Source of the DNA: Bolinopsis microptera
Lineage: Eukaryota; Ctenophora; Tentaculata; Lobata; Bolinopsidae
Reading direction: 5' to 3'
Assembly (NCBI RefSeq): GCF_026151205.1
Contig: NC_087083.1
Span: 15,058,280-15,122,279, forward strand
Length of the DNA stretch: 64,000 nucleotides
Positions within the stretch are counted from its first letter, which is position 1, and each line of letters starts with the position of its first letter. A model generated the notes under the pieces. That model saw only the letters and a program-made list of their open reading frames with translations. It was not told where the DNA came from and searched no databases. The position numbers and the translations under genes are program-made. Positions 1 through 64,000 of this stretch are shown in pieces.

Positions 1-1499
1 AAACCGTTTGTTGATATCTAGCCTAGTTTAAAAACTGTAGCGCGTCAAAGTTGGCTTAAATTTAGTGTATCTTTAGTGTGAATATCCAGTTATTTTCCGA
101 AAGATTTTAGGGAGCTTTATTAATCGTAGAATTCAATATTTTATCCTGTATATCAACCTAGTGGGCTTCAGATAGAAGGCCAGCCTAATTTTGAGGGCCA
201 AATTTCTTTACTTTTTGAGTGTCTTATGATCAAATTTTTCCTCTTCGCGTGTGAATTACGCTACCAAATAGTGAAAAATGTTTTACTGTGGCTACACTAT
301 AAGTCTGTTTGATTCGAAACTCTCTCTCTAACGGCAACTTTAGTCATCTATAAAGGTCAGAAAATTTCATTCGTTTTGTCACACTGGAAGTGCAAAAAGT
401 AGGGGTAGTGTAATTCACAGGTAGCGTAATTCACAGCTTGGTAGTGTAATTTACACAGCGGAAAATTAATAAAACAAGTGGTTTAAATGCTTTGTTGTGA
501 AATAAATTGTACTTTCAATACTTCCTGGGCAATTCTAGGGACCTATTTTCAACAACTGCCTGAAAGTGTTGGTAATTTTATCGAAATTAGGGTTCCGCCA
601 GGGCAAAATGTGCCACTTTTAGACCTTAAATCGCAAAAATAATGATTTTTAAATGGATTAGGACATCAAAATTGATTTGAAAGTGTTTTATAGTCACTGT
701 TAGGTCTGGGAACACTTATTTGAGTAATTTAAAGGCTTATTTTCAGAAAATATCAGCAATTTGGGGCTAAAATTACTTTATTTTCTTGTCACGTAACTAA
801 ATTTTGCTCAAAAGAGCAGTGTTTTTGCCCCAAAAATTCTAATTTTTATCGAAAACCATGTATAGAGGTATCAAATTAAAGCTCTTGATGACCTCTTCAC
901 ATTAAAAACACAAAGAAGTAGTTTAGAATTGATATAAGTGATGAAATGGTCTAAAAATGGATTCAAAAAGTTCTAAATTTCACCCAATTTCTGTCTAATC
1001 ATGAACCTTTGACTCTTTGAGAGCTCATAAAAAATCATGCCACAATATTACACTGTACATTTTTCTAGGGTTACTCTAAATATTCTATACTTACAGATAA
1101 ATCAACTTATAGATGCTTACCAAAGTTAATTTGCAACTTATTTTTGTAGTTTGTCCTAAAAAATGGCAAAAAATTGCCAAAAAATGCAATTTTTGACAAA
1201 AAATGAGGTTAAATTAATATTTGAGGTCAAATATCCATTTAATCACTCTAAAAACCTTTTTAAACGTTATTTTGGGGCAAGATTATCTTACAACTTGTAT
1301 CCCATTTGCAAATAGTTCACTATAGTTCAAAACTTGTTAAGTATTAAAATGTAATTGTCAAATAATACGGTGAACTTTTCTACAGATAGTAATCATTTAG
1401 GTTTGAATCTGTACAGCTTCTTGGCGGTTAGATCAATAAAAGTATGTTAGGATCAAACTTTCATTGCGATAATATAATCTATTTGCTTCATTTTTTCAG
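1..1499. other. AT-rich intron or upstream sequence, no gene seen
   Basis: No supported coding sequence. A T-rich tract ending in CAG at 1497-1499 forms the acceptor of the first visible exon, so this is probably intron of the GPCR gene. A 16-nt inverted repeat pairs about 249-264 with about 420-435, next to repeats of a GTAATTCACAG-like motif at 410-460. This could be a decayed foldback element. Confidence 0.5.
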
Positions 1500-2270
1500 T
1501 TGTTGCAGTATGTGAAGCTGGAAACTTCAGTAATGGATCTGCAACCTGTTCTGAATGTAAAGCTGGAAAATTCAGTGCTGCTGGATCTGCAACATGTTCT
1601 GAATGTGAAGCAGGAAAATTCAGTGCTGCTGGATCTGCAACATGTTCTGAATGTGAAGCAGGAAAATTCAGTGCTGCTGGATCTGCAACATGTTCTGAAT
1701 GTGAAGCTGGAAAATTCAGTGCTGCTGGATCTGCAACATGTTCTGAATGTGAAGCAGGAAAATTCAGTGCTGCTGGATCTGCAACATGTTCTGAATGTGA
1801 AGCTGGAAAATTCAGTGCTGCTGGATCTGCAACATGTTATGAATGTGAAGCAGGAAAATTCAGTGCTGCTGGATCTGCAACATGTTCTGAATGTGAAGCT
1901 GGAAAATTCAGTTCTGCTGGATCTGCAACATGTTCTGAATGTGAAGCAGGAAAATTCAGTGCTGCTGGATCTGCAACATGTTCTCAATGTGAAGCAGGAA
2001 AATTCAGTTCTGCTGGATCTGCAACCTGCTCTGAATGTGAAGCAGGGAAGTACAGTAATGTTGGATCTGCAACCTGTTCTGAATGTGAAGCAGGGAAATA
2101 CAGTGCTGCTGGATCTGCAACCTGTTCTGAATGTGAAGCTGGGAAATATAGTGCTGCTGGATCTGCAACCTGTTCCAAATGTGAAGTAGGAACATTCAGT
2201 GCTGCAGGATCTGATTCTTGCAGCACTTGCGGGATAGGAAAAGAAACTAACACTGATAAAACCAATTGTG
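1500..2270 (+). CDS. GPCR exon: about 16 tandem 16-residue Cys-rich repeats
   Basis: One open exon (acceptor TTTTTTCAG at 1491-1499, donor GTGAGT at 2271, phase 1 at both ends). It encodes a 48-bp unit repeated about 16 times, reading ECEAGKFSAAGSATCS with small changes. Paired Cys with Gly and aromatic residues match the GCC2/GCC3 (ephrin-receptor-like, TNFR-like) pattern, so this is probably a disulfide-bonded extracellular stalk. Near-identical neighbouring copies point to recent amplification or homogenisation. Open frames on the opposite strand are by-products of the repeat. Confidence 0.85.
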
Positions 2271-5200
2271 GTGAGTATTGGGATTTGAACTGTCACCTAA
2301 TAGTTGTTACTTGTTTATATGATTTTATCGATCAATATCAAATCAGAACTTGAAAGGTAACGTCCAGATTGATTAAGTGCAATATTACTCAGTTACAAGA
2401 GCCATTCATAATCAGGGTAATGATTTATTTTACAATAGAAATTGAACCAACTGCAGGCAACTGTTGTTGATAACCTTTCTACTTTCTAGTGTCCTGTCCG
2501 GCGGGTACCTACAAAGACAGTTCTATGGCAGGAGCATCTTCTTGCACTGCTTGTAATGCTGGAACTGTTGCTAATGATGATTCGACAGAATGTTGTAAGT
2601 TTATAAACCCATGATGAGATTCTGATCCCCACTATTCTTATCTTATTTATTTCTTATCAATTCTCTTTCAAAAAAAGACATTATCTTATTCATGATTGGT
2701 ACCACTCCACAGATGATTGCACAGCGGGAACATACAGAGACGCAGACATGTCTTCCTGTGATAGTTGTGATGAGAATACTGTCAGTACTGCAGGAGCATC
2801 TTCTTGTACTGCTTGTAATGCTGGAAGGGCAGCTAATGACGATTCGACAGAATGTGGTAAGTTGATAAACCCACAATAAGATTCTTATCTCCGATAATCT
2901 TATCTTATCTTATTTCTTATCAATTCTCATTTTAATTAAGATATCTTATTTATGATTGGTACCACTCCGCAGATGAATGCTTAGCAGGAACATACAGAGA
3001 TGCAGACATGTCTTCCTGTGAAAGTTGTGATGAGAACTCTGTCAGTACTGCAGGAGCATCTTCTTGTACTGCTTGTGATGCTGGAACTGTAGCTAATGAT
3101 GATTCGACAGAATGTTGTAAGTTGATGAACCCAAGAAAAGATCATTATCAGCAATAATAATAATTTTTAATTTAATTTTAATTTAATTTGTAAAGTTCGT
3201 AGATTCCTCTACAGGGTCATCGAATAGTTCGACCGCCCTTGTTTTACAGTACACTACATTGTAGATGTTCTGAAGGAGTATCCTAAGATTCTTGATCTTT
3301 TGGCACAGGCACCCCTCCTCATTTAACCCTCAATCAAGTTTCCTATCATTCGGCTGAGTCGACCGAGGATCTCACATAGATACAATGAATCCTTAGCTAC
3401 TCCCTAGACTGAGTGAAACTGGGATTCGAACCCTGAACCTTCTGTACAGAAGGCGGAAGCTCTAACCACTAGGCCACCCAGCAATATTCACTTGCCAGGC
3501 AAATTTTCAAACCAATGCGTGGCAAGTGAATATATATTATATAGACTCCTCTTTGATTGCATGTAAACTATGAACAGATAAAATTATCAGTAACAATGCA
3601 ATGAAAATTTTGCAGTTTTGGGAGAATGCTCAGCGGGAACTGTAGCTAATGATGATTTGACAGAATGTGGTAAGTGGATAAACCCACGATATGATTCTTA
3701 TCTGCAATATTCTTATCTTATTAATTTCTTATATTTGTATAAAGATATCTTATTTATGATTTGTACCACTCCGCAGATGAATGCTTAGCAGGAACATACA
3801 GAGACGCACACATGTCTTCCTGTGATAGTTGTGATGAGAACTCTGTCAGTACTGCAGGAGCATCTTCTTGTACTGCTTGTAATGCTGGAACTGTAGCTAA
3901 TGATGATTCGACAGAATGTGGTAAGTTGATAAACCCACGATAAGATTCTTACTTCCAATATTCTTCTCTTATTTAATTCTTATGAATTCTCTTTCAAAAA
4001 AGATATTATCTTATTTATGATTTGTACCACTCCGCAGATGAATGCGCAGCGGGAACATACAGAGAAGCAGACATGTCTTCTTGTGTTAGTTGTGATGAGA
4101 ACTCTGTCAGTACTGCAGGAGCATCTTCTTGCACTGCTTGTAATGCTGGAACTGTAGCTAATGATGATTCGACAAAATGTGGTAAGTTGATAAACCCACG
4201 ATAAGATTCTTATCCCCAATATTCTTATCTTATCCTATTTCTTATCAATTCTCTTTCAATAAAGATGTCTTATTGATGATTTGTACCACTCTGCAGATGA
4301 ATGTGCAGCGGGAACATACAGAGACGCACACATGTCTTCCTGTGATAGTTGTGATGAGAATACTGTCAGTACTGCAGGAGCATCTTCTTGCACTGCTTGT
4401 AATGCTGGAACTGTAGCTAATGATGATTTGACAGAATGTGGTAAGAGGATAGACCCAGTACCCACGATGAGATTCTTATCCCCAATATTCTTATCTTATT
4501 AATTTCTTATCAATTCTCTTTCAATAAAGATATCTTATTTATGATTTGTACCACTCCGCAGATGAATGCGCAGCGGGAACATACAGAGAAGCACACATGT
4601 CTTCCTGTGTTAATTGTGATGAGAACTCTGTCAGTACTGCAGGAGCATCTTCTTGTACTGCTTGTAATGCTGGAACTGTAGCTAATGATGATTCAACAGA
4701 ATGTGGTAAGTGTTTAAGTGAATACGGAAGATCATATTTTAAATTATATAGCGTAATTTAAAATTATTGAACGATTCTATTGACGACTTTCTATAAACCT
4801 CATCATTCAACAAAACAGAAACTGAAAAGCATCACCCAGAAAATTGAATCCTCTAGCTCTGGTGGCTATTACTGCTTCAAAAATGTAATTTTCCTCAGTT
4901 AACTGCAAGCGAGGAACATACAGATCAAGTAGCATGGTGTCATGTGAACCCTGTCCGGGCAATGTGTACGAACAGGAGAAGGCAACCCAGTGCAAAGTTA
5001 TTGCAAAGGTTACAGTTAAAGGTAAAATATCTGCTGTTATACATATTTCTACCTACACTAGTATTTTAAAAGTAGCTTACTTTGTGTCGGGTAATATTGA
5101 TGTAGGAGACAATTTGGAAAGTGAAGTTAAACAAAAGTTTGATTAACGATTACAGTCATATCGTGGTGATTGCTTGGTGACGTATATGTGGACCCCCCCC

Positions 5201-8200
5201 CACTTTATATGCATCTAACAAGATAACTGATAGTTTCAGAGTGTGAAACTAGAATTGAAACCAGTGTGGTCTATGGAACGTACACTTGGACAGCTACAGA
5301 TCCAGAAATACACGCAGAACTGCCATGTTTATATGATGTGAGCACTAATAGTTGGTGTGATTAAGATAACTTAATAAATTAATATTCTGGCTCCTCTTAC
5401 TTGGCCTAGGAACATAGTATATTATAGTGATAATGTATAACCCAGGGTAAGTTTAAAGCTCGCAAGTTCTGCACTGCAAGTGGATTATTCAGTGAGACAG
5501 ACTTTTCAGAGTGCCCTTCTGCTGTTTCAACAATAGTCAGTGACCTGTTGCAGGTATAATATTAATTGTCTGCAATGTTCAGTGACCTGTTGCAGGTATA
5601 ATATTAATTGTCTGCAATGTTCAGTGGGTTCTTTTGCGATAGTCAAAACGCGACAACTAGCGCTGGATGGCGACAACTAGCGCTATCCAGCGCTAGTTGT
5701 CGCCATCCAGCGCTAGTTGTCGCTATCCAGCGCTGGATAACGCTGGCCAGCGCTAAATATATTTGTTCGATAATTGTCGCTATCCAGCGCTAGTTGTCGC
5801 CATCCAGCGCTAGTTGTCGCCATCCAGCGCTAGTTGTCGCCATCCAGCGCTGGTTGTCGCTATCCAGCGCTAGTTGTCGCTGGCTATGCGACACTGTCGC
5901 ACGCGATAGTTTGCGATGGCCAGCGCAACTGGCCATCGCAGAAAACAGTTCGATAACTAGCGCGCTGGCTAGCGCTGGATAGCGACAACTAGCGCTGGAT
6001 GGCGACAACTAGCGCTGGCCAGCGATTGTTGTCGCTATCCAGCGCTAGCCAGCGCTGGCCAGCGCTGGCCAGCGCTAACCAGCGCAAAGTATCAATTTTT
6101 GATAAATTTTCGATAATTTTCGCGACAAATAGCGCTGGATAGCGACAACTAGCGCTGGCCAGCGCTGGCCAGCGCTAAGCGATAGCCAGCGCTGGCCAGC
6201 GCTGGCCATCGATAGCCAGCGCAACATTTTTGCGATATTATTCGTCAGCTAGCGCTGGCCAGCGCTATCCAGCGCTAACCAGCGCTGGCCAGCGCAATGT
6301 ATCAAAATCATATACTTGCGATACTACTCGTCAGCTAGCGCTGGCCAGCGCAATGTATCAAAATCATAAACGTGCGATATTACTCGTCAGCCAGCGCTGG
6401 CCAGCGCAAAATTTTTGCGATATTATTCGTCAGCAAGCGCTGGCCAGCGCTATCCAGCGCTATCCAGCGCTAGCCAGCGCTGACCAGCGCTAGCCAACGC
6501 TAGCCAGCGCTTTGTATCACGTTGTGACACCCACGGTCGTTTCACTAGGTAAACCCCTTTATCGTCCTGACGATACCGGGGGAGCCGCGCACTTCGTGCG
6601 CGGCGGGTCATACAACGTATGACAACCAGCGCTAGCCAGCGCAATGTATCAAAATCATATACTTGCGATATTACTCGTCAGCTAGCGCTGGCCAGCGCAA
6701 TGTATCAAAATCATAAACTTTCGATATTACTCGTCAGGCAGCGCTGGCCAGCACTAACCAGCGCTAGCCAACGCTATCCAGCACTGGCCAGAAACCCCCT
6801 CCCCCTCGATCAGCTGATTACGTAATATGTGATCGATCCCCATCCCAAAGTATCCGTTTTAAATATTTGCGATATCACATGTCGGCGCGCAGTTACTGTT
6901 AGCGCTAGCTAGGATCAATTACAAATTAGCTTACCTGGGGACCTCAAAATATTTTGTTCATATTAATCATAAACATATCCCGAATAGAGATTAGGCGAAA
7001 TGACAGCAGACAGGCTGAGCATGGCCCAGTAAAATTAGTATAAAGGGTCGTTCACATATTACGCAATCAGATAGCTTGTATCACGTTGCGACCCCCACGG
7101 TCGTTTCACTTTATCGTCCTGACGATACAGGGGGGGCCGCGCACTTCGTGCGCGGCGGGTCATACAACGTATGACAACAGATAGCTGAGTGGGTTTTTCA
7201 AATGATGACCCTAATCTCTACTATTGACTATAATTCAGAGAATTATTTCTGATGTAGAATGTTTGTATGTACGACCGCCCACGTGCAAAACAAACGAAAA
7301 ATATGAATTTAGGTAACAACCAAAACGTTCCATAGCAACGGTGTTTTAATGCGCACGTGCACGTGCAAAGATTGTTTTAACGTCATTTTGATCGGTTTTG
7401 TTGTTACTATGTTGTGTTTAAAGTGTTTTATATTTAAATCGGCTGTATCTTCGGTTAGGATGGATATTTTTTGATGCGATTAAAACTTTCTTTTAAAGAA
7501 TACTACTAGCTTCGTCCCTGTTACCACGGGCTTTCTAGTCTCTACTATAATTCAAAGAATTATTTATGTAGAATGTAAAATGTATGTACGACCGCCCATG
7601 TGCAAATTAGATGAGAAATAGGAATTTTCATTGTAACCGTAGTAACTGGGGTTGTTTTACGCACGTGCACTTGTAGGTTAACAACCTACCAGGCTGGACG
7701 TTGTCATACGTTGTATGACCCGCCGCGCACGAAGTGCGCGGCCCCCCCTGTATCGTCACCACCCCCCCTGTATCGTCACCATAGTGAAACGACCGTGGGG
7801 GTCGCAACGTGATACAAGCTGGACGCGCGCCGAGTTGGAACAGATATTTTACGAGTATCACCCGTTAACTATAGTGCAAAGAAACTGCTGCTTAGTTAGC
7901 AGTTAGCCGAAGTTTATTTGCACTATGATCATTTTGTGCATCCAATAAGGTTTCCTGACCTTACTAGGATTCACGATCGAAAAGAGGGCCGCGCATAATA
8001 TATATGTAATAGAATTTAGCGCGTTGAGTAAAGTCTGCTAATATAGCTGTGTATTGCATACTGAGCCACATACTGGGGACCGCAGGCTATCATCTTCATG
8101 AACACAGAAAATAGGAATGAGGCCAAATGACAAATTGAGCTTTACCTAGGGACCCCAGGCTACTATGTTTATAAACATAGAATAGAGATAAACATAGAAT

Positions 8201-11200
8201 AGAGATCCCGCGGAATGACAGGCTGAGCGCCGCCCAGTAAGTTGAGCTCCGCCCAGCTAGTAAGCCAACGCAAGCTGACGATTGTAGATGTACGTTTATA
8301 ACCGTTCCTTTACATATAAATGCGCACCGAGTTGGACTTGGATTTGAAAAAATATTTCCAATTTTACGAGTATCACCCGCGTTAAGCTGACAAGAAATAT
8401 CGCAAATATATTGCGCTGGTCAGTCAGTGTCAGCTGACGATAAATGATATCGCTAATATTTCATTTTGGTATATTGCACTGGCCAGCACTAACCAGCGCT
8501 AGCCATCGATTAATATCGCAAATATTTGATTTTTATAACTTGCACTACCTAGCGCTGGTTGACGAGTAATATTGCAAGTATATGATTTTGATGCATTGCG
8601 CTGGCCAGTGATGGCCAGCGCTGGCTAGCGCTGGCCAGCGCTGGCCAGCGCTAGCTGACGAGTAATATCGCAAACATTTTGCGCTGGCTATCGATGGCCA
8701 GCGCTGGCTAGCGCTGGCTGACGAGTAATATCGCAATTATATGATTTTGATACATTGCACTGGCCAGCGCTAGCTGACGAGTAATATCGCAAACATTTTG
8801 CGCTGGCTATCGTCCGCTATCGATGGCCAGCGCTGGCCAGCGCTGGCTAGCGCTGGCTGACGAGTAATATCGCAATTATAATTATATGATTTTGATACAT
8901 TGCGCTGGCCAGCGCTGGCTGACGAGTAATATCGCAAGAATATGATTTTGATACATTGCGCTGGCCAGCGCTAGCTGACGAGTAATATCGCAAGTATATG
9001 ATTTTGATACATTGCGCTGGCCAGCGCTAGCTGACGAGTAATATCGCAAGTATATGATTTTGATACATTGCGCTGGCTAGCGCTGGCTAGCGCTGGATAG
9101 CGCTGGCCAGCGCTAGCTGACGAATAATATCGCAAAAATGTTGCGCTGGCTATCGATGGCCAGCGCTGGCTATCGCTTAGCGCTGGCCAGCGCTAGTTGT
9201 CGCTATCCAGCGCTATTTGTCGCGAAAATTATCGAAAATTTATCGAAAATTTAACAAAAATTGATACTTTGCGCTGGTTAGCGCTGGCCAGCGCTGGCCA
9301 GCGCTAGTTGTCGCTATCCAGCGCTATTTGTCGCGAAAATTATTGAAAATTTATCAAAAATTGATACTTTGCGCTGGCTAGCGCTGGCTAGCGCTGGATA
9401 GCGACAACAAGCGCTGGCCAGCGCTAGTTGTCGCCATCCAGCGCTAGTTGTCACTATCCAGCGCTAGCCAGCGCTGGCCAGCGCGCTAGTTATCGAACTG
9501 TTTTCTGCGATGGCCAGTTGCGCTGGCCATCGCAAACTATCGCGTGCGACAGTGTCGCATAGCCAGCGACAACTAGCGCTGGATAGCGACAACCAGCGCT
9601 GGATGGCGACAACTAGCGCTGGATGGCGACAACTAGCGCTGGATAGCGACAATTATCGAACAAATATATTTAGCGCTGGCCAGCGTTATCCAGCGCTGGA
9701 TAGCGACAACTAGCGCTGGATGGCGACAACTAGCGCTGGATAGCGCTAGTTGTCGCCATCCAGCGCTAGTTGTCGCGTTTTGACTATCGCAAAAGAACCG
9801 TTCAGTGACCTGTTGCAGGAATAATATTAATTGTCTGCAATGTTCAGTGACCTGTTGCAGGAATAATATTAATTGTCTGCAATGTTCAGTGACCTGTTGC
9901 AGGAATAATATTAATTGTCTGCAATGTTCAGTGACCTGTTGCAGGAATAATATTAATTGTCTGCAATGTTCAGTGACCTGTTGCAGGTATAATATTAATT
10001 GTCTGCAATGTTCAGTGACCTGTTGCAGGTATAATATTAATTGTCTGCAATGTTCAGTGACCTGTTGCAGGTATAATATTAATTGTCTGCAATGTTCAGT
10101 GACCTGTTGCAGGTATAATATTAATTGTGCCTGCAACAGGAAAACCTGGTTGATCTTTGATTTATATCTAAATGTCGATAAGTTTAAACAAAACTAATTG
10201 TCCTGAAAATTGTATCGTCCAAGGAAATTGAGACTGGGTCTTCCGAAACCCAAGAAGAAATGTCTGATGAGATGAAGGACATGACGGCTGTTGAAGGGAG
10301 TAAGCTGAGTTCTTCCGATGTACAAAAAGTTTCCCTGAGTATAGACACATTGATAAATCTACCTGACTCTGAGCTATCAAACAATACTGTTGACAATCTC
10401 ATATCTACGATAGATAACATTCAGACTAACACTGATGTGACAGAACTGCAAGACCAACAAGCCAGCGATGAACTGAGAGAATCTGCAGTTGCAATTATTC
10501 GTGCAGTTGCCCTTCAGAATAATAATGATGTGCTCAAAACAGAAGATTCGATAGGTAAACAGTTTTAAAGTAAAAAGTTTATAATGAAAACAATACCTTG
10601 GCTGTTGAGTGATAAGCGTGATAATAGCACTGCACGTAACTAAGCAAAGGTATTATTTGTTATAATTATGTGTGTAATGTATAGTGCGCAACTGTTATTT
10701 GTTTTGGTTAGCTTCCCCACTGCTTGTCAAGTCGACTGGCAGTTTGTGTTGATAATAATCTGGTAACCTTTGCGGGAAATATCAGTGCTCAGTGTTCACG
10801 ACTTTTCGGGGGTCTAATTCCCGGAGATAAATATAAATATAATGCATATCTTTTTCCAGCAACATTTTAGTATAAAAGGAGGCTTAAAGCACTAGAGTAG
10901 GTATAATAGTTATTTTCTGACGAGTTAATTTGCACTGTGTGACTTACTTATACGGTTCGAAACCAATTCGGTGATACAAAAAATGTATCGAATTTGAAAA
11001 TCGAATTTTGAAGGACATAACTGAACATAGCTACCAAGCTAAGCTACCTTTCTTATACTATTATAATATACTACTATACCTTCCTTACAGATAAGACATC
11101 TCTCAAACTATGTTTGAGGAAAAATTATTTTATATCAAGCAATACGTTAATTTGCACCAAAATGATGGAATAAAACCAAACATTATCAATTCAATATACT

Positions 11201-14200
11201 ACCCAGTAACTGTTTCTACTTTTAGCGCTTGGTATAGCAGCTGTGGAAACCACAGACACGTCAAGGATGAAACAAATGCTGACTCTGGCAGGAGATTTGA
11301 ATGTAGTTAAGGGGAGCACAAACCATAAAGATGATGCAAAAACTTTCTTCACGGTAAGCGTTTCTCATGTATGCATGTGAAAATATGGTAATGTTACTAT
11401 GGTAACATGACCAAATATGGTACTATGGTAACATGACCAAATATGGTTATGGTACTATGGTAACATGACCAAATATGGCATTTATGTGTTTATCTACTAA
11501 GTCTTAGGCTGGGGGTTTATTTACAATTAGGTAAAAAAACAATGTTTTTATCAGGGCGAGCTTACAACGACAAAGGACGAGGTGCTTACTGTGGTATACT
11601 ATGAGAACGATAAGTCATTCCCATCCAAAACTACCTCTCCAAAGTCCACAGATGAGAACATGTTGTTAAAAGAAGTTGCCCATTCGATAGTTCAAGTTGG
11701 CGTGGATAAGAAAGAAGGCGATGCAAGTACACCAGATGTGAGTGTGTTGAGGCAGGGGGGGGGGGGGGGGCGGGGGGGGGGGGCCTACGTGCACGGTGCC
11801 TGTGTGCGATGAGGCAGGGGGGCGGGGGGCCGGGCCTACGTGCCTGTGTGTGATGAGGCAGGTGGGGGGGGGGGGGGGGCCTGTGTGTGATGAGTAAAGA
11901 TATTTTATTCTTCTTTAATTTAAAAGAAGCTTATACTGAATTAACTGGATTCTCATTATCACCTTCAAATAACACTAAAAATTAAAGGGGCTTTCGTTGG
12001 TGGCGAGTGTTATTGCAGACATCAACATAATAAGCAAGACCTCCTCCGAAATACTACCGCTGGAAGCACACCAAAATGTCACCATGACATTTAAAGTAAC
12101 GGTTAGATTTTTGAAAAATTCAACTTCTGACTAGCCAAAAAGTTAATATTTGTCGTCGTATAAATAGGTTGTTTAGAAATCAATACAGTTGTCATTATAT
12201 TCGCACCTTCAAAACAACTGATCAATGTAAATAAAGGATAAAGCCGAGAAAAAGGTGCTCAGCTTCTCTAAAAGGAAGACCATTGTTAGACAGAAGCTGA
12301 CTTGTAGTTTCTACAACACTTCTCATACTGGTGCGTTATCTTTTATTTGCTATAAATGTGTTTTGTTTTGTTCAGGGAGCAGGCTTGCCACATAGGTCCG
12401 GGAGTTCTGAACGTTTAGGCAGGGTGCTAGGTTGTGGTACACACTCAACTAGGTAGTCTATATATGCACATTAGTAGGTATTTTAACAGGTAGGTAACAA
12501 AACAAGGCATCTCATTAGGACGGTGAAATCAAGGAGGAGTTTCATCTTGACACTCGTGTATTAGGAACCGACCGGATATCCGGCCGGTTCCTAATTAAGA
12601 CCTCTCCTTCAGGTGAGCGAGGCTGGAGCGAGAAGGGCTGTGAGACCCGATCAGTCTTCAACGCAGAGACAGGAGTTACCGAAGTGAAATGTATTTGTGA
12701 TCATCTCACTAGCTTTGCAGTTCTCATGGTTACTTAATTTTACTAATTTATTTTAGTTTTATATATAAATATATATATTTTTAATCCCAACAATTATATT
12801 TGTTCTTCGACTTAATTCTGCCAATTCTTCGCAAATTCAAAATTATTTATCGAGATAGTAATTGATTTTCCAACTCACATTTCAACTTGAAATCTGAGCA
12901 AGTATCTCGTGTCTAGCTTTTAGCACCGAACCAACTAAAGATAAAGTTGCAGACAACTGGCCATACTTGAAACCTTTACTAGGTTGCCGTTTACTTGAAA
13001 CGTTAATTCATTTACAGTACTAAATTAGACAATAAATCAAAAACAGGACATTATTTATGAAACACCCTATATGTACCGTCACAATAGTGACTTTAATATG
13101 TTATTATTTACATTTCAGTCGTTCACCAGCGAGAGTAATGACAAGGAGGAGCTTGTGTCACTAGTTCTGCTGGCGTCTAGTCTCTTCTGTTTAGCACTTA
13201 CTGCAGCTGCTATTCTTCCAAACAAGTAATCTTGCACTTACTGCAGCTGCTATTCTTCCAAACAAGTAATCTTGCACTTACTGCAGCTGCTATTCTTCCA
13301 AACAAGTAATATTGCACTTACTGCAGCTGCTATTCTTCCAAACAAGTAATCTTGCACTTACTGCAGCTGCTATTCTTCCAAACAAGTAATCTTGCACTTA
13401 CTGCAGCTGCTATTCTTCCAAACAAGTAATCTTGCACTTACTGCAGCTGCTATTCTTCCAAACAAGTAATATTGCACTTACTGCAGCTGCTATTCTTCCA
13501 AACAAGTAATCTTGCACTTACTGCAGCTGCTATTCTTCCAAACAAGTAATCTTGCACTTACTGCAGCTGCTATTCTTCCAAACAAGTAATCTTGCACTTA
13601 CTGCAGCTGCTATTCTTCCAAACAAGTAATCTTGCATTTACTGCAGCTGCTATTCTTCCAAACAAGTAATCTTGCACTTACTGCAGCTGCTATTCTTCCA
13701 AACAAGTAATCTTGCACTTACTGCAGCTGCTATTCTTCCAAAAAAGTAATCTTGCACTTACTGCAGCTGCTATTCTTCCAAACAAGTAATCTTGCACTTA
13801 CTGCAGCTGCTATTCTTCCAAACAAGTAATCTTGCACTTACTGCAGCTGCTATTCTTCCAAACAAGTAATCTTGCACTTACTGCAGCTGCTATTCTTCCA
13901 AACAAGTAATCTTGCACTTACTGCAGCTGCTATTCTTCCAAACAAGTAATCTTGCACTTACTGCAGCTGCTATTCTTCCAAACAAGTAATCTTGCACTTA
14001 CTGCAGCTGCTATTCTTCCAAACAAGTAATCTTGCACATAACAACTTCATCATTATCATTGCAGATCATAGAGATTGTATCATGCATATAATACGACAGC
14101 AAGTCAACTGTTGACTTAGTCAACATCCCATGATAAATACAATAGAATTGCTATCCTGGCTATATATATAGTAGTAGTAGTATGTAGTAATATAGATATA

Positions 14201-16078
14201 GTAGTACAGTAGTGCAGTGGAACAGGCATAACGAACTAAATATCACATTTACAGGAAATTGATGAAAATGAAGTCCCAGAAAATCAACCTGATGCTGGTT
14301 CTGGCTCTAATGCTCTCTATTGTGTTCTTCTTTTTAATGGATAGTTTTGTAGCTGCTGAAGAGGAAGCAAAACCTTCCATTCCTTGTTCCATTGTAAGTG
14401 CATATTAACACCACACTTCCGTATGGTATTGATTTTTACACTGCAAACGTTCGAGTTAACGATGTTTTGAAACGCCAATTAGTAAAAAAATGTCAAAAAC
14501 ATTTGTAACACATTTTTACCCTGTCAAAAGTATAGGTATATAACCTAACATTTAGCAAAATGAGTACTAACAACTACTAATTGTGTAGATAGCGTTCCTG
14601 TTGAACTACTTCTGGCTTTGCCAACTGAGCTGGATGGTGGTGGAAGCAGTTACCATGTACTTAGCCATGGTTAAAGTACTAGGGGTCTACATGAGCCACG
14701 CAATGCTGAAGTACAGTTTGGTAGGATGGGGTCTCCCAATCATTTTCCCTCTGATCGGGGTGGCTTGGGGTGGAGCTGACTTTGCAGATCCTAAGACGTA
14801 AATAATGGACTAACAGCCCAGTTCCACGGCTCAGTTTTGCGACCAGATTTGACACAAAACTCCGCGAAAAGAGTTTTGAAAGGCAAAACTCCGCGAAGGC
14901 AATTTTGAATTTCATTTCCGGTCTGACTTTGCAGATCCTAAGACGTACATAATGGACTTAAGGATAAATTTTACCTGATATTGTTAATACAACCTTTTCA
15001 ATTTCGTGAAAATTTGCAATGTTTATCGGGCAAGTGTACAGTGGAGCAGGTATTCAGAATTAAGAACATTATATTATATTATTTAATACTGCTATATTAT
15101 TTAATAGTTGAGCTAACAAGAGTACGTGTCAGGTGCTTTATCAAATACCCCTACGGTATTGCAACGTTCTACGGTCCAGTGGTACTAGGGGTGGTCATTA
15201 GTTGGGTCTTATTTGTCTTCATAGTCAAAGTTATTATGACTGCTATCAAGACCCAAGCTGAGAAAACGGACGAAGCTGAAATCAAAATGAGAACGGTTAG
15301 TGGCTACGGGATAGATCCTGATATTTGAGAATCTGTTCGTTAACAACTTGCACTGCTAATAATTCAAAGTCTAATCACAGTTATTTTGGTTCACAGAAGC
15401 AGGTAAAATCAGCACTAGCGGTGACAATTATTCTGGGTCTGAGTTGGATTGTTGGTTTCTTTCTTCTGATGAACAACTCCAACTATAGTACCATCAATGC
15501 GGTCTTCAGATGGCTCTTTATTGCACTAAATGCCCCACAGGTATTGTTATTTACGGTACATTGTTTAAATTTTTGGATATGTTGGTATGTCCTACAAGTA
15601 TCTACTTTTAATGTATTACTTCAATATTATAGTAAACATTAACCAGTGTACCATCTCTTATATAATACATAAAATTACATTATATATAATACATAATATT
15701 ACATTATATTACATTATATTACATTATATTACATTATATTACATTATATTACATTATATTACATTATATTATTATATTATATAATACATGATATTTCAGG
15801 GTGTTTTTATCTTCCTCTTCTACGTGGTACTAAAGGAAGATTGTGTAAAGTTCTGGATGGCAAAGTTCAGAATGATGGGGCAGTCCCTAACACACTCAGT
15901 ACCATCGACCCAGTCTACTGGCTTCCATCCTGGCCACCACGACCACGGCCTTCACCCAGAACATGAACATGGTCACGGTCACGGTCATGGTCATGGTCAT
16001 GGTCACGGTCATGGTCACGAGCATGTCCATGTTCATCATGGACATGGGCACATTCATGCTTTGGAGGACGCGCTGTAG
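1500..16078 (+). CDS. Adhesion G-protein-coupled receptor gene (5' part outside the window)
   Basis: Cell-surface receptor of the adhesion GPCR class. Visible exons: 1500-2270, 2490-2594, 2713-2856, 2973-3116, 3616-3669, 3777-3920, 4038-4181, 4297-4440, 4562-4705, 4899-5021, 5240-5337, 5446-5553, 10224-10554, 11226-11353, 11555-11737, 11988-12101, 12618-12728, 13119-13225, 14255-14393, 14589-14797, 15133-15295, 15397-15540, 15800-16078. Splice phases agree at every junction. Domain order is Cys-rich GCC2/GCC3-like repeats, HRM, GAIN, GPS, 7TM and a His-rich tail, as expected for an autoproteolysed adhesion GPCR. The first exon and signal peptide lie outside the window. The starts of exons 10224 and 12618 and the end of 12101 are the least certain boundaries. 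The ligand is unknown. Confidence 0.88.
2490..5021 (+). CDS. GPCR exons: array of 144-bp Cys-rich repeat exons
   Basis: Six full exons of exactly 144 nt (2713, 2973, 3777, 4038, 4297, 4562) each encode one 48-residue module with core SSCDSCDENSVST and a C-x2-C pair. All are phase 1-1, so any number can be skipped or added in frame. Introns between neighbours are about 115-120 nt and nearly as similar as the exons, so the duplicated unit was exon plus intron. Exons 2490-2594 (105 nt) and 3616-3669 (54 nt) are internally shortened but keep phase 1-1. Exon 4899-5021 is a more diverged final module joining the HRM. The SINE at 3145-3483 separates two members of the array. Confidence 0.82.
3145..3483 (-). 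mobile_element. tRNA-derived SINE
   Basis: Read on the minus strand, it begins with a tRNA-like head. An A-box-like TGGCCTAGTGG lies near 3475 and a perfect B box GGTTCGAATCC near 3428-3438, followed by an unrelated body and an AATTAA-rich simple tail near 3145-3190. A diverged relative of the body lies at 55960-56220, which supports an interspersed family. It sits in an intron of the GPCR repeat-exon array. Confidence 0.72.
3484..3535. repeat. Short inverted repeat beside the SINE
   Basis: AATATTCACTTGCC near 3483-3496 is inverted as GGCAAGTGAATAT near 3521-3533, giving a hairpin with a loop of about 25 nt directly at the SINE head. It may be a remnant of the insertion target. Confidence 0.45.
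5240..5553 (+). CDS. GPCR exons: HRM (hormone-receptor motif) domain
   Basis: Exons 5240-5337 and 5446-5553 join in phase 0. They encode a short Cys-rich domain with YGTYTW, LPC and a terminal G-x-F-x-E-x-D-x-x-x-C segment. This matches the HRM/HormR pattern that often precedes GAIN in adhesion GPCRs. The second exon ends SDLLQ with donor CAG|GTATAA, and that exon end has been tandemly copied into the following intron. Confidence 0.72.
5537..5626 (+). repeat. 42-bp minisatellite (left part) copying the exon end and donor
   Basis: The first unit is the real exon end plus donor (AGTGACCTGTTGCAG|GTATAA) and about 24 nt of intron. A second copy follows, then the transposon insertion at 5627. The array resumes at 9800. 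Confidence 0.85.
6512..6625 (+). mobile_element. Hairpin MITE, copy 1 (8-bp TSD)
   Basis: 114 bp, ends TTGTATCACGTTG and ...CGTATGACAA, flanked by the direct repeat CCAGCGCT. It contains a strong hairpin, GCCGCGCA-CTTCG-TGCGCGGC, plus smaller ones (ATCGTC..GACGAT and GTCATAC..GTATGAC). Confidence 0.72.
7076..7177 (+). mobile_element. Hairpin MITE, copy 2 (8-bp TSD)
   Basis: 102 bp of the same family, flanked by the direct repeat CAGATAGC (7068-7075, 7178-7185). It carries the same GC-rich hairpin. Confidence 0.75.
7208..7675 (+). repeat. Direct duplication inside the transposon core
   Basis: About 140 bp is present at 7208-7365 and again, diverged, at 7533-7675. Both copies share GTATGTACGACCGCCCA and a downstream CACGTGCAC tract. 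Confidence 0.6.
7701..7817 (-). mobile_element. Hairpin MITE, copy 3, inverted (8-bp TSD)
   Basis: 117 bp of the same family in reverse orientation, flanked by the direct repeat GCTGGACG (7693-7700, 7818-7825). A short internal segment is duplicated. Three copies with three different 8-bp duplications establish a real family. Confidence 0.75.
9801..10136 (+). repeat. 42-bp minisatellite (right part), about 8 units
   Basis: Continuation of the array interrupted by the transposon. The first four units read CAGGAATAAT (no GT donor) and the last four CAGGTATAAT (donor-like), so there are two unit classes. Each unit also carries an acceptor-like TTCAG. Confidence 0.88.
10224..12101 (+). CDS. GPCR exons: GAIN-domain region
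   Basis: Exons 10224-10554, 11226-11353, 11555-11737 and 11988-12101 encode a helical then beta-rich segment. It includes LGIAAVE, FFTGELTTTKDEVLTVVYY and SVIADINIIS...VTMTFK. Position (between HRM and GPS) and pattern match a GAIN domain, which is needed for GPS self-cleavage. Phases are 0/1, 1/0, 0/0 and 0/0. The start of the first exon was chosen at AAG|GAAATTGAG because an upstream in-frame stop excludes a longer exon and phase 0 is required. The last exon may end at 12095 instead of 12101. Confidence 0.68.
11380..11480 (+). repeat. Short direct repeats in a GPCR intron
   Basis: ATGGTAACATGACCAAATATGG-like units of about 27-33 bp occur three times just after the donor of exon 11226-11353. 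Confidence 0.6.
11750..11890 (+). repeat. G-rich minisatellite in an intron
   Basis: Three imperfect units of GAGGCAGG plus a long G tract plus CCTACGTGC...TGTGTGTGATGAGG lie just after the donor at 11738. The runs of G could form G-quadruplexes in the RNA. Homopolymer lengths may be unreliable. Confidence 0.6.
12571..12605. repeat. Near-perfect 34-bp palindrome
   Basis: TTAGGAACCG-ACCGGATATCCGGC-CGGTTCCTAA folds on itself about 20 nt upstream of the GPS exon acceptor. It could be a very small MITE or an RNA hairpin near the splice site. Confidence 0.6.
12618..12728 (+). CDS. GPCR exon: GPS cleavage motif
   Basis: Encodes RGWSEKGCETRSVFN followed by VKCICDHLTSFAVLM. This has the Trp, the four Cys and the HL|TS cleavage site of a GPCR proteolysis site, apparently cleavage competent. 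The acceptor is either CAG at 12612 or GAG at 12617; phase 0 favours 12617. The donor ATG|GTTACT is weak. Confidence 0.85.
13119..13225 (+). CDS. GPCR exon: first TM segment
   Basis: Encodes KEELVSLVLLASSLFCLALTA, a hydrophobic helix directly after the GPS, ending AAILPNK across the donor AACAA|GTAATC (phase 2). The last part of this exon and its donor is the unit of the adjacent 40-bp array. Confidence 0.8.
13190..14038 (+). repeat. 40-bp minisatellite copying the TM1 exon end and donor, about 21 units
   Basis: The unit CTTGCACTTACTGCAGCTGC + TATTCTTCCAAACAAGTAAT is repeated almost without change. The first copy is exonic. Each later unit contains an acceptor-like TTACTGCAG, 19 nt, then the donor AACAA|GTAATC. 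Confidence 0.92.
14255..16078 (+). CDS. GPCR exons: TM2-TM7 and His-rich cytoplasmic tail
   Basis: Exon 14255-14393 carries TM2 (LMLVLALMLSIVFFFLM). Exon 14589-14797 carries TM3-TM4 (FLLNYFWLCQLSWMVVEAV, then YSLVGWGLPIIFPLIGVAWG). Exon 15133-15295 carries TM5 after the loop Cys (CFIKYPYGIATFYGPVVLG). Exon 15397-15540 carries TM6 and the start of TM7 (ALAVTIILGLSWIVGFFLL). Exon 15800-16078 carries the end of TM7 and a 90-residue tail. These fit class B2 7TM motifs. The tail contains a run of about ten His-Gly pairs and more His up to the stop TAG at 16076. Confidence 0.86.
14777..14957 (+). repeat. Duplicated exon end plus donor (about 36 bp) around an insert
   Basis: CTGACTTTGCAGATCCTAAG and the following donor GACGTA.ATAATGGACT occur at the TM4 exon end (14777-14813) and again at 14921-14957. 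They are separated by about 107 bp with its own small repeat (CAAAACTCCGCGAA twice). Confidence 0.75.
15650..15790 (+). repeat. ATTAC/ATATT microsatellite
   Basis: About ten tandem units of ATTACATTAT lie in the last GPCR intron, up to about 10 nt before the acceptor of the final exon. Confidence 0.85.
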
Positions 16079-16100
16079 AATAAACAAATAAACGATGTGA
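16079..16100 (+). terminator. Polyadenylation signals of the GPCR gene
   Basis: AATAAA at 16079-16084 overlaps the end of the coding region, and a second AAATAAAC follows directly. If used, the 3' UTR is very short. Confidence 0.55.
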
Positions 16101-16323
16101 TTCTGAAAAAACAAAAACAAAAAATATGTAACTTAATTCAAATGAAATGGATAGAAAAGTGCACAATCGGTACAGATATGATCAATACCAAGAAGTTGGT
16201 GATGGGTGAGGTGATGATAAATTACAACTTGTGATCTGAGTCAGGATTATCTAGCTTAACTGTTTACAAGTAGTGTTTGACTATAAAACATAGTGAACTT
16301 CATATATTATTATCTTACTCTTA

Positions 16324-16448
16324 GGGGTCGTTCACATAGTACACGGTAATCACTTTGTGGACATTTTTACCCCCCCCCCCCGGCCCCCCTCCTTAATCAG
16401 TTTTACACATAACTATTGTATCGAAATTACACTAGCGTAATCATTTCG

Positions 16449-16482
<34 letters not shown>

Positions 16483-16511
16483 GGCTGATAACGTAATATG
16501 TAGACGACCCC
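16324..16511. mobile_element. MITE with GGGGTCGT ends
   Basis: About 188 bp, with inverted ends GGGGTCGTTCACATAGTAC and the reverse of GGGGTCGTCTACATATTACG. It is flanked by near-identical 9-bp repeats (TTACTCTTA, TTGCTCTTA). The core is mainly poly-C tracts at 16371-16390 and 16450-16480. Confidence 0.65.
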
Positions 16512-17440
16512 TTGCTCTTAGAACATTGTACTTGTAATAGTGAACCTTAATTTGAGCGTTTGTATTGATGTTAAACTTGACTTTATAAATACAGTGTTAT
16601 TTTGAATTTCTTGAGTTATTTGACAGTAAAATTACAATTCGTTAGTTAATATTTCTGATGTCACTAAACACATGCATCTTTAAAAATGTGATATTGTTGT
16701 CCTACGATTTACAATTTGAGGGTTTAGTTAACTGAACTGCGGCTATCATTCGAGTTTTTATTCCTAATACTTGCTGCTAAAAGTATAGAAACATATAGAT
16801 TATTTCAAGATTTAAAACGTAGTGTCGTAAGAATACCACTTTACGATAAATCCAAATACTCCATGCTTTCTTGATTAAACATACTACCCCGGTAATAAAC
16901 TTGTCAGCCCTTAAATAGCCTGCCGAAATGCGTGACTCAATCACGCGTGACTACAGAAAGTCCTTTACTTCCGCCCACTTACACGCAGTGCTGTAAAATG
17001 TAAAGATAAGTGCAACTAAAATCTAAATGAATGTAACCCTGCACTAAAAGGGCTCTAAAAGATGGAAAAAATACGATATTACTCTACCCTAGTGGACTGT
17101 AAGAATTAAATATAACTATTAATGCTTTTTAAACAAAGTTACAACGAATTCTTCATGTAGTGCATCATGGGTTTGGACAGGATATCCCCGTTTAAAATAT
17201 TTCCATCACGTTACATTACATAATTCTCAATAAATGTAATAGATTTGTAGTGTTGTAATTAGTTTGATGATAACAACTGTACTAAAACCCTAAGAACCTA
17301 AATAAATACTTGACCCTAATAAATTGCCCATAATCCTACTTTACTACAACCCCCTTCAAACTTGTTGTCTGAAAAATGCAAAATTATACGATTCTATTTC
17401 ATCAGCGACAATTGAGTCAGTTGAATCTGTAAATTTGTGC
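16512..17440. other. Intergenic AT-rich sequence
   Basis: No gene, RNA or clear element seen. It lies between the GPCR 3' end and the 59-bp satellite. Confidence 0.5.
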
Positions 17441-17448
17441 TCTAAACG

Positions 17449-18650
17449 TACTTTCGAGAACATACTATACAAACAGACGTACTTTCGAGAACATAGTACT
17501 CTATTATAAACTGTACTATACTATACTCCAAACATACGTACTTTCGAGAACATAGTACTCTATTATAAACTGTACTATACAATACTCCAAACATACGTAC
17601 TTTCGAGAACATAGTACTCTATTATAAACTGTACGATACTATACTCCAAACATACGTACTTTCGAGAACATAGTACTCTATTATAAACTGTACTATACTA
17701 TACTCCAAACATACGTACTTTCGAGAACATAGTACTCTACTATAAACTGTACTATACTATACTCCAAACATACGTACTTTCGAGAACATAGTACTCTATT
17801 ATAAACTGTACTATACTATACTCCAAACATACGTACTTTCGAGAACATAGTACTCTATTATAAACTGTACTATACTATACTCCAAACATACGTACTTTCG
17901 AGAACATAGTACTCTACTATAAACTGTACTATACTATACTCCAAACATACGTACTTTCGAGAACATAGTACTCTATTATAAACTGTACTATACTATACTC
18001 CAAACATACGTACTTTCGAGAACATAGTACTCTACTATAAACTGTACTATACTATACTCCAAACATACGTACTTTCGAGAACACAGTACTCTACTATAAA
18101 CTGTACTATACTATACTCCAAACATACGTACTTTCGAGAACATAGTACTCTATTATAAACTGTACTATACTATACTCCAAACATACGTACTTTCGAGAAC
18201 ATAGTACTCTACTATAAACTGTACTATACTATACTCCAAACATACGTACTTTCGAGAACATAGTACTCTATTATAAACTGTACTATACTATACTCCAAAC
18301 ATACGTACTTTCGAGAACATAGTACTCTACTATAAACTGTACTATACTATACTCCAAACATACGTACTTTCGAGAACACAGTACTCTACTATAAACTGTA
18401 CTATACTATACTCCAAACATACGTACTTTCGAGAACATAGTACTCTATTATAAACTGTACTATACTATACTCCAAACATACGTACTTTCGAGAACATAGT
18501 ACTCTACTATAAACTGTACTATACTATACTCCAAACATACGTACTTTCGAGAACACAGTACTCTACTATAAACTGTACTATACTATACTCCAAACATACG
18601 TACTTTCGAGAACATAGTACTCTACTATAAACTGTGCTATACTATACTAT
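17449..18650 (+). repeat. 59-bp satellite array, about 20 units
   Basis: The unit contains GTACTTTCGAGAACATAGTA, CTCTATTATAAACTGTACTA and TACTATACTCCAAACATAC. Units differ at a few positions (CTATT/CTACT, ATAGT/ACAGT), and the variants alternate in runs, hinting at higher-order duplication. Confidence 0.93.
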
Positions 18651-18704
18651 AAAACTTGAGAGTAAGGTATTCTTATTTAGAAATTATCACTGCAGACACA
18701 CTGC

Positions 18705-19072
18705 ATTCCATCGAGAACTTAGAGTTAGACTTCCGGCCAAAATCGAATAACTTACAGTTAGACTTCCGGCCAAAATCAAATAAACAAATAACTTAGAGTT
18801 AGACTTCCGGCCAAAATCAAATAAACAAATAACTTAGAGTTAGACTTCCGGCCAAAATCAAATGAACAAAGAACTTAGAGTTAGACTTCCGGCCAAAATC
18901 AAATGAACAAAGAACTTAGAGTTAGACTTCCGGCCAAAATCAAATGAACAAAGAACTTAGAGTTAGACTTCCGGCCAAAATCAAATGAACAAAGAACTTA
19001 CAGTTAGACTTCCGGCCAAAATCAAATAAACAAATAACTTAGAGTTAGACTTCCGGCCAAAATCAAATAGTA
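18705..19072 (+). repeat. 41-bp tandem repeat, about 8-9 units
   Basis: The unit is ACTTAGAGTTAGACTTCCGG + CCAAAATCAAATGAACAAAGA, with AAATAAACAAAT variants at both ends of the array. Confidence 0.92.
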
Positions 19073-20440
19073 TGGTTAGGTTTGATTATTTAGTTATTTC
19101 TCTGCAAGATAGTATACGTTTTAATATAAGCATTTTAAATGAGCTATAAATATAATGATAAGGTAACGGATGACGCAGAGCTGTTGTCTTACATTAACAA
19201 ATTATTTGTTAATTGTTATATATTATAATAGTGTTGAAAGCATTAAAAGTTAGAGTGGTCGAGACGCCCCGTGGGTGAGTGACAACAGTGTAGTTAGCTC
19301 AACTATCATAGTAGGAGTTCAACTGTTAGTAGGGGCGATTATATATTCACGACTTGATAATTCGTTTTTCAATTTTTGCTTTTCGTCCGTGCCACCGAAT
19401 ACCTCGAAACACTCACGATAAACCCCATATCTTTAGTTACAATTTTACAAAAATTCGCTGCCTGAAAAGTCGTGCATTCCGAATACCGTGCATTTCTGTC
19501 CATTATTCTCTCCCAATCGGCTGTTTAAGAGCAAGCTCTATTTATGGGTTTCCTGGTTTGTAACATGATAAGCGTTTCAGTATTTTTTGCTATGTTCTTT
19601 GAAGTGTCCCGCATCAGGGTTCGCAGTTCCTCTTAAGAGTTTGTCCCAACTTCCTTCAGTAACATAATCAAATAAAATAATAAAAAAGCTTTGTCTCGGT
19701 CAACCTTGCTGTGCTCTACCATGCGCTGCACAGTGCACAGGTTCCCAAAATACTAAATCAGTGGCCAGTAGCTCAAGAAGCCTGATGCAGTGTACAGCTA
19801 TTTTTAATCTCCTGCTTCGTAATTTTTTGACAGCCTTGGTAGGCTACCATACGATGCAACATTGCTGACCTTGTCCTTCCATAATTTGGCATTGTATCAA
19901 CTTCCGTAAACCTATCAGATCATGCCAAATAGAATAATTAGTCACAATGACAGATCAGAATAATATCATTCCAGATGACTGATGAAGGAATTTTAAATAG
20001 GATGCGAATAACTGTTTACACACTGCTGTGTAATCGTTAGTTAATACAAGGTAGAGCTGATTAGGTAGCACTGTTTACACCACATCATAACTAACCTCAT
20101 GAAACTCATTCCTTTCTTCACATTTATATTGTGATATATTCACCCTCCGGCCTCCTATTAAGTGATGTGAAATATTGCAGAGTTTGTATCCTTTTCAGTT
20201 GACTGTTGAAATACTACTGAGGACTGAAGCTTGTTTCCAGCCAACTTTATGCCGTTTAATTTGATTGTCATGTTTAATTTAGTAGCTTCCTCTCTTTGTA
20301 GTTATACGGGAACAATGGAAATGGCAACTTGCCAAGGGCAAGGCTTCTTATTCCTACGTATCTTGATGCATTGTCATGTATAACAAGGATGACAGTCAGC
20401 AGATTCTTTATAACAAGATATAACTGAAAGGGATTGTCTT
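19073..20440. other. Intergenic sequence, no gene recognised
   Basis: Only short open frames without family features. Nothing supports a gene here. Confidence 0.5.
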
Positions 20441-20449
20441 CAAAATCTA

Positions 20450-20720
20450 ACTAACTATCTCACAAGCCACTGTTAGGATTGGCACCAACTTATCTGCAGG
20501 ACATGTTCTAGTATTCTCACCATGATCACTCATTGAAGCTTATTGTTCCCTCTTGTAATTTAAAGTTTGGTGAGCGTAGCTTCTCTGTGGTGACTCCAAA
20601 GATCTACAATCGTCTGCCTGTTACCATCTCCTCAGTTCTCAAACGTTTCTTTTTAAACTGTCCCTAGATGACCTTGAAACACTTTATCGATAACTATTTT
20701 GGTCATACTTGGTATTCGAT
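20450..20720 (+). mobile_element. LINE reverse-transcriptase 3'-end fragment
   Basis: The broken translation shows the C-terminal signature of non-LTR element ORF2 products: APTYLQDMF, then LKLIVPSCNLKFGERSFSVV, TPKIYNRLPVTISS and FKLSLDDLET. This matches the usual G-x-RSFSV-x-x-P-K-x-x-N-x-LP pattern. Several stops show it is dead. Confidence 0.6.
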
Positions 20721-20973
20721 CTTTGCATGATATATTTAAGTACTACCATTTAGTATTGACGACATATTTTCAAGCATAAGTTACCTTCTGAACTCAGTAT
20801 TCATGGTATTTTCTGGGATGACTAGTTCAAACACTGCTGAGTATAAGTTGTATATTAAAAGCGGTGTTATTAAATTTCAATTTACAATTATTATCTGGTT
20901 AATTAGACAATAAGCATAAATATCAAACCATCTGTGGACTGATTTTCCACAAGCATTTCTGCGCAGGAATGTG

Positions 20974-23812
20974 TTGGATCTGATGGGCACAACTAGCTAG
21001 ACTTGTATAAGTGGATCTGATGGGCACAACTAGCTAGACTTGTAAAAGTGGATCTGATGGGCACAACTAGCTAGACTTGTATAAGTGGATCTGATGGGCA
21101 CAACTAGCTAGACTTGTATAAGTGGATCTGATGGGCACAACTAGCTAGACTTGTATAAGTGGATCTGATGGGCACAACTAGCTAGACTTGTATAAGTGGA
21201 TCTGATGGGCACAACTAGCTAGACTTGTATAAGTGGATCTGATGGGCACAACTAGCTAGACTTGTAAAAGTGGATCTGATGGGCACAACTAGCTAGACTT
21301 GTATAAGTGGATCTGGTGGGCACAACTAGCTAGACTTGTATAAGTGGATCTGATGGGCACAACTAGCTAGACTTGTATAAGTGGATCTGATGGGCACAAC
21401 TAGCTAGACTTGTATAAGTGGATCTGATGGGCACAACTAGCTAGACTTGTATAAGTGGATCTGATGGGCACAACTAGCTAGACTTGTATAAGTGGATCTG
21501 ATGGGCACAACTAGCTAGACTTGTATAAGTGGATCTGATGGGCACAACTAGCTAGACTTGTATAAGTGGATCTGATGGGCACAACTAGCTAGACTTGTAT
21601 AAGTGGATCTGATGGGCACAACTAGCTAGACTTGTATAAGTGGATCTGATGGGCACAACTAGCTAGACTTGTATAAGTGGATCTGATGGGCACAACTAGC
21701 TAGACTTGTATAAGTGGATCTGATGGGCACAACTAGCTAGACTTGTATAAGTGGATCTGATGGGCACAACTAGCTAGACTTGTATAAGTGGATCTGGTGG
21801 GCACAACTAGCTAGACTTGTATAAGTGGATCTGATGGGCACAACTAGCTAGACTTGTATAAGTGGATCTGATGGGCACAACTAGCTAGACTTGTATAAGT
21901 GGATCTGATGGGCACAACTAGCTAGACTTGTATAAGTGGATCTGGTGGGCACAACTAGCTAGACTTGTATAAGTGGATCTGATGGGCACAACTAGCTAGA
22001 CTTGTATAAGTGGATCTGGTGGGCACAACTAGCTAGACTTGTATAAGTGGATCTGATGGGCACAACTAGCTAGACTTGTATAAGTGGATCTGGTGGGCAC
22101 AACTAGCTAGACTTGTATAAGTGGATCTGATGGGCACAACTAGCTAGACTTGTATAAGTGGATCTGATGGGCACAACTAGCTAGACTTGTATAAGTGGAT
22201 CTGGTGGGCACAACTAGCTAGACTTGTATAAGTGGATCTGATGGGCACAACTAGCTAGACTTGTATAAGTGGATCTGATGGGCACAACTAGCTAGACTTG
22301 TATAAGTGGATCTGATGGGCACAACTAGCTAGACTTGTATAAGTGGATCTGATGGGCACAACTAGCTAGACTTGTATAAGTGGATCTGGTGGGCACAACT
22401 AGCTAGACTTGTATAAGTGGATCTGATGGGCACAACTAGCTAGACTTGTATAAGTGGATCTGGTGGGCACAACTAGCTAGACTTGTATAAGTGGATCTGA
22501 TGGGCACAACTAGCTAGACTTGTATAAGTGGATCTGATGGGCACAACTAGCTAGACTTGTATAAGTGGATCTGATGGGCACAACTAGCTAGACTTGTATA
22601 AGTGGATCTGGTGGGCACAACTAGCTAGACTTGTATAAGTGGATCTGATGGGCACAACTAGCTAGACTTGTATAAGTGGATCTGATGGGCACAACTAGCT
22701 AGACTTGTATAAGTGGATCTGATGGGCACAACTAGCTAGACTTGTATAAGTGGATCTGGTGGGCACAACTAGCTAGACTTGTATAAGTGGATCTGATGGG
22801 CACAACTAGCTAGACTTGTATAAGTGGATCTGGTGGGCACAACTAGCTAGACTTGTATAAGTGGATCTGATGGGCACAACTAGCTAGACTTGTATAAGTG
22901 GATCTGGTGGGCACAACTAGCTAGACTTGTATAAGTGGATCTGATGGGCACAACTAGCTAGACTTGTATAAGTGGATCTGATGGGCACAACTAGCTAGAC
23001 TTGTATAAGTGGATCTGATGGGCACAACTAGCTAGACTTGTATAAGTGGATCTGATGGGCACAACTAGCTAGACTTGTATAAGTGGATCTGATGGGCACA
23101 ACTAGCTAGACTTGTATAAGTGGATCTGATGGGCACAACTAGCTAGACTTGTATAAGTGGATCTGGTGGGCACAACTAGCTAGACTTGTATAAGTGGATC
23201 TGATGGGCACAACTAGCTAGACTTGTATAAGTGGATCTGATGGGCACAACTAGCTAGACTTGTAAAAGTGGATCTGATGGGCACAACTAGCTAGACTTGT
23301 ATAAGTGGATCTGATGGGCACAACTAGCTAGACTTGTATAAGTGGATCTGGTGGGCACAACTAGCTAGACTTGTATAAGTGGATCTGATGGGCACAACTA
23401 GCTAGACTTGTATAAGTGGATCTGATGGGCACAACTAGCTAGACTTGTATAAGTGGATCTGATGGGCACAACTAGCTAGACTTGTATAAGTGGATCTGAT
23501 GGGCACAACTAGCTAGACTTGTATAAGTGGATCTGATGGGCACAACTAGCTAGACTTGTATAAGTGGATCTGATGGGCACAACTAGCTAGACTTGTATAA
23601 GTGGATCTGATGGGCACAACTAGCTAGACTTGTATAAGTGGATCTGATGGGCACAACTAGCTAGACTTGTATAAGTGGATCTGATGGGCACAACTAGCTA
23701 GACTTGTATAAGTGGATCTGATGGGCACAACTAGCTAGACTTGTATAAGTGGATCTGATGGGCACAACTAGCTAGACTTGTATAAGTGGATCTGATGGGC
23801 ACAACTAGATAG
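20974..23812 (+). repeat. 37-bp satellite array, about 76 units
   Basis: The unit is GTGGATCTGATGGGCACAAC + TAGCTAGACTTGTATAA, with very low variation. The main variants are GATGGG/GGTGGG and TATAA/AAAA. The G variant recurs at irregular spacing through the middle, consistent with block duplication. Short inverted flanks are present on both sides (about 20937-20972 and 23936-23975). Confidence 0.95.
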
Positions 23813-24616
23813 AGCATATTTTCTCGCCCTAATAACAAGACACTTATGAGCTCAATGTGAGACCGTCATAGTCACACTTTTATAGCAAAGTCAAATGACC
23901 CTATTGGGCTTCTGACTGGACAACTATGGACAACACATTTGACTACACAGAAATGCTTGTGGCAAATCGGTTTCCAGTAAATGTTCATAACGCCCTAACT
24001 AAATCAACTGAATTATCATTACACCAATACTTGGCGAAGTGCCATGTTTCTTCTTCCCTACACATGCAATGTATAGCCAGAAGATTGTTAATAATTACGT
24101 GACGGTGAATAGCTCAATAGCACAGAGAATTAGGATTGTGCGTCATAAGGGTCTGGAATCTGGTCGGCAAACATCACACTTTGATAGATAGACCATGTCG
24201 AGATCAGAAACTTTATAATAAAGGCGTGATAGTTGAATTGCGTACTATTTTAAAACTGCGAGAATTAGAGATGGAATATGATGATAGGTATCTGGTTACT
24301 AGCTAATTTCAAAAATAACGTTTCTAATCATAATATGGTTATACTATATATACTTTATACGTAGTTCTTCTGCTCTGGCCTCTCCGAAAACCTAATTAAA
24401 AAATCATTTTGTTGTTTACATGATTGTTTGCGGAGGTCTTCGGGATTAAACTTACGTAGCTTTAGCTATATTCATGGTAAGTTAAGTCCAGCCTTCCTAT
24501 CTTACATTGTTTATACTAATTAGTATGTCATTACATTGCTCATACTGATTATTAAGTCATTACCTTGCTTATTCTAGGAATTATGATAATTAGAAGGACA
24601 GTAGAAGCTTTGTGAT
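23813..24616. other. Spacer upstream of the second repeat-receptor gene
   Basis: No coding sequence supported. The region just before 24617 should hold the promoter and 5' UTR of the next gene, but no clear core promoter motif stands out. Confidence 0.45.
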
Positions 24617-26460
24617 ATGGTTTTCAGAGGAACTGTCATCATACTTCTCTTCCTGGCTCATGCTACATCTGCTCACCCTTACCATTCAAAAGACGGTAGG
24701 AAAACTGGAGAGAACACCCGAAATTCGTGAGATGAAATGAATTGTGCATAAGTATTGTAATATTTGACTTGGAACAGAAGTGGACGTGCACTGTACGTCC
24801 TGCATCCTACTAATGTTCGTATTACTACAATCACTTCTACTAGTAGTTCTATTAGAAACTAACTGCTATTAAACTAACACTATCAGATTCCTTTTGTATC
24901 GTTATTCAATACGCATATGTTTTGCGACACCATGCAATCATATGAATGCATCAGCAAGCAAATTGCAAATGCCAACCATTTTCAGAAAAGTGCCCAGCAG
25001 GCAAGTACAGGAGTGCGTACATGAGTAGTTGTAAAGGCTGTGAAGGAAACACCATCAGTGCTGCTGGAGCTTCTTCTTGTACTATGTTCTAGTGGATATG
25101 TGGCTAATACGTATAATACTAAGTGTCGTAAGTGAACTCTCTAATGTACTCTAATGTACTCTAATGTAAGGCTATATCAATCCATTAAACATATTTTACA
25201 TAGATGCAGAATGATCATCTGTTATGCTAGCAGCGATTGTTTACATTATGAATAAAATATAACATCTTCAGAAAAATGTGCAGCGGGAACATACAGAGAA
25301 GCAGACATGTCTTCCTGTGATAGTTGTGATGAGAACTCTGTCAGTACTGCAGGAGCATCTTCTTGCACTGCTTGTAATGCTGGAACTGTAGCTAATGATG
25401 ATTTGACAGAATGTGGTAAGTTGATAAACCCACGATGAGATTCTTGTCTCCAATATTTGTATCTTATTTATTTCTTATCAATTCTCTATCAATAAAGATA
25501 TCTTATTCATGATTTGTACCACTCCGCAGATGAATGTGCAGCGGGAACATACAGAGAAGCAGACATGTCTTCCTGTGATAGTTGTGATGAGAACTCTGTC
25601 AGTACTGCAGGAGCATCTTCTTGTACTGCTTGTAATGCTGGAACTGTAGCTAATGATGATTCGACAGAATGTGGTAAGTTGATAAACCCACGATGAGATT
25701 CTTATCTCCAATATTCTTATCTTATTTATTTCTTATCAATTCTCTTTCAATAAAGATATTATCTTATTCATGATTAGTACCACTCCACAGATGAATGTGC
25801 AGCGGGAACATACAGAGAAGCAGACATGTCTTCCTGTGATAGTTGTGATGAGAACTCTGTCAGTACTGCAGGAGCATCTTCTTGTACTGCTTGTAATGCT
25901 GGAACTGTAGCTAATGATGATTCGACAGAATGTGGTAAGTTGATAAACCCACGATGAGATTCTTATCTCCAATATTCTTATCTTATTTATTTCTTATCAA
26001 TTCTCTTTCAAAAGAGATATTATCTTATTCATGATTAATACCACTCCACAGATGAATGTGCAGCGGGAACATACAGAGAAGCAGACATGTCTTTCTGTGT
26101 TAGTTGTGATGAGAACTCTGTCAGTACTGCAGGAGCATCTTCTTGTACTGCTTGTAATGCTGGAACTGTAGCTAATGATGATTCGACAGAATGTGGTAAG
26201 TTGATAGACCCAGTACCCACGCTGAGATTCTTATCCCCAATATTTGTATCTTATTTATTTCTTATCAATTCTCATTCAATTAAGATATCTTATTCATGAT
26301 TTGTACCACTCCGCAGATGAATGCGCAGCGGGAACATACAGAGAAGCAGACATGTCTTCCTGTGTTAATTGTGATGAGAACTCTGTCAGTACTGCAGGAG
26401 CATCTTCTTGTACTGCTTGTAATGCTGGAACTGTAGCTAATGATGATTCGACAGAATGTG
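24617..26460 (+). CDS. Second Cys-rich-repeat gene (GPCR paralogue, 3' part beyond the gap)
   Basis: Exon 1 (24617-24695) starts ATG and encodes a signal peptide, MVFRGTVIILLFLAHATSA, with phase-1 donor GTAGGA. Six phase 1-1 module exons follow: 24986-25127, 25272-25415, 25530-25673, 25791-25934, 26052-26195, 26317-26460. Five are 144 nt and almost identical to modules of the upstream GPCR gene. The second exon of the gene (24986) is 142 nt; its frame shifts near ACTATGTTCTAG, where two nucleotides are missing relative to its family. This is either a real lesion, which would disable the gene, or an assembly error. The gene runs into the N gap, so membership in the 7TM class is inferred from homology of the modules only. 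Confidence 0.72.
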
Positions 26461-26538
26461 GTAAGTTGATAAACCCACGATGAGATTCTTATCTGTAATA
26501 TTCTTATCTATCTCTATCACCATCACGGCCTATACAAA

Positions 26539-26638
26539 NNNNNNNNNNNNNNNNNNNNNNNNNNNNNNNNNNNNNNNNNNNNNNNNNNNNNNNNNNNNNN
26601 NNNNNNNNNNNNNNNNNNNNNNNNNNNNNNNNNNNNNN
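26539..26638. other. Assembly gap (100 N)
   Basis: Exactly 100 N, the usual placeholder for a gap of unknown size. It falls inside the repeat-exon array, where assembly collapse is expected. Confidence 0.98.
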
Positions 26639-29600
26639 CAAGGTATACCCCTTTGGAAAGTCTCGAAAGCGTTAAAGACCAGAAACTCAGAAATATAGAA
26701 ATATCAATGTTATTTTGAGAAAGGAAAAAAATGCAATTAGTATTTTTTAATGATGCAATATAATTAAGTTTACTATAGCATATTAGAAATATAAATTATA
26801 TACTCATTTATTTAAACTTTATTATATTTTGGCTTTTAAAAGGTATGATAATCTTTCATATTATACAACGCCAAACTTTCGCATGGCTTATTTAGAAAAC
26901 CCAAATTGTTTTTATTATTTTTTGAAAATCGATTTTAGATTGACAAGGACGCTTTTTAAAAACTTATTATAGTAAAATAAGATAATTATCATTTTTTGCC
27001 TTTTTGGTTAAGGTAAGGTTTATTCAGCTGTTTTGATGTTTTGGTGTGTGTTCTGTTTTTGTTGTTTGTCCTCTTTTTTGTTTATTTACGGGTCGAATTT
27101 TATTTTATGGTAATATCGTGAAAATTATGACATACAATTACCCCTCTATGCAGCATTCCCTCTGTATATTCCCCCCCGTCTCCCTCCCCCTATAATCTAT
27201 ATACAGTATTTATGAGAAGTATTTGAAGCTAAGATAGCATTATATCATCCGAAATGGCAAAAATGTTATATTCCGTTCCAATTGATGAGAATGAGGAAAT
27301 GAAAATGTGCACCCCAAAAAAATAAGTGATAAGCGGGGATGAATGGAAAATGTCCAGGGAGGCGGGGTTATAGAGAATAAGGAATAGTGAATTACTGTAC
27401 TATGTTTAACCCTATTTTAGCCATACTAGACCCCTCTCACTTGTTAAGCATTTCACAATTAAAAAATGTATATTTGAAACATCCCCTTAAGGTCTTAAAA
27501 CTGAAATTTGATACCTGTTAATTGAATAATTTCCTTAACTCTCAATTCTAAAATTGAAATGAAACTTATTTTATTCGTGTATTAATTGCTTTCCTATGTA
27601 CATAACCCTGTATCCGGATTGAAAGTCAAAACTATTTTTAGACATGGCCCTACACAAGGGTGTGTGGGTTCTCTGAAAGACGCGACTCGCTAGAAGAGAC
27701 GCTCACGAGAAAAATCAGGTTTGTTCAAATGTAGCTTTTGGAAAGCATGACGGAGGGGGGGGTGTTCAACCTGATTTTCAAAAGGGAAAAGGCCGTTCCC
27801 ATGCCGTCGTTAGTATGCTTCTCCTTTGCTGCTCAGAAGAGCGAATAGCCTCACCGAAAATATGCTCAACGTAATTCAAATCCGCGAAAACTTACACTAT
27901 GAACTTACTATCAATTCGGTGATAACTGGCGAATTATTGCTAAAATAAATGTCTTTAAGGGCTAACCCTGGCCCTGACCCTTTCAAAACCAACTGAGAAT
28001 TTGTTTTATGATTTCTTTACCTATTCAATTGCATTTTGTAAACAACTATATTTTATAAACATGTCCACTTATTGTTTTGAAGTTGAGGATTATTGGGTGA
28101 AAAAAAGTGACAAAAACGAAATCTAATACAACATAAGTTTAATATGAAAGGTGGACCCCAAGAAGGAAATAACCCAACGGGTGTGGCCAAACATTAATAA
28201 CCGCAGTTTTCCATAGGTATAAAATACCTAGGCCCCCGCGGCATTGTGCCCCCACTCCTGGTGATAAGTTCACTGTCGAACATTTTTTGATTGATTCTTA
28301 TTTATTTATAAATGGTTGTTAAAAACATTTTTTTAAAAACGAGAAGCTGTTTAATCTTTTTTTTGGGTGTTGTTTTTGGAAAATTTTTTCCCAAATAGTT
28401 TTTTTAATATATTGAGCGTTTCCCCCTATTGTAGATTTATTTTTATTATTTTATTAGACCAATATTTTTGGGCATGAGTACCCCTAGGGTTTTTTATAAA
28501 CATACCTGTTAATTCATATTTTTTGGAAATCTGCCGGTGTTAAGAGCCCAGAAAATCCCAGTTTCAGTGTTTTTTGGGGTAACGAGTTGTAATATTAACA
28601 AAGGAAAACGAAAGTAACAAGGTCAATAATATTTTAATTTGTTGGTCCCAAGGGGTTGGGGCAAGTCATCCCCAATTCATTCGTAGTCCCACCCCCGATA
28701 AGTTTGTTCCCAACAGCAATCCCTAAAAATATATAAATAAAATGAACTGATAAATAGCGACAAACCACCACCTTTTTTTGTCCAGGTAAATAACGCCGTG
28801 GAAAAAGTTCCTTTCGAAAGCGTGGGTATAGAGAACCAGAAAATACTCAGAAATATAGGAATTGTTTTATTATTTTCCCCTGGAGAAAAGGATAAAAAGA
28901 ATGCAATTTTATGTAAAATTTTTTTAAATGATGCAATATATAAGGATACTTATAGCCAAATATTAAAAGGGCCAAATATCATTATTATTTTTATTTTAAT
29001 TTAAAACTTTATTATATTTTTGCCCGCTTTTTTTCAAAGGGTATAATAAATCTTTTTCATATTATACACAGCCCATAAGGTAATGCCAAAATTGGCCCCC
29101 CCTTATTTATGGAAGAGCTTTTAATGAAATAATTAATTTCTGAAAATTACGATATAAGATGAAACAAAGGGACGGCTTTTAATAAACTTATGAAAATATG
29201 AATTTAAAAATAAGATAATTAATCCACATTTGGCCCCTTTTGTTTTTAAGGTTTAAGGTTTTTTATATCCAGCTTGATTTTGATGTTTTTGGGGTTGGTT
29301 GTTTTCCTCTGTTTTTTTTGTTGTTTTTGTTCCCTCCCCCTCTATTTTTGGTTTTTATTTTAACGGTCGAAAAGTTTTTATTTTTTAAATGGGGTATAAA
29401 TATCCGGTGAAAACTTAATGAAACAATAGACATTACCCCCTTCTTAATAATGCAGCATAATTCCCCCCGTAAAAATTAACCCCCCGTCTCCCCGCCCCCT
29501 AAAAGAATCTATATAAACAGTAAACTATGAGAAGTTAATTTTTGAAGCTAAGATAGCCATTATATACATCGAAAAGGAACAGAAATGTATAATAATTTTC

Positions 29601-32600
29601 GTTTCCAATTTGAAATGAAGTAATGAAGTAAAAAAAATGAAAATGGTGGCACTATCCCAAATAAAGCGGAAAATTGAAAAAATGTTCAGGGGAGAGCCGC
29701 GTTTTATAGAGAATAAGGAAAATAGTGAATAACTGTAAACTACGTTTTAACCCTACTTATGGCCCCTAAATATACTAGAACAAAACCCCTCTGCACCTCC
29801 CAGGTTTAGCAATTCACAATTAAAAAAATGTGAAATAATTATTTGGGAAACGATTCCCCTTAGGTCCCCTATTAAAAACTGAAAATTGATTACTAGCTAT
29901 ATTGAAAATAAAATTCTTAACGTCTTTCAATTCCCTTAAAATTGAAATGAAACCTATTATTTATAAATTTTTACCGTGGGTAATTAATTTGGCTTTCCCC
30001 CCTACTGTACACCCCTAACTAACTCCCCTGTTAGCCTGGTAAAAATCCGGGGATTGAAAAAGAAAAGCCCCCAACTGTTTTTTTTTAGACCCATGGGAAA
30101 ACTTACTCACAAGGAGTGTGGTCTCCCCGAAAGACGGCGGCCTCGCTAAGAAAGACGCCCCCTTATTCACGAGAAAAAATCAGGTTTTGGTCCCAAATGT
30201 AAGCTTTTTTGGATATGCATGACGGGGAGGGAGGGGGGAGTTCAAACCCTTGATTTTCAAGGAAAGGCGTTTCCCTTAATCCCGGCCCGATTACGTTGCA
30301 CGCCTTTTTGCAGCATCAAAGAAGAGCGGAAATAGCCCCCTCCAACCTAAAAAATCTGCGTTCCCCCCAACGTTTATTCAAATCCACGTCCCCGAAATCT
30401 TGTCACTATGAAAACTTACTATCCAATTTTTCGGGTGGTGGTCCCTATGCAACCCAAAGAGCCCCCCCCCGGTCCCCTACTCAGCCCCCACAATTGTACT
30501 CCCGAGAAAATCGATGTGAGGGAGTTTTTTTTTAAATGGAAGGAGGCCTGCCAACATTGGCAGCAAAGTCCCCTTCGGGGGCGGAAGAAAAGGTAAATGT
30601 TACAACACTAACCTTATCCCGGTCACTGGCCCCCTTAAATAATTCCCTTCCGGCTTTTTCCTGTAATATGGGCCAGGTTTTGCAAAACCTTGTTGGGGTA
30701 ACAATATGTGCTGTTGGGAATTACCTCCCACGAAGTAAAAATAAGTGTCCCCCCACCCCCCCCTTGATAAAAATGGACTAAAATTTTTAAAATTTATTAA
30801 AAATCCTGTTCAAAAAATTCACTGATGTAAAATCCCTTGAATTTTCCCCCCAACCCGTAAAATGAAATAAACTCTTTTTCCATTACGTTGAAAAGTCTCT
30901 GTTATCCTGAAAGCTTTAGAGTGTTCTAATTTTTTCCCTGGAAATCCGTGTTAATCAAAAAGGCCCAAAAACACAAAATGCCATTACAATTTGACTTCGA
31001 TCCAATCATAATATAAAATATCCAAATAACCCGATTAATTTTTTTTCATAATTACAAGTAAAAACTCCCTCCAGAAACCAGACAGAAACAGCAAGCCGTA
31101 GTAGAGGGAAGAAAAGGTGATCGTAGAAAATTTAAGGGATTAACACGGAGTAGAAATGGAAAACCCTCGTGAGGTTTAAAAAAGAGGAAAAACCCCCGGC
31201 TGACAAAAAAACCATAATCGCCCCTGGTGGGCCCCCTGCACAAGGCCTCTGTTTCCTTGAACTAATAGTGGGTGAATTCCTAACCGTGGGGAGAAATTGC
31301 CTGGAAACGACCACTTCCTGGTCGGAAGGGGCCCCGGATAAACAAAAAAACGCCACTATTCCAGTTGGTCAAATTTTTCATTGTCCTTCTTGGAAAAAAT
31401 TAATCACCTGTATTTGTGAATTTTTGGAAAAAAATCCTAAGATACCAGTTGCATTGGTTAACCCGCAATTAATATCAATGAGTCCCCATTGTAAAACAAT
31501 ACCCATGCAGTAAAGTAATTATATCAATGGCAAATCCATTCTCGAACATGCTCGTTTTGTTATCGCCCTCACTCCCCATCTTTTTTCCCCCTCCACCACT
31601 GCCCCACTTCCTCCTTAAATTATAAATGACCTTTATCAAATCAAATAAAAAAACGTGGGATTACCAATTGTTTTTTTTGAGCGTGGCGTGCAAATTTAAG
31701 CTTTTTGGCCTCTCCCAAAGCTTTTCGGTGGAACTAATTAGCTGTTTGGTGGACTATTGTTTGTAGTAGTGGTAAAAAGAAAACGATTAATCTCAAATCT
31801 TTTCCCTAGATACTAACCAAGTAAAGTTTTTGCAATTTTACATAGGTTTAGTCCGTCCCCCGCCCAGAATTCCACATAAATTATTAACCAGATCATTATT
31901 CCCATTGATTGGCAAAGTTAATATGACCTAACCAATAAAATTTGAAAAAAAAGTCTAAGAAAAAAAATCAAGAAAAATGAATTAACCGGAAAACTATCCC
32001 CGCAGCTAAAAGAAACAGAACAGACATAACAATTGTGTAAAAAACGAGGAAAAAGCTCCTAAGAAAAAATGTCCCCCTTGAATCCACGAATTTAGATTAA
32101 GAAAGGGTAAAATTAAATCCCAGATCATATTGTATTTCCCAATCCCTTTTAGGAAGAAAAAAGGTTTTTTTTAGGTTGCCTGATTAACTATGTAAAGTTA
32201 ATAAGGAGGGGGGAGGGGAGGGGATGGATTTTTGGATTTCCGAGTACTATAGTAACTAAAAAGGTTTTAAGTAGTTTTTTACTAAATAAATAATAAGCAA
32301 TAAGGGCCCTTCCTTAGACACCAGGCGTGCCCCACCGGTTCCCCTGGCGGGGGCCATCCAAAACCCAAATGTTTTTCCCCAATTAAAACTCAACTATTTT
32401 TTCCTTCAAAAAGTTGTTTATATTGTAGGGAATAATCGGGGTTTTTTTTTTGGATATATGAGGTGGGCCCAAACTTTTGTGATCGGGTGTTTTACTAAAA
32501 AAAATATCAACGTTGTGTTTTTTAACAAGTTTAAATATTGCGCGTACCCCTCCCTCCCTTACGAGAAATTTTACTACAAGCCGTTTTATTCAAACAAATA

Positions 32601-35600
32601 ACTAATAAGATCCTAGCCGAACCCCCCCGTGCAAGAGGTAACGTTCCGTGGCCCCAAATCGGGAGCAAGCAAGGTAATCACTGATTACCATATCCATAAT
32701 CCTTTTGGTCTTTAATTAGTTTGTGGGGCCCAAAAAAAGTTGCCCTTAGTTATTTTGGTCGGGGAATATGGGTAATGAAAAAATTGGTTTTCTTTAGTTG
32801 TCGGGAGTTGAAATTGGATTTTCCCACGGCTTAGGCCATGGTAAATCAGGTTTTTTTATAAATATAAAATTTGAACAGCTTTCTTATTTTTTTTTCCCCC
32901 TGTCCAGCAACCGAACACATCTTGTAAACTTTAATTTTAAAGGAAAAATAAATTTCCCCCCAATTTTTAATTCATCTGAGGAGATTTTTTAATTTGAAAA
33001 ACGAAAAAAATCCAATTTTGGGGGGCCTCGATGGTGCTGTTTAAGTTGGAAAACCCACCCCACCCCCACCCCCACCCCCCCCCATTGGCCTGTAACTCCT
33101 AAGAAGTGTTTCCCAAGTAAGCATCAGAAAGTTAGGGCAATTTTTTAGTGGAAATAAACAAAACTAAGACCCAAGAAATTTCAGTTCTATAAAGTTTTGC
33201 AACAAATAATAAGATTTGGATTAATAATGGTTTAAAAACGGGTATAAATCAAGTATTAAAAAACAAACAAACCGCAACAAAAATACGAAGTTGAAAACTT
33301 GAAACACAAAACAGAACCGGCTAAATGCCGCCGCCCTGAAGTTTTTTCAAGTTCTGCAAGGCATTATTAAAAAATAAATTAACACCTGATCGTGGGATCG
33401 TCCAGGTTGCGCCATGTTTTTACCTCTGAAATGCCAAGCTTACCGTCCCAATACTTTTTTTTCCCAGGTATTCAATGGATTTAAAATGGTTATCTAGAAC
33501 AATTTGGTACCATTTACAGTATCCCATTATTGTACTTGGTGAAAGGGAAACTTGGTTTATGGTACCTTTCATCCCTTCCCCTTATGTAAAATTGAAAACT
33601 TAACAGAACCTACGAAAAAACGGGTTTTTAACGGAAAACGTAAACTACCGTATGAAAAACCAGGAACAAAAGGAAATCGCGGGCTATGTAACGGAATCCA
33701 CATCCGCCGATTTTTTCTTTCCCCAGTATTTTTTTTTGCGACAAAATTTGTTAGTTATAAGTTTTTGTTATATACCGCCGGATAAATGCAAAATTTCCGC
33801 GGTAACAATCTGCGAAATTTTTGGGCCAAAAATAATCGCGAAAATCCTTTTGTCCCCCCTAAGTATGGAACTTAAGAAATAAACGCCCTCTAAACTGTTC
33901 ACCACAGCAATCGAAGATTTTTCGGGGGTCGGTTCCGACAGAAGACACCTTCCCCCCGAAGAAAACAAAACCCAAGTCAGGAAGTTACCCTCCGTTTATC
34001 GCCCGGGAAAAGGCGAATAACCACCTTAGTGATAGTGAACCGATAGTGGGGACCCAGTCCTTCGTCCAGTTACAATTGGGGGAGTCCACTTTTATTCCCA
34101 ACTATTTCCCCAGGCTGGCCCATGGTGGGTCCTAAAAATAAACCATTTTTATGTTTATATTTTTTTAATAACATTCTAAAAAAACAAACAGCGAAAATTT
34201 ATTAAAAATCATGAAAGAACTAAAAAAATTTGTGATAAAAATTCCAGGAAAATAATTTCTTCGCTAAGGGCACGAGGAAGTCCAAAGATTGGGGGGGGGC
34301 CGGTGGTCAAAAAAAAATGAAAGACATAATATCATAACTGTATTTCAAAACTTGAACAAAAATATCCCCCGGCAACGGCCAAAAAATACAATGCACTTCT
34401 GTAATACCCCCCCAAATTAATTTACGACATCGGCTTTAAAAAATTTGGACATAATTGACCTGTACCAGGTAGGGCAGTAAATAAACTGTTTAAAGGAAAA
34501 TAAAAACTTTGTTTTATTAAAGGGTTTTTAATATACACCAAACCCAAAAAAAAAAGTAATTAAAGGGTTCCCCCGAAAAAAGGGGGGGGAAACCCCAAAA
34601 TTTTTTTTTCAGTTTCACATAATCTGACAAAGCTACTGGAGAAGAAACAAGTATGGAAAAAAAAAACTGCATCCCAAAGTCCCTGGACATAGGGTTAAAA
34701 GCCCTCAACTTTTGGAAAACAACTGTCCCACCCCATTGAACCTAAAAACTTAAGCAATGGGTTTTTTCCTGAATGGACCGAAAAGGAGAATTAAGTCCCT
34801 CCACTCAACTGTAAAAAACAAAATACCAATCAATTATTTGTCCCGAACGTTTTTCGACTACATAAGCCCTTTTGTCCATGAAACAAACGTTCCAGAATTT
34901 AATTAGCTCAATAAGATGCCAGTAGATTTTTTTTCCGATCCAATGACTCAAAGTGCCCGAAGGCAAAAAAAGAAGTCCAAGGAACAAGGGTATAGCGAGA
35001 AACGAGGTTTTTTTGTTATGAATGGTAACTTGCGAACCGTGGCGTTTGCGAGCGGTGGTGCCGTAAACAGTTTTTATCGCCCCACGTGGGTCCCCCCCCA
35101 ATCCCTTGCCCCGCACAAAAGTTATTTTTGCGCGATAATCATTGAAACTGACCAAGTAAACATATTAATTTCCCACCATGAAACGAAACCCCCCAATAAA
35201 AATAGCAAAAATATTAATTAATTGTTTGATTTTTATAATCCCATTGCACAATCCGGGGGCCCCAGGTGCAAAACATAAACAATATAGTTTATACCCATTT
35301 TCAAACTCAAATATGGGAATTATAAAAAATAAAGTTAAACTGGGCAAAAGCACTCGCCGCCCCCACTCCTTTCCCCCAAAACTTGCATCCCCTTTAAAAC
35401 CGTAAAAAACCCTTTGGGGATCCCCCCAGATTTTTAAGGAATTCCCCGAATAAAATACGCCCATCACGATCGGGAAATTGAGGGGCCCAACCACAAAAGA
35501 AAGCGCCGCCATTTTTTTTTAGTTTTTTGTTAATCAGTTTTTTAAAATTTCCCCCCCCCCCCAGTAATCCATCATCCCGGGGACCCCACTCAAAAAGACC

Positions 35601-36650
35601 CGAAAAACAAAAAACCCATAAAGGAAAGTCCCCCCAGTCCAGGGTTTTAAACTCAAAAAAATGAATAATTGCAAATAAATTTTAAACCAACCCACCAATA
35701 ATGTTTCTAAAATTTCCTCATAATTTTTAAAAAATATCAAAACCCTGGATACCCCCCAACCCCGCGTATAAAAACCAATTTAAATTTAATAACTTGCAAA
35801 CCAATTTATTTGCAAAAAAAATTGGTTACTAAACATTAGTAAATTATTTTCCCATCCGGAAATTGCTCTTTTAGGAAAAATTAGAGTGGTTTTTTTTTTG
35901 GATGAAATTTGAATAATATAGACCTCCAAACAGAATTTGAATATAAGTTTTTTTCCTAAGAAATTTAAGTGTGGATAGAATATTATATATAATAATTATT
36001 AATTATATAGGTTATGGGTTTTTGTTTGGAAGCTCCTTCAAAAGTTATATCACAGCCCCTCTCAATTTAAACCAAACCCCCTACAACAATATAAAGTCCC
36101 CCTATAAACCAACCAGAAATAAAAATCAACTTCCTGTCCGTCATCCCCAGGACCAGGAAACTACCTCGCTTTTCTCTAGACAAAAGTAATTACCTGACAG
36201 TAAACTAAATTCACTAAAATTGCCCAACAGAAAGAATTTTATTTGCCCAGAATTGTTTTTTGGACTCAAGTTTTTTGAATTCGGAAACCTCCCCCAAAAC
36301 CTGTGGGTTTATGGTTAAAGACCCCCCCCCATCTTTTCATAGAGGGAACGAACATTTGCTCCCCAAATTATGGAATAGTTTTTGGCAACTGCAAGCATCT
36401 CCTATTCCCTACCCAACACAGAAACCTTCTTTGTCGAAAAACCGTTACGGGTTAATTGTATAGGAAATGGAAAAAAAAAACTTGGTTGTTTGTGGACCCA
36501 AAAGTAGTAAAAAAAATATAATTCCGGGGTATTGATAAAAGCATACCGTTCCCCCCAAAATCTTGCAAAAAAAAACCATTCAACTTCTTTGGTCCCCAGT
36601 AATAAATTGCAAGTAACAATAGTGCGGAATAAGAGCCAAAAAAGACCCGT
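26639..36650. other. Degraded, homopolymer-inflated sequence with a noisy internal duplication; no genes supported
   Basis: Texture changes abruptly after the gap: many short C, G, T and A runs and frequent small insertions. About 26640-28250 reappears at about 28790-30500 in the same order but with dense indels. An example is CTATATACAGTATTTATGAG near 27195 against a stretched copy near 29505. This looks like unpolished long-read sequence at a contig end, not a biological mutation pattern. Open frames here (for example 31169-31513, 34916-35221, 35165-35512) match no family. The MFS gene's C-terminal exons may lie here, unreadable. Confidence 0.55.
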
Positions 36651-36806
36651 TAAAGACTATTCCATTAAATAGAACCGTGCCAGTGTCCCCCCCCACCAGA
36701 ATTCCTCACCACTTACCCGAAGAAATGTTAAAATTCTCCTCTGTAAAAGTGTGAACAATGAAGGAGATATTGTTTTAAAAAAACATTGTTCAGATAATAG
36801 TGCTAC

Positions 36807-39800
36807 CTCAGGCATGTAGAATGCTATTTTCCTGATACAGCTAATCCTGTCACTCCCTTTTTGGGAGTCAAACAAAATCTTCAAGAGAGCCTGCATTTTC
36901 AAGAAGTCTTTTGTTATCATACTCTGGGCCCGTCTTTGGACCACTTTGATTGCCGGTATTAGGAACAAGGGTAGGCAGGTAAAAGCTGCTAATCCTAGTC
37001 CCACAAATAGCCACCCACCCCATGAATACAGTTGCGCTGCTAGAATACTTGAGATGATGTTTGCTACGTGCATGGAACAGCTAATTATTATTATGAGAAT
37101 TTTGTATTCTTGCAGATAGAGGTCTACCATTTCTCCCTGAAAAAAATATCATATTCAGGTCATATATGTTATAAATGAGGGGGGGGGGGTCTAACCTGAT
37201 TTCCGATATAAGGGTTGATGAGGCCAAAATCGGAATCGAAAAAATCATATATGTTATAAATGAAGGCAAGCCCTCTAGCGTAGCCTTTCACAATTGTCAT
37301 GTTGAGTTAATATCAATAGTATATTTTTTCCAGGCATGGATCCACGGGTTGGGGGTGCAGAATGAGAAACTTTTTTCAGATATTAGACGGTGAATTTGAT
37401 CTATTTTTCAGAGGTGATTTCATCTAAATCACATTCTAGTCAATGAATTTAATAACACGAATGACAAACCACAGCAGTTGAGGAATTCCAGCATAGGACC
37501 CTGGCCTGCACCCCCAAAATGTCTTTGCTGGATCCATGTCTGATGCTGTTGATCTAAGATGACATTTCATATATTAGTAAGGGGAAAAGTGGCATTCCGT
37601 TTGGATTCGAATGTTCACAAGGATTTCTCAACGGAATATGGTAGTTAGGACCCCTACGAACATAATTAGACTTGTTGCCAATTTTGTATCTCAACGGAAA
37701 CACCCTTTTACCACTTTTTACCACCTTTGTGTACCACCTTCTGGTTTTGCCATATATCATTAGTTGTGAACATCATAGAAAGCTGCAAATTAACCTAGAA
37801 TGTTCATCTTATCAAGGAGTAAAACTTTGTATGAAAAATTTTTTACATCGGACAATCAGCTAATTGGATAATTACCAATTAGTTAATCACCAAAAAAAGT
37901 GAAAATTTTTTATTGGCTTAAAATGATTGAAATCGTTTGAAACACGGAGAAATGTAGTTTTAGAAAAACTTCAAAAAATTTTTGACTTAAATTTTTTTTC
38001 GAGACTTGGAAAAAAGTTTGAAAATTTGAACTATTTTTTTCCGCCAAAAGTGATCGAATTGCATGAAACGTGATAAAAATGCTTTGCAGAAAAACTTCGA
38101 AGATTTTTAGATTGAGGAATACTAAAATCATCAAATATTTGAAGTTGGAGTCAGTAAATCTCGACATATTTTAGTAATTAGGAATAGCTTAGCGGAAAGG
38201 CTGGACCTGAAAAAAGGTTAACCCACACAATTTTAGAGTTTCATAACATAATACAATACAGCTTTATCAAATTCCACATAAAGAAACAGCACAAAAGGAC
38301 CATTTAAGATCGAACCGATTTTACCTGCTGTACTATCATTTATTTGATTTTTTCCCAATGCATTCAAAAACCTCCTGTCCCAATTCCTTGGCCAATACTA
38401 TTACCGGGTATCCCTGAAATGGGTAACCTGACCCTCTTATTACCTCTAATAATTTGAACCCCAGTTTTTGTGCAAAGTAAAAATCCGAATTTTTCTCCCA
38501 ACAGGGGTTGTTTTCTGTTAAACTGTGCCACTTTTTTGGTCACTCTCGCATACCTCCGCAAGAGGCCCTGGGGAAATATTTTATAAAGGGGGGGTTAATA
38601 GGAACGAGTGTAAAATATACCCTTACAATCATCCATTTGCCTGTTTTTTTTTGTGTATTGTGGGGAATGCCCCGCAGGCCGCTTCGTTTTTGCTTTATGC
38701 CATATACCTCGAATAACCACCCCATAAGGGTCCATTGCCAGGGTCCGGGATTAAGCTTGGAGGATAAAGCCATGAAAAAGGTTTTGCCTAGAAATAGCCT
38801 AGCATTTAGAGTAAAAACCTGGGTGGGTAAGCCTGGGGTGGTGGCTAGCATGGATGTAGCAGAACGTAGCTACACGGGGTTTCATTGGAGTGGTTATTTT
38901 AATGGCCAAAGAGTGCCGGAACTAATGTTACTAAGATTGCAGTTGAGGGGCAGTGTAAACCACGGTGTAGTCAGGGACACAGAGCTACAGTGCAGGAGTA
39001 CTGCAAAAGAACAGTGCAAGTGATACAGTCTGCAACAGTAAAACTCCGAAGAAGGAGATAAGATTGTGGCTGCAGAGGAGGAGAGTAGCTGGAACCTGAT
39101 TGTGTTTGTGTTGACTGAAGAGGAGGAAGAAGAGTTTCCTGCTCTGGTAACTGCATTTTTGGAATAGGTGGGGTGAGAACTAATTTTCAAGCGACAAGGG
39201 GTGGGCTGGAAGCAACCAGATACAGCTATCCGACCTATTAAGATCCACCGTCCTGAGCCTTAACAGCATTTTTCATCAGAATCTGATGAAAACAGAGAGA
39301 CTGACCAGTAGTATGTAATATGGTACCGCTGTATCACCTAAAAGTGAGGCACCTGATTTTGTGTATAATTACATAATTTAACCCTAATCAGTGGTGATTT
39401 TTGCTAATCCTAATTGTTAATTGTATACACTAACCCTAATTAGGAGTGTTTATTCCTCATTAACATTTGGCTAATTTGGGGAGACCATACTATTACACTG
39501 AGGCTAACCCTAGATAACAATTATGTAGTGTGTACTGTAACTTGAACACTGCGTATGTTGCATGAGAATTGAGAAAGTATATACAATAGTTATTGTCAGA
39601 AGCTTTTAAGCACACCTGTTCATATTATATAAAGGAGCAAGTGCTGGGGGAGCATTTTGCACATCTAATCACAACCTTTATATACTTTCTAATGGAAAAG
39701 TCATTATTTGTAATACGGGAGTATCATGTAAGTGTTAACTTGTGACACACAGAAAGTTTTTTCTTATTACCTTTTAGCTTTCTAATAAGGACTGATGTTG

Positions 39801-42800
39801 ACCTTTGGGGATATTTCTAAGTTGTCAGACCGTGAACTAAGAGAGAAGTTAATACCTAAACCTGGATCTAGTACTGAGACTCCGAGGAAAGTATACAAGG
39901 TGCAATTGTTTAACCTAAAGCTCGATTTTCTGGATCAGGATTAAGTTGAATACTGACCCATGATTGCATCTGTATGGATACTCAAAGTCACAACACCTGT
40001 TGATGTGACAAAAGAATCAGCCAGTTTTGATGAGTTGCACTTGAAATATCTTATCGATCAATTTGACACATCTGACCGAATGAATTATTATTATTGTGTG
40101 TCAACAGTATGACATAGTACACAGCATGCAGTATAGGAGAGCAGCAAATTAATCAATCGTGTTAATATGAGTGAACATTATTTTAAATAATGTGTTAAGA
40201 TCACTAAAACAGTAAATTTCTCAACCCCCAATAAATCGGCTATATAAGGAACTCATAAACAGGATCATTTCATAATTAACGCGCTACGATACGCTTCATT
40301 GTTTTTTTTTAGAGCTTATTAACTTTTGTGACATCGCGTAAAACAAAACAAAAAACGTCCTATATAAAGGGGGACTCTATACAGTTTAAGTCACTTCACG
40401 TTTGACTAGTAACGCTATGTCAAAGATGGTGTACTCCCACAAATGTAACCATTGTTACAAGTCTTTTAAAACTTCACGAAGCTTAGCGTCACACAAATAC
40501 AAATTTCATTCTGACACACGTTCAGTTAATAAAGACTGCAGAAATCTTGATAATTTTTCTATCAATAGTGATATTGAATCAGTCTCTGTAACAAGTGAGA
40601 CATCAGTTTCATTAGCTCTACGTGAATTGAAAGATCTCATGAAAATTGTACAACAAAGAAACGACAAACAAGAGGACAAATTGAGGGAATTGGATGCTAA
40701 GATATTCTCGCTGGAGTATAGTAAACGTGATGATCTTCCTACACCAATGAATTACAATCACGACAACACCAATGAGATAAAGTGGGAGACTAAAAGACAA
40801 TCTGAACGAATAGGAGATCTTGAAAGAAAAATAAAAGATTAGAGCAATCTTGTGAAGATGAAATGGATCAATCGTTTGTCAAAACAGTGGAGGATGCAAC
40901 CAACGTTCAGCAATTATTCCAAAGCAATGACGTGGGAGCAATCCAGAAACAAATAGTAGCTCTAAAGAATGGAGTTCTTTTACTTCTTGACAATTTTGAT
41001 CATAGTCCTGAAATAGAAAACCTGTTGCGACGAATATATGATGCTTCATTTAAAGAGGCTCAAGAAATCGTGCACAAAAATTTCTTTGCTCTACAAAAAG
41101 CTTTTACTTCTGTCTCGTTTGAGCAAAAACCTAATTTTGAAAATGAAGATGAATCGGACGAAAACGAAGAATCTCAAAATGATGAGACTACAGATCAAAC
41201 TGAAAACGATGATTCAGAAGGTTCAAGCGATGAAATAGAGGAAGAAAATTCAGCTGATGAGACTCAGACAGAATATTATACTAGTGATAATTCAGACATT
41301 GAAGATTCGAATTGAAGAAGGGACTATGGATAATTGAATACTCAATATTCGACTTTTCTTTCTTTTTTTTTAATTTAGAATTACGTATTAATTTAAAAAT
41401 ATTGTAGCGAGGGATTTTTTTAAATTGTTATTCGATATATTCAATTCTTTTTTAGTATTAAAAAACTATTTCTTTTATTGTCATGAAATACACAAAAGAC
41501 TAAACAAACTTCATAAATCAATTTCAATTTGCAAATAAGTAAAACATATAGTAATTCCACAATATAGATGCAAAAACCATAAACCCGGTGATATCACCCA
41601 TATCACCCGGTGATATCACCCATATCACCCGGTGATATCACCCGTATCACCCGGTGATATCACCCGTTAAAACATATAGATAATTCCACAATATAGATGC
41701 AAAAACCATAAACCCGGTGATATCACCCATATCACCCGGTGATATCACCCGTATCACCCGGTGATATGTTATTTTCCTGCTACTTTTGATCATTCAAAAT
41801 GATAAAATTTAAGAAAAAGCTGCCCGGACGAGCTCAGTGTACATGCTTTGTTAGTTATTACAGCGTGGTTACTATGTTCATATATATTGGAACAGTGCAT
41901 ATAATCGAAAGTATGTATCCAGACATGTGTATGTGTTCGACCAGAGTTCGTTTCAAAGTTTACAGCTCTCACACAACTCAGTTTAGTGGGCATTCCCACA
42001 ATTATTTGAGATGGAAATGAGTGGAGAGAATGCTCTCCTGATTCCGTATTTTCTCGGGAGCCAACCCCGAACAGTGATATAGCTGACTCATGGTACTGGA
42101 GATAGGCTAAGATCTCTCTAACCGAACCGTCAGCATCAGCCATATCACAGAAATTTTTGTGTGTTTTTGAGTTTTGTAAGAGCTGCAGACCCTGGATTCG
42201 AACCTGGGACCTTCAGATATTTTTATTCATTTCAAGCTTTCAAGGTGGGAAATTAGTGCTCTGAGCTAATTCCAGGCCATCCCAGTTAGAATTCATGTGT
42301 ACTTATAGACTGAAATAACGATACAATGAGCAATGTTTGTCTAATGACTGGCCCTCAGCAAGGCTCGAACACTCTACCTCGAGGCTAATTAGTAGAGTGA
42401 TCACAGCTGCACGCCACGGGAGGGCCGTATGAACTAAATAACATTGCTTTATATACGTCATGTATAGCTTCCATCTTTGTGAGGCACTACGTTTGTTGCA
42501 TACAAATATATACAATAGTTATTGTCATAAGCTTTTAAGCACACCTGTTCATATTATATAAGGGAGTAAGTGCTGGGGGAGCATTGTGTACATCTAATTA
42601 CAACATGTTTATATGTTGACTGATGGAAAAGCCCTTATTTGTAACACAGGAGTATCATGTGGGTGCTATGTTGTAACACACGTTTATTGTCAAAAAAATT
42701 ATTTCGAGATGGCAATCAATTCTCAAAACCAAAGAGTTTTTTGTTGTTGTCGTGAGCGTGTTAATTTTGTATGTGCTAGCTAAATTTAACTAGAGTGTAC

Positions 42801-45800
42801 AGTTTAGGACAACACCTGGTTGATATGGTAACGTAATGAGAAAGCACTTTTCAGGACGGTTACTCAGTAGTACCAAGATTGTACCGTCATTGTAAAGTAA
42901 AGTTACGGCAACAGCTGTGTTTGTACTTGACAGATATTTACTTAATTTAAGAATCAAATAAAACTAAAGTGAATTGATAAAAATGTAACTTTCTTAAAAG
43001 AAAAACATGTCAACAAAATGTAGAAGCTGATAAATATATAGTGTACTCGATCACGTATTACACTGACTGTTTGATATGAAATGTAATTTATAGAGAGTAC
43101 TTACAGGACGGTTACTTTACAGCCTCAAGAACAATATGTCATTGTATAATAGCCATAGACCTAGTACAGAATAGTCACGATAGCAGCTGTGCAATGTATT
43201 TGACTCAAATCTCTTGTCAGGACTGGTCTAGATATTTTATATTTTCTACAATTATATCAGAAGATCTCAACAAATTGAACAGTGTGCGAGGAATTTTTAA
43301 ATATAATAATCAATGAATGATGTTGTTAATTCTTACCTCAATTAGTGGACCGTCCCTTTACATTAGAACTCAGTGTTTGTCTTTGTTAAATATCTTGATT
43401 AGGTATAATTACGAACAGGTGCGTGTTTTACTGGACAGTCTCTATCTTCTTCATATCTTGAGGTCTTAGCTTTAGGTAAGCGACAACTGGATCAAAGTTA
43501 ATTCCTACCCTCCCTCCCTACCCTACCCCCTCCAGGGGTAGGAAAGGAGGGAGGGAGGGTAGGAATTAACTTTGATCCAGTTGTCGCTTACCTAAAGCTA
43601 AGACCTCAAGATATGAAGAAGATAGAGACTGTCCAGTAAAACACGCACCTGTTCGTAATTATACCTAATCAAGATATTTAACAAAGACAAACACTGAGTT
43701 CTAATGTAAAGGGACGGTCCACTAATTGAGGTAAGAATTAACAACATCATTCATTGATTATTATATTTAAAAATTCCTCGCACACTGTTCAATTTGTTGA
43801 GATCTTCTGATATAATTGTAGAAAATATAAAATATCTAGACCAGTCCTGACAAGAGATTTGAGTCAAATACATTGCACAGCTGCTATCGTGACTATTCTG
43901 TACTAGGTCTATGGCTATTATACAATGACATATTGTTCTTGAGGCTGTAAAGTAACCGTCCTGTAAGTACTCTCTATAAATTACATTTCATATCAAACAG
44001 TCAGTGTAATACGTGATCGAGTACACTATATATTTATCAGCTTCTACATTTTGTTGACATGTTTTTCTTTTAAGAAAGTTACATTTTTATCAATTCACTT
44101 TAGTTTTATTTGATTCTTAAATTAAGTAAATATCTGTCAAGTACAAACACAGCTGTTGCCGTAACTTTACTTTACAATGACGGTACAATCTTGGTACTAC
44201 TGAGTAACCGTCCTGAAAAGTGCTTTCTCATTACGTTACCATATCAACCAGGTGTTGTCCTAAACTGTACACTCTAGTTAAATTTAGCTAGCACATACAA
44301 AATTAACACGCTCACGACAACAACAAAAAACTCTTTGGTTTTGAGAATTGATTGCCATCTCGAAATAATTTTTTTGACAATAAACGTGTGTTACAACATA
44401 GCACCCACATGATACTCCTGTGTTACAAATAAGGGCTTTTCCATCAGTCAACATATAAACATGTTGTAATTAGATGTACACAATGCTCCCCCAGCACTTA
44501 CTCCCTTATATAATATGAACAGGTGTGCTTAAAAGCTTATGACAATAACTATTGTATATATTTGTATGCAACAAACGTAGTGCCTCACAAAGATGGAAGC
44601 TATACATGACGTATATAAAGCAATGTTATTTAGTTCATACGGCCCTCCCGTGGCGTGCAGCTGTGATCACTCTACTAATTAGCCTCGAGGTAGAGTGTTC
44701 GAGCCTTGCTGAGGGCCAGTCATTAGACAAACATTGCTCATTGTATCGTTATTTCAGTCTATAAGTACACATGAATTCTAACTGGGATGGCCTGGAATTA
44801 GCTCAGAGCACTAATTTCCCACCTTGAAAGCTTGAAATGAATAAAAATATCTGAAGGTCCCAGGTTCGAATCCAGGGTCTGCAGCTCTTACAAAACTCAA
44901 AAACACACAAAAATTTCTGTGATATGGCTGATGCTGACGGTTCGGTTAGAGAGATCTTAGCCTATCTCCAGTACCATGAGTCAGCTATATCACTGTTCGG
45001 GGTTGGCTCCCGAGAAAATACGGAATCAGGAGAGCATTCTCTCCACTCATTTCCATCTCAAATAATTGTGGGAATGCCCACTAAACTGAGTTGTGTGAGA
45101 GCTGTAAACTTTGAAACGAACTCTGGTCGAACACATACACATGTCTGGATACATACTTTCGATTATATGCACTGTTCCAATATATATGAACATAGTAACC
45201 ACGCTGTAATAACTAACAAAGCATGTACACTGAGCTCGTCCGGGCAGCTTTTTCTTAAATTTTATCATTTTGAATGATCAAAAGTAGCAGGAAAATAACA
45301 TATCACCGGGTGATACGGGTGATATCACCGGGTGATATGGGTGATATCACCGGGTTTATGGTTTTTGCATCTATATTGTGGAATTATCTATATGTTTTAA
45401 CGGGTGATATCACCGGGTGATACGGGTGATATCACCGGGTGATATGGGTGATATCACCGGGTGATATGGGTGATATCACCGGGTTTATGGTTTTTGCATC
45501 TATATTGTGGAATTATCTATATGTTTTACTTATTTGCAAATTGAAATTGATTTATGAAGTTTGTTTAGTCTTTTGCGTATTTCATGACAATATTAATAAA
45601 AGAAATAGTTTTTTTTTTAAATACTAAAAAGAATTGAATATATCGAATAACAATTTAAAAAAATCCCTCGCTACAATATTTTTAAATTAATACGTAATTC
45701 TAAATTAAAAAAAAAAGAAAGAAAAGTCGAATATTGAGTATTCAATTATCCATAGTCCCTTTCTTCAATTCGAATCTTCAATGTCTGAATTATCACTAGT

Positions 45801-48800
45801 ATAATATTCTGTCTGAGTCTCATCAGCTGAATTTTCTTCCTCTATTTCATCGCTTGAACCTTCTGAATCATCGTTTTCAGTTTGATCTGTAGTCTCATCA
45901 TTTTGAGATTCTTCGTTTTCGTCCGATTCATCTTCATTTTCAAAATTAGGTTTTTGCTCAAACGAGACAGAAGTAAAAGCTTTTTGTAGAGCAAAGAAAT
46001 TTTTGTGCACGATTTCTTGAGCCTCTTTAAATGAAGCATCATATATTCGTCGCAACAGGTTTTCTATTTCAGGACTATGATCAAAATTGTCAAGAAGTAA
46101 AAGAACTCCATTCTTTAGAGCTACTATTTGTTTCTGGATTGCTCCCACGTCATTGCTTTGGAATAATTGCTGAACGTTGGTTGCATCCTCCACTGTTTTG
46201 ACAAACGATTGATCCATTTCATCTTCACAAGATTGCTCTAATCTTTTTATTTTTCTTTCAAGATCTCCTATTCGTTCAGATTGTCTTTTAGTCTCCCACT
46301 TTATCTCATTGGTGTTGTCGTGATTGTAATTCATTGGTGTAGGAAGATCATCACGTTTACTATACTCCAGCGAGAATATCTTAGCATCCAATTCCCTCAA
46401 TTTGTCCTCTTGTTTGTCGTTTCTTTGTTGTACAATTTTCATGAGATCTTTCAATTCACGTAGAGCTAATGAAACTGATGTCTCACTTGTTACAGAGACT
46501 GATTCAATATCACTATTGATAGAAAAATTATCAAGATTTCTGCAGTCTTTATTAACTGAACGTGTGTCAGAATGAAATTTGTATTTGTGTGACGCTAAGC
46601 TTCGTGAAGTTTTAAAAGACTTGTAACAATGGTTACATTTGTGGGAGTACACCATCTTTGACATAGCGTTACTAGTCAAACGTGAAGTGACTTAAACTGT
46701 ATAGAGTCCCCCTTTATATAGGACGTTTTTTGTTTTGTTTTACGCGATGTCACAAAAGTTAATAAGCTCTAAAAAAAAACAATGAAGCGTATCGTAGCGC
46801 GTTAATTATGAAATGATCCTGTTTATGAGTTCCTTATATAGCCGATTTATTGGGGGTTGAGAAATTTACTGTTTTAGTGATCTTAACACATTATTTAAAA
46901 TAATGTTCACTCATATTAACACGATTGATTAATTTGCTGCTCTCCTATACTGCATGCTGTGTACTATGTCATACTGTTGACACACAATAATAATAATTCA
47001 TTCGGTCAGATGTGTCAAATTGATCGATAAGATATTTCAAGTGCAACTCATCAAAACTGGCTGATTCTTTTGTCACATCAACAGGTGTTGTGACTTTGAG
47101 TATCCATACAGATGCAATCATGGGTCAGTATTCAACTTAATCCTGATCCAGAAAATCGAGCTTTAGGTTAAACAATTGCACCTTGTATACTTTCCTCGGA
47201 GTCTCAGTACTAGATCCAGGTTTAGGTATTAACTTCTCTCTTAGTTCACGGTCTGACAACTTAGAAATATCCCCAAAGGTCAACATCAGTCCTTATTAGA
47301 AAGCTAAAAGGTAATAAGAAAAAACTTTCTGTGTGTCACAAGTTAACACTTACATGATACTCCCGTATTACAAATAATGACTTTTCCATTAGAAAGTATA
47401 TAAAGGTTGTGATTAGATGTGCAAAATGCTCCCCCAGCACTTGCTCCTTTATATAATATGAACAGGTGTGCTTAAAAGCTTCTGACAATAACTATTGTAT
47501 ATACTTTCTCAATTCTCATGCAACATACGCAGTGTTCAAGTTACAGTACACACTACATAATTGTTATCTAGGGTTAGCCTCAGTGTAATAGTATGGTCTC
47601 CCCAAATTAGCCAAATGTTAATGAGGAATAAACACTCCTAATTAGGGTTAGTGTATACAATTAACAATTAGGATTAGCAAAAATCACCACTGATTAGGGT
47701 TAAATTATGTAATTATACACAAAATCAGGTGCCTCACTTTTAGGTGATACAGCGGTACCATATTACATACTACTCTGACCCACCCTTTTTAGATCCAACG
47801 GAACCCTTTATATAAATCAACTTTTCCGCATGAATTACTTCATGGTATCTTCTTATCAAGGCCACAGACCTTGCCGTACCGGATTTATTAATCAAAGTGA
47901 GTCACTTTAGCCCTCTTCTTCTTTAGAGCTTTAGGTTAGTGATCAAACTCTTCGCTACTCGCTCTTCACTGGATCTATCAGGACAGATTCACATCTTTTT
48001 AGGTCTCAACCAGCCTTAGTTTTCCTGTTTTCATCATGTAGTACGTTCTGCTACCTCCATTTTAGCACCACCCAGCTTCCATCAGTTCACTCTAAGTCTA
48101 GCTTCGTCGGCGTTTTACTGTTGCAGACTGTATCACTTGCACTGTTCTATTGCAGTACTCCTGCACTGTAGCTCTGTGTCCCTGACTACACCGTGGTTTA
48201 CACTGCCCCTAAACTGCAATCTTAAGTAACTTTAGTTCCGGCACTCTTTGGTCATTAAAATAACCAACTCCAATGAAACCCCGTGTAGCTACGTTCTGCT
48301 ACATCCATGCTAGCACCACCCAGCTACCACCAGTTTACTCTAAATCTAGCTATTTCTAGCAACTTTTCAATGCTATCTCCAGCTCTATCCCGACCCTGGC
48401 AATGACATATGGGGTTATTCGAGGTATATGGCATAGCAAACGAAGCGGCATGCGCATTCACAATACAAAAAAGCCACAATGGATGATGGAAGGTATATTT
48501 ACACTCGCTTCCTATACCCCCCCTATAATACCAGGCCTCTTGCGAGTTGCGAGAGTGACAAAAAGTGCACAGTTTAAAGAAACCCCTGTGAGAAATCGCA
48601 TTTCTTGCACAACTGGGTCTAATTATAGAGGTAAATAAGAGGTCCGGTACATTCAGATACCCGGTATAGATTGGCAAGATTGACAGAGGTTTTGATCATT
48701 GAAATCAATACAATGATAGTACAGCAGGTAAAATCGGTTCGATCTTAAATGGTCCTTTTGTGCTGTTTCTTTATGTGGAATTTGATAAAGCTGTATTGTA

Positions 48801-50489
48801 ATTAGTTATGAAACTCTAATATTGTGTGGTTAACCTTTTTCAGGTCCAGCCCTTTCCGCTAAGCTATTCCTAATTACTAAAATATGTCGAGATTTACTGA
48901 ACTCCAACTTCAAATATTGATGATTTTAGTATTCCTCAATCTAAAAATCTTCGAAATTTTTCTGCAAAGCATTTTTATCCACGTTTCATGCAATTCGATC
49001 ACTTTTGGCGGAAAAAATATTTTCAAATTTTCAAACTTTTTTTCAAGTCTCGAAAAAAAATTTTAAGTCAAAAATTTTTGAAGTTTTTCTAAAAACTACA
49101 TTTCTCCGTGTTTCAAACGATTTCAATCATTTTGAGCCAATAAAAAATTTTCACTTTTTTTGGTGATTAACTAATTGGTAATTATCCAATTAGCTGATTG
49201 TCCAATGTAAAAATTTTTGTAACAAAAGTTTTACTCCTTGATAAGATAAACATTCTAGGTTAATTTTCAGCCTTCTACGACGTTCACAACTAAAGATATT
49301 TGGCAAACCAGAAAAGTGGTACAAAGGTGGTAAAAAGTGGTAAAAGTGGTGTTTCTGTTGAGATACAAAATTGGCAACAAGTCTAATTATGTTCGTAGGG
49401 GTCCTAACTACCATATTCCGTTGAGAAATCCTTGTGAACATTCAAATCCAACGGAACCCTTAAATCGACCACTTTTCCCCTTACTATATATTCAATTCGC
49501 CATAAGTAGATATATGATTATCTTTCTAAATTTATATCTGTATTGCTTCTTAGAAACGAGGTATATAAACCCGCTCATAGACCAACGTGACAACACAATA
49601 TAATATAATTAGAATATATTACCTGCAAAAGCAATACTAGCAAGCCAGTTGTCAATCCCTGGAGTGACCTCAATACGGAAATTATTACGAACGCCAGTCG
49701 ACCATCCGGATACCTTTCCAAAACCAGGTCTAGAACTCCCATCAGGGCTAGAAAAAGTGCATTGAGAAAGAACAGTACTGCACATCTTGTGATGACAGGA
49801 CTTTGTGTTATGGCCTTTGGAAAGAACCGAAACAGATACGGACTCACCGCTGTAGTAATAAGTGTCATCGAGATCGCAATGGTACCTTTTGAAATGAAGA
49901 ATTGAATGTTTACAAAATGAAATAGAGATAAATAGATATAATTATTCAATTTTGTTCAAAAATAATCTAAAATTTTTGCCTTCCACGAGGTTATCTGCCT
50001 TACATTTTAAGGAGAGTTAAAGTGGTGTAATTAAGTATTGAGTCCCGGATTCACAAAATTCAAATTAATATTCCTTACCGATGGTGCTGTTTAAATTCCT
50101 CTTCTTTAAGAACTCAAAATAGAATCCGCTAGTAAAGTTTCTAGTTGCCATGGCTGCCATACAACCCATACAGGAAAACAGAACAATAATTGCCAGCTCC
50201 CAACTCCTCAGTCTATTTGTACCTGCGATGAAGATAGTGTTATCGTGGTTAAAATTCGTACCACTCGCCTGCTAATCATTGACATACTCATAGTCTATTT
50301 TTCTGTTTCACTATCGTTCTTACCATAGCGTTCAATTCCTTTTTTCTCGCTATTTTTCGAATTAACATTTTGAACCGTTCCATAATTTGCTATTACTCTG
50401 TCCTTCATGCCGACATTTTTCTGAAAGAATTTTAAATGTCCATCAATCATTGCCCTGTTTTGCCATAAAGCAGTGGTCAACTCAGACAT
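36807..50489 (-). CDS. MFS transporter, N-terminal half (SLC18B1-like)
   Basis: Membrane transporter of the major facilitator superfamily. Minus-strand exons: 50324-50489 (ATG start, hydrophilic N-terminus), 50079-50222 (TM1, WELAIIVLFSCMGCMAAMA), 49623-49885 (TM2-TM4, ending SLQGLTTGLLVLLLQ), 36807-37136 (TM5-TM6, MHVANIISSILAAQLYSWGG, then the central cytoplasmic loop). Phases are 1, 1, 0 and agree at each junction. The SGFYF...IGTIAISMTLITTAVSPYLF and LRSLQG patterns resemble vesicular-amine-like SLC18B1 members; substrate unknown. The intron between the last two exons is about 12.5 kb and contains the nested inverted repeats. The end of exon 36807 is inferred from GAG|GTAGCA. Later exons would fall in the degraded region. 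Confidence 0.75.
37137..37568. other. MFS intron sequence outside the inverted repeats
   Basis: A short direct repeat (ATATATGTTATAAATGA near 37162 and 37247) flanks a poly-G tract. No coding sequence seen. Confidence 0.5.
38930..39300 (+). mobile_element. LINE ORF1-like fragment, left
   Basis: Similar to the ORF1-like sequence at 58490-58830: the shared stretch includes CAGAGCTACAGTGCAG, AACAGTGCAAGTG, GTGGCTGCAGAGGAGGA and AACCTGATTGTGTTTG. It is interrupted and ends exactly at the 6-bp duplication of the Polinton-type element. Confidence 0.6.
39583..39760 (+). repeat. About 175-bp sequence repeated within each arm (copy 1)
   Basis: This stretch (TACAATAGTTATTGTC, CACACCTGTTCATATTATAT, AAGTGCTGGGGGAGCA) recurs in the same direction at 42510-42695, and mirror copies lie at about 44390-44570 and 47325-47500. 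A TATA-like TTATATAAAGG is inside, so it may be a promoter-bearing repeat. Confidence 0.7.
40355..40416 (+). promoter_or_regulatory. TATA-box promoter of the left-arm ORF
   Basis: CCTATATAAAGGGGG lies at about 40358-40372, roughly 50 nt before the ATG at 40417, with a pyrimidine-rich CTCTATACAG start-like region. The mirror copy lies at about 46665-46725. Confidence 0.5.
40417..41315 (+). pseudogene. Left-arm copy of the C2H2/coiled-coil ORF of the Polinton-type element
   Basis: Mirror copy of the open frame at 45765-46664. It encodes the same zinc finger, coiled coil and acidic tail but is broken about once, so it is not one continuous frame. It shares the upstream TATA-like sequence with its partner. 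As part of a defective element it is treated as a fossil. Confidence 0.65.
41585..41770. repeat. Palindromic GGTGATATCACC minisatellite, left arm
   Basis: About eight copies of the perfect 12-bp palindrome GGTGATATCACC, spaced by CCCATATCACCC or CCCGTATCACCC. The array is split by a short duplicated segment (ATAGATGCAAAAACCATAAA). Confidence 0.85.
42182..42283 (-). repeat. tRNA-like pol III module, left arm
   Basis: Mirror of 44783-44884, with a perfect B box GGTTCGAATCC and an A-box-like TAGCTCAGAGC. It is probably a SINE head. Confidence 0.5.
42350..42426 (-). repeat. Second tRNA-like module, left arm
   Basis: Mirror of 44641-44716: GGCCCTC ends can pair as a 7-bp acceptor-like stem. Confidence 0.45.
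43490..43576. repeat. Centre of the 8.47-kb palindrome
   Basis: The arms meet at AATTCCTACCCTCCCTCC / GGAGGGAGGGTAGGAATT around a spacer of roughly 30 nt (43519-43547) rich in C and G. The homopurine/homopyrimidine bias may help extrusion or reflect the recombination that made the palindrome. Confidence 0.85.
44641..44716 (+). repeat. tRNA-like module 1, right arm
   Basis: 76 nt with a 7-bp acceptor-like stem GGCCCTC/GAGGGCC, a CTCTAC/GTAGAG anticodon-like stem and a TGTTCGAGCC B-box-like element. The D and T arms do not fold canonically, so it is not called as a functional tRNA. Confidence 0.5.
44783..44884 (+). repeat. tRNA-like module 2, right arm
   Basis: A-box-like TAGCTCAGAGC at 44799-44809 and perfect B box GGTTCGAATCC at 44863-44873, with wide spacing. 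Together with module 1 it looks like a tRNA-derived SINE captured by the element before the arms were mirrored. Confidence 0.55.
45300..45485. repeat. Palindromic GGTGATATCACC minisatellite, right arm
   Basis: Mirror of 41585-41770, with the same 12-bp palindrome and spacers. Confidence 0.85.
45765..46664 (-). CDS. Right-arm ORF of the Polinton-type element: C2H2 finger, coiled coil, acidic tail (299 aa)
   Basis: Open frame from ATG at 46664. One C2H2 zinc finger lies at residues about 12-33 (C-x2-C-x12-H-x4-H), then a Ser/Thr-rich linker, a charged coiled-coil region at about 70-155, a mixed helical region to about 235, and a very acidic Glu/Asp/Ser-rich C-terminus. A TATA-like element lies just upstream. 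Function unknown; the layout suggests a DNA-binding, self-associating protein. No similarity to capsid, polymerase or integrase was recognised. It is part of a defective element and treated as a fossil, although this copy reads open. Confidence 0.65.
   Translation of the reverse strand: MSKMVYSHKCNHCYKSFKTSRSLASHKYKFHSDTRSVNKDCRNLDNFSINSDIESVSVTSETSVSLALRELKDLMKIVQQRNDKQEDKLRELDAKIFSLEYSKRDDLPTPMNYNHDNTNEIKWETKRQSERIGDLERKIKRLEQSCEDEMDQSFVKTVEDATNVQQLFQSNDVGAIQKQIVALKNGVLLLLDNFDHSPEIENLLRRIYDASFKEAQEIVHKNFFALQKAFTSVSFEQKPNFENEDESDENEESQNDETTDQTENDDSEGSSDEIEEENSADETQTEYYTSDNSDIEDSN
47775..48230 (-). mobile_element. LINE ORF1-like fragment, right
   Basis: The minus strand matches two separate parts of the 58490-58930 ORF1-like sequence. 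The later part is at about 47880-48030 (AGACTAAGGCTGG-like, GATAGATCCAGTGAAGAGCG, LVTDLK region) and the earlier part is at about 48120-48225. Orientation is opposite to the left fragment. Confidence 0.55.
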
Positions 50490-51257
50490 GCTGTATTACG
50501 AAAAATACCAAATACAACGTATTGAAAGGGACACATTTTATCAGAAAAGCTCGTTAAAAATTACAAAGCAGTCGTGAAATCTACAGTGAAAAGTGGGGTG
50601 AAAAACGAATGTTTTTTGGGCTGACTGAAAATATTCGAAACGAAAAGTGTTTGTCACGAGGATATAATGGTTAATATGCAGAACGAGAATGGCACAAACT
50701 CAGGGATAGCCAAACGTGCACCATGTACGTGGGTCAGCAATATGAGGGTCAGCAATATTCTGAGAAATTAAAATTTTCCAACTATTACATGTAACAGAGG
50801 GTCGTCATAATTCGGAATCGCAATAGATGGAAGTTAAACTTCTTGTTCCTATTTGCGTTCGTTTTCTGGTCGGGTCGGGCGCAACACTGCCACCCAAAGT
50901 ATCCTCCGGAAAGTTAACTTCATGATATCATGATCCATGTTTTTTTTTCGCCGCATGATGGAATATAATGAATACTATATATATATTTCGCCGTGGATTT
51001 CCCCTGAAGACACCCTGAAAATGTTGAAATTTGATAAAATGTGGCTAATGAGTAAATATTCAATAAATACAGCGCGGAGACAATAATTCGAAGAAAACAA
51101 ACTTTTCGAGGAAAACTTTCAACGAACACAAACTTAAGGGGCCATCTACTTTAGAGGACGTCCGGCATAGAGGGTGGGGGTCGTTTTGAAAAATTAAATT
51201 GCTACCAACTTTTGAGCTTATAGTTATGTTACGGGTATGTTACTCATGACATAATTT
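50490..51257. other. Divergent intergenic spacer, MFS (-) and VRK (+)
   Basis: The two genes point away from each other across about 0.77 kb, so a shared promoter region is plausible. No core motif is clear. A GGGGTCGT-type MITE remnant may lie at 51138-51196. Confidence 0.4.
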
Positions 51258-54200
51258 ATGTTCTATAACATGGTTTCTTTTCAGTGCCGACAGCCGCTGA
51301 AGACGACAGAGAACACGGTGCCTCCTGTTACGGGAAAAAGAAGAAAGGTAACGAAGCAGTCCAGCACGCCCCGCAGTGAGAACTTCAGCAAACCCAGAAG
51401 TGCTCATGAAAGTGGGGACCTGCCCATGGAGCTGAAGAAAATAACAAACAGTAGTGTTAATACCAGGTGAGGCTACTGGCTGCGTACTTACTTTGGTTAC
51501 TTTGGTTGTGTTTATCCTCGTAGCAGGACGGGTCATCAGATTTCTGACCACCTCGATGGCGAGTAGTCTACCAGGGAATTAGACCAGCTGCAGCTATAAC
51601 CGGGAGTCGGAGGGTTGTCCGGTATCAAAGCAATAAACTTGGACAAACTAACTTTAAACGACTCAAAAGTAGCTTCAGCTTTAATACCATCAGGCACTTT
51701 GTTCCATAGTTTTGGTCCTCTCACAGCGAATGAGCTATCATAGAGTGTCTGGTTGCTCGAGGAACTCAACCTAGACAGGGAAGGGATGATTGCTCGGTTA
51801 CCATGTCTGGATGTTTTTGTGAACCTAATATTGCTGCAATTGGGGACAACATCGTGAAGGATCTTCCACATCATCAGAATGGTGTACTGTTCCCTTCTGC
51901 GCTGCAGTGACATCAGCTTTAGATGTGAAAGCCTCTCCCAGTAGTTGTCCGGGCAGATTGAACTACTAATAAAATTCAACATTTAAACTGATCCTGTTAT
52001 TGAAGTTTCACTGTTACCTATTAAACCCAGATAACCATCTTAAGTAAAGAGTATAAAAACAATAGTTTCATACTTGTGTACTATACATGTTTACTATACT
52101 TGTGTACTATACTTGTGTACTATACATTTTTACTATACGTGTGTACTATACATGTGTACTATACTTGTGTACTATACATTTTTACTATACGTGTGTACTA
52201 TACATGTGTACTATACTTTTTTAATATACGTGTGTACTATACATGTGTACTATACATGTTTACTATACGTGTGTACTATACTTTTTATTATACATGTGTA
52301 CTATACATGTGTACTATACGTGTGTAATATACATGTGTACTATACGTGTGTACTATAAGTGTGTACTATACATGTCTACTATACATGTGTACTATACATG
52401 TGTACTATACATGTGTACTATACATGTGTACTATACATGTGTACTATACATGTGTACTATACATGTGTACTATACATGTGTACTATACATGTGTACTATA
52501 CATGTGTACTATACATGTGTACTATACATGTGTACTATACATCATGTGTACTATACGTGTGTACTATACATGTGTACTATACATGTGTACTATACATGTG
52601 TACTATACATGTGTACTATACATGTGTACTATACATCATGTGTACTATACGTGTGTACTATACATGTGTACTATACATGTGTAATATACATGTGTACTAT
52701 ACATGTGTACTATACATGTGTACTATACATCATGTGTACTATACGTGTGTACTATACATGTGTACTATACATGTGTACTATACATGTGTACTATACATGT
52801 GTACTATACATGTGTACTATACATCATGTGTACTATACGTGTGTACTATACATGTGTACTATACATGTGTACTATACATGTGTACTATACATGTGTACTA
52901 TACATCATGTGTACTATACATGTGTACTATACATGTGTACTATACATATGTACTATACATGTGTACTATACATCATGTGTACTATACGTGTGTACTATAC
53001 ATGTGTACTATACATGTGTACTATACATGTGTACTATACATGTGTACTATACATGTGTACTATACATCATGTGTACTATACATGTGTACTATACATGTGT
53101 ACTATACATGTGTACTATACATGTGTACTATACATGTGTACTATACATGTGTACTATACATGTGTACTATACATGTGTACTATACGTGTGTACTATACAT
53201 GTGTACTATACTTGTGTACTATACATGTGTACTATACTTGTGTACTATACATGTGTACTATACATGTGTACTATACATGTGGGTTAATAATATTACTCAT
53301 CAGGAGAGCCCGCACTCCACCTACTGCCTCCTCCAAGCGCCTACAGCTTCTCAACAACCAGCCTGAAAAGCGTTCCAGAAAAGAGCCAACGTTGAACGAC
53401 TCAAAACCAGAGGTTGTCCAGATTCCAGATAAACTTACTGTTGGAAAAAGGAAAGGCAATATCACTTCAAAAGTTGTTAAGGTAGTCCCAGTCTTTAACA
53501 GCCTTAAGGGGGCAAACCCCAAATCTGTCCAGACCTAATGACCTCATAGGCAGTTCAGTGACCTTCTAGCGCACCGTTTCCACACAAAAAAAATCATTTT
53601 GAGAATTCCCATTTTTGTAATCGACCATTTCCTGGTTAAGAGTGCAATTTTCGGAAATAATTATTTTGTGGTTGAGACGCTATAAGTTAATCATTTCTTG
53701 CGGTATCGGGTTGAAATTTTGCTCGCCCTTTATTCACATCTATTTCAATGTGTGTGTAAAATCTTGATATCGTATCTAAAAAGGCTGGTGTGTTATGAAT
53801 TTTTAAAGTCAAAAAGCTAAAATTGTCCTTTTCAGGCTTATTTTAACAAAAAGTCAGTCAGGGAAGATCGGATTGATTTGATGCTTGACATCAAATTGTT
53901 CTCTGAATTCTGGCGCAGATTTTGATGCCCTCAAAAATGTTTTTACTCATTCCCCTTCAGATCTATTGGACCTCAAAGCCAAACAACAAATTTAGGCACA
54001 TTTTTCGTTTTTAATATATACCGATTTTTCTAAAATTTTGATAGGAATGTGCTAGTGACTTTTTGAAGGGTGCAAAATAACCGCAACTAGCACATTTATA
54101 CATGAGTTATGAACAACAAAACACCCTAACATGCTTCCCTTTGAAGTTATGGGAGAAAATGTGATTTTTTGGCTTTGCAGATGAAAAATCACATTTTCTC

Positions 54201-55668
54201 CCATAACTTCAAAGGGAAGCATTTTAGGGTGTTTTGTGGTTCATAACTCATATATAAATGTGCTAGTTGCGGTTATTTTGCACCCTTCAAAAAGTCACTA
54301 GCACATTCCTATCAAAATTTTAGAAAAATCGGTATATATTAAAAACGAAAAATGTGCCTAAATTTGTTGTTTGGCTTTGAGGTCCAATAGATCTGAAGGG
54401 GAATGAGTAAAAACATTTTTGAGGGCATCAAAAACTGCGCCAGAATTCAGAGAACAATTTGATGTCAAGCATCAAATCAATCCGATCTTCCCTGACTGAC
54501 TTTTTGTTAAAATAAGCCTGAAAAGGACAATTTTAGCTTTTTGACTTTAAAAATTCATAACACACCAGCCTTTTTAGATACGATATCAAGATTTTACACA
54601 CACATTGAAATAGATGTGAATAAAGGGCGAGCAAAATTTCAACCCGATACCGCAAGAAATGATTAACTTATAGCGTCTCAACCACAAAATAATTTTTTCC
54701 GAAAATTGCACTCTTAACCAGGAAATGGTCGATTACAAAAATGGGAATTCTCAAAATGATTTTTTTTGTGTGGAAACGGTGCGCTAGAAGGTCACTGAAC
54801 TGCCTATGAGGTCATTTGGTCTGGACGGCACAAACCACTGTTTTGGTGTATGCCCCCTTAATATCAATGTTTAAAATTTTGATCGTTTTCATCAATTTTC
54901 GTGGCAGTAATGTTCAGAAACTTTCACATATTACGTAAGCGGCACAGGGAGGAAAGAGTTATGTAACAAGAAATGCGGCCGCTTTTCTTTTGTGGATGGC
55001 TGCTCCATTTCCCGATCCGTGATGGCGTATTTTATCATATTCCGTACAACCTGGGGACCCCTGGCTTTACTGTTTATACTTCATAAGCATGCAAATATGG
55101 CGGAGTGATAGGCCGAGCGCCGCCCAGTTAATTCTATATTGAATCTGAAAATCGTATACATTTCTATGTAACCATATGTTTATGCAACCTGATATTACAC
55201 GGATATGTGCAAAATAGTAATACTAACTCGAAATAATATGCTATCAATTAGTGCCTAGTGGGATACCTACACGGTGAAATTAACGATTTACTTGATCGCC
55301 AATAATAATTTAATTCAGAATATCTCGCAAAATAACTTTACTATACTGTGAGAAGATGAAGATCAGACCTCGTTATTTGCGCAGTTATATTAGGAACGTG
55401 GGCGACATACTCGCAAGCTACCGTATACGGAAAAAACTCGTTCGCTAACCCTTGCCTTCAGCACAGAAGTCATGGATCGGGAAAAAATGCTAACAGGGAG
55501 TCTCATTGGCACTGTTACTAACATTTTCGTGAACCGCTGCTACAATTAAAATTCTGCTCAGATAAAAAAATCGGCAGCACCAAAAAAGTCTCAAGGACCG
55601 AAGAAAGCAGGAATTGAGGCGCCTTTACCGGTGAACTCCGTGATTGTGAACTCCACTCAGAAAACAAA
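51258..55668 (+). CDS. VRK exons 1-3: Lys/Arg-rich N-terminal extension
   Basis: Three exons encode about 155 low-complexity basic residues, including [22 protein letters not shown] and [16 protein letters not shown], before the kinase domain. VRK1 of vertebrates has only a short N-terminus and its basic segment at the C-terminus, so this basic part seems relocated or added. It may act in nuclear import or DNA binding. The start ATG at 51258 is read through the acceptor-like TTTTCAG at 51278-51284 without a stop; an upstream coding exon cannot be excluded. Confidence 0.65.
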
Positions 55669-58600
55669 GTAAGCAACTGGCAACATTATTATGATTGGAA
55701 GTGTTTATTTTCTTGCTATTAACCCATTCAGCTCGTATAGCTCTATCTTTTGAACCAAGTCATTCATTGAGTGACATCGTTCATTAGGGGGGGGGGGGCC
55801 AACGCTCCAAAAGGCCCCACACATATCGAAAATCCGAAAAGGGCCCTAGAAATCGGGGCCTTTTGGGGCGTTGCCCCCCCCCCCCCCCCCCCCCCCCCCT
55901 ACTTACTCCCTTTAAATAAAACTCTGCTTTTTTAAAGAGATACTTTTTACTCCAGTTTATCCAAGCAACCATATGGATAAATTGTTACCGGCCAATTACA
56001 GGAGCCGAAAGTACAATTACAATTAGTTCGGTGACGTTTTAGGAAGTGTATTCCATACTTTCGTCGCCTGTGGCTCTGATACAATGGGCAGCTACTCATT
56101 TTACCCTCAATCACGTTCCCGATCATTTGTCTAAGTAAACCGATTGAATAAACCATTGATCCAACGGAATCTTTAGCCCACTCCCTAGACTAGTTACTAA
56201 CCACTTGGCCACTCAGCCTTTAAAAGTTAAAATTGTGTACGTGACTAAAATTGTGCGTGACTAAAATTGTGCGTGACTAAAATTGGTAAAGAAAGTATGT
56301 GCTACTTTGTTATGTTCGAAAAAAGGAAGTAGATGACGTTCAGAATAGGAAGTTGTCTCATCCAATGTGTTTCTGAGAAAAGGGTTTAAGTTATTAACTT
56401 TCTTCCCAGGTACACTCTAGAAGAAGTATTAGGATCAGGTGGATTTGGTTATATCTACATAGTCACCGTCGAGGGCACAAAGCGCAAAGCTGTCATGAAA
56501 GTCGTAAGTTATAAATATAATTAAATGTAACAATATCTGGACTCTTGACAAACTCCGCTCTATTTAAAACGGTAGCTTGGCTTTTTCGATTTATCGAACT
56601 TTTAAGGGGGGTTCACCCTGATTTTTTCGTGAAACTTGGTTTCGAGATAGCAGTTGACCAACAAACTAGGACCAGTGGGGCAGCCACGCCCATATTTGGT
56701 CCAAATTAGGCCCAATTTAGCCAAATACCCTGAACATGCCCAAAACCCCGGTTTTAGGTGCTCTACGTCTTGTAGTTGTAGCTAGTGGTGCCCTGAACTC
56801 ATTAGGATTGGACAAAAAATGACTGAATTATGAGCTAAAAACTATATGCCCATATTTGGGTATACTCTAGAGCGGGGGACTGTAGAGCGGACTTGGTCGG
56901 AAGTCGGACCCTAGAGCGGAGTCGAATCGCCAGGGTAGGACTATAGAGCGGAACTCCCTTACAGCAGTATAAATGTCACGGAGAATTTAGTTTTAGTATA
57001 TCACATTCATCTCCTCTTTACAACTATCTACAATATGCAAAGTAACAGTCATTCCATAACTCGATTTTCAAAACTAACTTTACTCTCAAATTTCTAACCG
57101 CTCAAAAATCTGCATGTGGGTACCGCTCTAGAGTCCTCATAGTATGGGTCCGGTAAGGGAGTTCCCCTCTAGAGTCCTACCCCGGCAATTTGACTCCGCT
57201 CTAGGGTCCTACTATACGCTCAGTTCCCACTCTGTTGGCCATAACCACTCTGATATGAAGATCCTCTGTCTTGATATCTACTTCTATTACCAGAAAAATC
57301 TGCTCGGACAGTTTCTCTGAAAATTCCCTCTATCACCACACTTCCAACAACCTGTAAAAGTGTTGTGGTAAGCTGTATTTTTGGACGTTGATTCCGAATC
57401 ACCCCCCGTGGGTAAAAATGCTTCCCTGGAAAGTTATGGAAAAAAAACTGTTTTGGTCACGTGACAGGCTAGGAAACATAAATTCGATCGTTTAGGTCTT
57501 GGGTTGTGGTTAGGGTTATGGATAGCTTCGGGGTTATGGTTAGGGTCCGGTTGGGATTTCTTAGATCTTTTCTGAGATTCATAAATTTTATAGATTCTTT
57601 TCTGAGACTCAGATTTCTTAGATTTCGTTTTCAAAATCACCTGGACACCCTTTTGAAAATGATTACAGTGCAGGTTTCTACTGAGTAGATTATACTAACC
57701 ATTTGACATGAGACCCACCTACAGGAGCCTCAAGATAATGGGCCCTTGTTCAGTGAGATGCACTTCTATCAGCGTGCTGGGAAGAATGACCAGCTCCAAT
57801 CCTGGACCAAATCTAACAAACTCAAATACTTGGGGATACCCGAGATGTATGGGTTTGGGATACACCTTTACAACAAGATCAAATACAGGTAGGGAGCATC
57901 TGTGTGTTAAATGTTCATTAGTTTCAGAATAGGCAATATAAGCATAGATTTCCTTAAGTTATTTATTTTAAATAAGGTGTGTAGTCAGTGTAGCTTTCGT
58001 TGCAATTACCGAGCTCTCTTATCTTTTGTAACTTGCGATAAGTTTAGTTTGCTGCTACCGCGTAGTTAGCCTTTGCGTGTGTACTTGTACATTCCTATAC
58101 ATTATACAAGTACACTATGGAGGATGATCTTAATGTGACCCAATCTCTGGAGGAAATTCAAGCATTCGATTATGATGAACTGGAAAATGTTGAGGGCTGT
58201 GTTACTAAGTGGTTTATTGCGTTGGAAAAGAACTGAAAATCGAAAACGTCAACCATGATATTTATGAAGATATGTTTATAAAAGGACTCTGGCACTCTGG
58301 CTTGTGGAAGCAATAGACCTCGTTCGACGGCAGGAATGCCAGATGGCTAGCATGACGGAGAATGGAGATCATCCATTGCTTCAAGACGGAAGCGTTATCA
58401 AACAATACAAGGCTAAGGTGATCAGGCTGCAGGGCCAGCTGCTTGTGCAGAAGGACAAACAACTACAGTTGTTTAAGACGTCGGTTGAAGAGACAGTGCA
58501 AACAACGGTGGAGTCAGGGATTCAGAGCTACAGTGCAGCTGTACAACAGAACAGTGCAAGTGGTACGGTCTACAACAGTAACATTCTGAAGAAGGTGATG

Positions 58601-61600
58601 AAGAGTGTGGCTGCAGAGGAGGACAGGAGCAAGAACCTGATTGTGTTTGGGCTGAAAGAAGAGGAGAAAGAACAGCTTCCAGCGCTAGTAACCGCGGTTT
58701 TGGAGGAGATCGGGGAGAAACCTCATTTCGAAGCGACTAGAGTCGGCTAGAGTCGACCAGTCAAGATCACCGTCCCAAGCTCAACAACAGTTCATCAGAT
58801 TCTAATGAAAACAAGGAGACTGAGGCTAGTTGAGACCCACAAAGATGTATGGATCTGTCCAGATAGATCCAGCGAAGAACGAGCAACGAGGAAGTATCTG
58901 GTCACTGACCTGAAGAAGGAGAGGGCTGAACAGACTCATACAGCTTTATTTTTTGATTGTTTCACACTTTTCATATTTTATAATTTTATTACTAGGTGGA
59001 GGTGATGTTATTGAGACTTTGGGCGGCCATAAAACTCGTGTTTTGAAAGTTGTCCTCTGTACTTGTTTCACGCTTTTTAGCATTTATACATTTCGACCCA
59101 ATTTATATGTTTGTTCGATTTGCTGTACATTTGTATATTTGCTATTTTGTAAAAGTATCAAATCAGCATTCAGCATTTAATAAATTATTGATGATTTAAA
59201 ATATAGAGCTGCCGAAAAGAGAAAAAAATAAATGAGCAAAAAGAAAAGAGGAAAGAAGGACTATAAAAGGGAGAAATTGCCAAACATTTCTCATTTTACT
59301 TAGTTTATTCCACGGACTTTCTGACCTCCCATATTTCGAAAACGGTCGTAAAGGTATTTTAAGATATCCATGTGAGGAATGACCATTGATTTGATCTCTT
59401 TCTAATTGGTGTATGCCTTGGTCAGGTACTTGGTTATGCCGTTATTTGAAGGAGACCTATTAAAGAAGCACGAAGAACACAAGAAGAAATTCTCCGTACA
59501 GACTACCCTTATCCTCTGTATTCGGTAAATGTTTCAACTTCTTACCTTGTTTAATACAGGGTGGCCCAGAAGTAACTGCCCACAGGCAACCCTTTAACTT
59601 TGACACGAATAACATGAGTTATTAAGGTCAGAGGGGGGTAAAAACTATTTTTCCAGTTTTCACATATTATGTGTTAGAGCTGCTGAAAACAAACAAGGAA
59701 AAAACCGGACTGAAACTGGAATTTGTCAAAAATCACATTTTGTCATTTTGTTAACCTCATATTTCAAGAACAAAGGCAAAAATCAAAATTCTAAAACATA
59801 ACGTTTTTGCGTGACACCCCAAAGAACACCCGTACCGGGTTTCAGCTCCTGGTTGTGGTCTTTTCCAAAAGTGAATGTTAACCTTTTTTGAGTTTAAGTT
59901 TAAGTTTTACATGTAATTACAGGTAAACCGCAATATTTGTTGCGCGATATCTCAAAAACGCAAGGTCAAATCTCAGTTCGGTTTTTTTCTTCTTGTTCGT
60001 TTCCAACAGCTCTAACTCATGTGTGAAAACTGGAAAAATTATTTTTACCCCCCCCCCCCCCCCCCCGGCCCCCCCTTCTGACCTTAAAGGGTTGCGTGGG
60101 GCCCTGTTCGTCGTCCGCCCCGCGTTTTAGTATGTTTAACAAGTAATATACTGGAGGGGGTTGTAGTATAGTCCCTCAGCATATTACAATGCATATTCCC
60201 TGCAGGATGGTAGAAGCACTGCAGTACATGCACGAGGCTAGCTACGTGCACGCAGATATCAAGAGCGCTAATATTCTCCTCAGGAACGGCGGCAAAGAGG
60301 TACGATTATATTCTACTGCATTTATGTGCATCTTTTCTTGCGGTGTTTTAGCCGGTATCTTGCCCACATTTAATACTGTTTTTTTTTTAATTTATAATTC
60401 TAGAGCTTTTCTTCATTTGTTGGTAATCTTCTATTTACATATTCAATAGTTCACATATTCACTAGTTCACATTTTGACTGGTCAATTTCCTCTATTTGTT
60501 TTAGGTTTTCCTAGCTGATTTTGGATTGGCTCGCAAGTACGTTATGGAGGGAGTACACAAGACTTATAAGGAAGAACCAGCTAAAGCTCACGATGGCACT
60601 AAGGAGTTCACCAGTATAGATGCCCACAAAGGTAACCTAACATTCCTGCAGGAGTAACCTAACATTCCTGCAGGAGTAACCTAACATTCCTGCAGGAGTA
60701 ACCTAACATTCCTGCAGGAGAAACCTAACATTCCTGCAGGAGTAACCTAACATTCCTGCAGGAGTAACCTAACATTCCTGCAGGAGTAACCTAACATTCC
60801 TGCAGGAGTAACCTAACATTCCTGCAGGATTAACCTAACATTCCTGCAGGAGTAACCTAACATTCCTGCAGAAGTAACCTAACATTCCTGCAGGGGTAAC
60901 CTAACATTCCTGCAGGATTAACCTAACATTCCTGCAGGAGTAACCTAACATTCCTGCAGGAGTAACCTAACATTCCTGCAGGAGTAACCTAACATTCCTG
61001 CAGGGGTAACCTAACATTCCTGCAGGGGTAACCTAACATTCCTGCAGGGGTAACCTAACATTCCTGCAGGAGTAACCTAACATTCCTGCAGAAGTAACCT
61101 AATATTCTTGCAGGAGTAACCTAAATATGTATCGAATGAAATGTGTATCGAATGAAACCTAGTATTTCGGAATAAGGGTGGTAGTTAGTGTCTAATTAAC
61201 TGATGTTTATTGAATCTTTATTACCGAGGACAGCTACCTTACAAAGTCGAAATGTAAATTCATAACTTCATTAATAAGTAGGTTATTTCGACGATTTCGA
61301 AATGTTACCTTTGAAAACATTTCCTTGTGTTTAGGTAAGCATATCTGTCGATCACTGACTGAATATGCCACTTTATACTCATTCAAGTTGGCTTTAAATT
61401 CATATTAAATGCCATTTAACTGTCGTGGGAAAGCAAAATTTGTTCGAAATCACGAATGAGTCAAATTATCACCTGTCGCACGTGCAAACTTTGAGTGGAC
61501 GTTGCGTTCGCATAAAATATTGAATCACCGTACATTTTTATTTGTTTGATAAGCAATAAGCATGCAAAGTTTCGAAAGATTTCAAAAAAGAACTTGGATC

Positions 61601-62795
61601 ACAACGGGACTCCAAAGTTGACAGAAAATGGTGAAAATAGCAATTTTCAGTGATTTTAACATATTTATATCAGTTTGGGCGTGTCCCCACGTGTGCAACT
61701 TTTCGACTTTCAACTTTAAAACTAGCCTAATACACAATATAGACCTATAAGTATAGGAAGCAGAACTGAGCTCCACAACATTCCTGCAGAAGTAACCTAA
61801 CATTCCTGCAGGAGTAACCTAACATTACTGCAGGAGTAACCTAACATTCCTGCAGGAGTAACCTAACATTCCTGCAGGAGTAACCTAACATTCCTGCAGA
61901 AGTAACCTAACATTCCTGCAGGAGTAACCTAACATTCCTGCAGAAGTAACCTAACATTCCTGCAGGAGTACCGCCCTCCAGACGAGGAGATATGCAGATA
62001 CTAGGCTACTGCTGTATTAACTGGTTGGGGGGGTCATTACCTTGGTATTCCTGGGATAACTGTAACAACATCCGCTCTGAGAAGATTAAGTAAGTTGTTG
62101 AGATGGTTCTCAGTTTGGACATTTTGACTTCGAACAAAAAGCTAATTAAATGACTAAGTTACACAGTAAAACTCCGGGGTTTTACTGTAATTAGATTTCT
62201 GTTATAGTTAGATTTGTTATTACTTATAATAGTTATGTTTCTGTTCAATAAATTTATGAGAAAAATTTGCTTTTTAAATCATTTTCCGATAAATAACTTT
62301 TTTACAGGTATGAGAAGAAAAGCTCTAACTTGTTGGAGTTCAGTTTGGGTCTAGCTAACTTATCTTCCAAACCTTGGAAGGGTAAGTTAGGCTCTCATTT
62401 CTTATTTCGCATCGGGCATTTTCTTAAAACCTTTTTACTACAATTTAACTGATTTTGCAACGGTTTATACTATACGGGGAACATGCCCAAAAGATGGCGG
62501 TTAAAATGGGGAGGTGAGCCGAATTAAAGGTAGTGGGGAGCTCAATATGGGTTTATAATGTCGCCCACCCCCCCCCCCCCCCCTGGTTTCTGTCATCTAA
62601 TTGTTAAACTATTCCCCATTAGATGGGGCTTATGAATGAATAAACTTGACGATATCCCCCATTTCAGCTATTAAGAACTTCTTGACGAACGTGTTTTCCC
62701 TGGGTTACGAAGACAAACCCAGCTACTCCACCATTTCCTCTTATCTCAAGTCCGGCCTCACTACAACAGACACTGGGTACATGGTATGGTCGTGA
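51258..62795 (+). CDS. VRK-family serine/threonine kinase
   Basis: Nuclear-type kinase of the vaccinia-related kinase (VRK1-like) family; known members phosphorylate histones, BAF and p53. Exons: 51285-51466 (or from ATG 51258), 53304-53481, 55562-55668, 56410-56503, 57725-57888, 59426-59524, 60206-60299, 60505-60631, 61966-62089, 62308-62381, 62668-62795. All phases agree. The protein is about 515 aa. An alternative end is donor 62783|GTATGG with more exons beyond. Catalytic residues appear intact. Confidence 0.88.
51475..51985 (-). mobile_element. LINE ORF2 C-terminal fragment with 3' tail
   Basis: A continuous minus-strand frame of 148 codons: [71 protein letters not shown] and NSLVDY. 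This is the conserved end of reverse transcriptases of CR1/Jockey-type LINEs. It is followed by ACCAAAGTA repeats at 51485-51520, a typical LINE 3' tail. It is 5'-truncated, so insertion by target-primed reverse transcription is likely. Confidence 0.8.
52070..53282 (+). repeat. 13-bp microsatellite TACTATACATGTG, about 90 units
   Basis: Nearly pure repeats of ACTATACATGTGT with CGTGT, CTTGT and ATCATG variants fill the intron to within about 20 nt of the next VRK acceptor (53303). Because 13 is not a multiple of 3 and the unit has no stop in any forward frame, long artificial frames (up to 431 codons) appear. Confidence 0.95.
53508..54857. mobile_element. 1.35-kb palindromic TTAA-flanked element
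   Basis: Ends GGGGGCA...TGCCCCC, flanked by TTAA on both sides (53504-53507, 54858-54861). The arms, about 650 bp each, match almost base for base and meet near 54170-54185. The TTAA target fits piggyBac or Kolobok families. No transposase is present, so it is a foldback MITE. It lies in a VRK intron, 26 bp after the donor at 53482. Confidence 0.82.
54900..55140. repeat. Fragment related to the core of the 5627-9799 transposon
   Basis: CCTGGGGACCCCTGGCT...GAGTGATAGGCCGAGCGCCG at 55050-55130 resembles sequence at 6930-7030 and 8130-8240. CACATATTACGTAA at 54924 also recurs there. It is a shared interspersed repeat. Confidence 0.5.
55785..55905. repeat. Small foldback with poly-G/poly-C ends
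   Basis: GGGGGGGCCAACGCTCCAAA AGGCCC near 55790 is inverted as GGGGCCTTTTGGGGCGTTGC CCCC near 55855-55885. This is an inverted repeat of about 115 bp, possibly a MITE. Confidence 0.55.
55960..56220 (-). mobile_element. Diverged SINE copy, tRNA head damaged
   Basis: The body matches 3250-3420 (TTACCCTCAATCACG, CACTCCCTAGACTAG), and the head keeps CTAACCACTTGGCCACTCAGC (A-box side) but lacks the B box. An older member of the same family, in a VRK intron. Confidence 0.6.
56410..62795 (+). CDS. VRK exons 4-11: kinase domain
   Basis: Exon 56410 carries the glycine loop GSGGFGYIY and the beta-3 lysine in AVMKV. Exon 57725 carries [20 protein letters not shown] (helix C Glu) and [14 protein letters not shown]. 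Exon 59426 carries [11 protein letters not shown]. Exon 60206 carries the catalytic loop [13 protein letters not shown]. Exon 60505 carries DFG and [14 protein letters not shown], the VRK-specific activation segment. Exon 61966 carries [15 protein letters not shown] and LPW. Exons 62308 and 62668 carry the C-lobe. VRK1 usually has HGDIKASN and DYG, so HADIKSAN and DFG are small departures toward the general kinase consensus. Confidence 0.88.
56597..56815 (+). repeat. Interspersed repeat, copy 1
   Basis: Shares long stretches with 63390-63665 (GGTTCACCCTGATTTTTT, GTTGACCAACAAACTAGGAC, TTTAGCCAAATACCCTGAAC). Unknown family, no coding. Confidence 0.75.
56870..57235. mobile_element. Foldback element with CTAGAGCGG motifs
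   Basis: GGACCCTAGAGCGGAGTC and ACTATAGAGCGGAACTCCCT near 56917-56962 are inverted as TAAGGGAGTTCCCCTCTAGA and GACTCCGCTCTAGGGTCC near 57150-57215. It is an inverted-repeat MITE in a VRK intron. Confidence 0.65.
58118..58990 (+). mobile_element. LINE ORF1-like fragment in a VRK intron
   Basis: Starts ATGGAGGATGATCTTAATG and continues, interrupted, through an acidic/coiled N-terminus. The 148-codon frame 58304-58750 follows ([20 protein letters not shown], then [20 protein letters not shown]), and then [21 protein letters not shown] and [13 protein letters not shown]. This is the RRM-like core plus C-terminal domain of LINE ORF1 proteins. Stops and shifts show it is not functional. Confidence 0.72.
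59586..60095. mobile_element. Foldback element in a VRK intron
   Basis: CAACCCTTTAA...CCAGTTTTCACATATTATGT with GTTAGAGCTGCTGAAAAC at 59588-59700 is inverted at 59990-60095 (GTTTCCAACAGCTCTAACTC, CCTTAAAGGGTTG). Ends are uncertain. A poly-C tract lies at 60050-60066. Confidence 0.65.
60632..61120 (+). repeat. 22-bp minisatellite carrying both splice sites, block 1 (about 22 units)
   Basis: Unit GGAGTAACCTAACATTCCTGCA. The first unit supplies the true donor AAAG|GTAACC of the exon ending 60631. Variants are GGAGAAACC, GGATTAACC, GGGGTAACC and GAAGTAACC. Confidence 0.93.
61121..61778. other. Unique intron sequence between the two 22-bp blocks
   Basis: About 660 nt of ordinary AT-rich intron sequence, without coding potential, separates the two minisatellite blocks. 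It may be a later insertion into one original array. Confidence 0.55.
61779..61965 (+). repeat. 22-bp minisatellite, block 2 (about 8 units), ending at the VRK acceptor
   Basis: Same unit as 60632-61120. The last unit supplies the true acceptor CCTGCAG|GAGTACC of exon 61966. Confidence 0.93.
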
Positions 62796-64000
62796 GAACA
62801 AGGCAGTAACTTTGTTAATGGAGACAATTAATCACTGTTTTTAACAGGTTTAACGTTAAGTGACTACGTCATTACTACGTCATTACTACGTCATTACTAC
62901 GTCATTACTTTATAATGACACCTAGTTGGGTGTAATTGTAACACCGTGTTCTGGTTCTGTTCTTGCTCCTTTTTATGGAAGTGAAGAGAGAAGGAGAAGC
63001 TCAATAACTAATAATGCTAATATTGCAGAGATATCTGAATGACATTTCATGATTTTAGAGTCACATGCAATTTAATTATTATTAAAATGAGGTTTCGAAT
63101 TGTTTTTTCATTTGTTGTACTTTCAACTTTTAGTATTAAGAATTTATGGTTTTGAAAATACTCTAAATTTCACACCCTTTAGAATTTCGATTTAAATAAT
63201 AAACCTTTTGGATTAGTTACATTTTGAACCGTATTTTTTAGCAACCGTCAACTCATCTGAAATAGATATATATTTCTTGAAAATGTTCTCAATAATATAT
63301 CTGATACGGGTTATTGAATTAAGAAGGAGTGACGTTTTTTATTTGCAGTTAACCAAAATGGGGGTACCATATTTAAGTACCTTTTATTTTAAGGGGGGGG
63401 GGGTTCACCCTGATTTTTTTGTGAAACTTGGTTTCGAGATAGTAGTTGACCAACAAACTAGGACCAGTGACCGAACTTTTGAGGGGGTCCCGGACCCCAA
63501 CCGCCAAACGGTGCCCGCGAGGCAGCCACGCCCATATTTGGTCCAAATTAGGCCCAATTTAGCCAAATACCCTGAACATGCCCAAAATCCAGATTTTAGG
63601 TGCTCTACTTGTAGCTAGTGGTCCCCTGAACTCGTATATGAATTTTCATCAAGATTGGACAAAAATTTGCAATGCAAAATTCAGAATTTGGCCGCCAAAT
63701 TTTTTAAAAGGCCTAACTCAAAATTCCAATACAAAACTTAAGGTCAAAATGCGATTCTACGTTGATTCTGAAAATTTCATGTAAAAATATTGAAACCCTA
63801 TTGAGTTCTATTGTTTTGAGCGAAGTCAGTTTTGCAAATATCGCGAACTGAGATATGGGCAATTTTGTTCATTTTTTGCGATTATTTGAACACAGAATCC
63901 ACAGTTTGATAGATACTGAGCTGATAATCATAGATAATGTGTAGTATAGGCTTACCTTCCATATAAAGTTGGTTTCATTAAAAATATTGATAATTGACCA
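62796..64000. other. 3' flank of the VRK gene, repeats only
   Basis: Five ACTACGTCATT units at about 62860-62910, then AT-rich sequence. No further gene supported. Undetected VRK 3' exons are possible. Confidence 0.45.
63385..63665 (+). repeat. Interspersed repeat, copy 2
   Basis: Second copy of the repeat at 56597-56815. It holds an extra segment of about 60 bp (GACCGAACTTTTGAGGGGG... to CCCGCGAGG) that copy 1 lacks. Confidence 0.75.

Follow-up and report, generated by a model that had tools for sequence, protein, structure and literature searches.

The 64,000-nt stretch of Bolinopsis microptera DNA analysed here (the window) includes an element that is best classified as a mirrored, non-autonomous member of a transposon family characterized by AGTAGT...ACTACT ends and 6-bp target-site duplications (TSDs). 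Relatives with the same ends encode a family-B DNA polymerase (PolB). These elements are probably PolB-dependent without being canonical Polintons, and copying would pass through a hairpin or U-turn, by which their arms are mirrored anew; a probability of about 0.55 is given to this reading.

The element is 8.5 kb in length, and its coordinates are shown in Table 1. The AG...CT ends and the 6-bp duplication CTGACC recognized in the initial annotation were both recovered, as were the near-identical arms meeting at a spacer of about 30 nt, which proved to be 28 nt. The two arms are inverted copies with 99.6% identity, and differ by one substitution (arm position 2186) and seven indel events. Perfect (100%) inverted repeats are included, one of 1968 nt and one of 1530 nt, and thus the mirror is not a product of chance. 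When the flanks are joined minus one TSD, their alignments to two other copies of the host repeat each form one piece (3456 and 3470 nt, 94%). Since these alignments are unbroken, the insertion is real. The host repeat is itself a foldback repeat, separate and high-copy, and the element sits in its spacer.

Table 1. Features of the mirrored element and its flanks in the window.
Feature	Position	Strand	Basis or remark
Foldback host repeat (separate, high-copy), left arm, flank	37590..39054	+	
Left TSD, CTGACC	39301..39306	.	Ends and empty site
Left arm, 4213 nt, starts AGTAGT at 39307	39307..43519	+	
Outer module of left arm	39307..41767	+	Matches right half of PolB-bearing L011 (TIR, C2H2 gene, 22-bp array)
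C2H2/coiled-coil gene, left copy	40417..41315	+	Frameshifted at ~40832 by 1-nt A-run (homopolymer) indel
22-bp repeat array, palindromic core GGTGATATCACC	41583..41767	.	Inversion centre in L012; adjoins centre of L013
Inner module X	41768..43519	+	Common to L043, L044, L045, L046; identical start base in 4/4
Apex: G-rich 25-mer, G4-type motif	43504..43528	-	Genome-wide sites
Asymmetric centre, 28 nt, hairpin loop region	43520..43547	.	
Right arm, 4227 nt, terminates in ACTACT at 47774	43548..47774	-	
C2H2/coiled-coil gene, right copy, intact, 299 aa	45765..46664	-	Pfam zf-C2H2 below cut-off
Right TSD, CTGACC	47775..47780	.	
Foldback host repeat (separate, high-copy), right arm, flank	48102..49456	-	

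The C2H2/coiled-coil ORF is the only gene type recognized in the element. It is present on each arm, and the earlier description of a TIR-only element with its cargo gene duplicated head-to-head is supported. A second frame of 117 aa, with no Pfam match, is also found on both arms. Structure prediction for the C2H2 protein suggests no more than long helices, its mean pLDDT of 55.7 and pTM of 0.32 being too weak for a fold search. No tRNA genes were found by ARAGORN with the bacterial code. Two Rfam matches to MIR474, located in inverted repeats at 5.6–9.8 kb, were taken as chance.

In this genome, 20 elements sharing these ends were delimited, including other mirrored copies. Exact 6-bp TSDs flank 18 of them, L038 matches at 5 of 6 positions, and L020/21 has no TSD. 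When the scan was freed of any TSD requirement, it yielded nothing further except internal mirrored pairs. Mirroring over at least 80% of the length was seen in 11 of the 20, a sample partly picked for paired hits. The B-type C2H2 loci, which were not picked for pairing and include short fragments, comprise 39 inverted pairs, 30 single loci and no same-strand pair among 69 genome-wide. The mirrored form is thus common across the family, and the idea that it is a peculiarity of one copy was not upheld. A hand tally of A-type C2H2 loci gave inverted pairs at 13 of 19 (one with a partial second copy, several at 27–29% identity). Among PolB loci of at least 50% identity, 4 of 12 are inverted pairs and 8 are not mirrored (37 of 216 candidates scored). 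The centres differ between mirrored loci, and the arms of L044–L046 are unequal at the centre.

The coding partner is represented by L011 (C10:10242363-10251421), which is 9.06 kb in length and has the same ends, a TIR of 428 bp, a PolB frame of 1245 aa and a C2H2 gene. The ORFs of at least 110 aa inside it are PolB, one antisense to PolB, and C2H2; one more crosses the left end. No gene for an integrase or a capsid protein was seen among them. The polymerase is recognizable as a family-B enzyme of the organellar/viral type by its match to PF03175 (50.0 bits in a segment scan and 53.8 bits in the genome search; cut-off 25.8), and the family-B polymerase motifs are present in order. An EndoVII-like segment was detected below the cut-off. 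PF03175 was not listed by hmmscan of the whole protein. No polymerase match was obtained in PHROGs, NCBIfam or PDB sequences, phmmer against PDB returning only zinc fingers, and a scan of IMG/VR with PolB revealed no relatives. The PolB-bearing relatives that were read with these ends (L011 and L020/21) are about 9–10 kb, and PolB and C2H2 are their only long genes. The window copy does not have PolB. A 20.6-kb locus (L015-17, C13:4660314-4681100) was rejected as a full-length Polinton; it is the 9-kb two-gene element, in which other sequence of about 11 kb, including a gene for a reverse transcriptase, separates the two parts of PolB.

The arms of mirrored elements behave like LTRs. Within each of 10 B copies, the two arms are 99.4–100% identical over their first 1.25 kb, while identity to the best other copy is 87.6–100%, and separate copies can diverge by at least 12%. 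Whole-arm identity in mirrored copies is lower, at 96.4–99.9%. L019 has an identical C2H2 frameshift in both arms. At the centre of L013 lies a stretch of 104 nt that matches a subterminal segment of the same element without any difference, and this stretch is readable as a template-switch footprint. The left arm of L013 has 99.6% identity to the right arm of that element and a higher identity, 99.9%, to other copies. Arms of L040/L052 are shared between copies, and the comparison gives no decision for the arm pairs of L044 and L041.

The G-rich 25-mer at the apex has nine sites in 265 Mb with at most one mismatch, all nine between mirrored arms or genes, and its reversed sequence, used as a control, has none. 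Several of the copies with the apex may share a single mirrored ancestor, so the sites cannot be counted as nine separate events. A candidate unmirrored parent bearing the apex, at C11:19575433, was rejected; the locus carries a C2H2 pair around the apex.

What the sequence itself establishes is the family with its ends and TSDs, the two-gene partner carrying PolB, how common mirroring is, the identity of the arms inside a copy, the shared G-rich centre and the joints common to both arms; the manner of copying is inferred. The presence of a virus-type DNA polymerase gene in relatives with the same ends suggests copying through a folded-back hairpin. The element would replicate extrachromosomally, from its ends, by a protein-primed PolB (pPolB). 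At a hairpin-prone centre, formed by a 22-bp array with a palindromic core or by the G-rich apex, the strand would turn back and copy itself, and the arms would share the same end, gene and joints because both descend from one template. The mirrored molecule could in its turn form a hairpin and be copied again, and the arms would be re-homogenised in each round. The AGTAGT terminal triplet repeat would suit the jump-back start of protein priming, for which CATCAT of adenovirus is a comparable repeat. Integration would occur with a 6-bp stagger, with the integrase supplied from elsewhere. The points counted against this model are the unmirrored loci (30 of 69 C2H2 and 8 of 12 PolB), the lack of a TSD at L020/21, the missing PF03175 in the whole-protein hmmscan and the lack of a polymerase match in PHROGs, NCBIfam and PDB, the lower whole-arm identity, the arm relations of L013, L041, L044 and L040/L052, and the possible common descent of apex-bearing copies.

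It is rather unlikely, though worth weighing, that these are long-TIR foldback-type DNA transposons mobilized by a transposase in trans, with chromosomal gene conversion keeping the arms identical. Close inverted repeats are good substrates for gene conversion, and the flanking foldback repeat is itself an example in this genome, with arms of about 1.36 kb at 98.8–99% in L049 and L050. Foldback elements such as FB, Galileo and Tetris likewise consist almost wholly of long TIRs, but this is a structural label and not a lineage. Galileo, first known as long TIRs only, proved to be a P-superfamily transposon (PMC3573991); here, in contrast, the partner encodes a DNA polymerase, and a protein gene lies in each arm. 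The TSDs have hardly decayed (one mismatch in 114 bp of TSD, with L020/21 excluded). The copies thus look young, and identical arms need no conversion to explain them. The mosaic joints and the L019 frameshift common to both arms also argue against conversion. The coding partner found for these ends carries PolB, and no transposase domain was found among the subset of ORFs scanned with Pfam.

AG...CT ends and a 6-bp TSD are the defining marks of Polintons. Polintons/Mavericks (polintoviruses) share with this family both marks and the type of family-B polymerase, including an EndoVII-like segment; such a segment is described for insect Maverick PolB (PMC5803895). To this extent the earlier interpretation is supported, as relatives with the same termini, such as L011, encode a family-B polymerase. 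The description as a Polinton reduced to its arms is not supported: the PolB-bearing relatives read with these ends are themselves 9–10 kb with two long genes, whereas Polintons are 15–20 kb. Around the 12 PolB loci of at least 50% identity, no integrase (rve) match was found at a distance of up to 16 kb, with 150 of 394 rve candidates scored. The Pox_A32 model for the packaging ATPase, a single model of uncertain sensitivity here, had no match genome-wide, and no long ORF of the adenovirus-type protease or capsid kind is left over in L011. Many copies are mirrored, with the TIR spanning the whole element, which also differs from Polintons. Thus, despite the shared ends, TSD and PolB with its sub-threshold EndoVII-like segment, a non-autonomous derivative of a canonical Polinton/Maverick that lost its inner genes is improbable. 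True Polintons may exist in the genome, since at C1:345-353 kb a distance of 5.9 kb separates a piece of PolB from an rve ORF of 407 aa. Self-synthesizing transposons (Polintons and casposons) have a self-encoded family-B polymerase, TIRs and a TSD, as outlined in PMC4046053, and all three are present here, the PolB gene in the relatives. The mirrored genomes and LTR-like arms differ, and go unmentioned for that class in the relevant portion of that article.

Each window arm is a mosaic with its junction at the matching place, 41767/41768 on the left and 45299/45300 on the right, and the same joint is found inside the arms of L009/10. Nested insertion, in which a palindromic element X landed in the middle of a palindrome resembling L012, would agree with the occurrence of X in other elements (L043–L046) and with X edges that coincide with the array on which L012 is centred. 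It is nevertheless very improbable: no AGTAGT/ACTACT end lies at the X edges, AGTAGT occurring within the window arm only at positions 1 and 3560, and within the mirrored arms of L043–L046 the same X edge adjoins a different sequence. Perfect palindromes are a textbook artefact of hairpin reads or mis-joined contigs, but such an origin is scarcely credible for an element whose mirror ends exactly at its ends, with differing flanks, an exact TSD, an empty site and private differences in each arm, in a genome where many mirrored loci have different centres and L044–L046 have unequal arms.

Copying of PolB-dependent elements through a hairpin, the preferred reading, has parallels in protein-primed replicons, which reportedly give rise to palindromes with the same end twice, as in a hairpin plasmid of yeast said to have been described by Kikuchi in 1985 and in palindromic minigenomes of adenovirus. 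Those palindromes are sporadic defective forms, whereas the mirrored state here is common and chromosomally integrated. No published report of mirrored PolB transposons was found in a literature search by title and abstract opening. As a tentative extension, the mirror may be the normal genome of this lineage: a hairpin palindrome copied by pPolB, with a conserved G-rich apex, forms with two C2H2 or two PolB genes, LTR-like arms usable as a clock, and a C2H2 protein that acts in cis (e.g., as a terminal protein) and is for this reason kept by PolB-less copies.

A two-gene PolB transposon is indicated in a ctenophore genome. If the proposed copying is true, protein-primed transposons would have a self-mirroring palindromic genome as their second form, one that is both common and inherited and not a defective by-product. 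Polinton-type replicons would be linked to foldback elements, insertions could be dated from arm divergence, and the family would offer a natural system for the tolerance of long palindromes by animal genomes.

The mirrored element of the window (39307-47774) has inverted arms, AG...CT ends, a target site duplication (TSD) and a short spacer, all claimed in the initial annotation and all borne out by the sequence; in full, the ends read AGTAGT...ACTACT. The arms differ by one substitution and seven indel events, mainly in homopolymers or short repeats, and one of these indels breaks the left C2H2 gene. The insertion site is the spacer of a different foldback repeat, one of high copy number, whose intact copies (L049 and L050) are ~3.3 kb long with arms of ~1.36 kb. 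When the flanks of the element were joined with one TSD removed, they aligned in a single piece to both copies (3456 and 3470 nt, 94%); thus, the insertion is genuine.

Features of the window and location of the PolB-bearing relative
Feature	Location	TSD	Remarks
Flanking foldback repeat, left arm	window 37590-39054		at least 47 matches in the genome
Flanking foldback repeat, right arm	window 48102-49456
117-aa open frame of module X (inner arm module)	window 41790-42143 (-), 44924-45277 (+)
PolB-bearing relative L011	C10:10242363-10251421	CAGGAT	1245-aa frame
Near-perfect palindrome	window 53527-54169 / 54184-54826		643-nt arms, 99%, 14-nt spacer; AGTAGT ends absent
Nested inverted repeats	window 5627-9799		2-4 kb apart; two Rfam MIR474 matches inside, probably chance
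Open frame	window 1478-2353		Cys-rich tandem repeats of AGKFSAAGSATCSEC type; probably part of a host gene
Long tandem array	window 52225-53538		open in three + frames

The initial annotation had proposed a search of the genome (264.65 Mb, 232 contigs; the window is C12:15058280-15122279) for elements with the same ends. The terminal 594 bp matched at least 46 places, many as inverted pairs (40 scored of 80 candidates). From the window and 38 other stretches, 20 elements were delimited and their TSDs and mirroring tabulated, and other mirrored copies are present among them; the remaining stretches do not reach the ends, are middle pieces or hold other repeats. All 20 start with AGTAGT(A/G)T; the end scan sought AGTAGT, and arm ends defined with BLAST only coincide there in many of them. 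The TSD is an exact 6-bp duplication in 18 elements and matches at 5/6 positions in L038, and none was found at the expected place in L020/21. Repeating the scan without a TSD condition yielded nothing beyond internal mirrored pairs; the L019 pair in that list is internal as well and was dropped. Eleven of the 20 are mirrored over at least 80% of their length, a fraction biased because many loci were picked from paired hits. Three PolB-bearing elements (L011, L015-17 and L020/21) have terminal inverted repeats of only ~430 bp (95-97% identity), and the rest are partial, rearranged or interrupted. Reverse transcriptase frames in L016 and L052 and a zinc-knuckle frame just under the cut-off in L042 account for part of the extra length there. 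In one rearranged element, a 2OG-Fe(II) oxygenase domain is encoded in a 593-aa frame (L014 1107-2885). The TSD of the window copy, CTGACC, recurs at L051, which is mirrored too but belongs to another family; this may be chance among 19.

Prevalence was estimated from C2H2 loci, a sample not selected for pairing. The B-type C2H2 protein, of a second family with the same ends, has 127 matches in 69 loci, short fragments counted: 39 with an inverted pair, 30 with a single gene and none with a same-strand pair. For the A type, that of the window, a hand tally gave inverted pairs at 13 of 19 loci, one with a second copy only partial. PolB at ≥50% identity was found at 12 or more loci (37 scored of 216 candidates), with four inverted pairs and eight single genes, some broken, as lower bounds. 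Three of the four pairs have two open frames of 1261 aa each. Therefore, PolB and C2H2 genes both occur mirrored, on separate elements.

Whole-arm identity within mirrored copies is 96.4-99.9%, and TSD mismatches (1 in 114, L020/21 excluded) are of the same order as arm divergence. In the first 1.25 kb of ten B-type copies, the two arms are 99.4-100% identical, and the best other copy 87.6-100%. In the B-type tree, own-arm pairs are well supported in L036, L037, L038 and L039, and that of L047 has support 92/83; the arms are identical within L048 and within L051, the L041 pair does not resolve, and L040/L052 share arms between copies. Among six mirrored A-type copies, pairs are well supported in the window, L012 and L019, L009/10 has support 94/94, the L044 pair does not resolve, and L013 is a counterexample. 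The arms behave like LTRs, and the simplest reading is that a single template gave rise to both in the most recent round of copying. The outer module of the window copy (39307-41767) matches the right half of L011, and the mosaic joint 41767/41768 is present in both arms. The L019 C2H2 frameshift is likewise on both its arms; both observations would follow from the transfer of changes between arms by copying.

The inversion centre of L012 is within a palindromic 22-bp array. L013 turns at the same array, and 104 nt of its subterminal segment recur at its centre, resembling the footprint of a template switch. One G-rich tract lies between the arms of the window copy, L037, L039, L041, L043, L044 and L053. 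Its 25-mer occurs at nine sites in the genome (≤1 mismatch; reversed control, 0), all between mirrored genes or arms, two by coordinates alone; the nine sites are not counted as nine independent events because copies may share a mirrored ancestor. Two different palindromes have a similar ~330-bp element with its own inverted ends at their centre or next to it (L036 spacer 2716-3047 and the left part of the L051 spacer). The 117-aa frame of module X has no Pfam match and is also open in L043, L045 and L046; tRNA-like stretches were noticed near it by eye, where ARAGORN calls none.

We favor, at roughly 55%, a mechanism in which PolB would start copying from the element ends, the copying strand would make a U-turn at the hairpin-prone centre, and the hairpin would then be copied, re-mirroring the arms. 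Integration would be by an enzyme supplied in trans; the EndoVII-like segment, seen under the cut-off in L011 PolB, is a less likely source of this activity. The arms of L044, L045 and L046 end at unequal points of module X, 260-304 nt apart, as expected for palindromes processed in the chromosome. The main rival, transposase-driven foldback elements with arms homogenised in the chromosome, is rather unlikely.

The C2H2 frame is open in most arms examined. B-type dN/dS is 0.15-0.19 in three close-copy pairs (Fisher p 0.0004-0.0013), 0.39 in two distant pairs, and 1.33 in one close pair with six changes only. A-type values are 0.36-0.8 with few changes, and comparisons with L019 are invalid due to its frameshift. 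Constraint on the C2H2 gene thus seems to persist in PolB-less elements, at any rate in those of the B type, a hint that the gene acts in cis. It is no more than a guess that the C2H2 protein serves as the terminal protein. Terminal proteins of protein-primed replicons are often encoded upstream of PolB or fused to it (PMC4046053), so the PolB N-terminus is the rival candidate.

PF03175 exceeds the cut-off in the L011 PolB frame (50.0 bits in the genome search, 53.8 in the segment scan); it is not listed by hmmscan of the whole 1245-aa protein, and PHROGs and NCBIfam searches returned no polymerase. Short motifs, which we take to be those of the exonuclease and polymerase, are in the expected order. 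The C2H2 gene found in the window copy is also present in L011, on the strand opposite PolB, with the 22-bp array between the two genes; L011 has no visible gene for an integrase or a capsid. Pox_A32 has zero matches genome-wide, and none of the 150 rve matches scored (of 394 candidates) came closer than 16 kb to any of the 12 PolB loci. At C1:345153-352706, a 407-aa rve ORF is 5.9 kb away from a divergent piece of PolB; this is perhaps a true Polinton and a possible integrase source. The description of the element as Polinton-type thus holds for PolB-bearing relatives, AG...CT ends and 6-bp TSDs, but not for integrase, packaging ATPase and length. Since these three features separate it from canonical Polintons, the family is set apart from them; it resembles a self-synthesizing transposon and, within the literature searched, adds a new variant to the PolB transposons.
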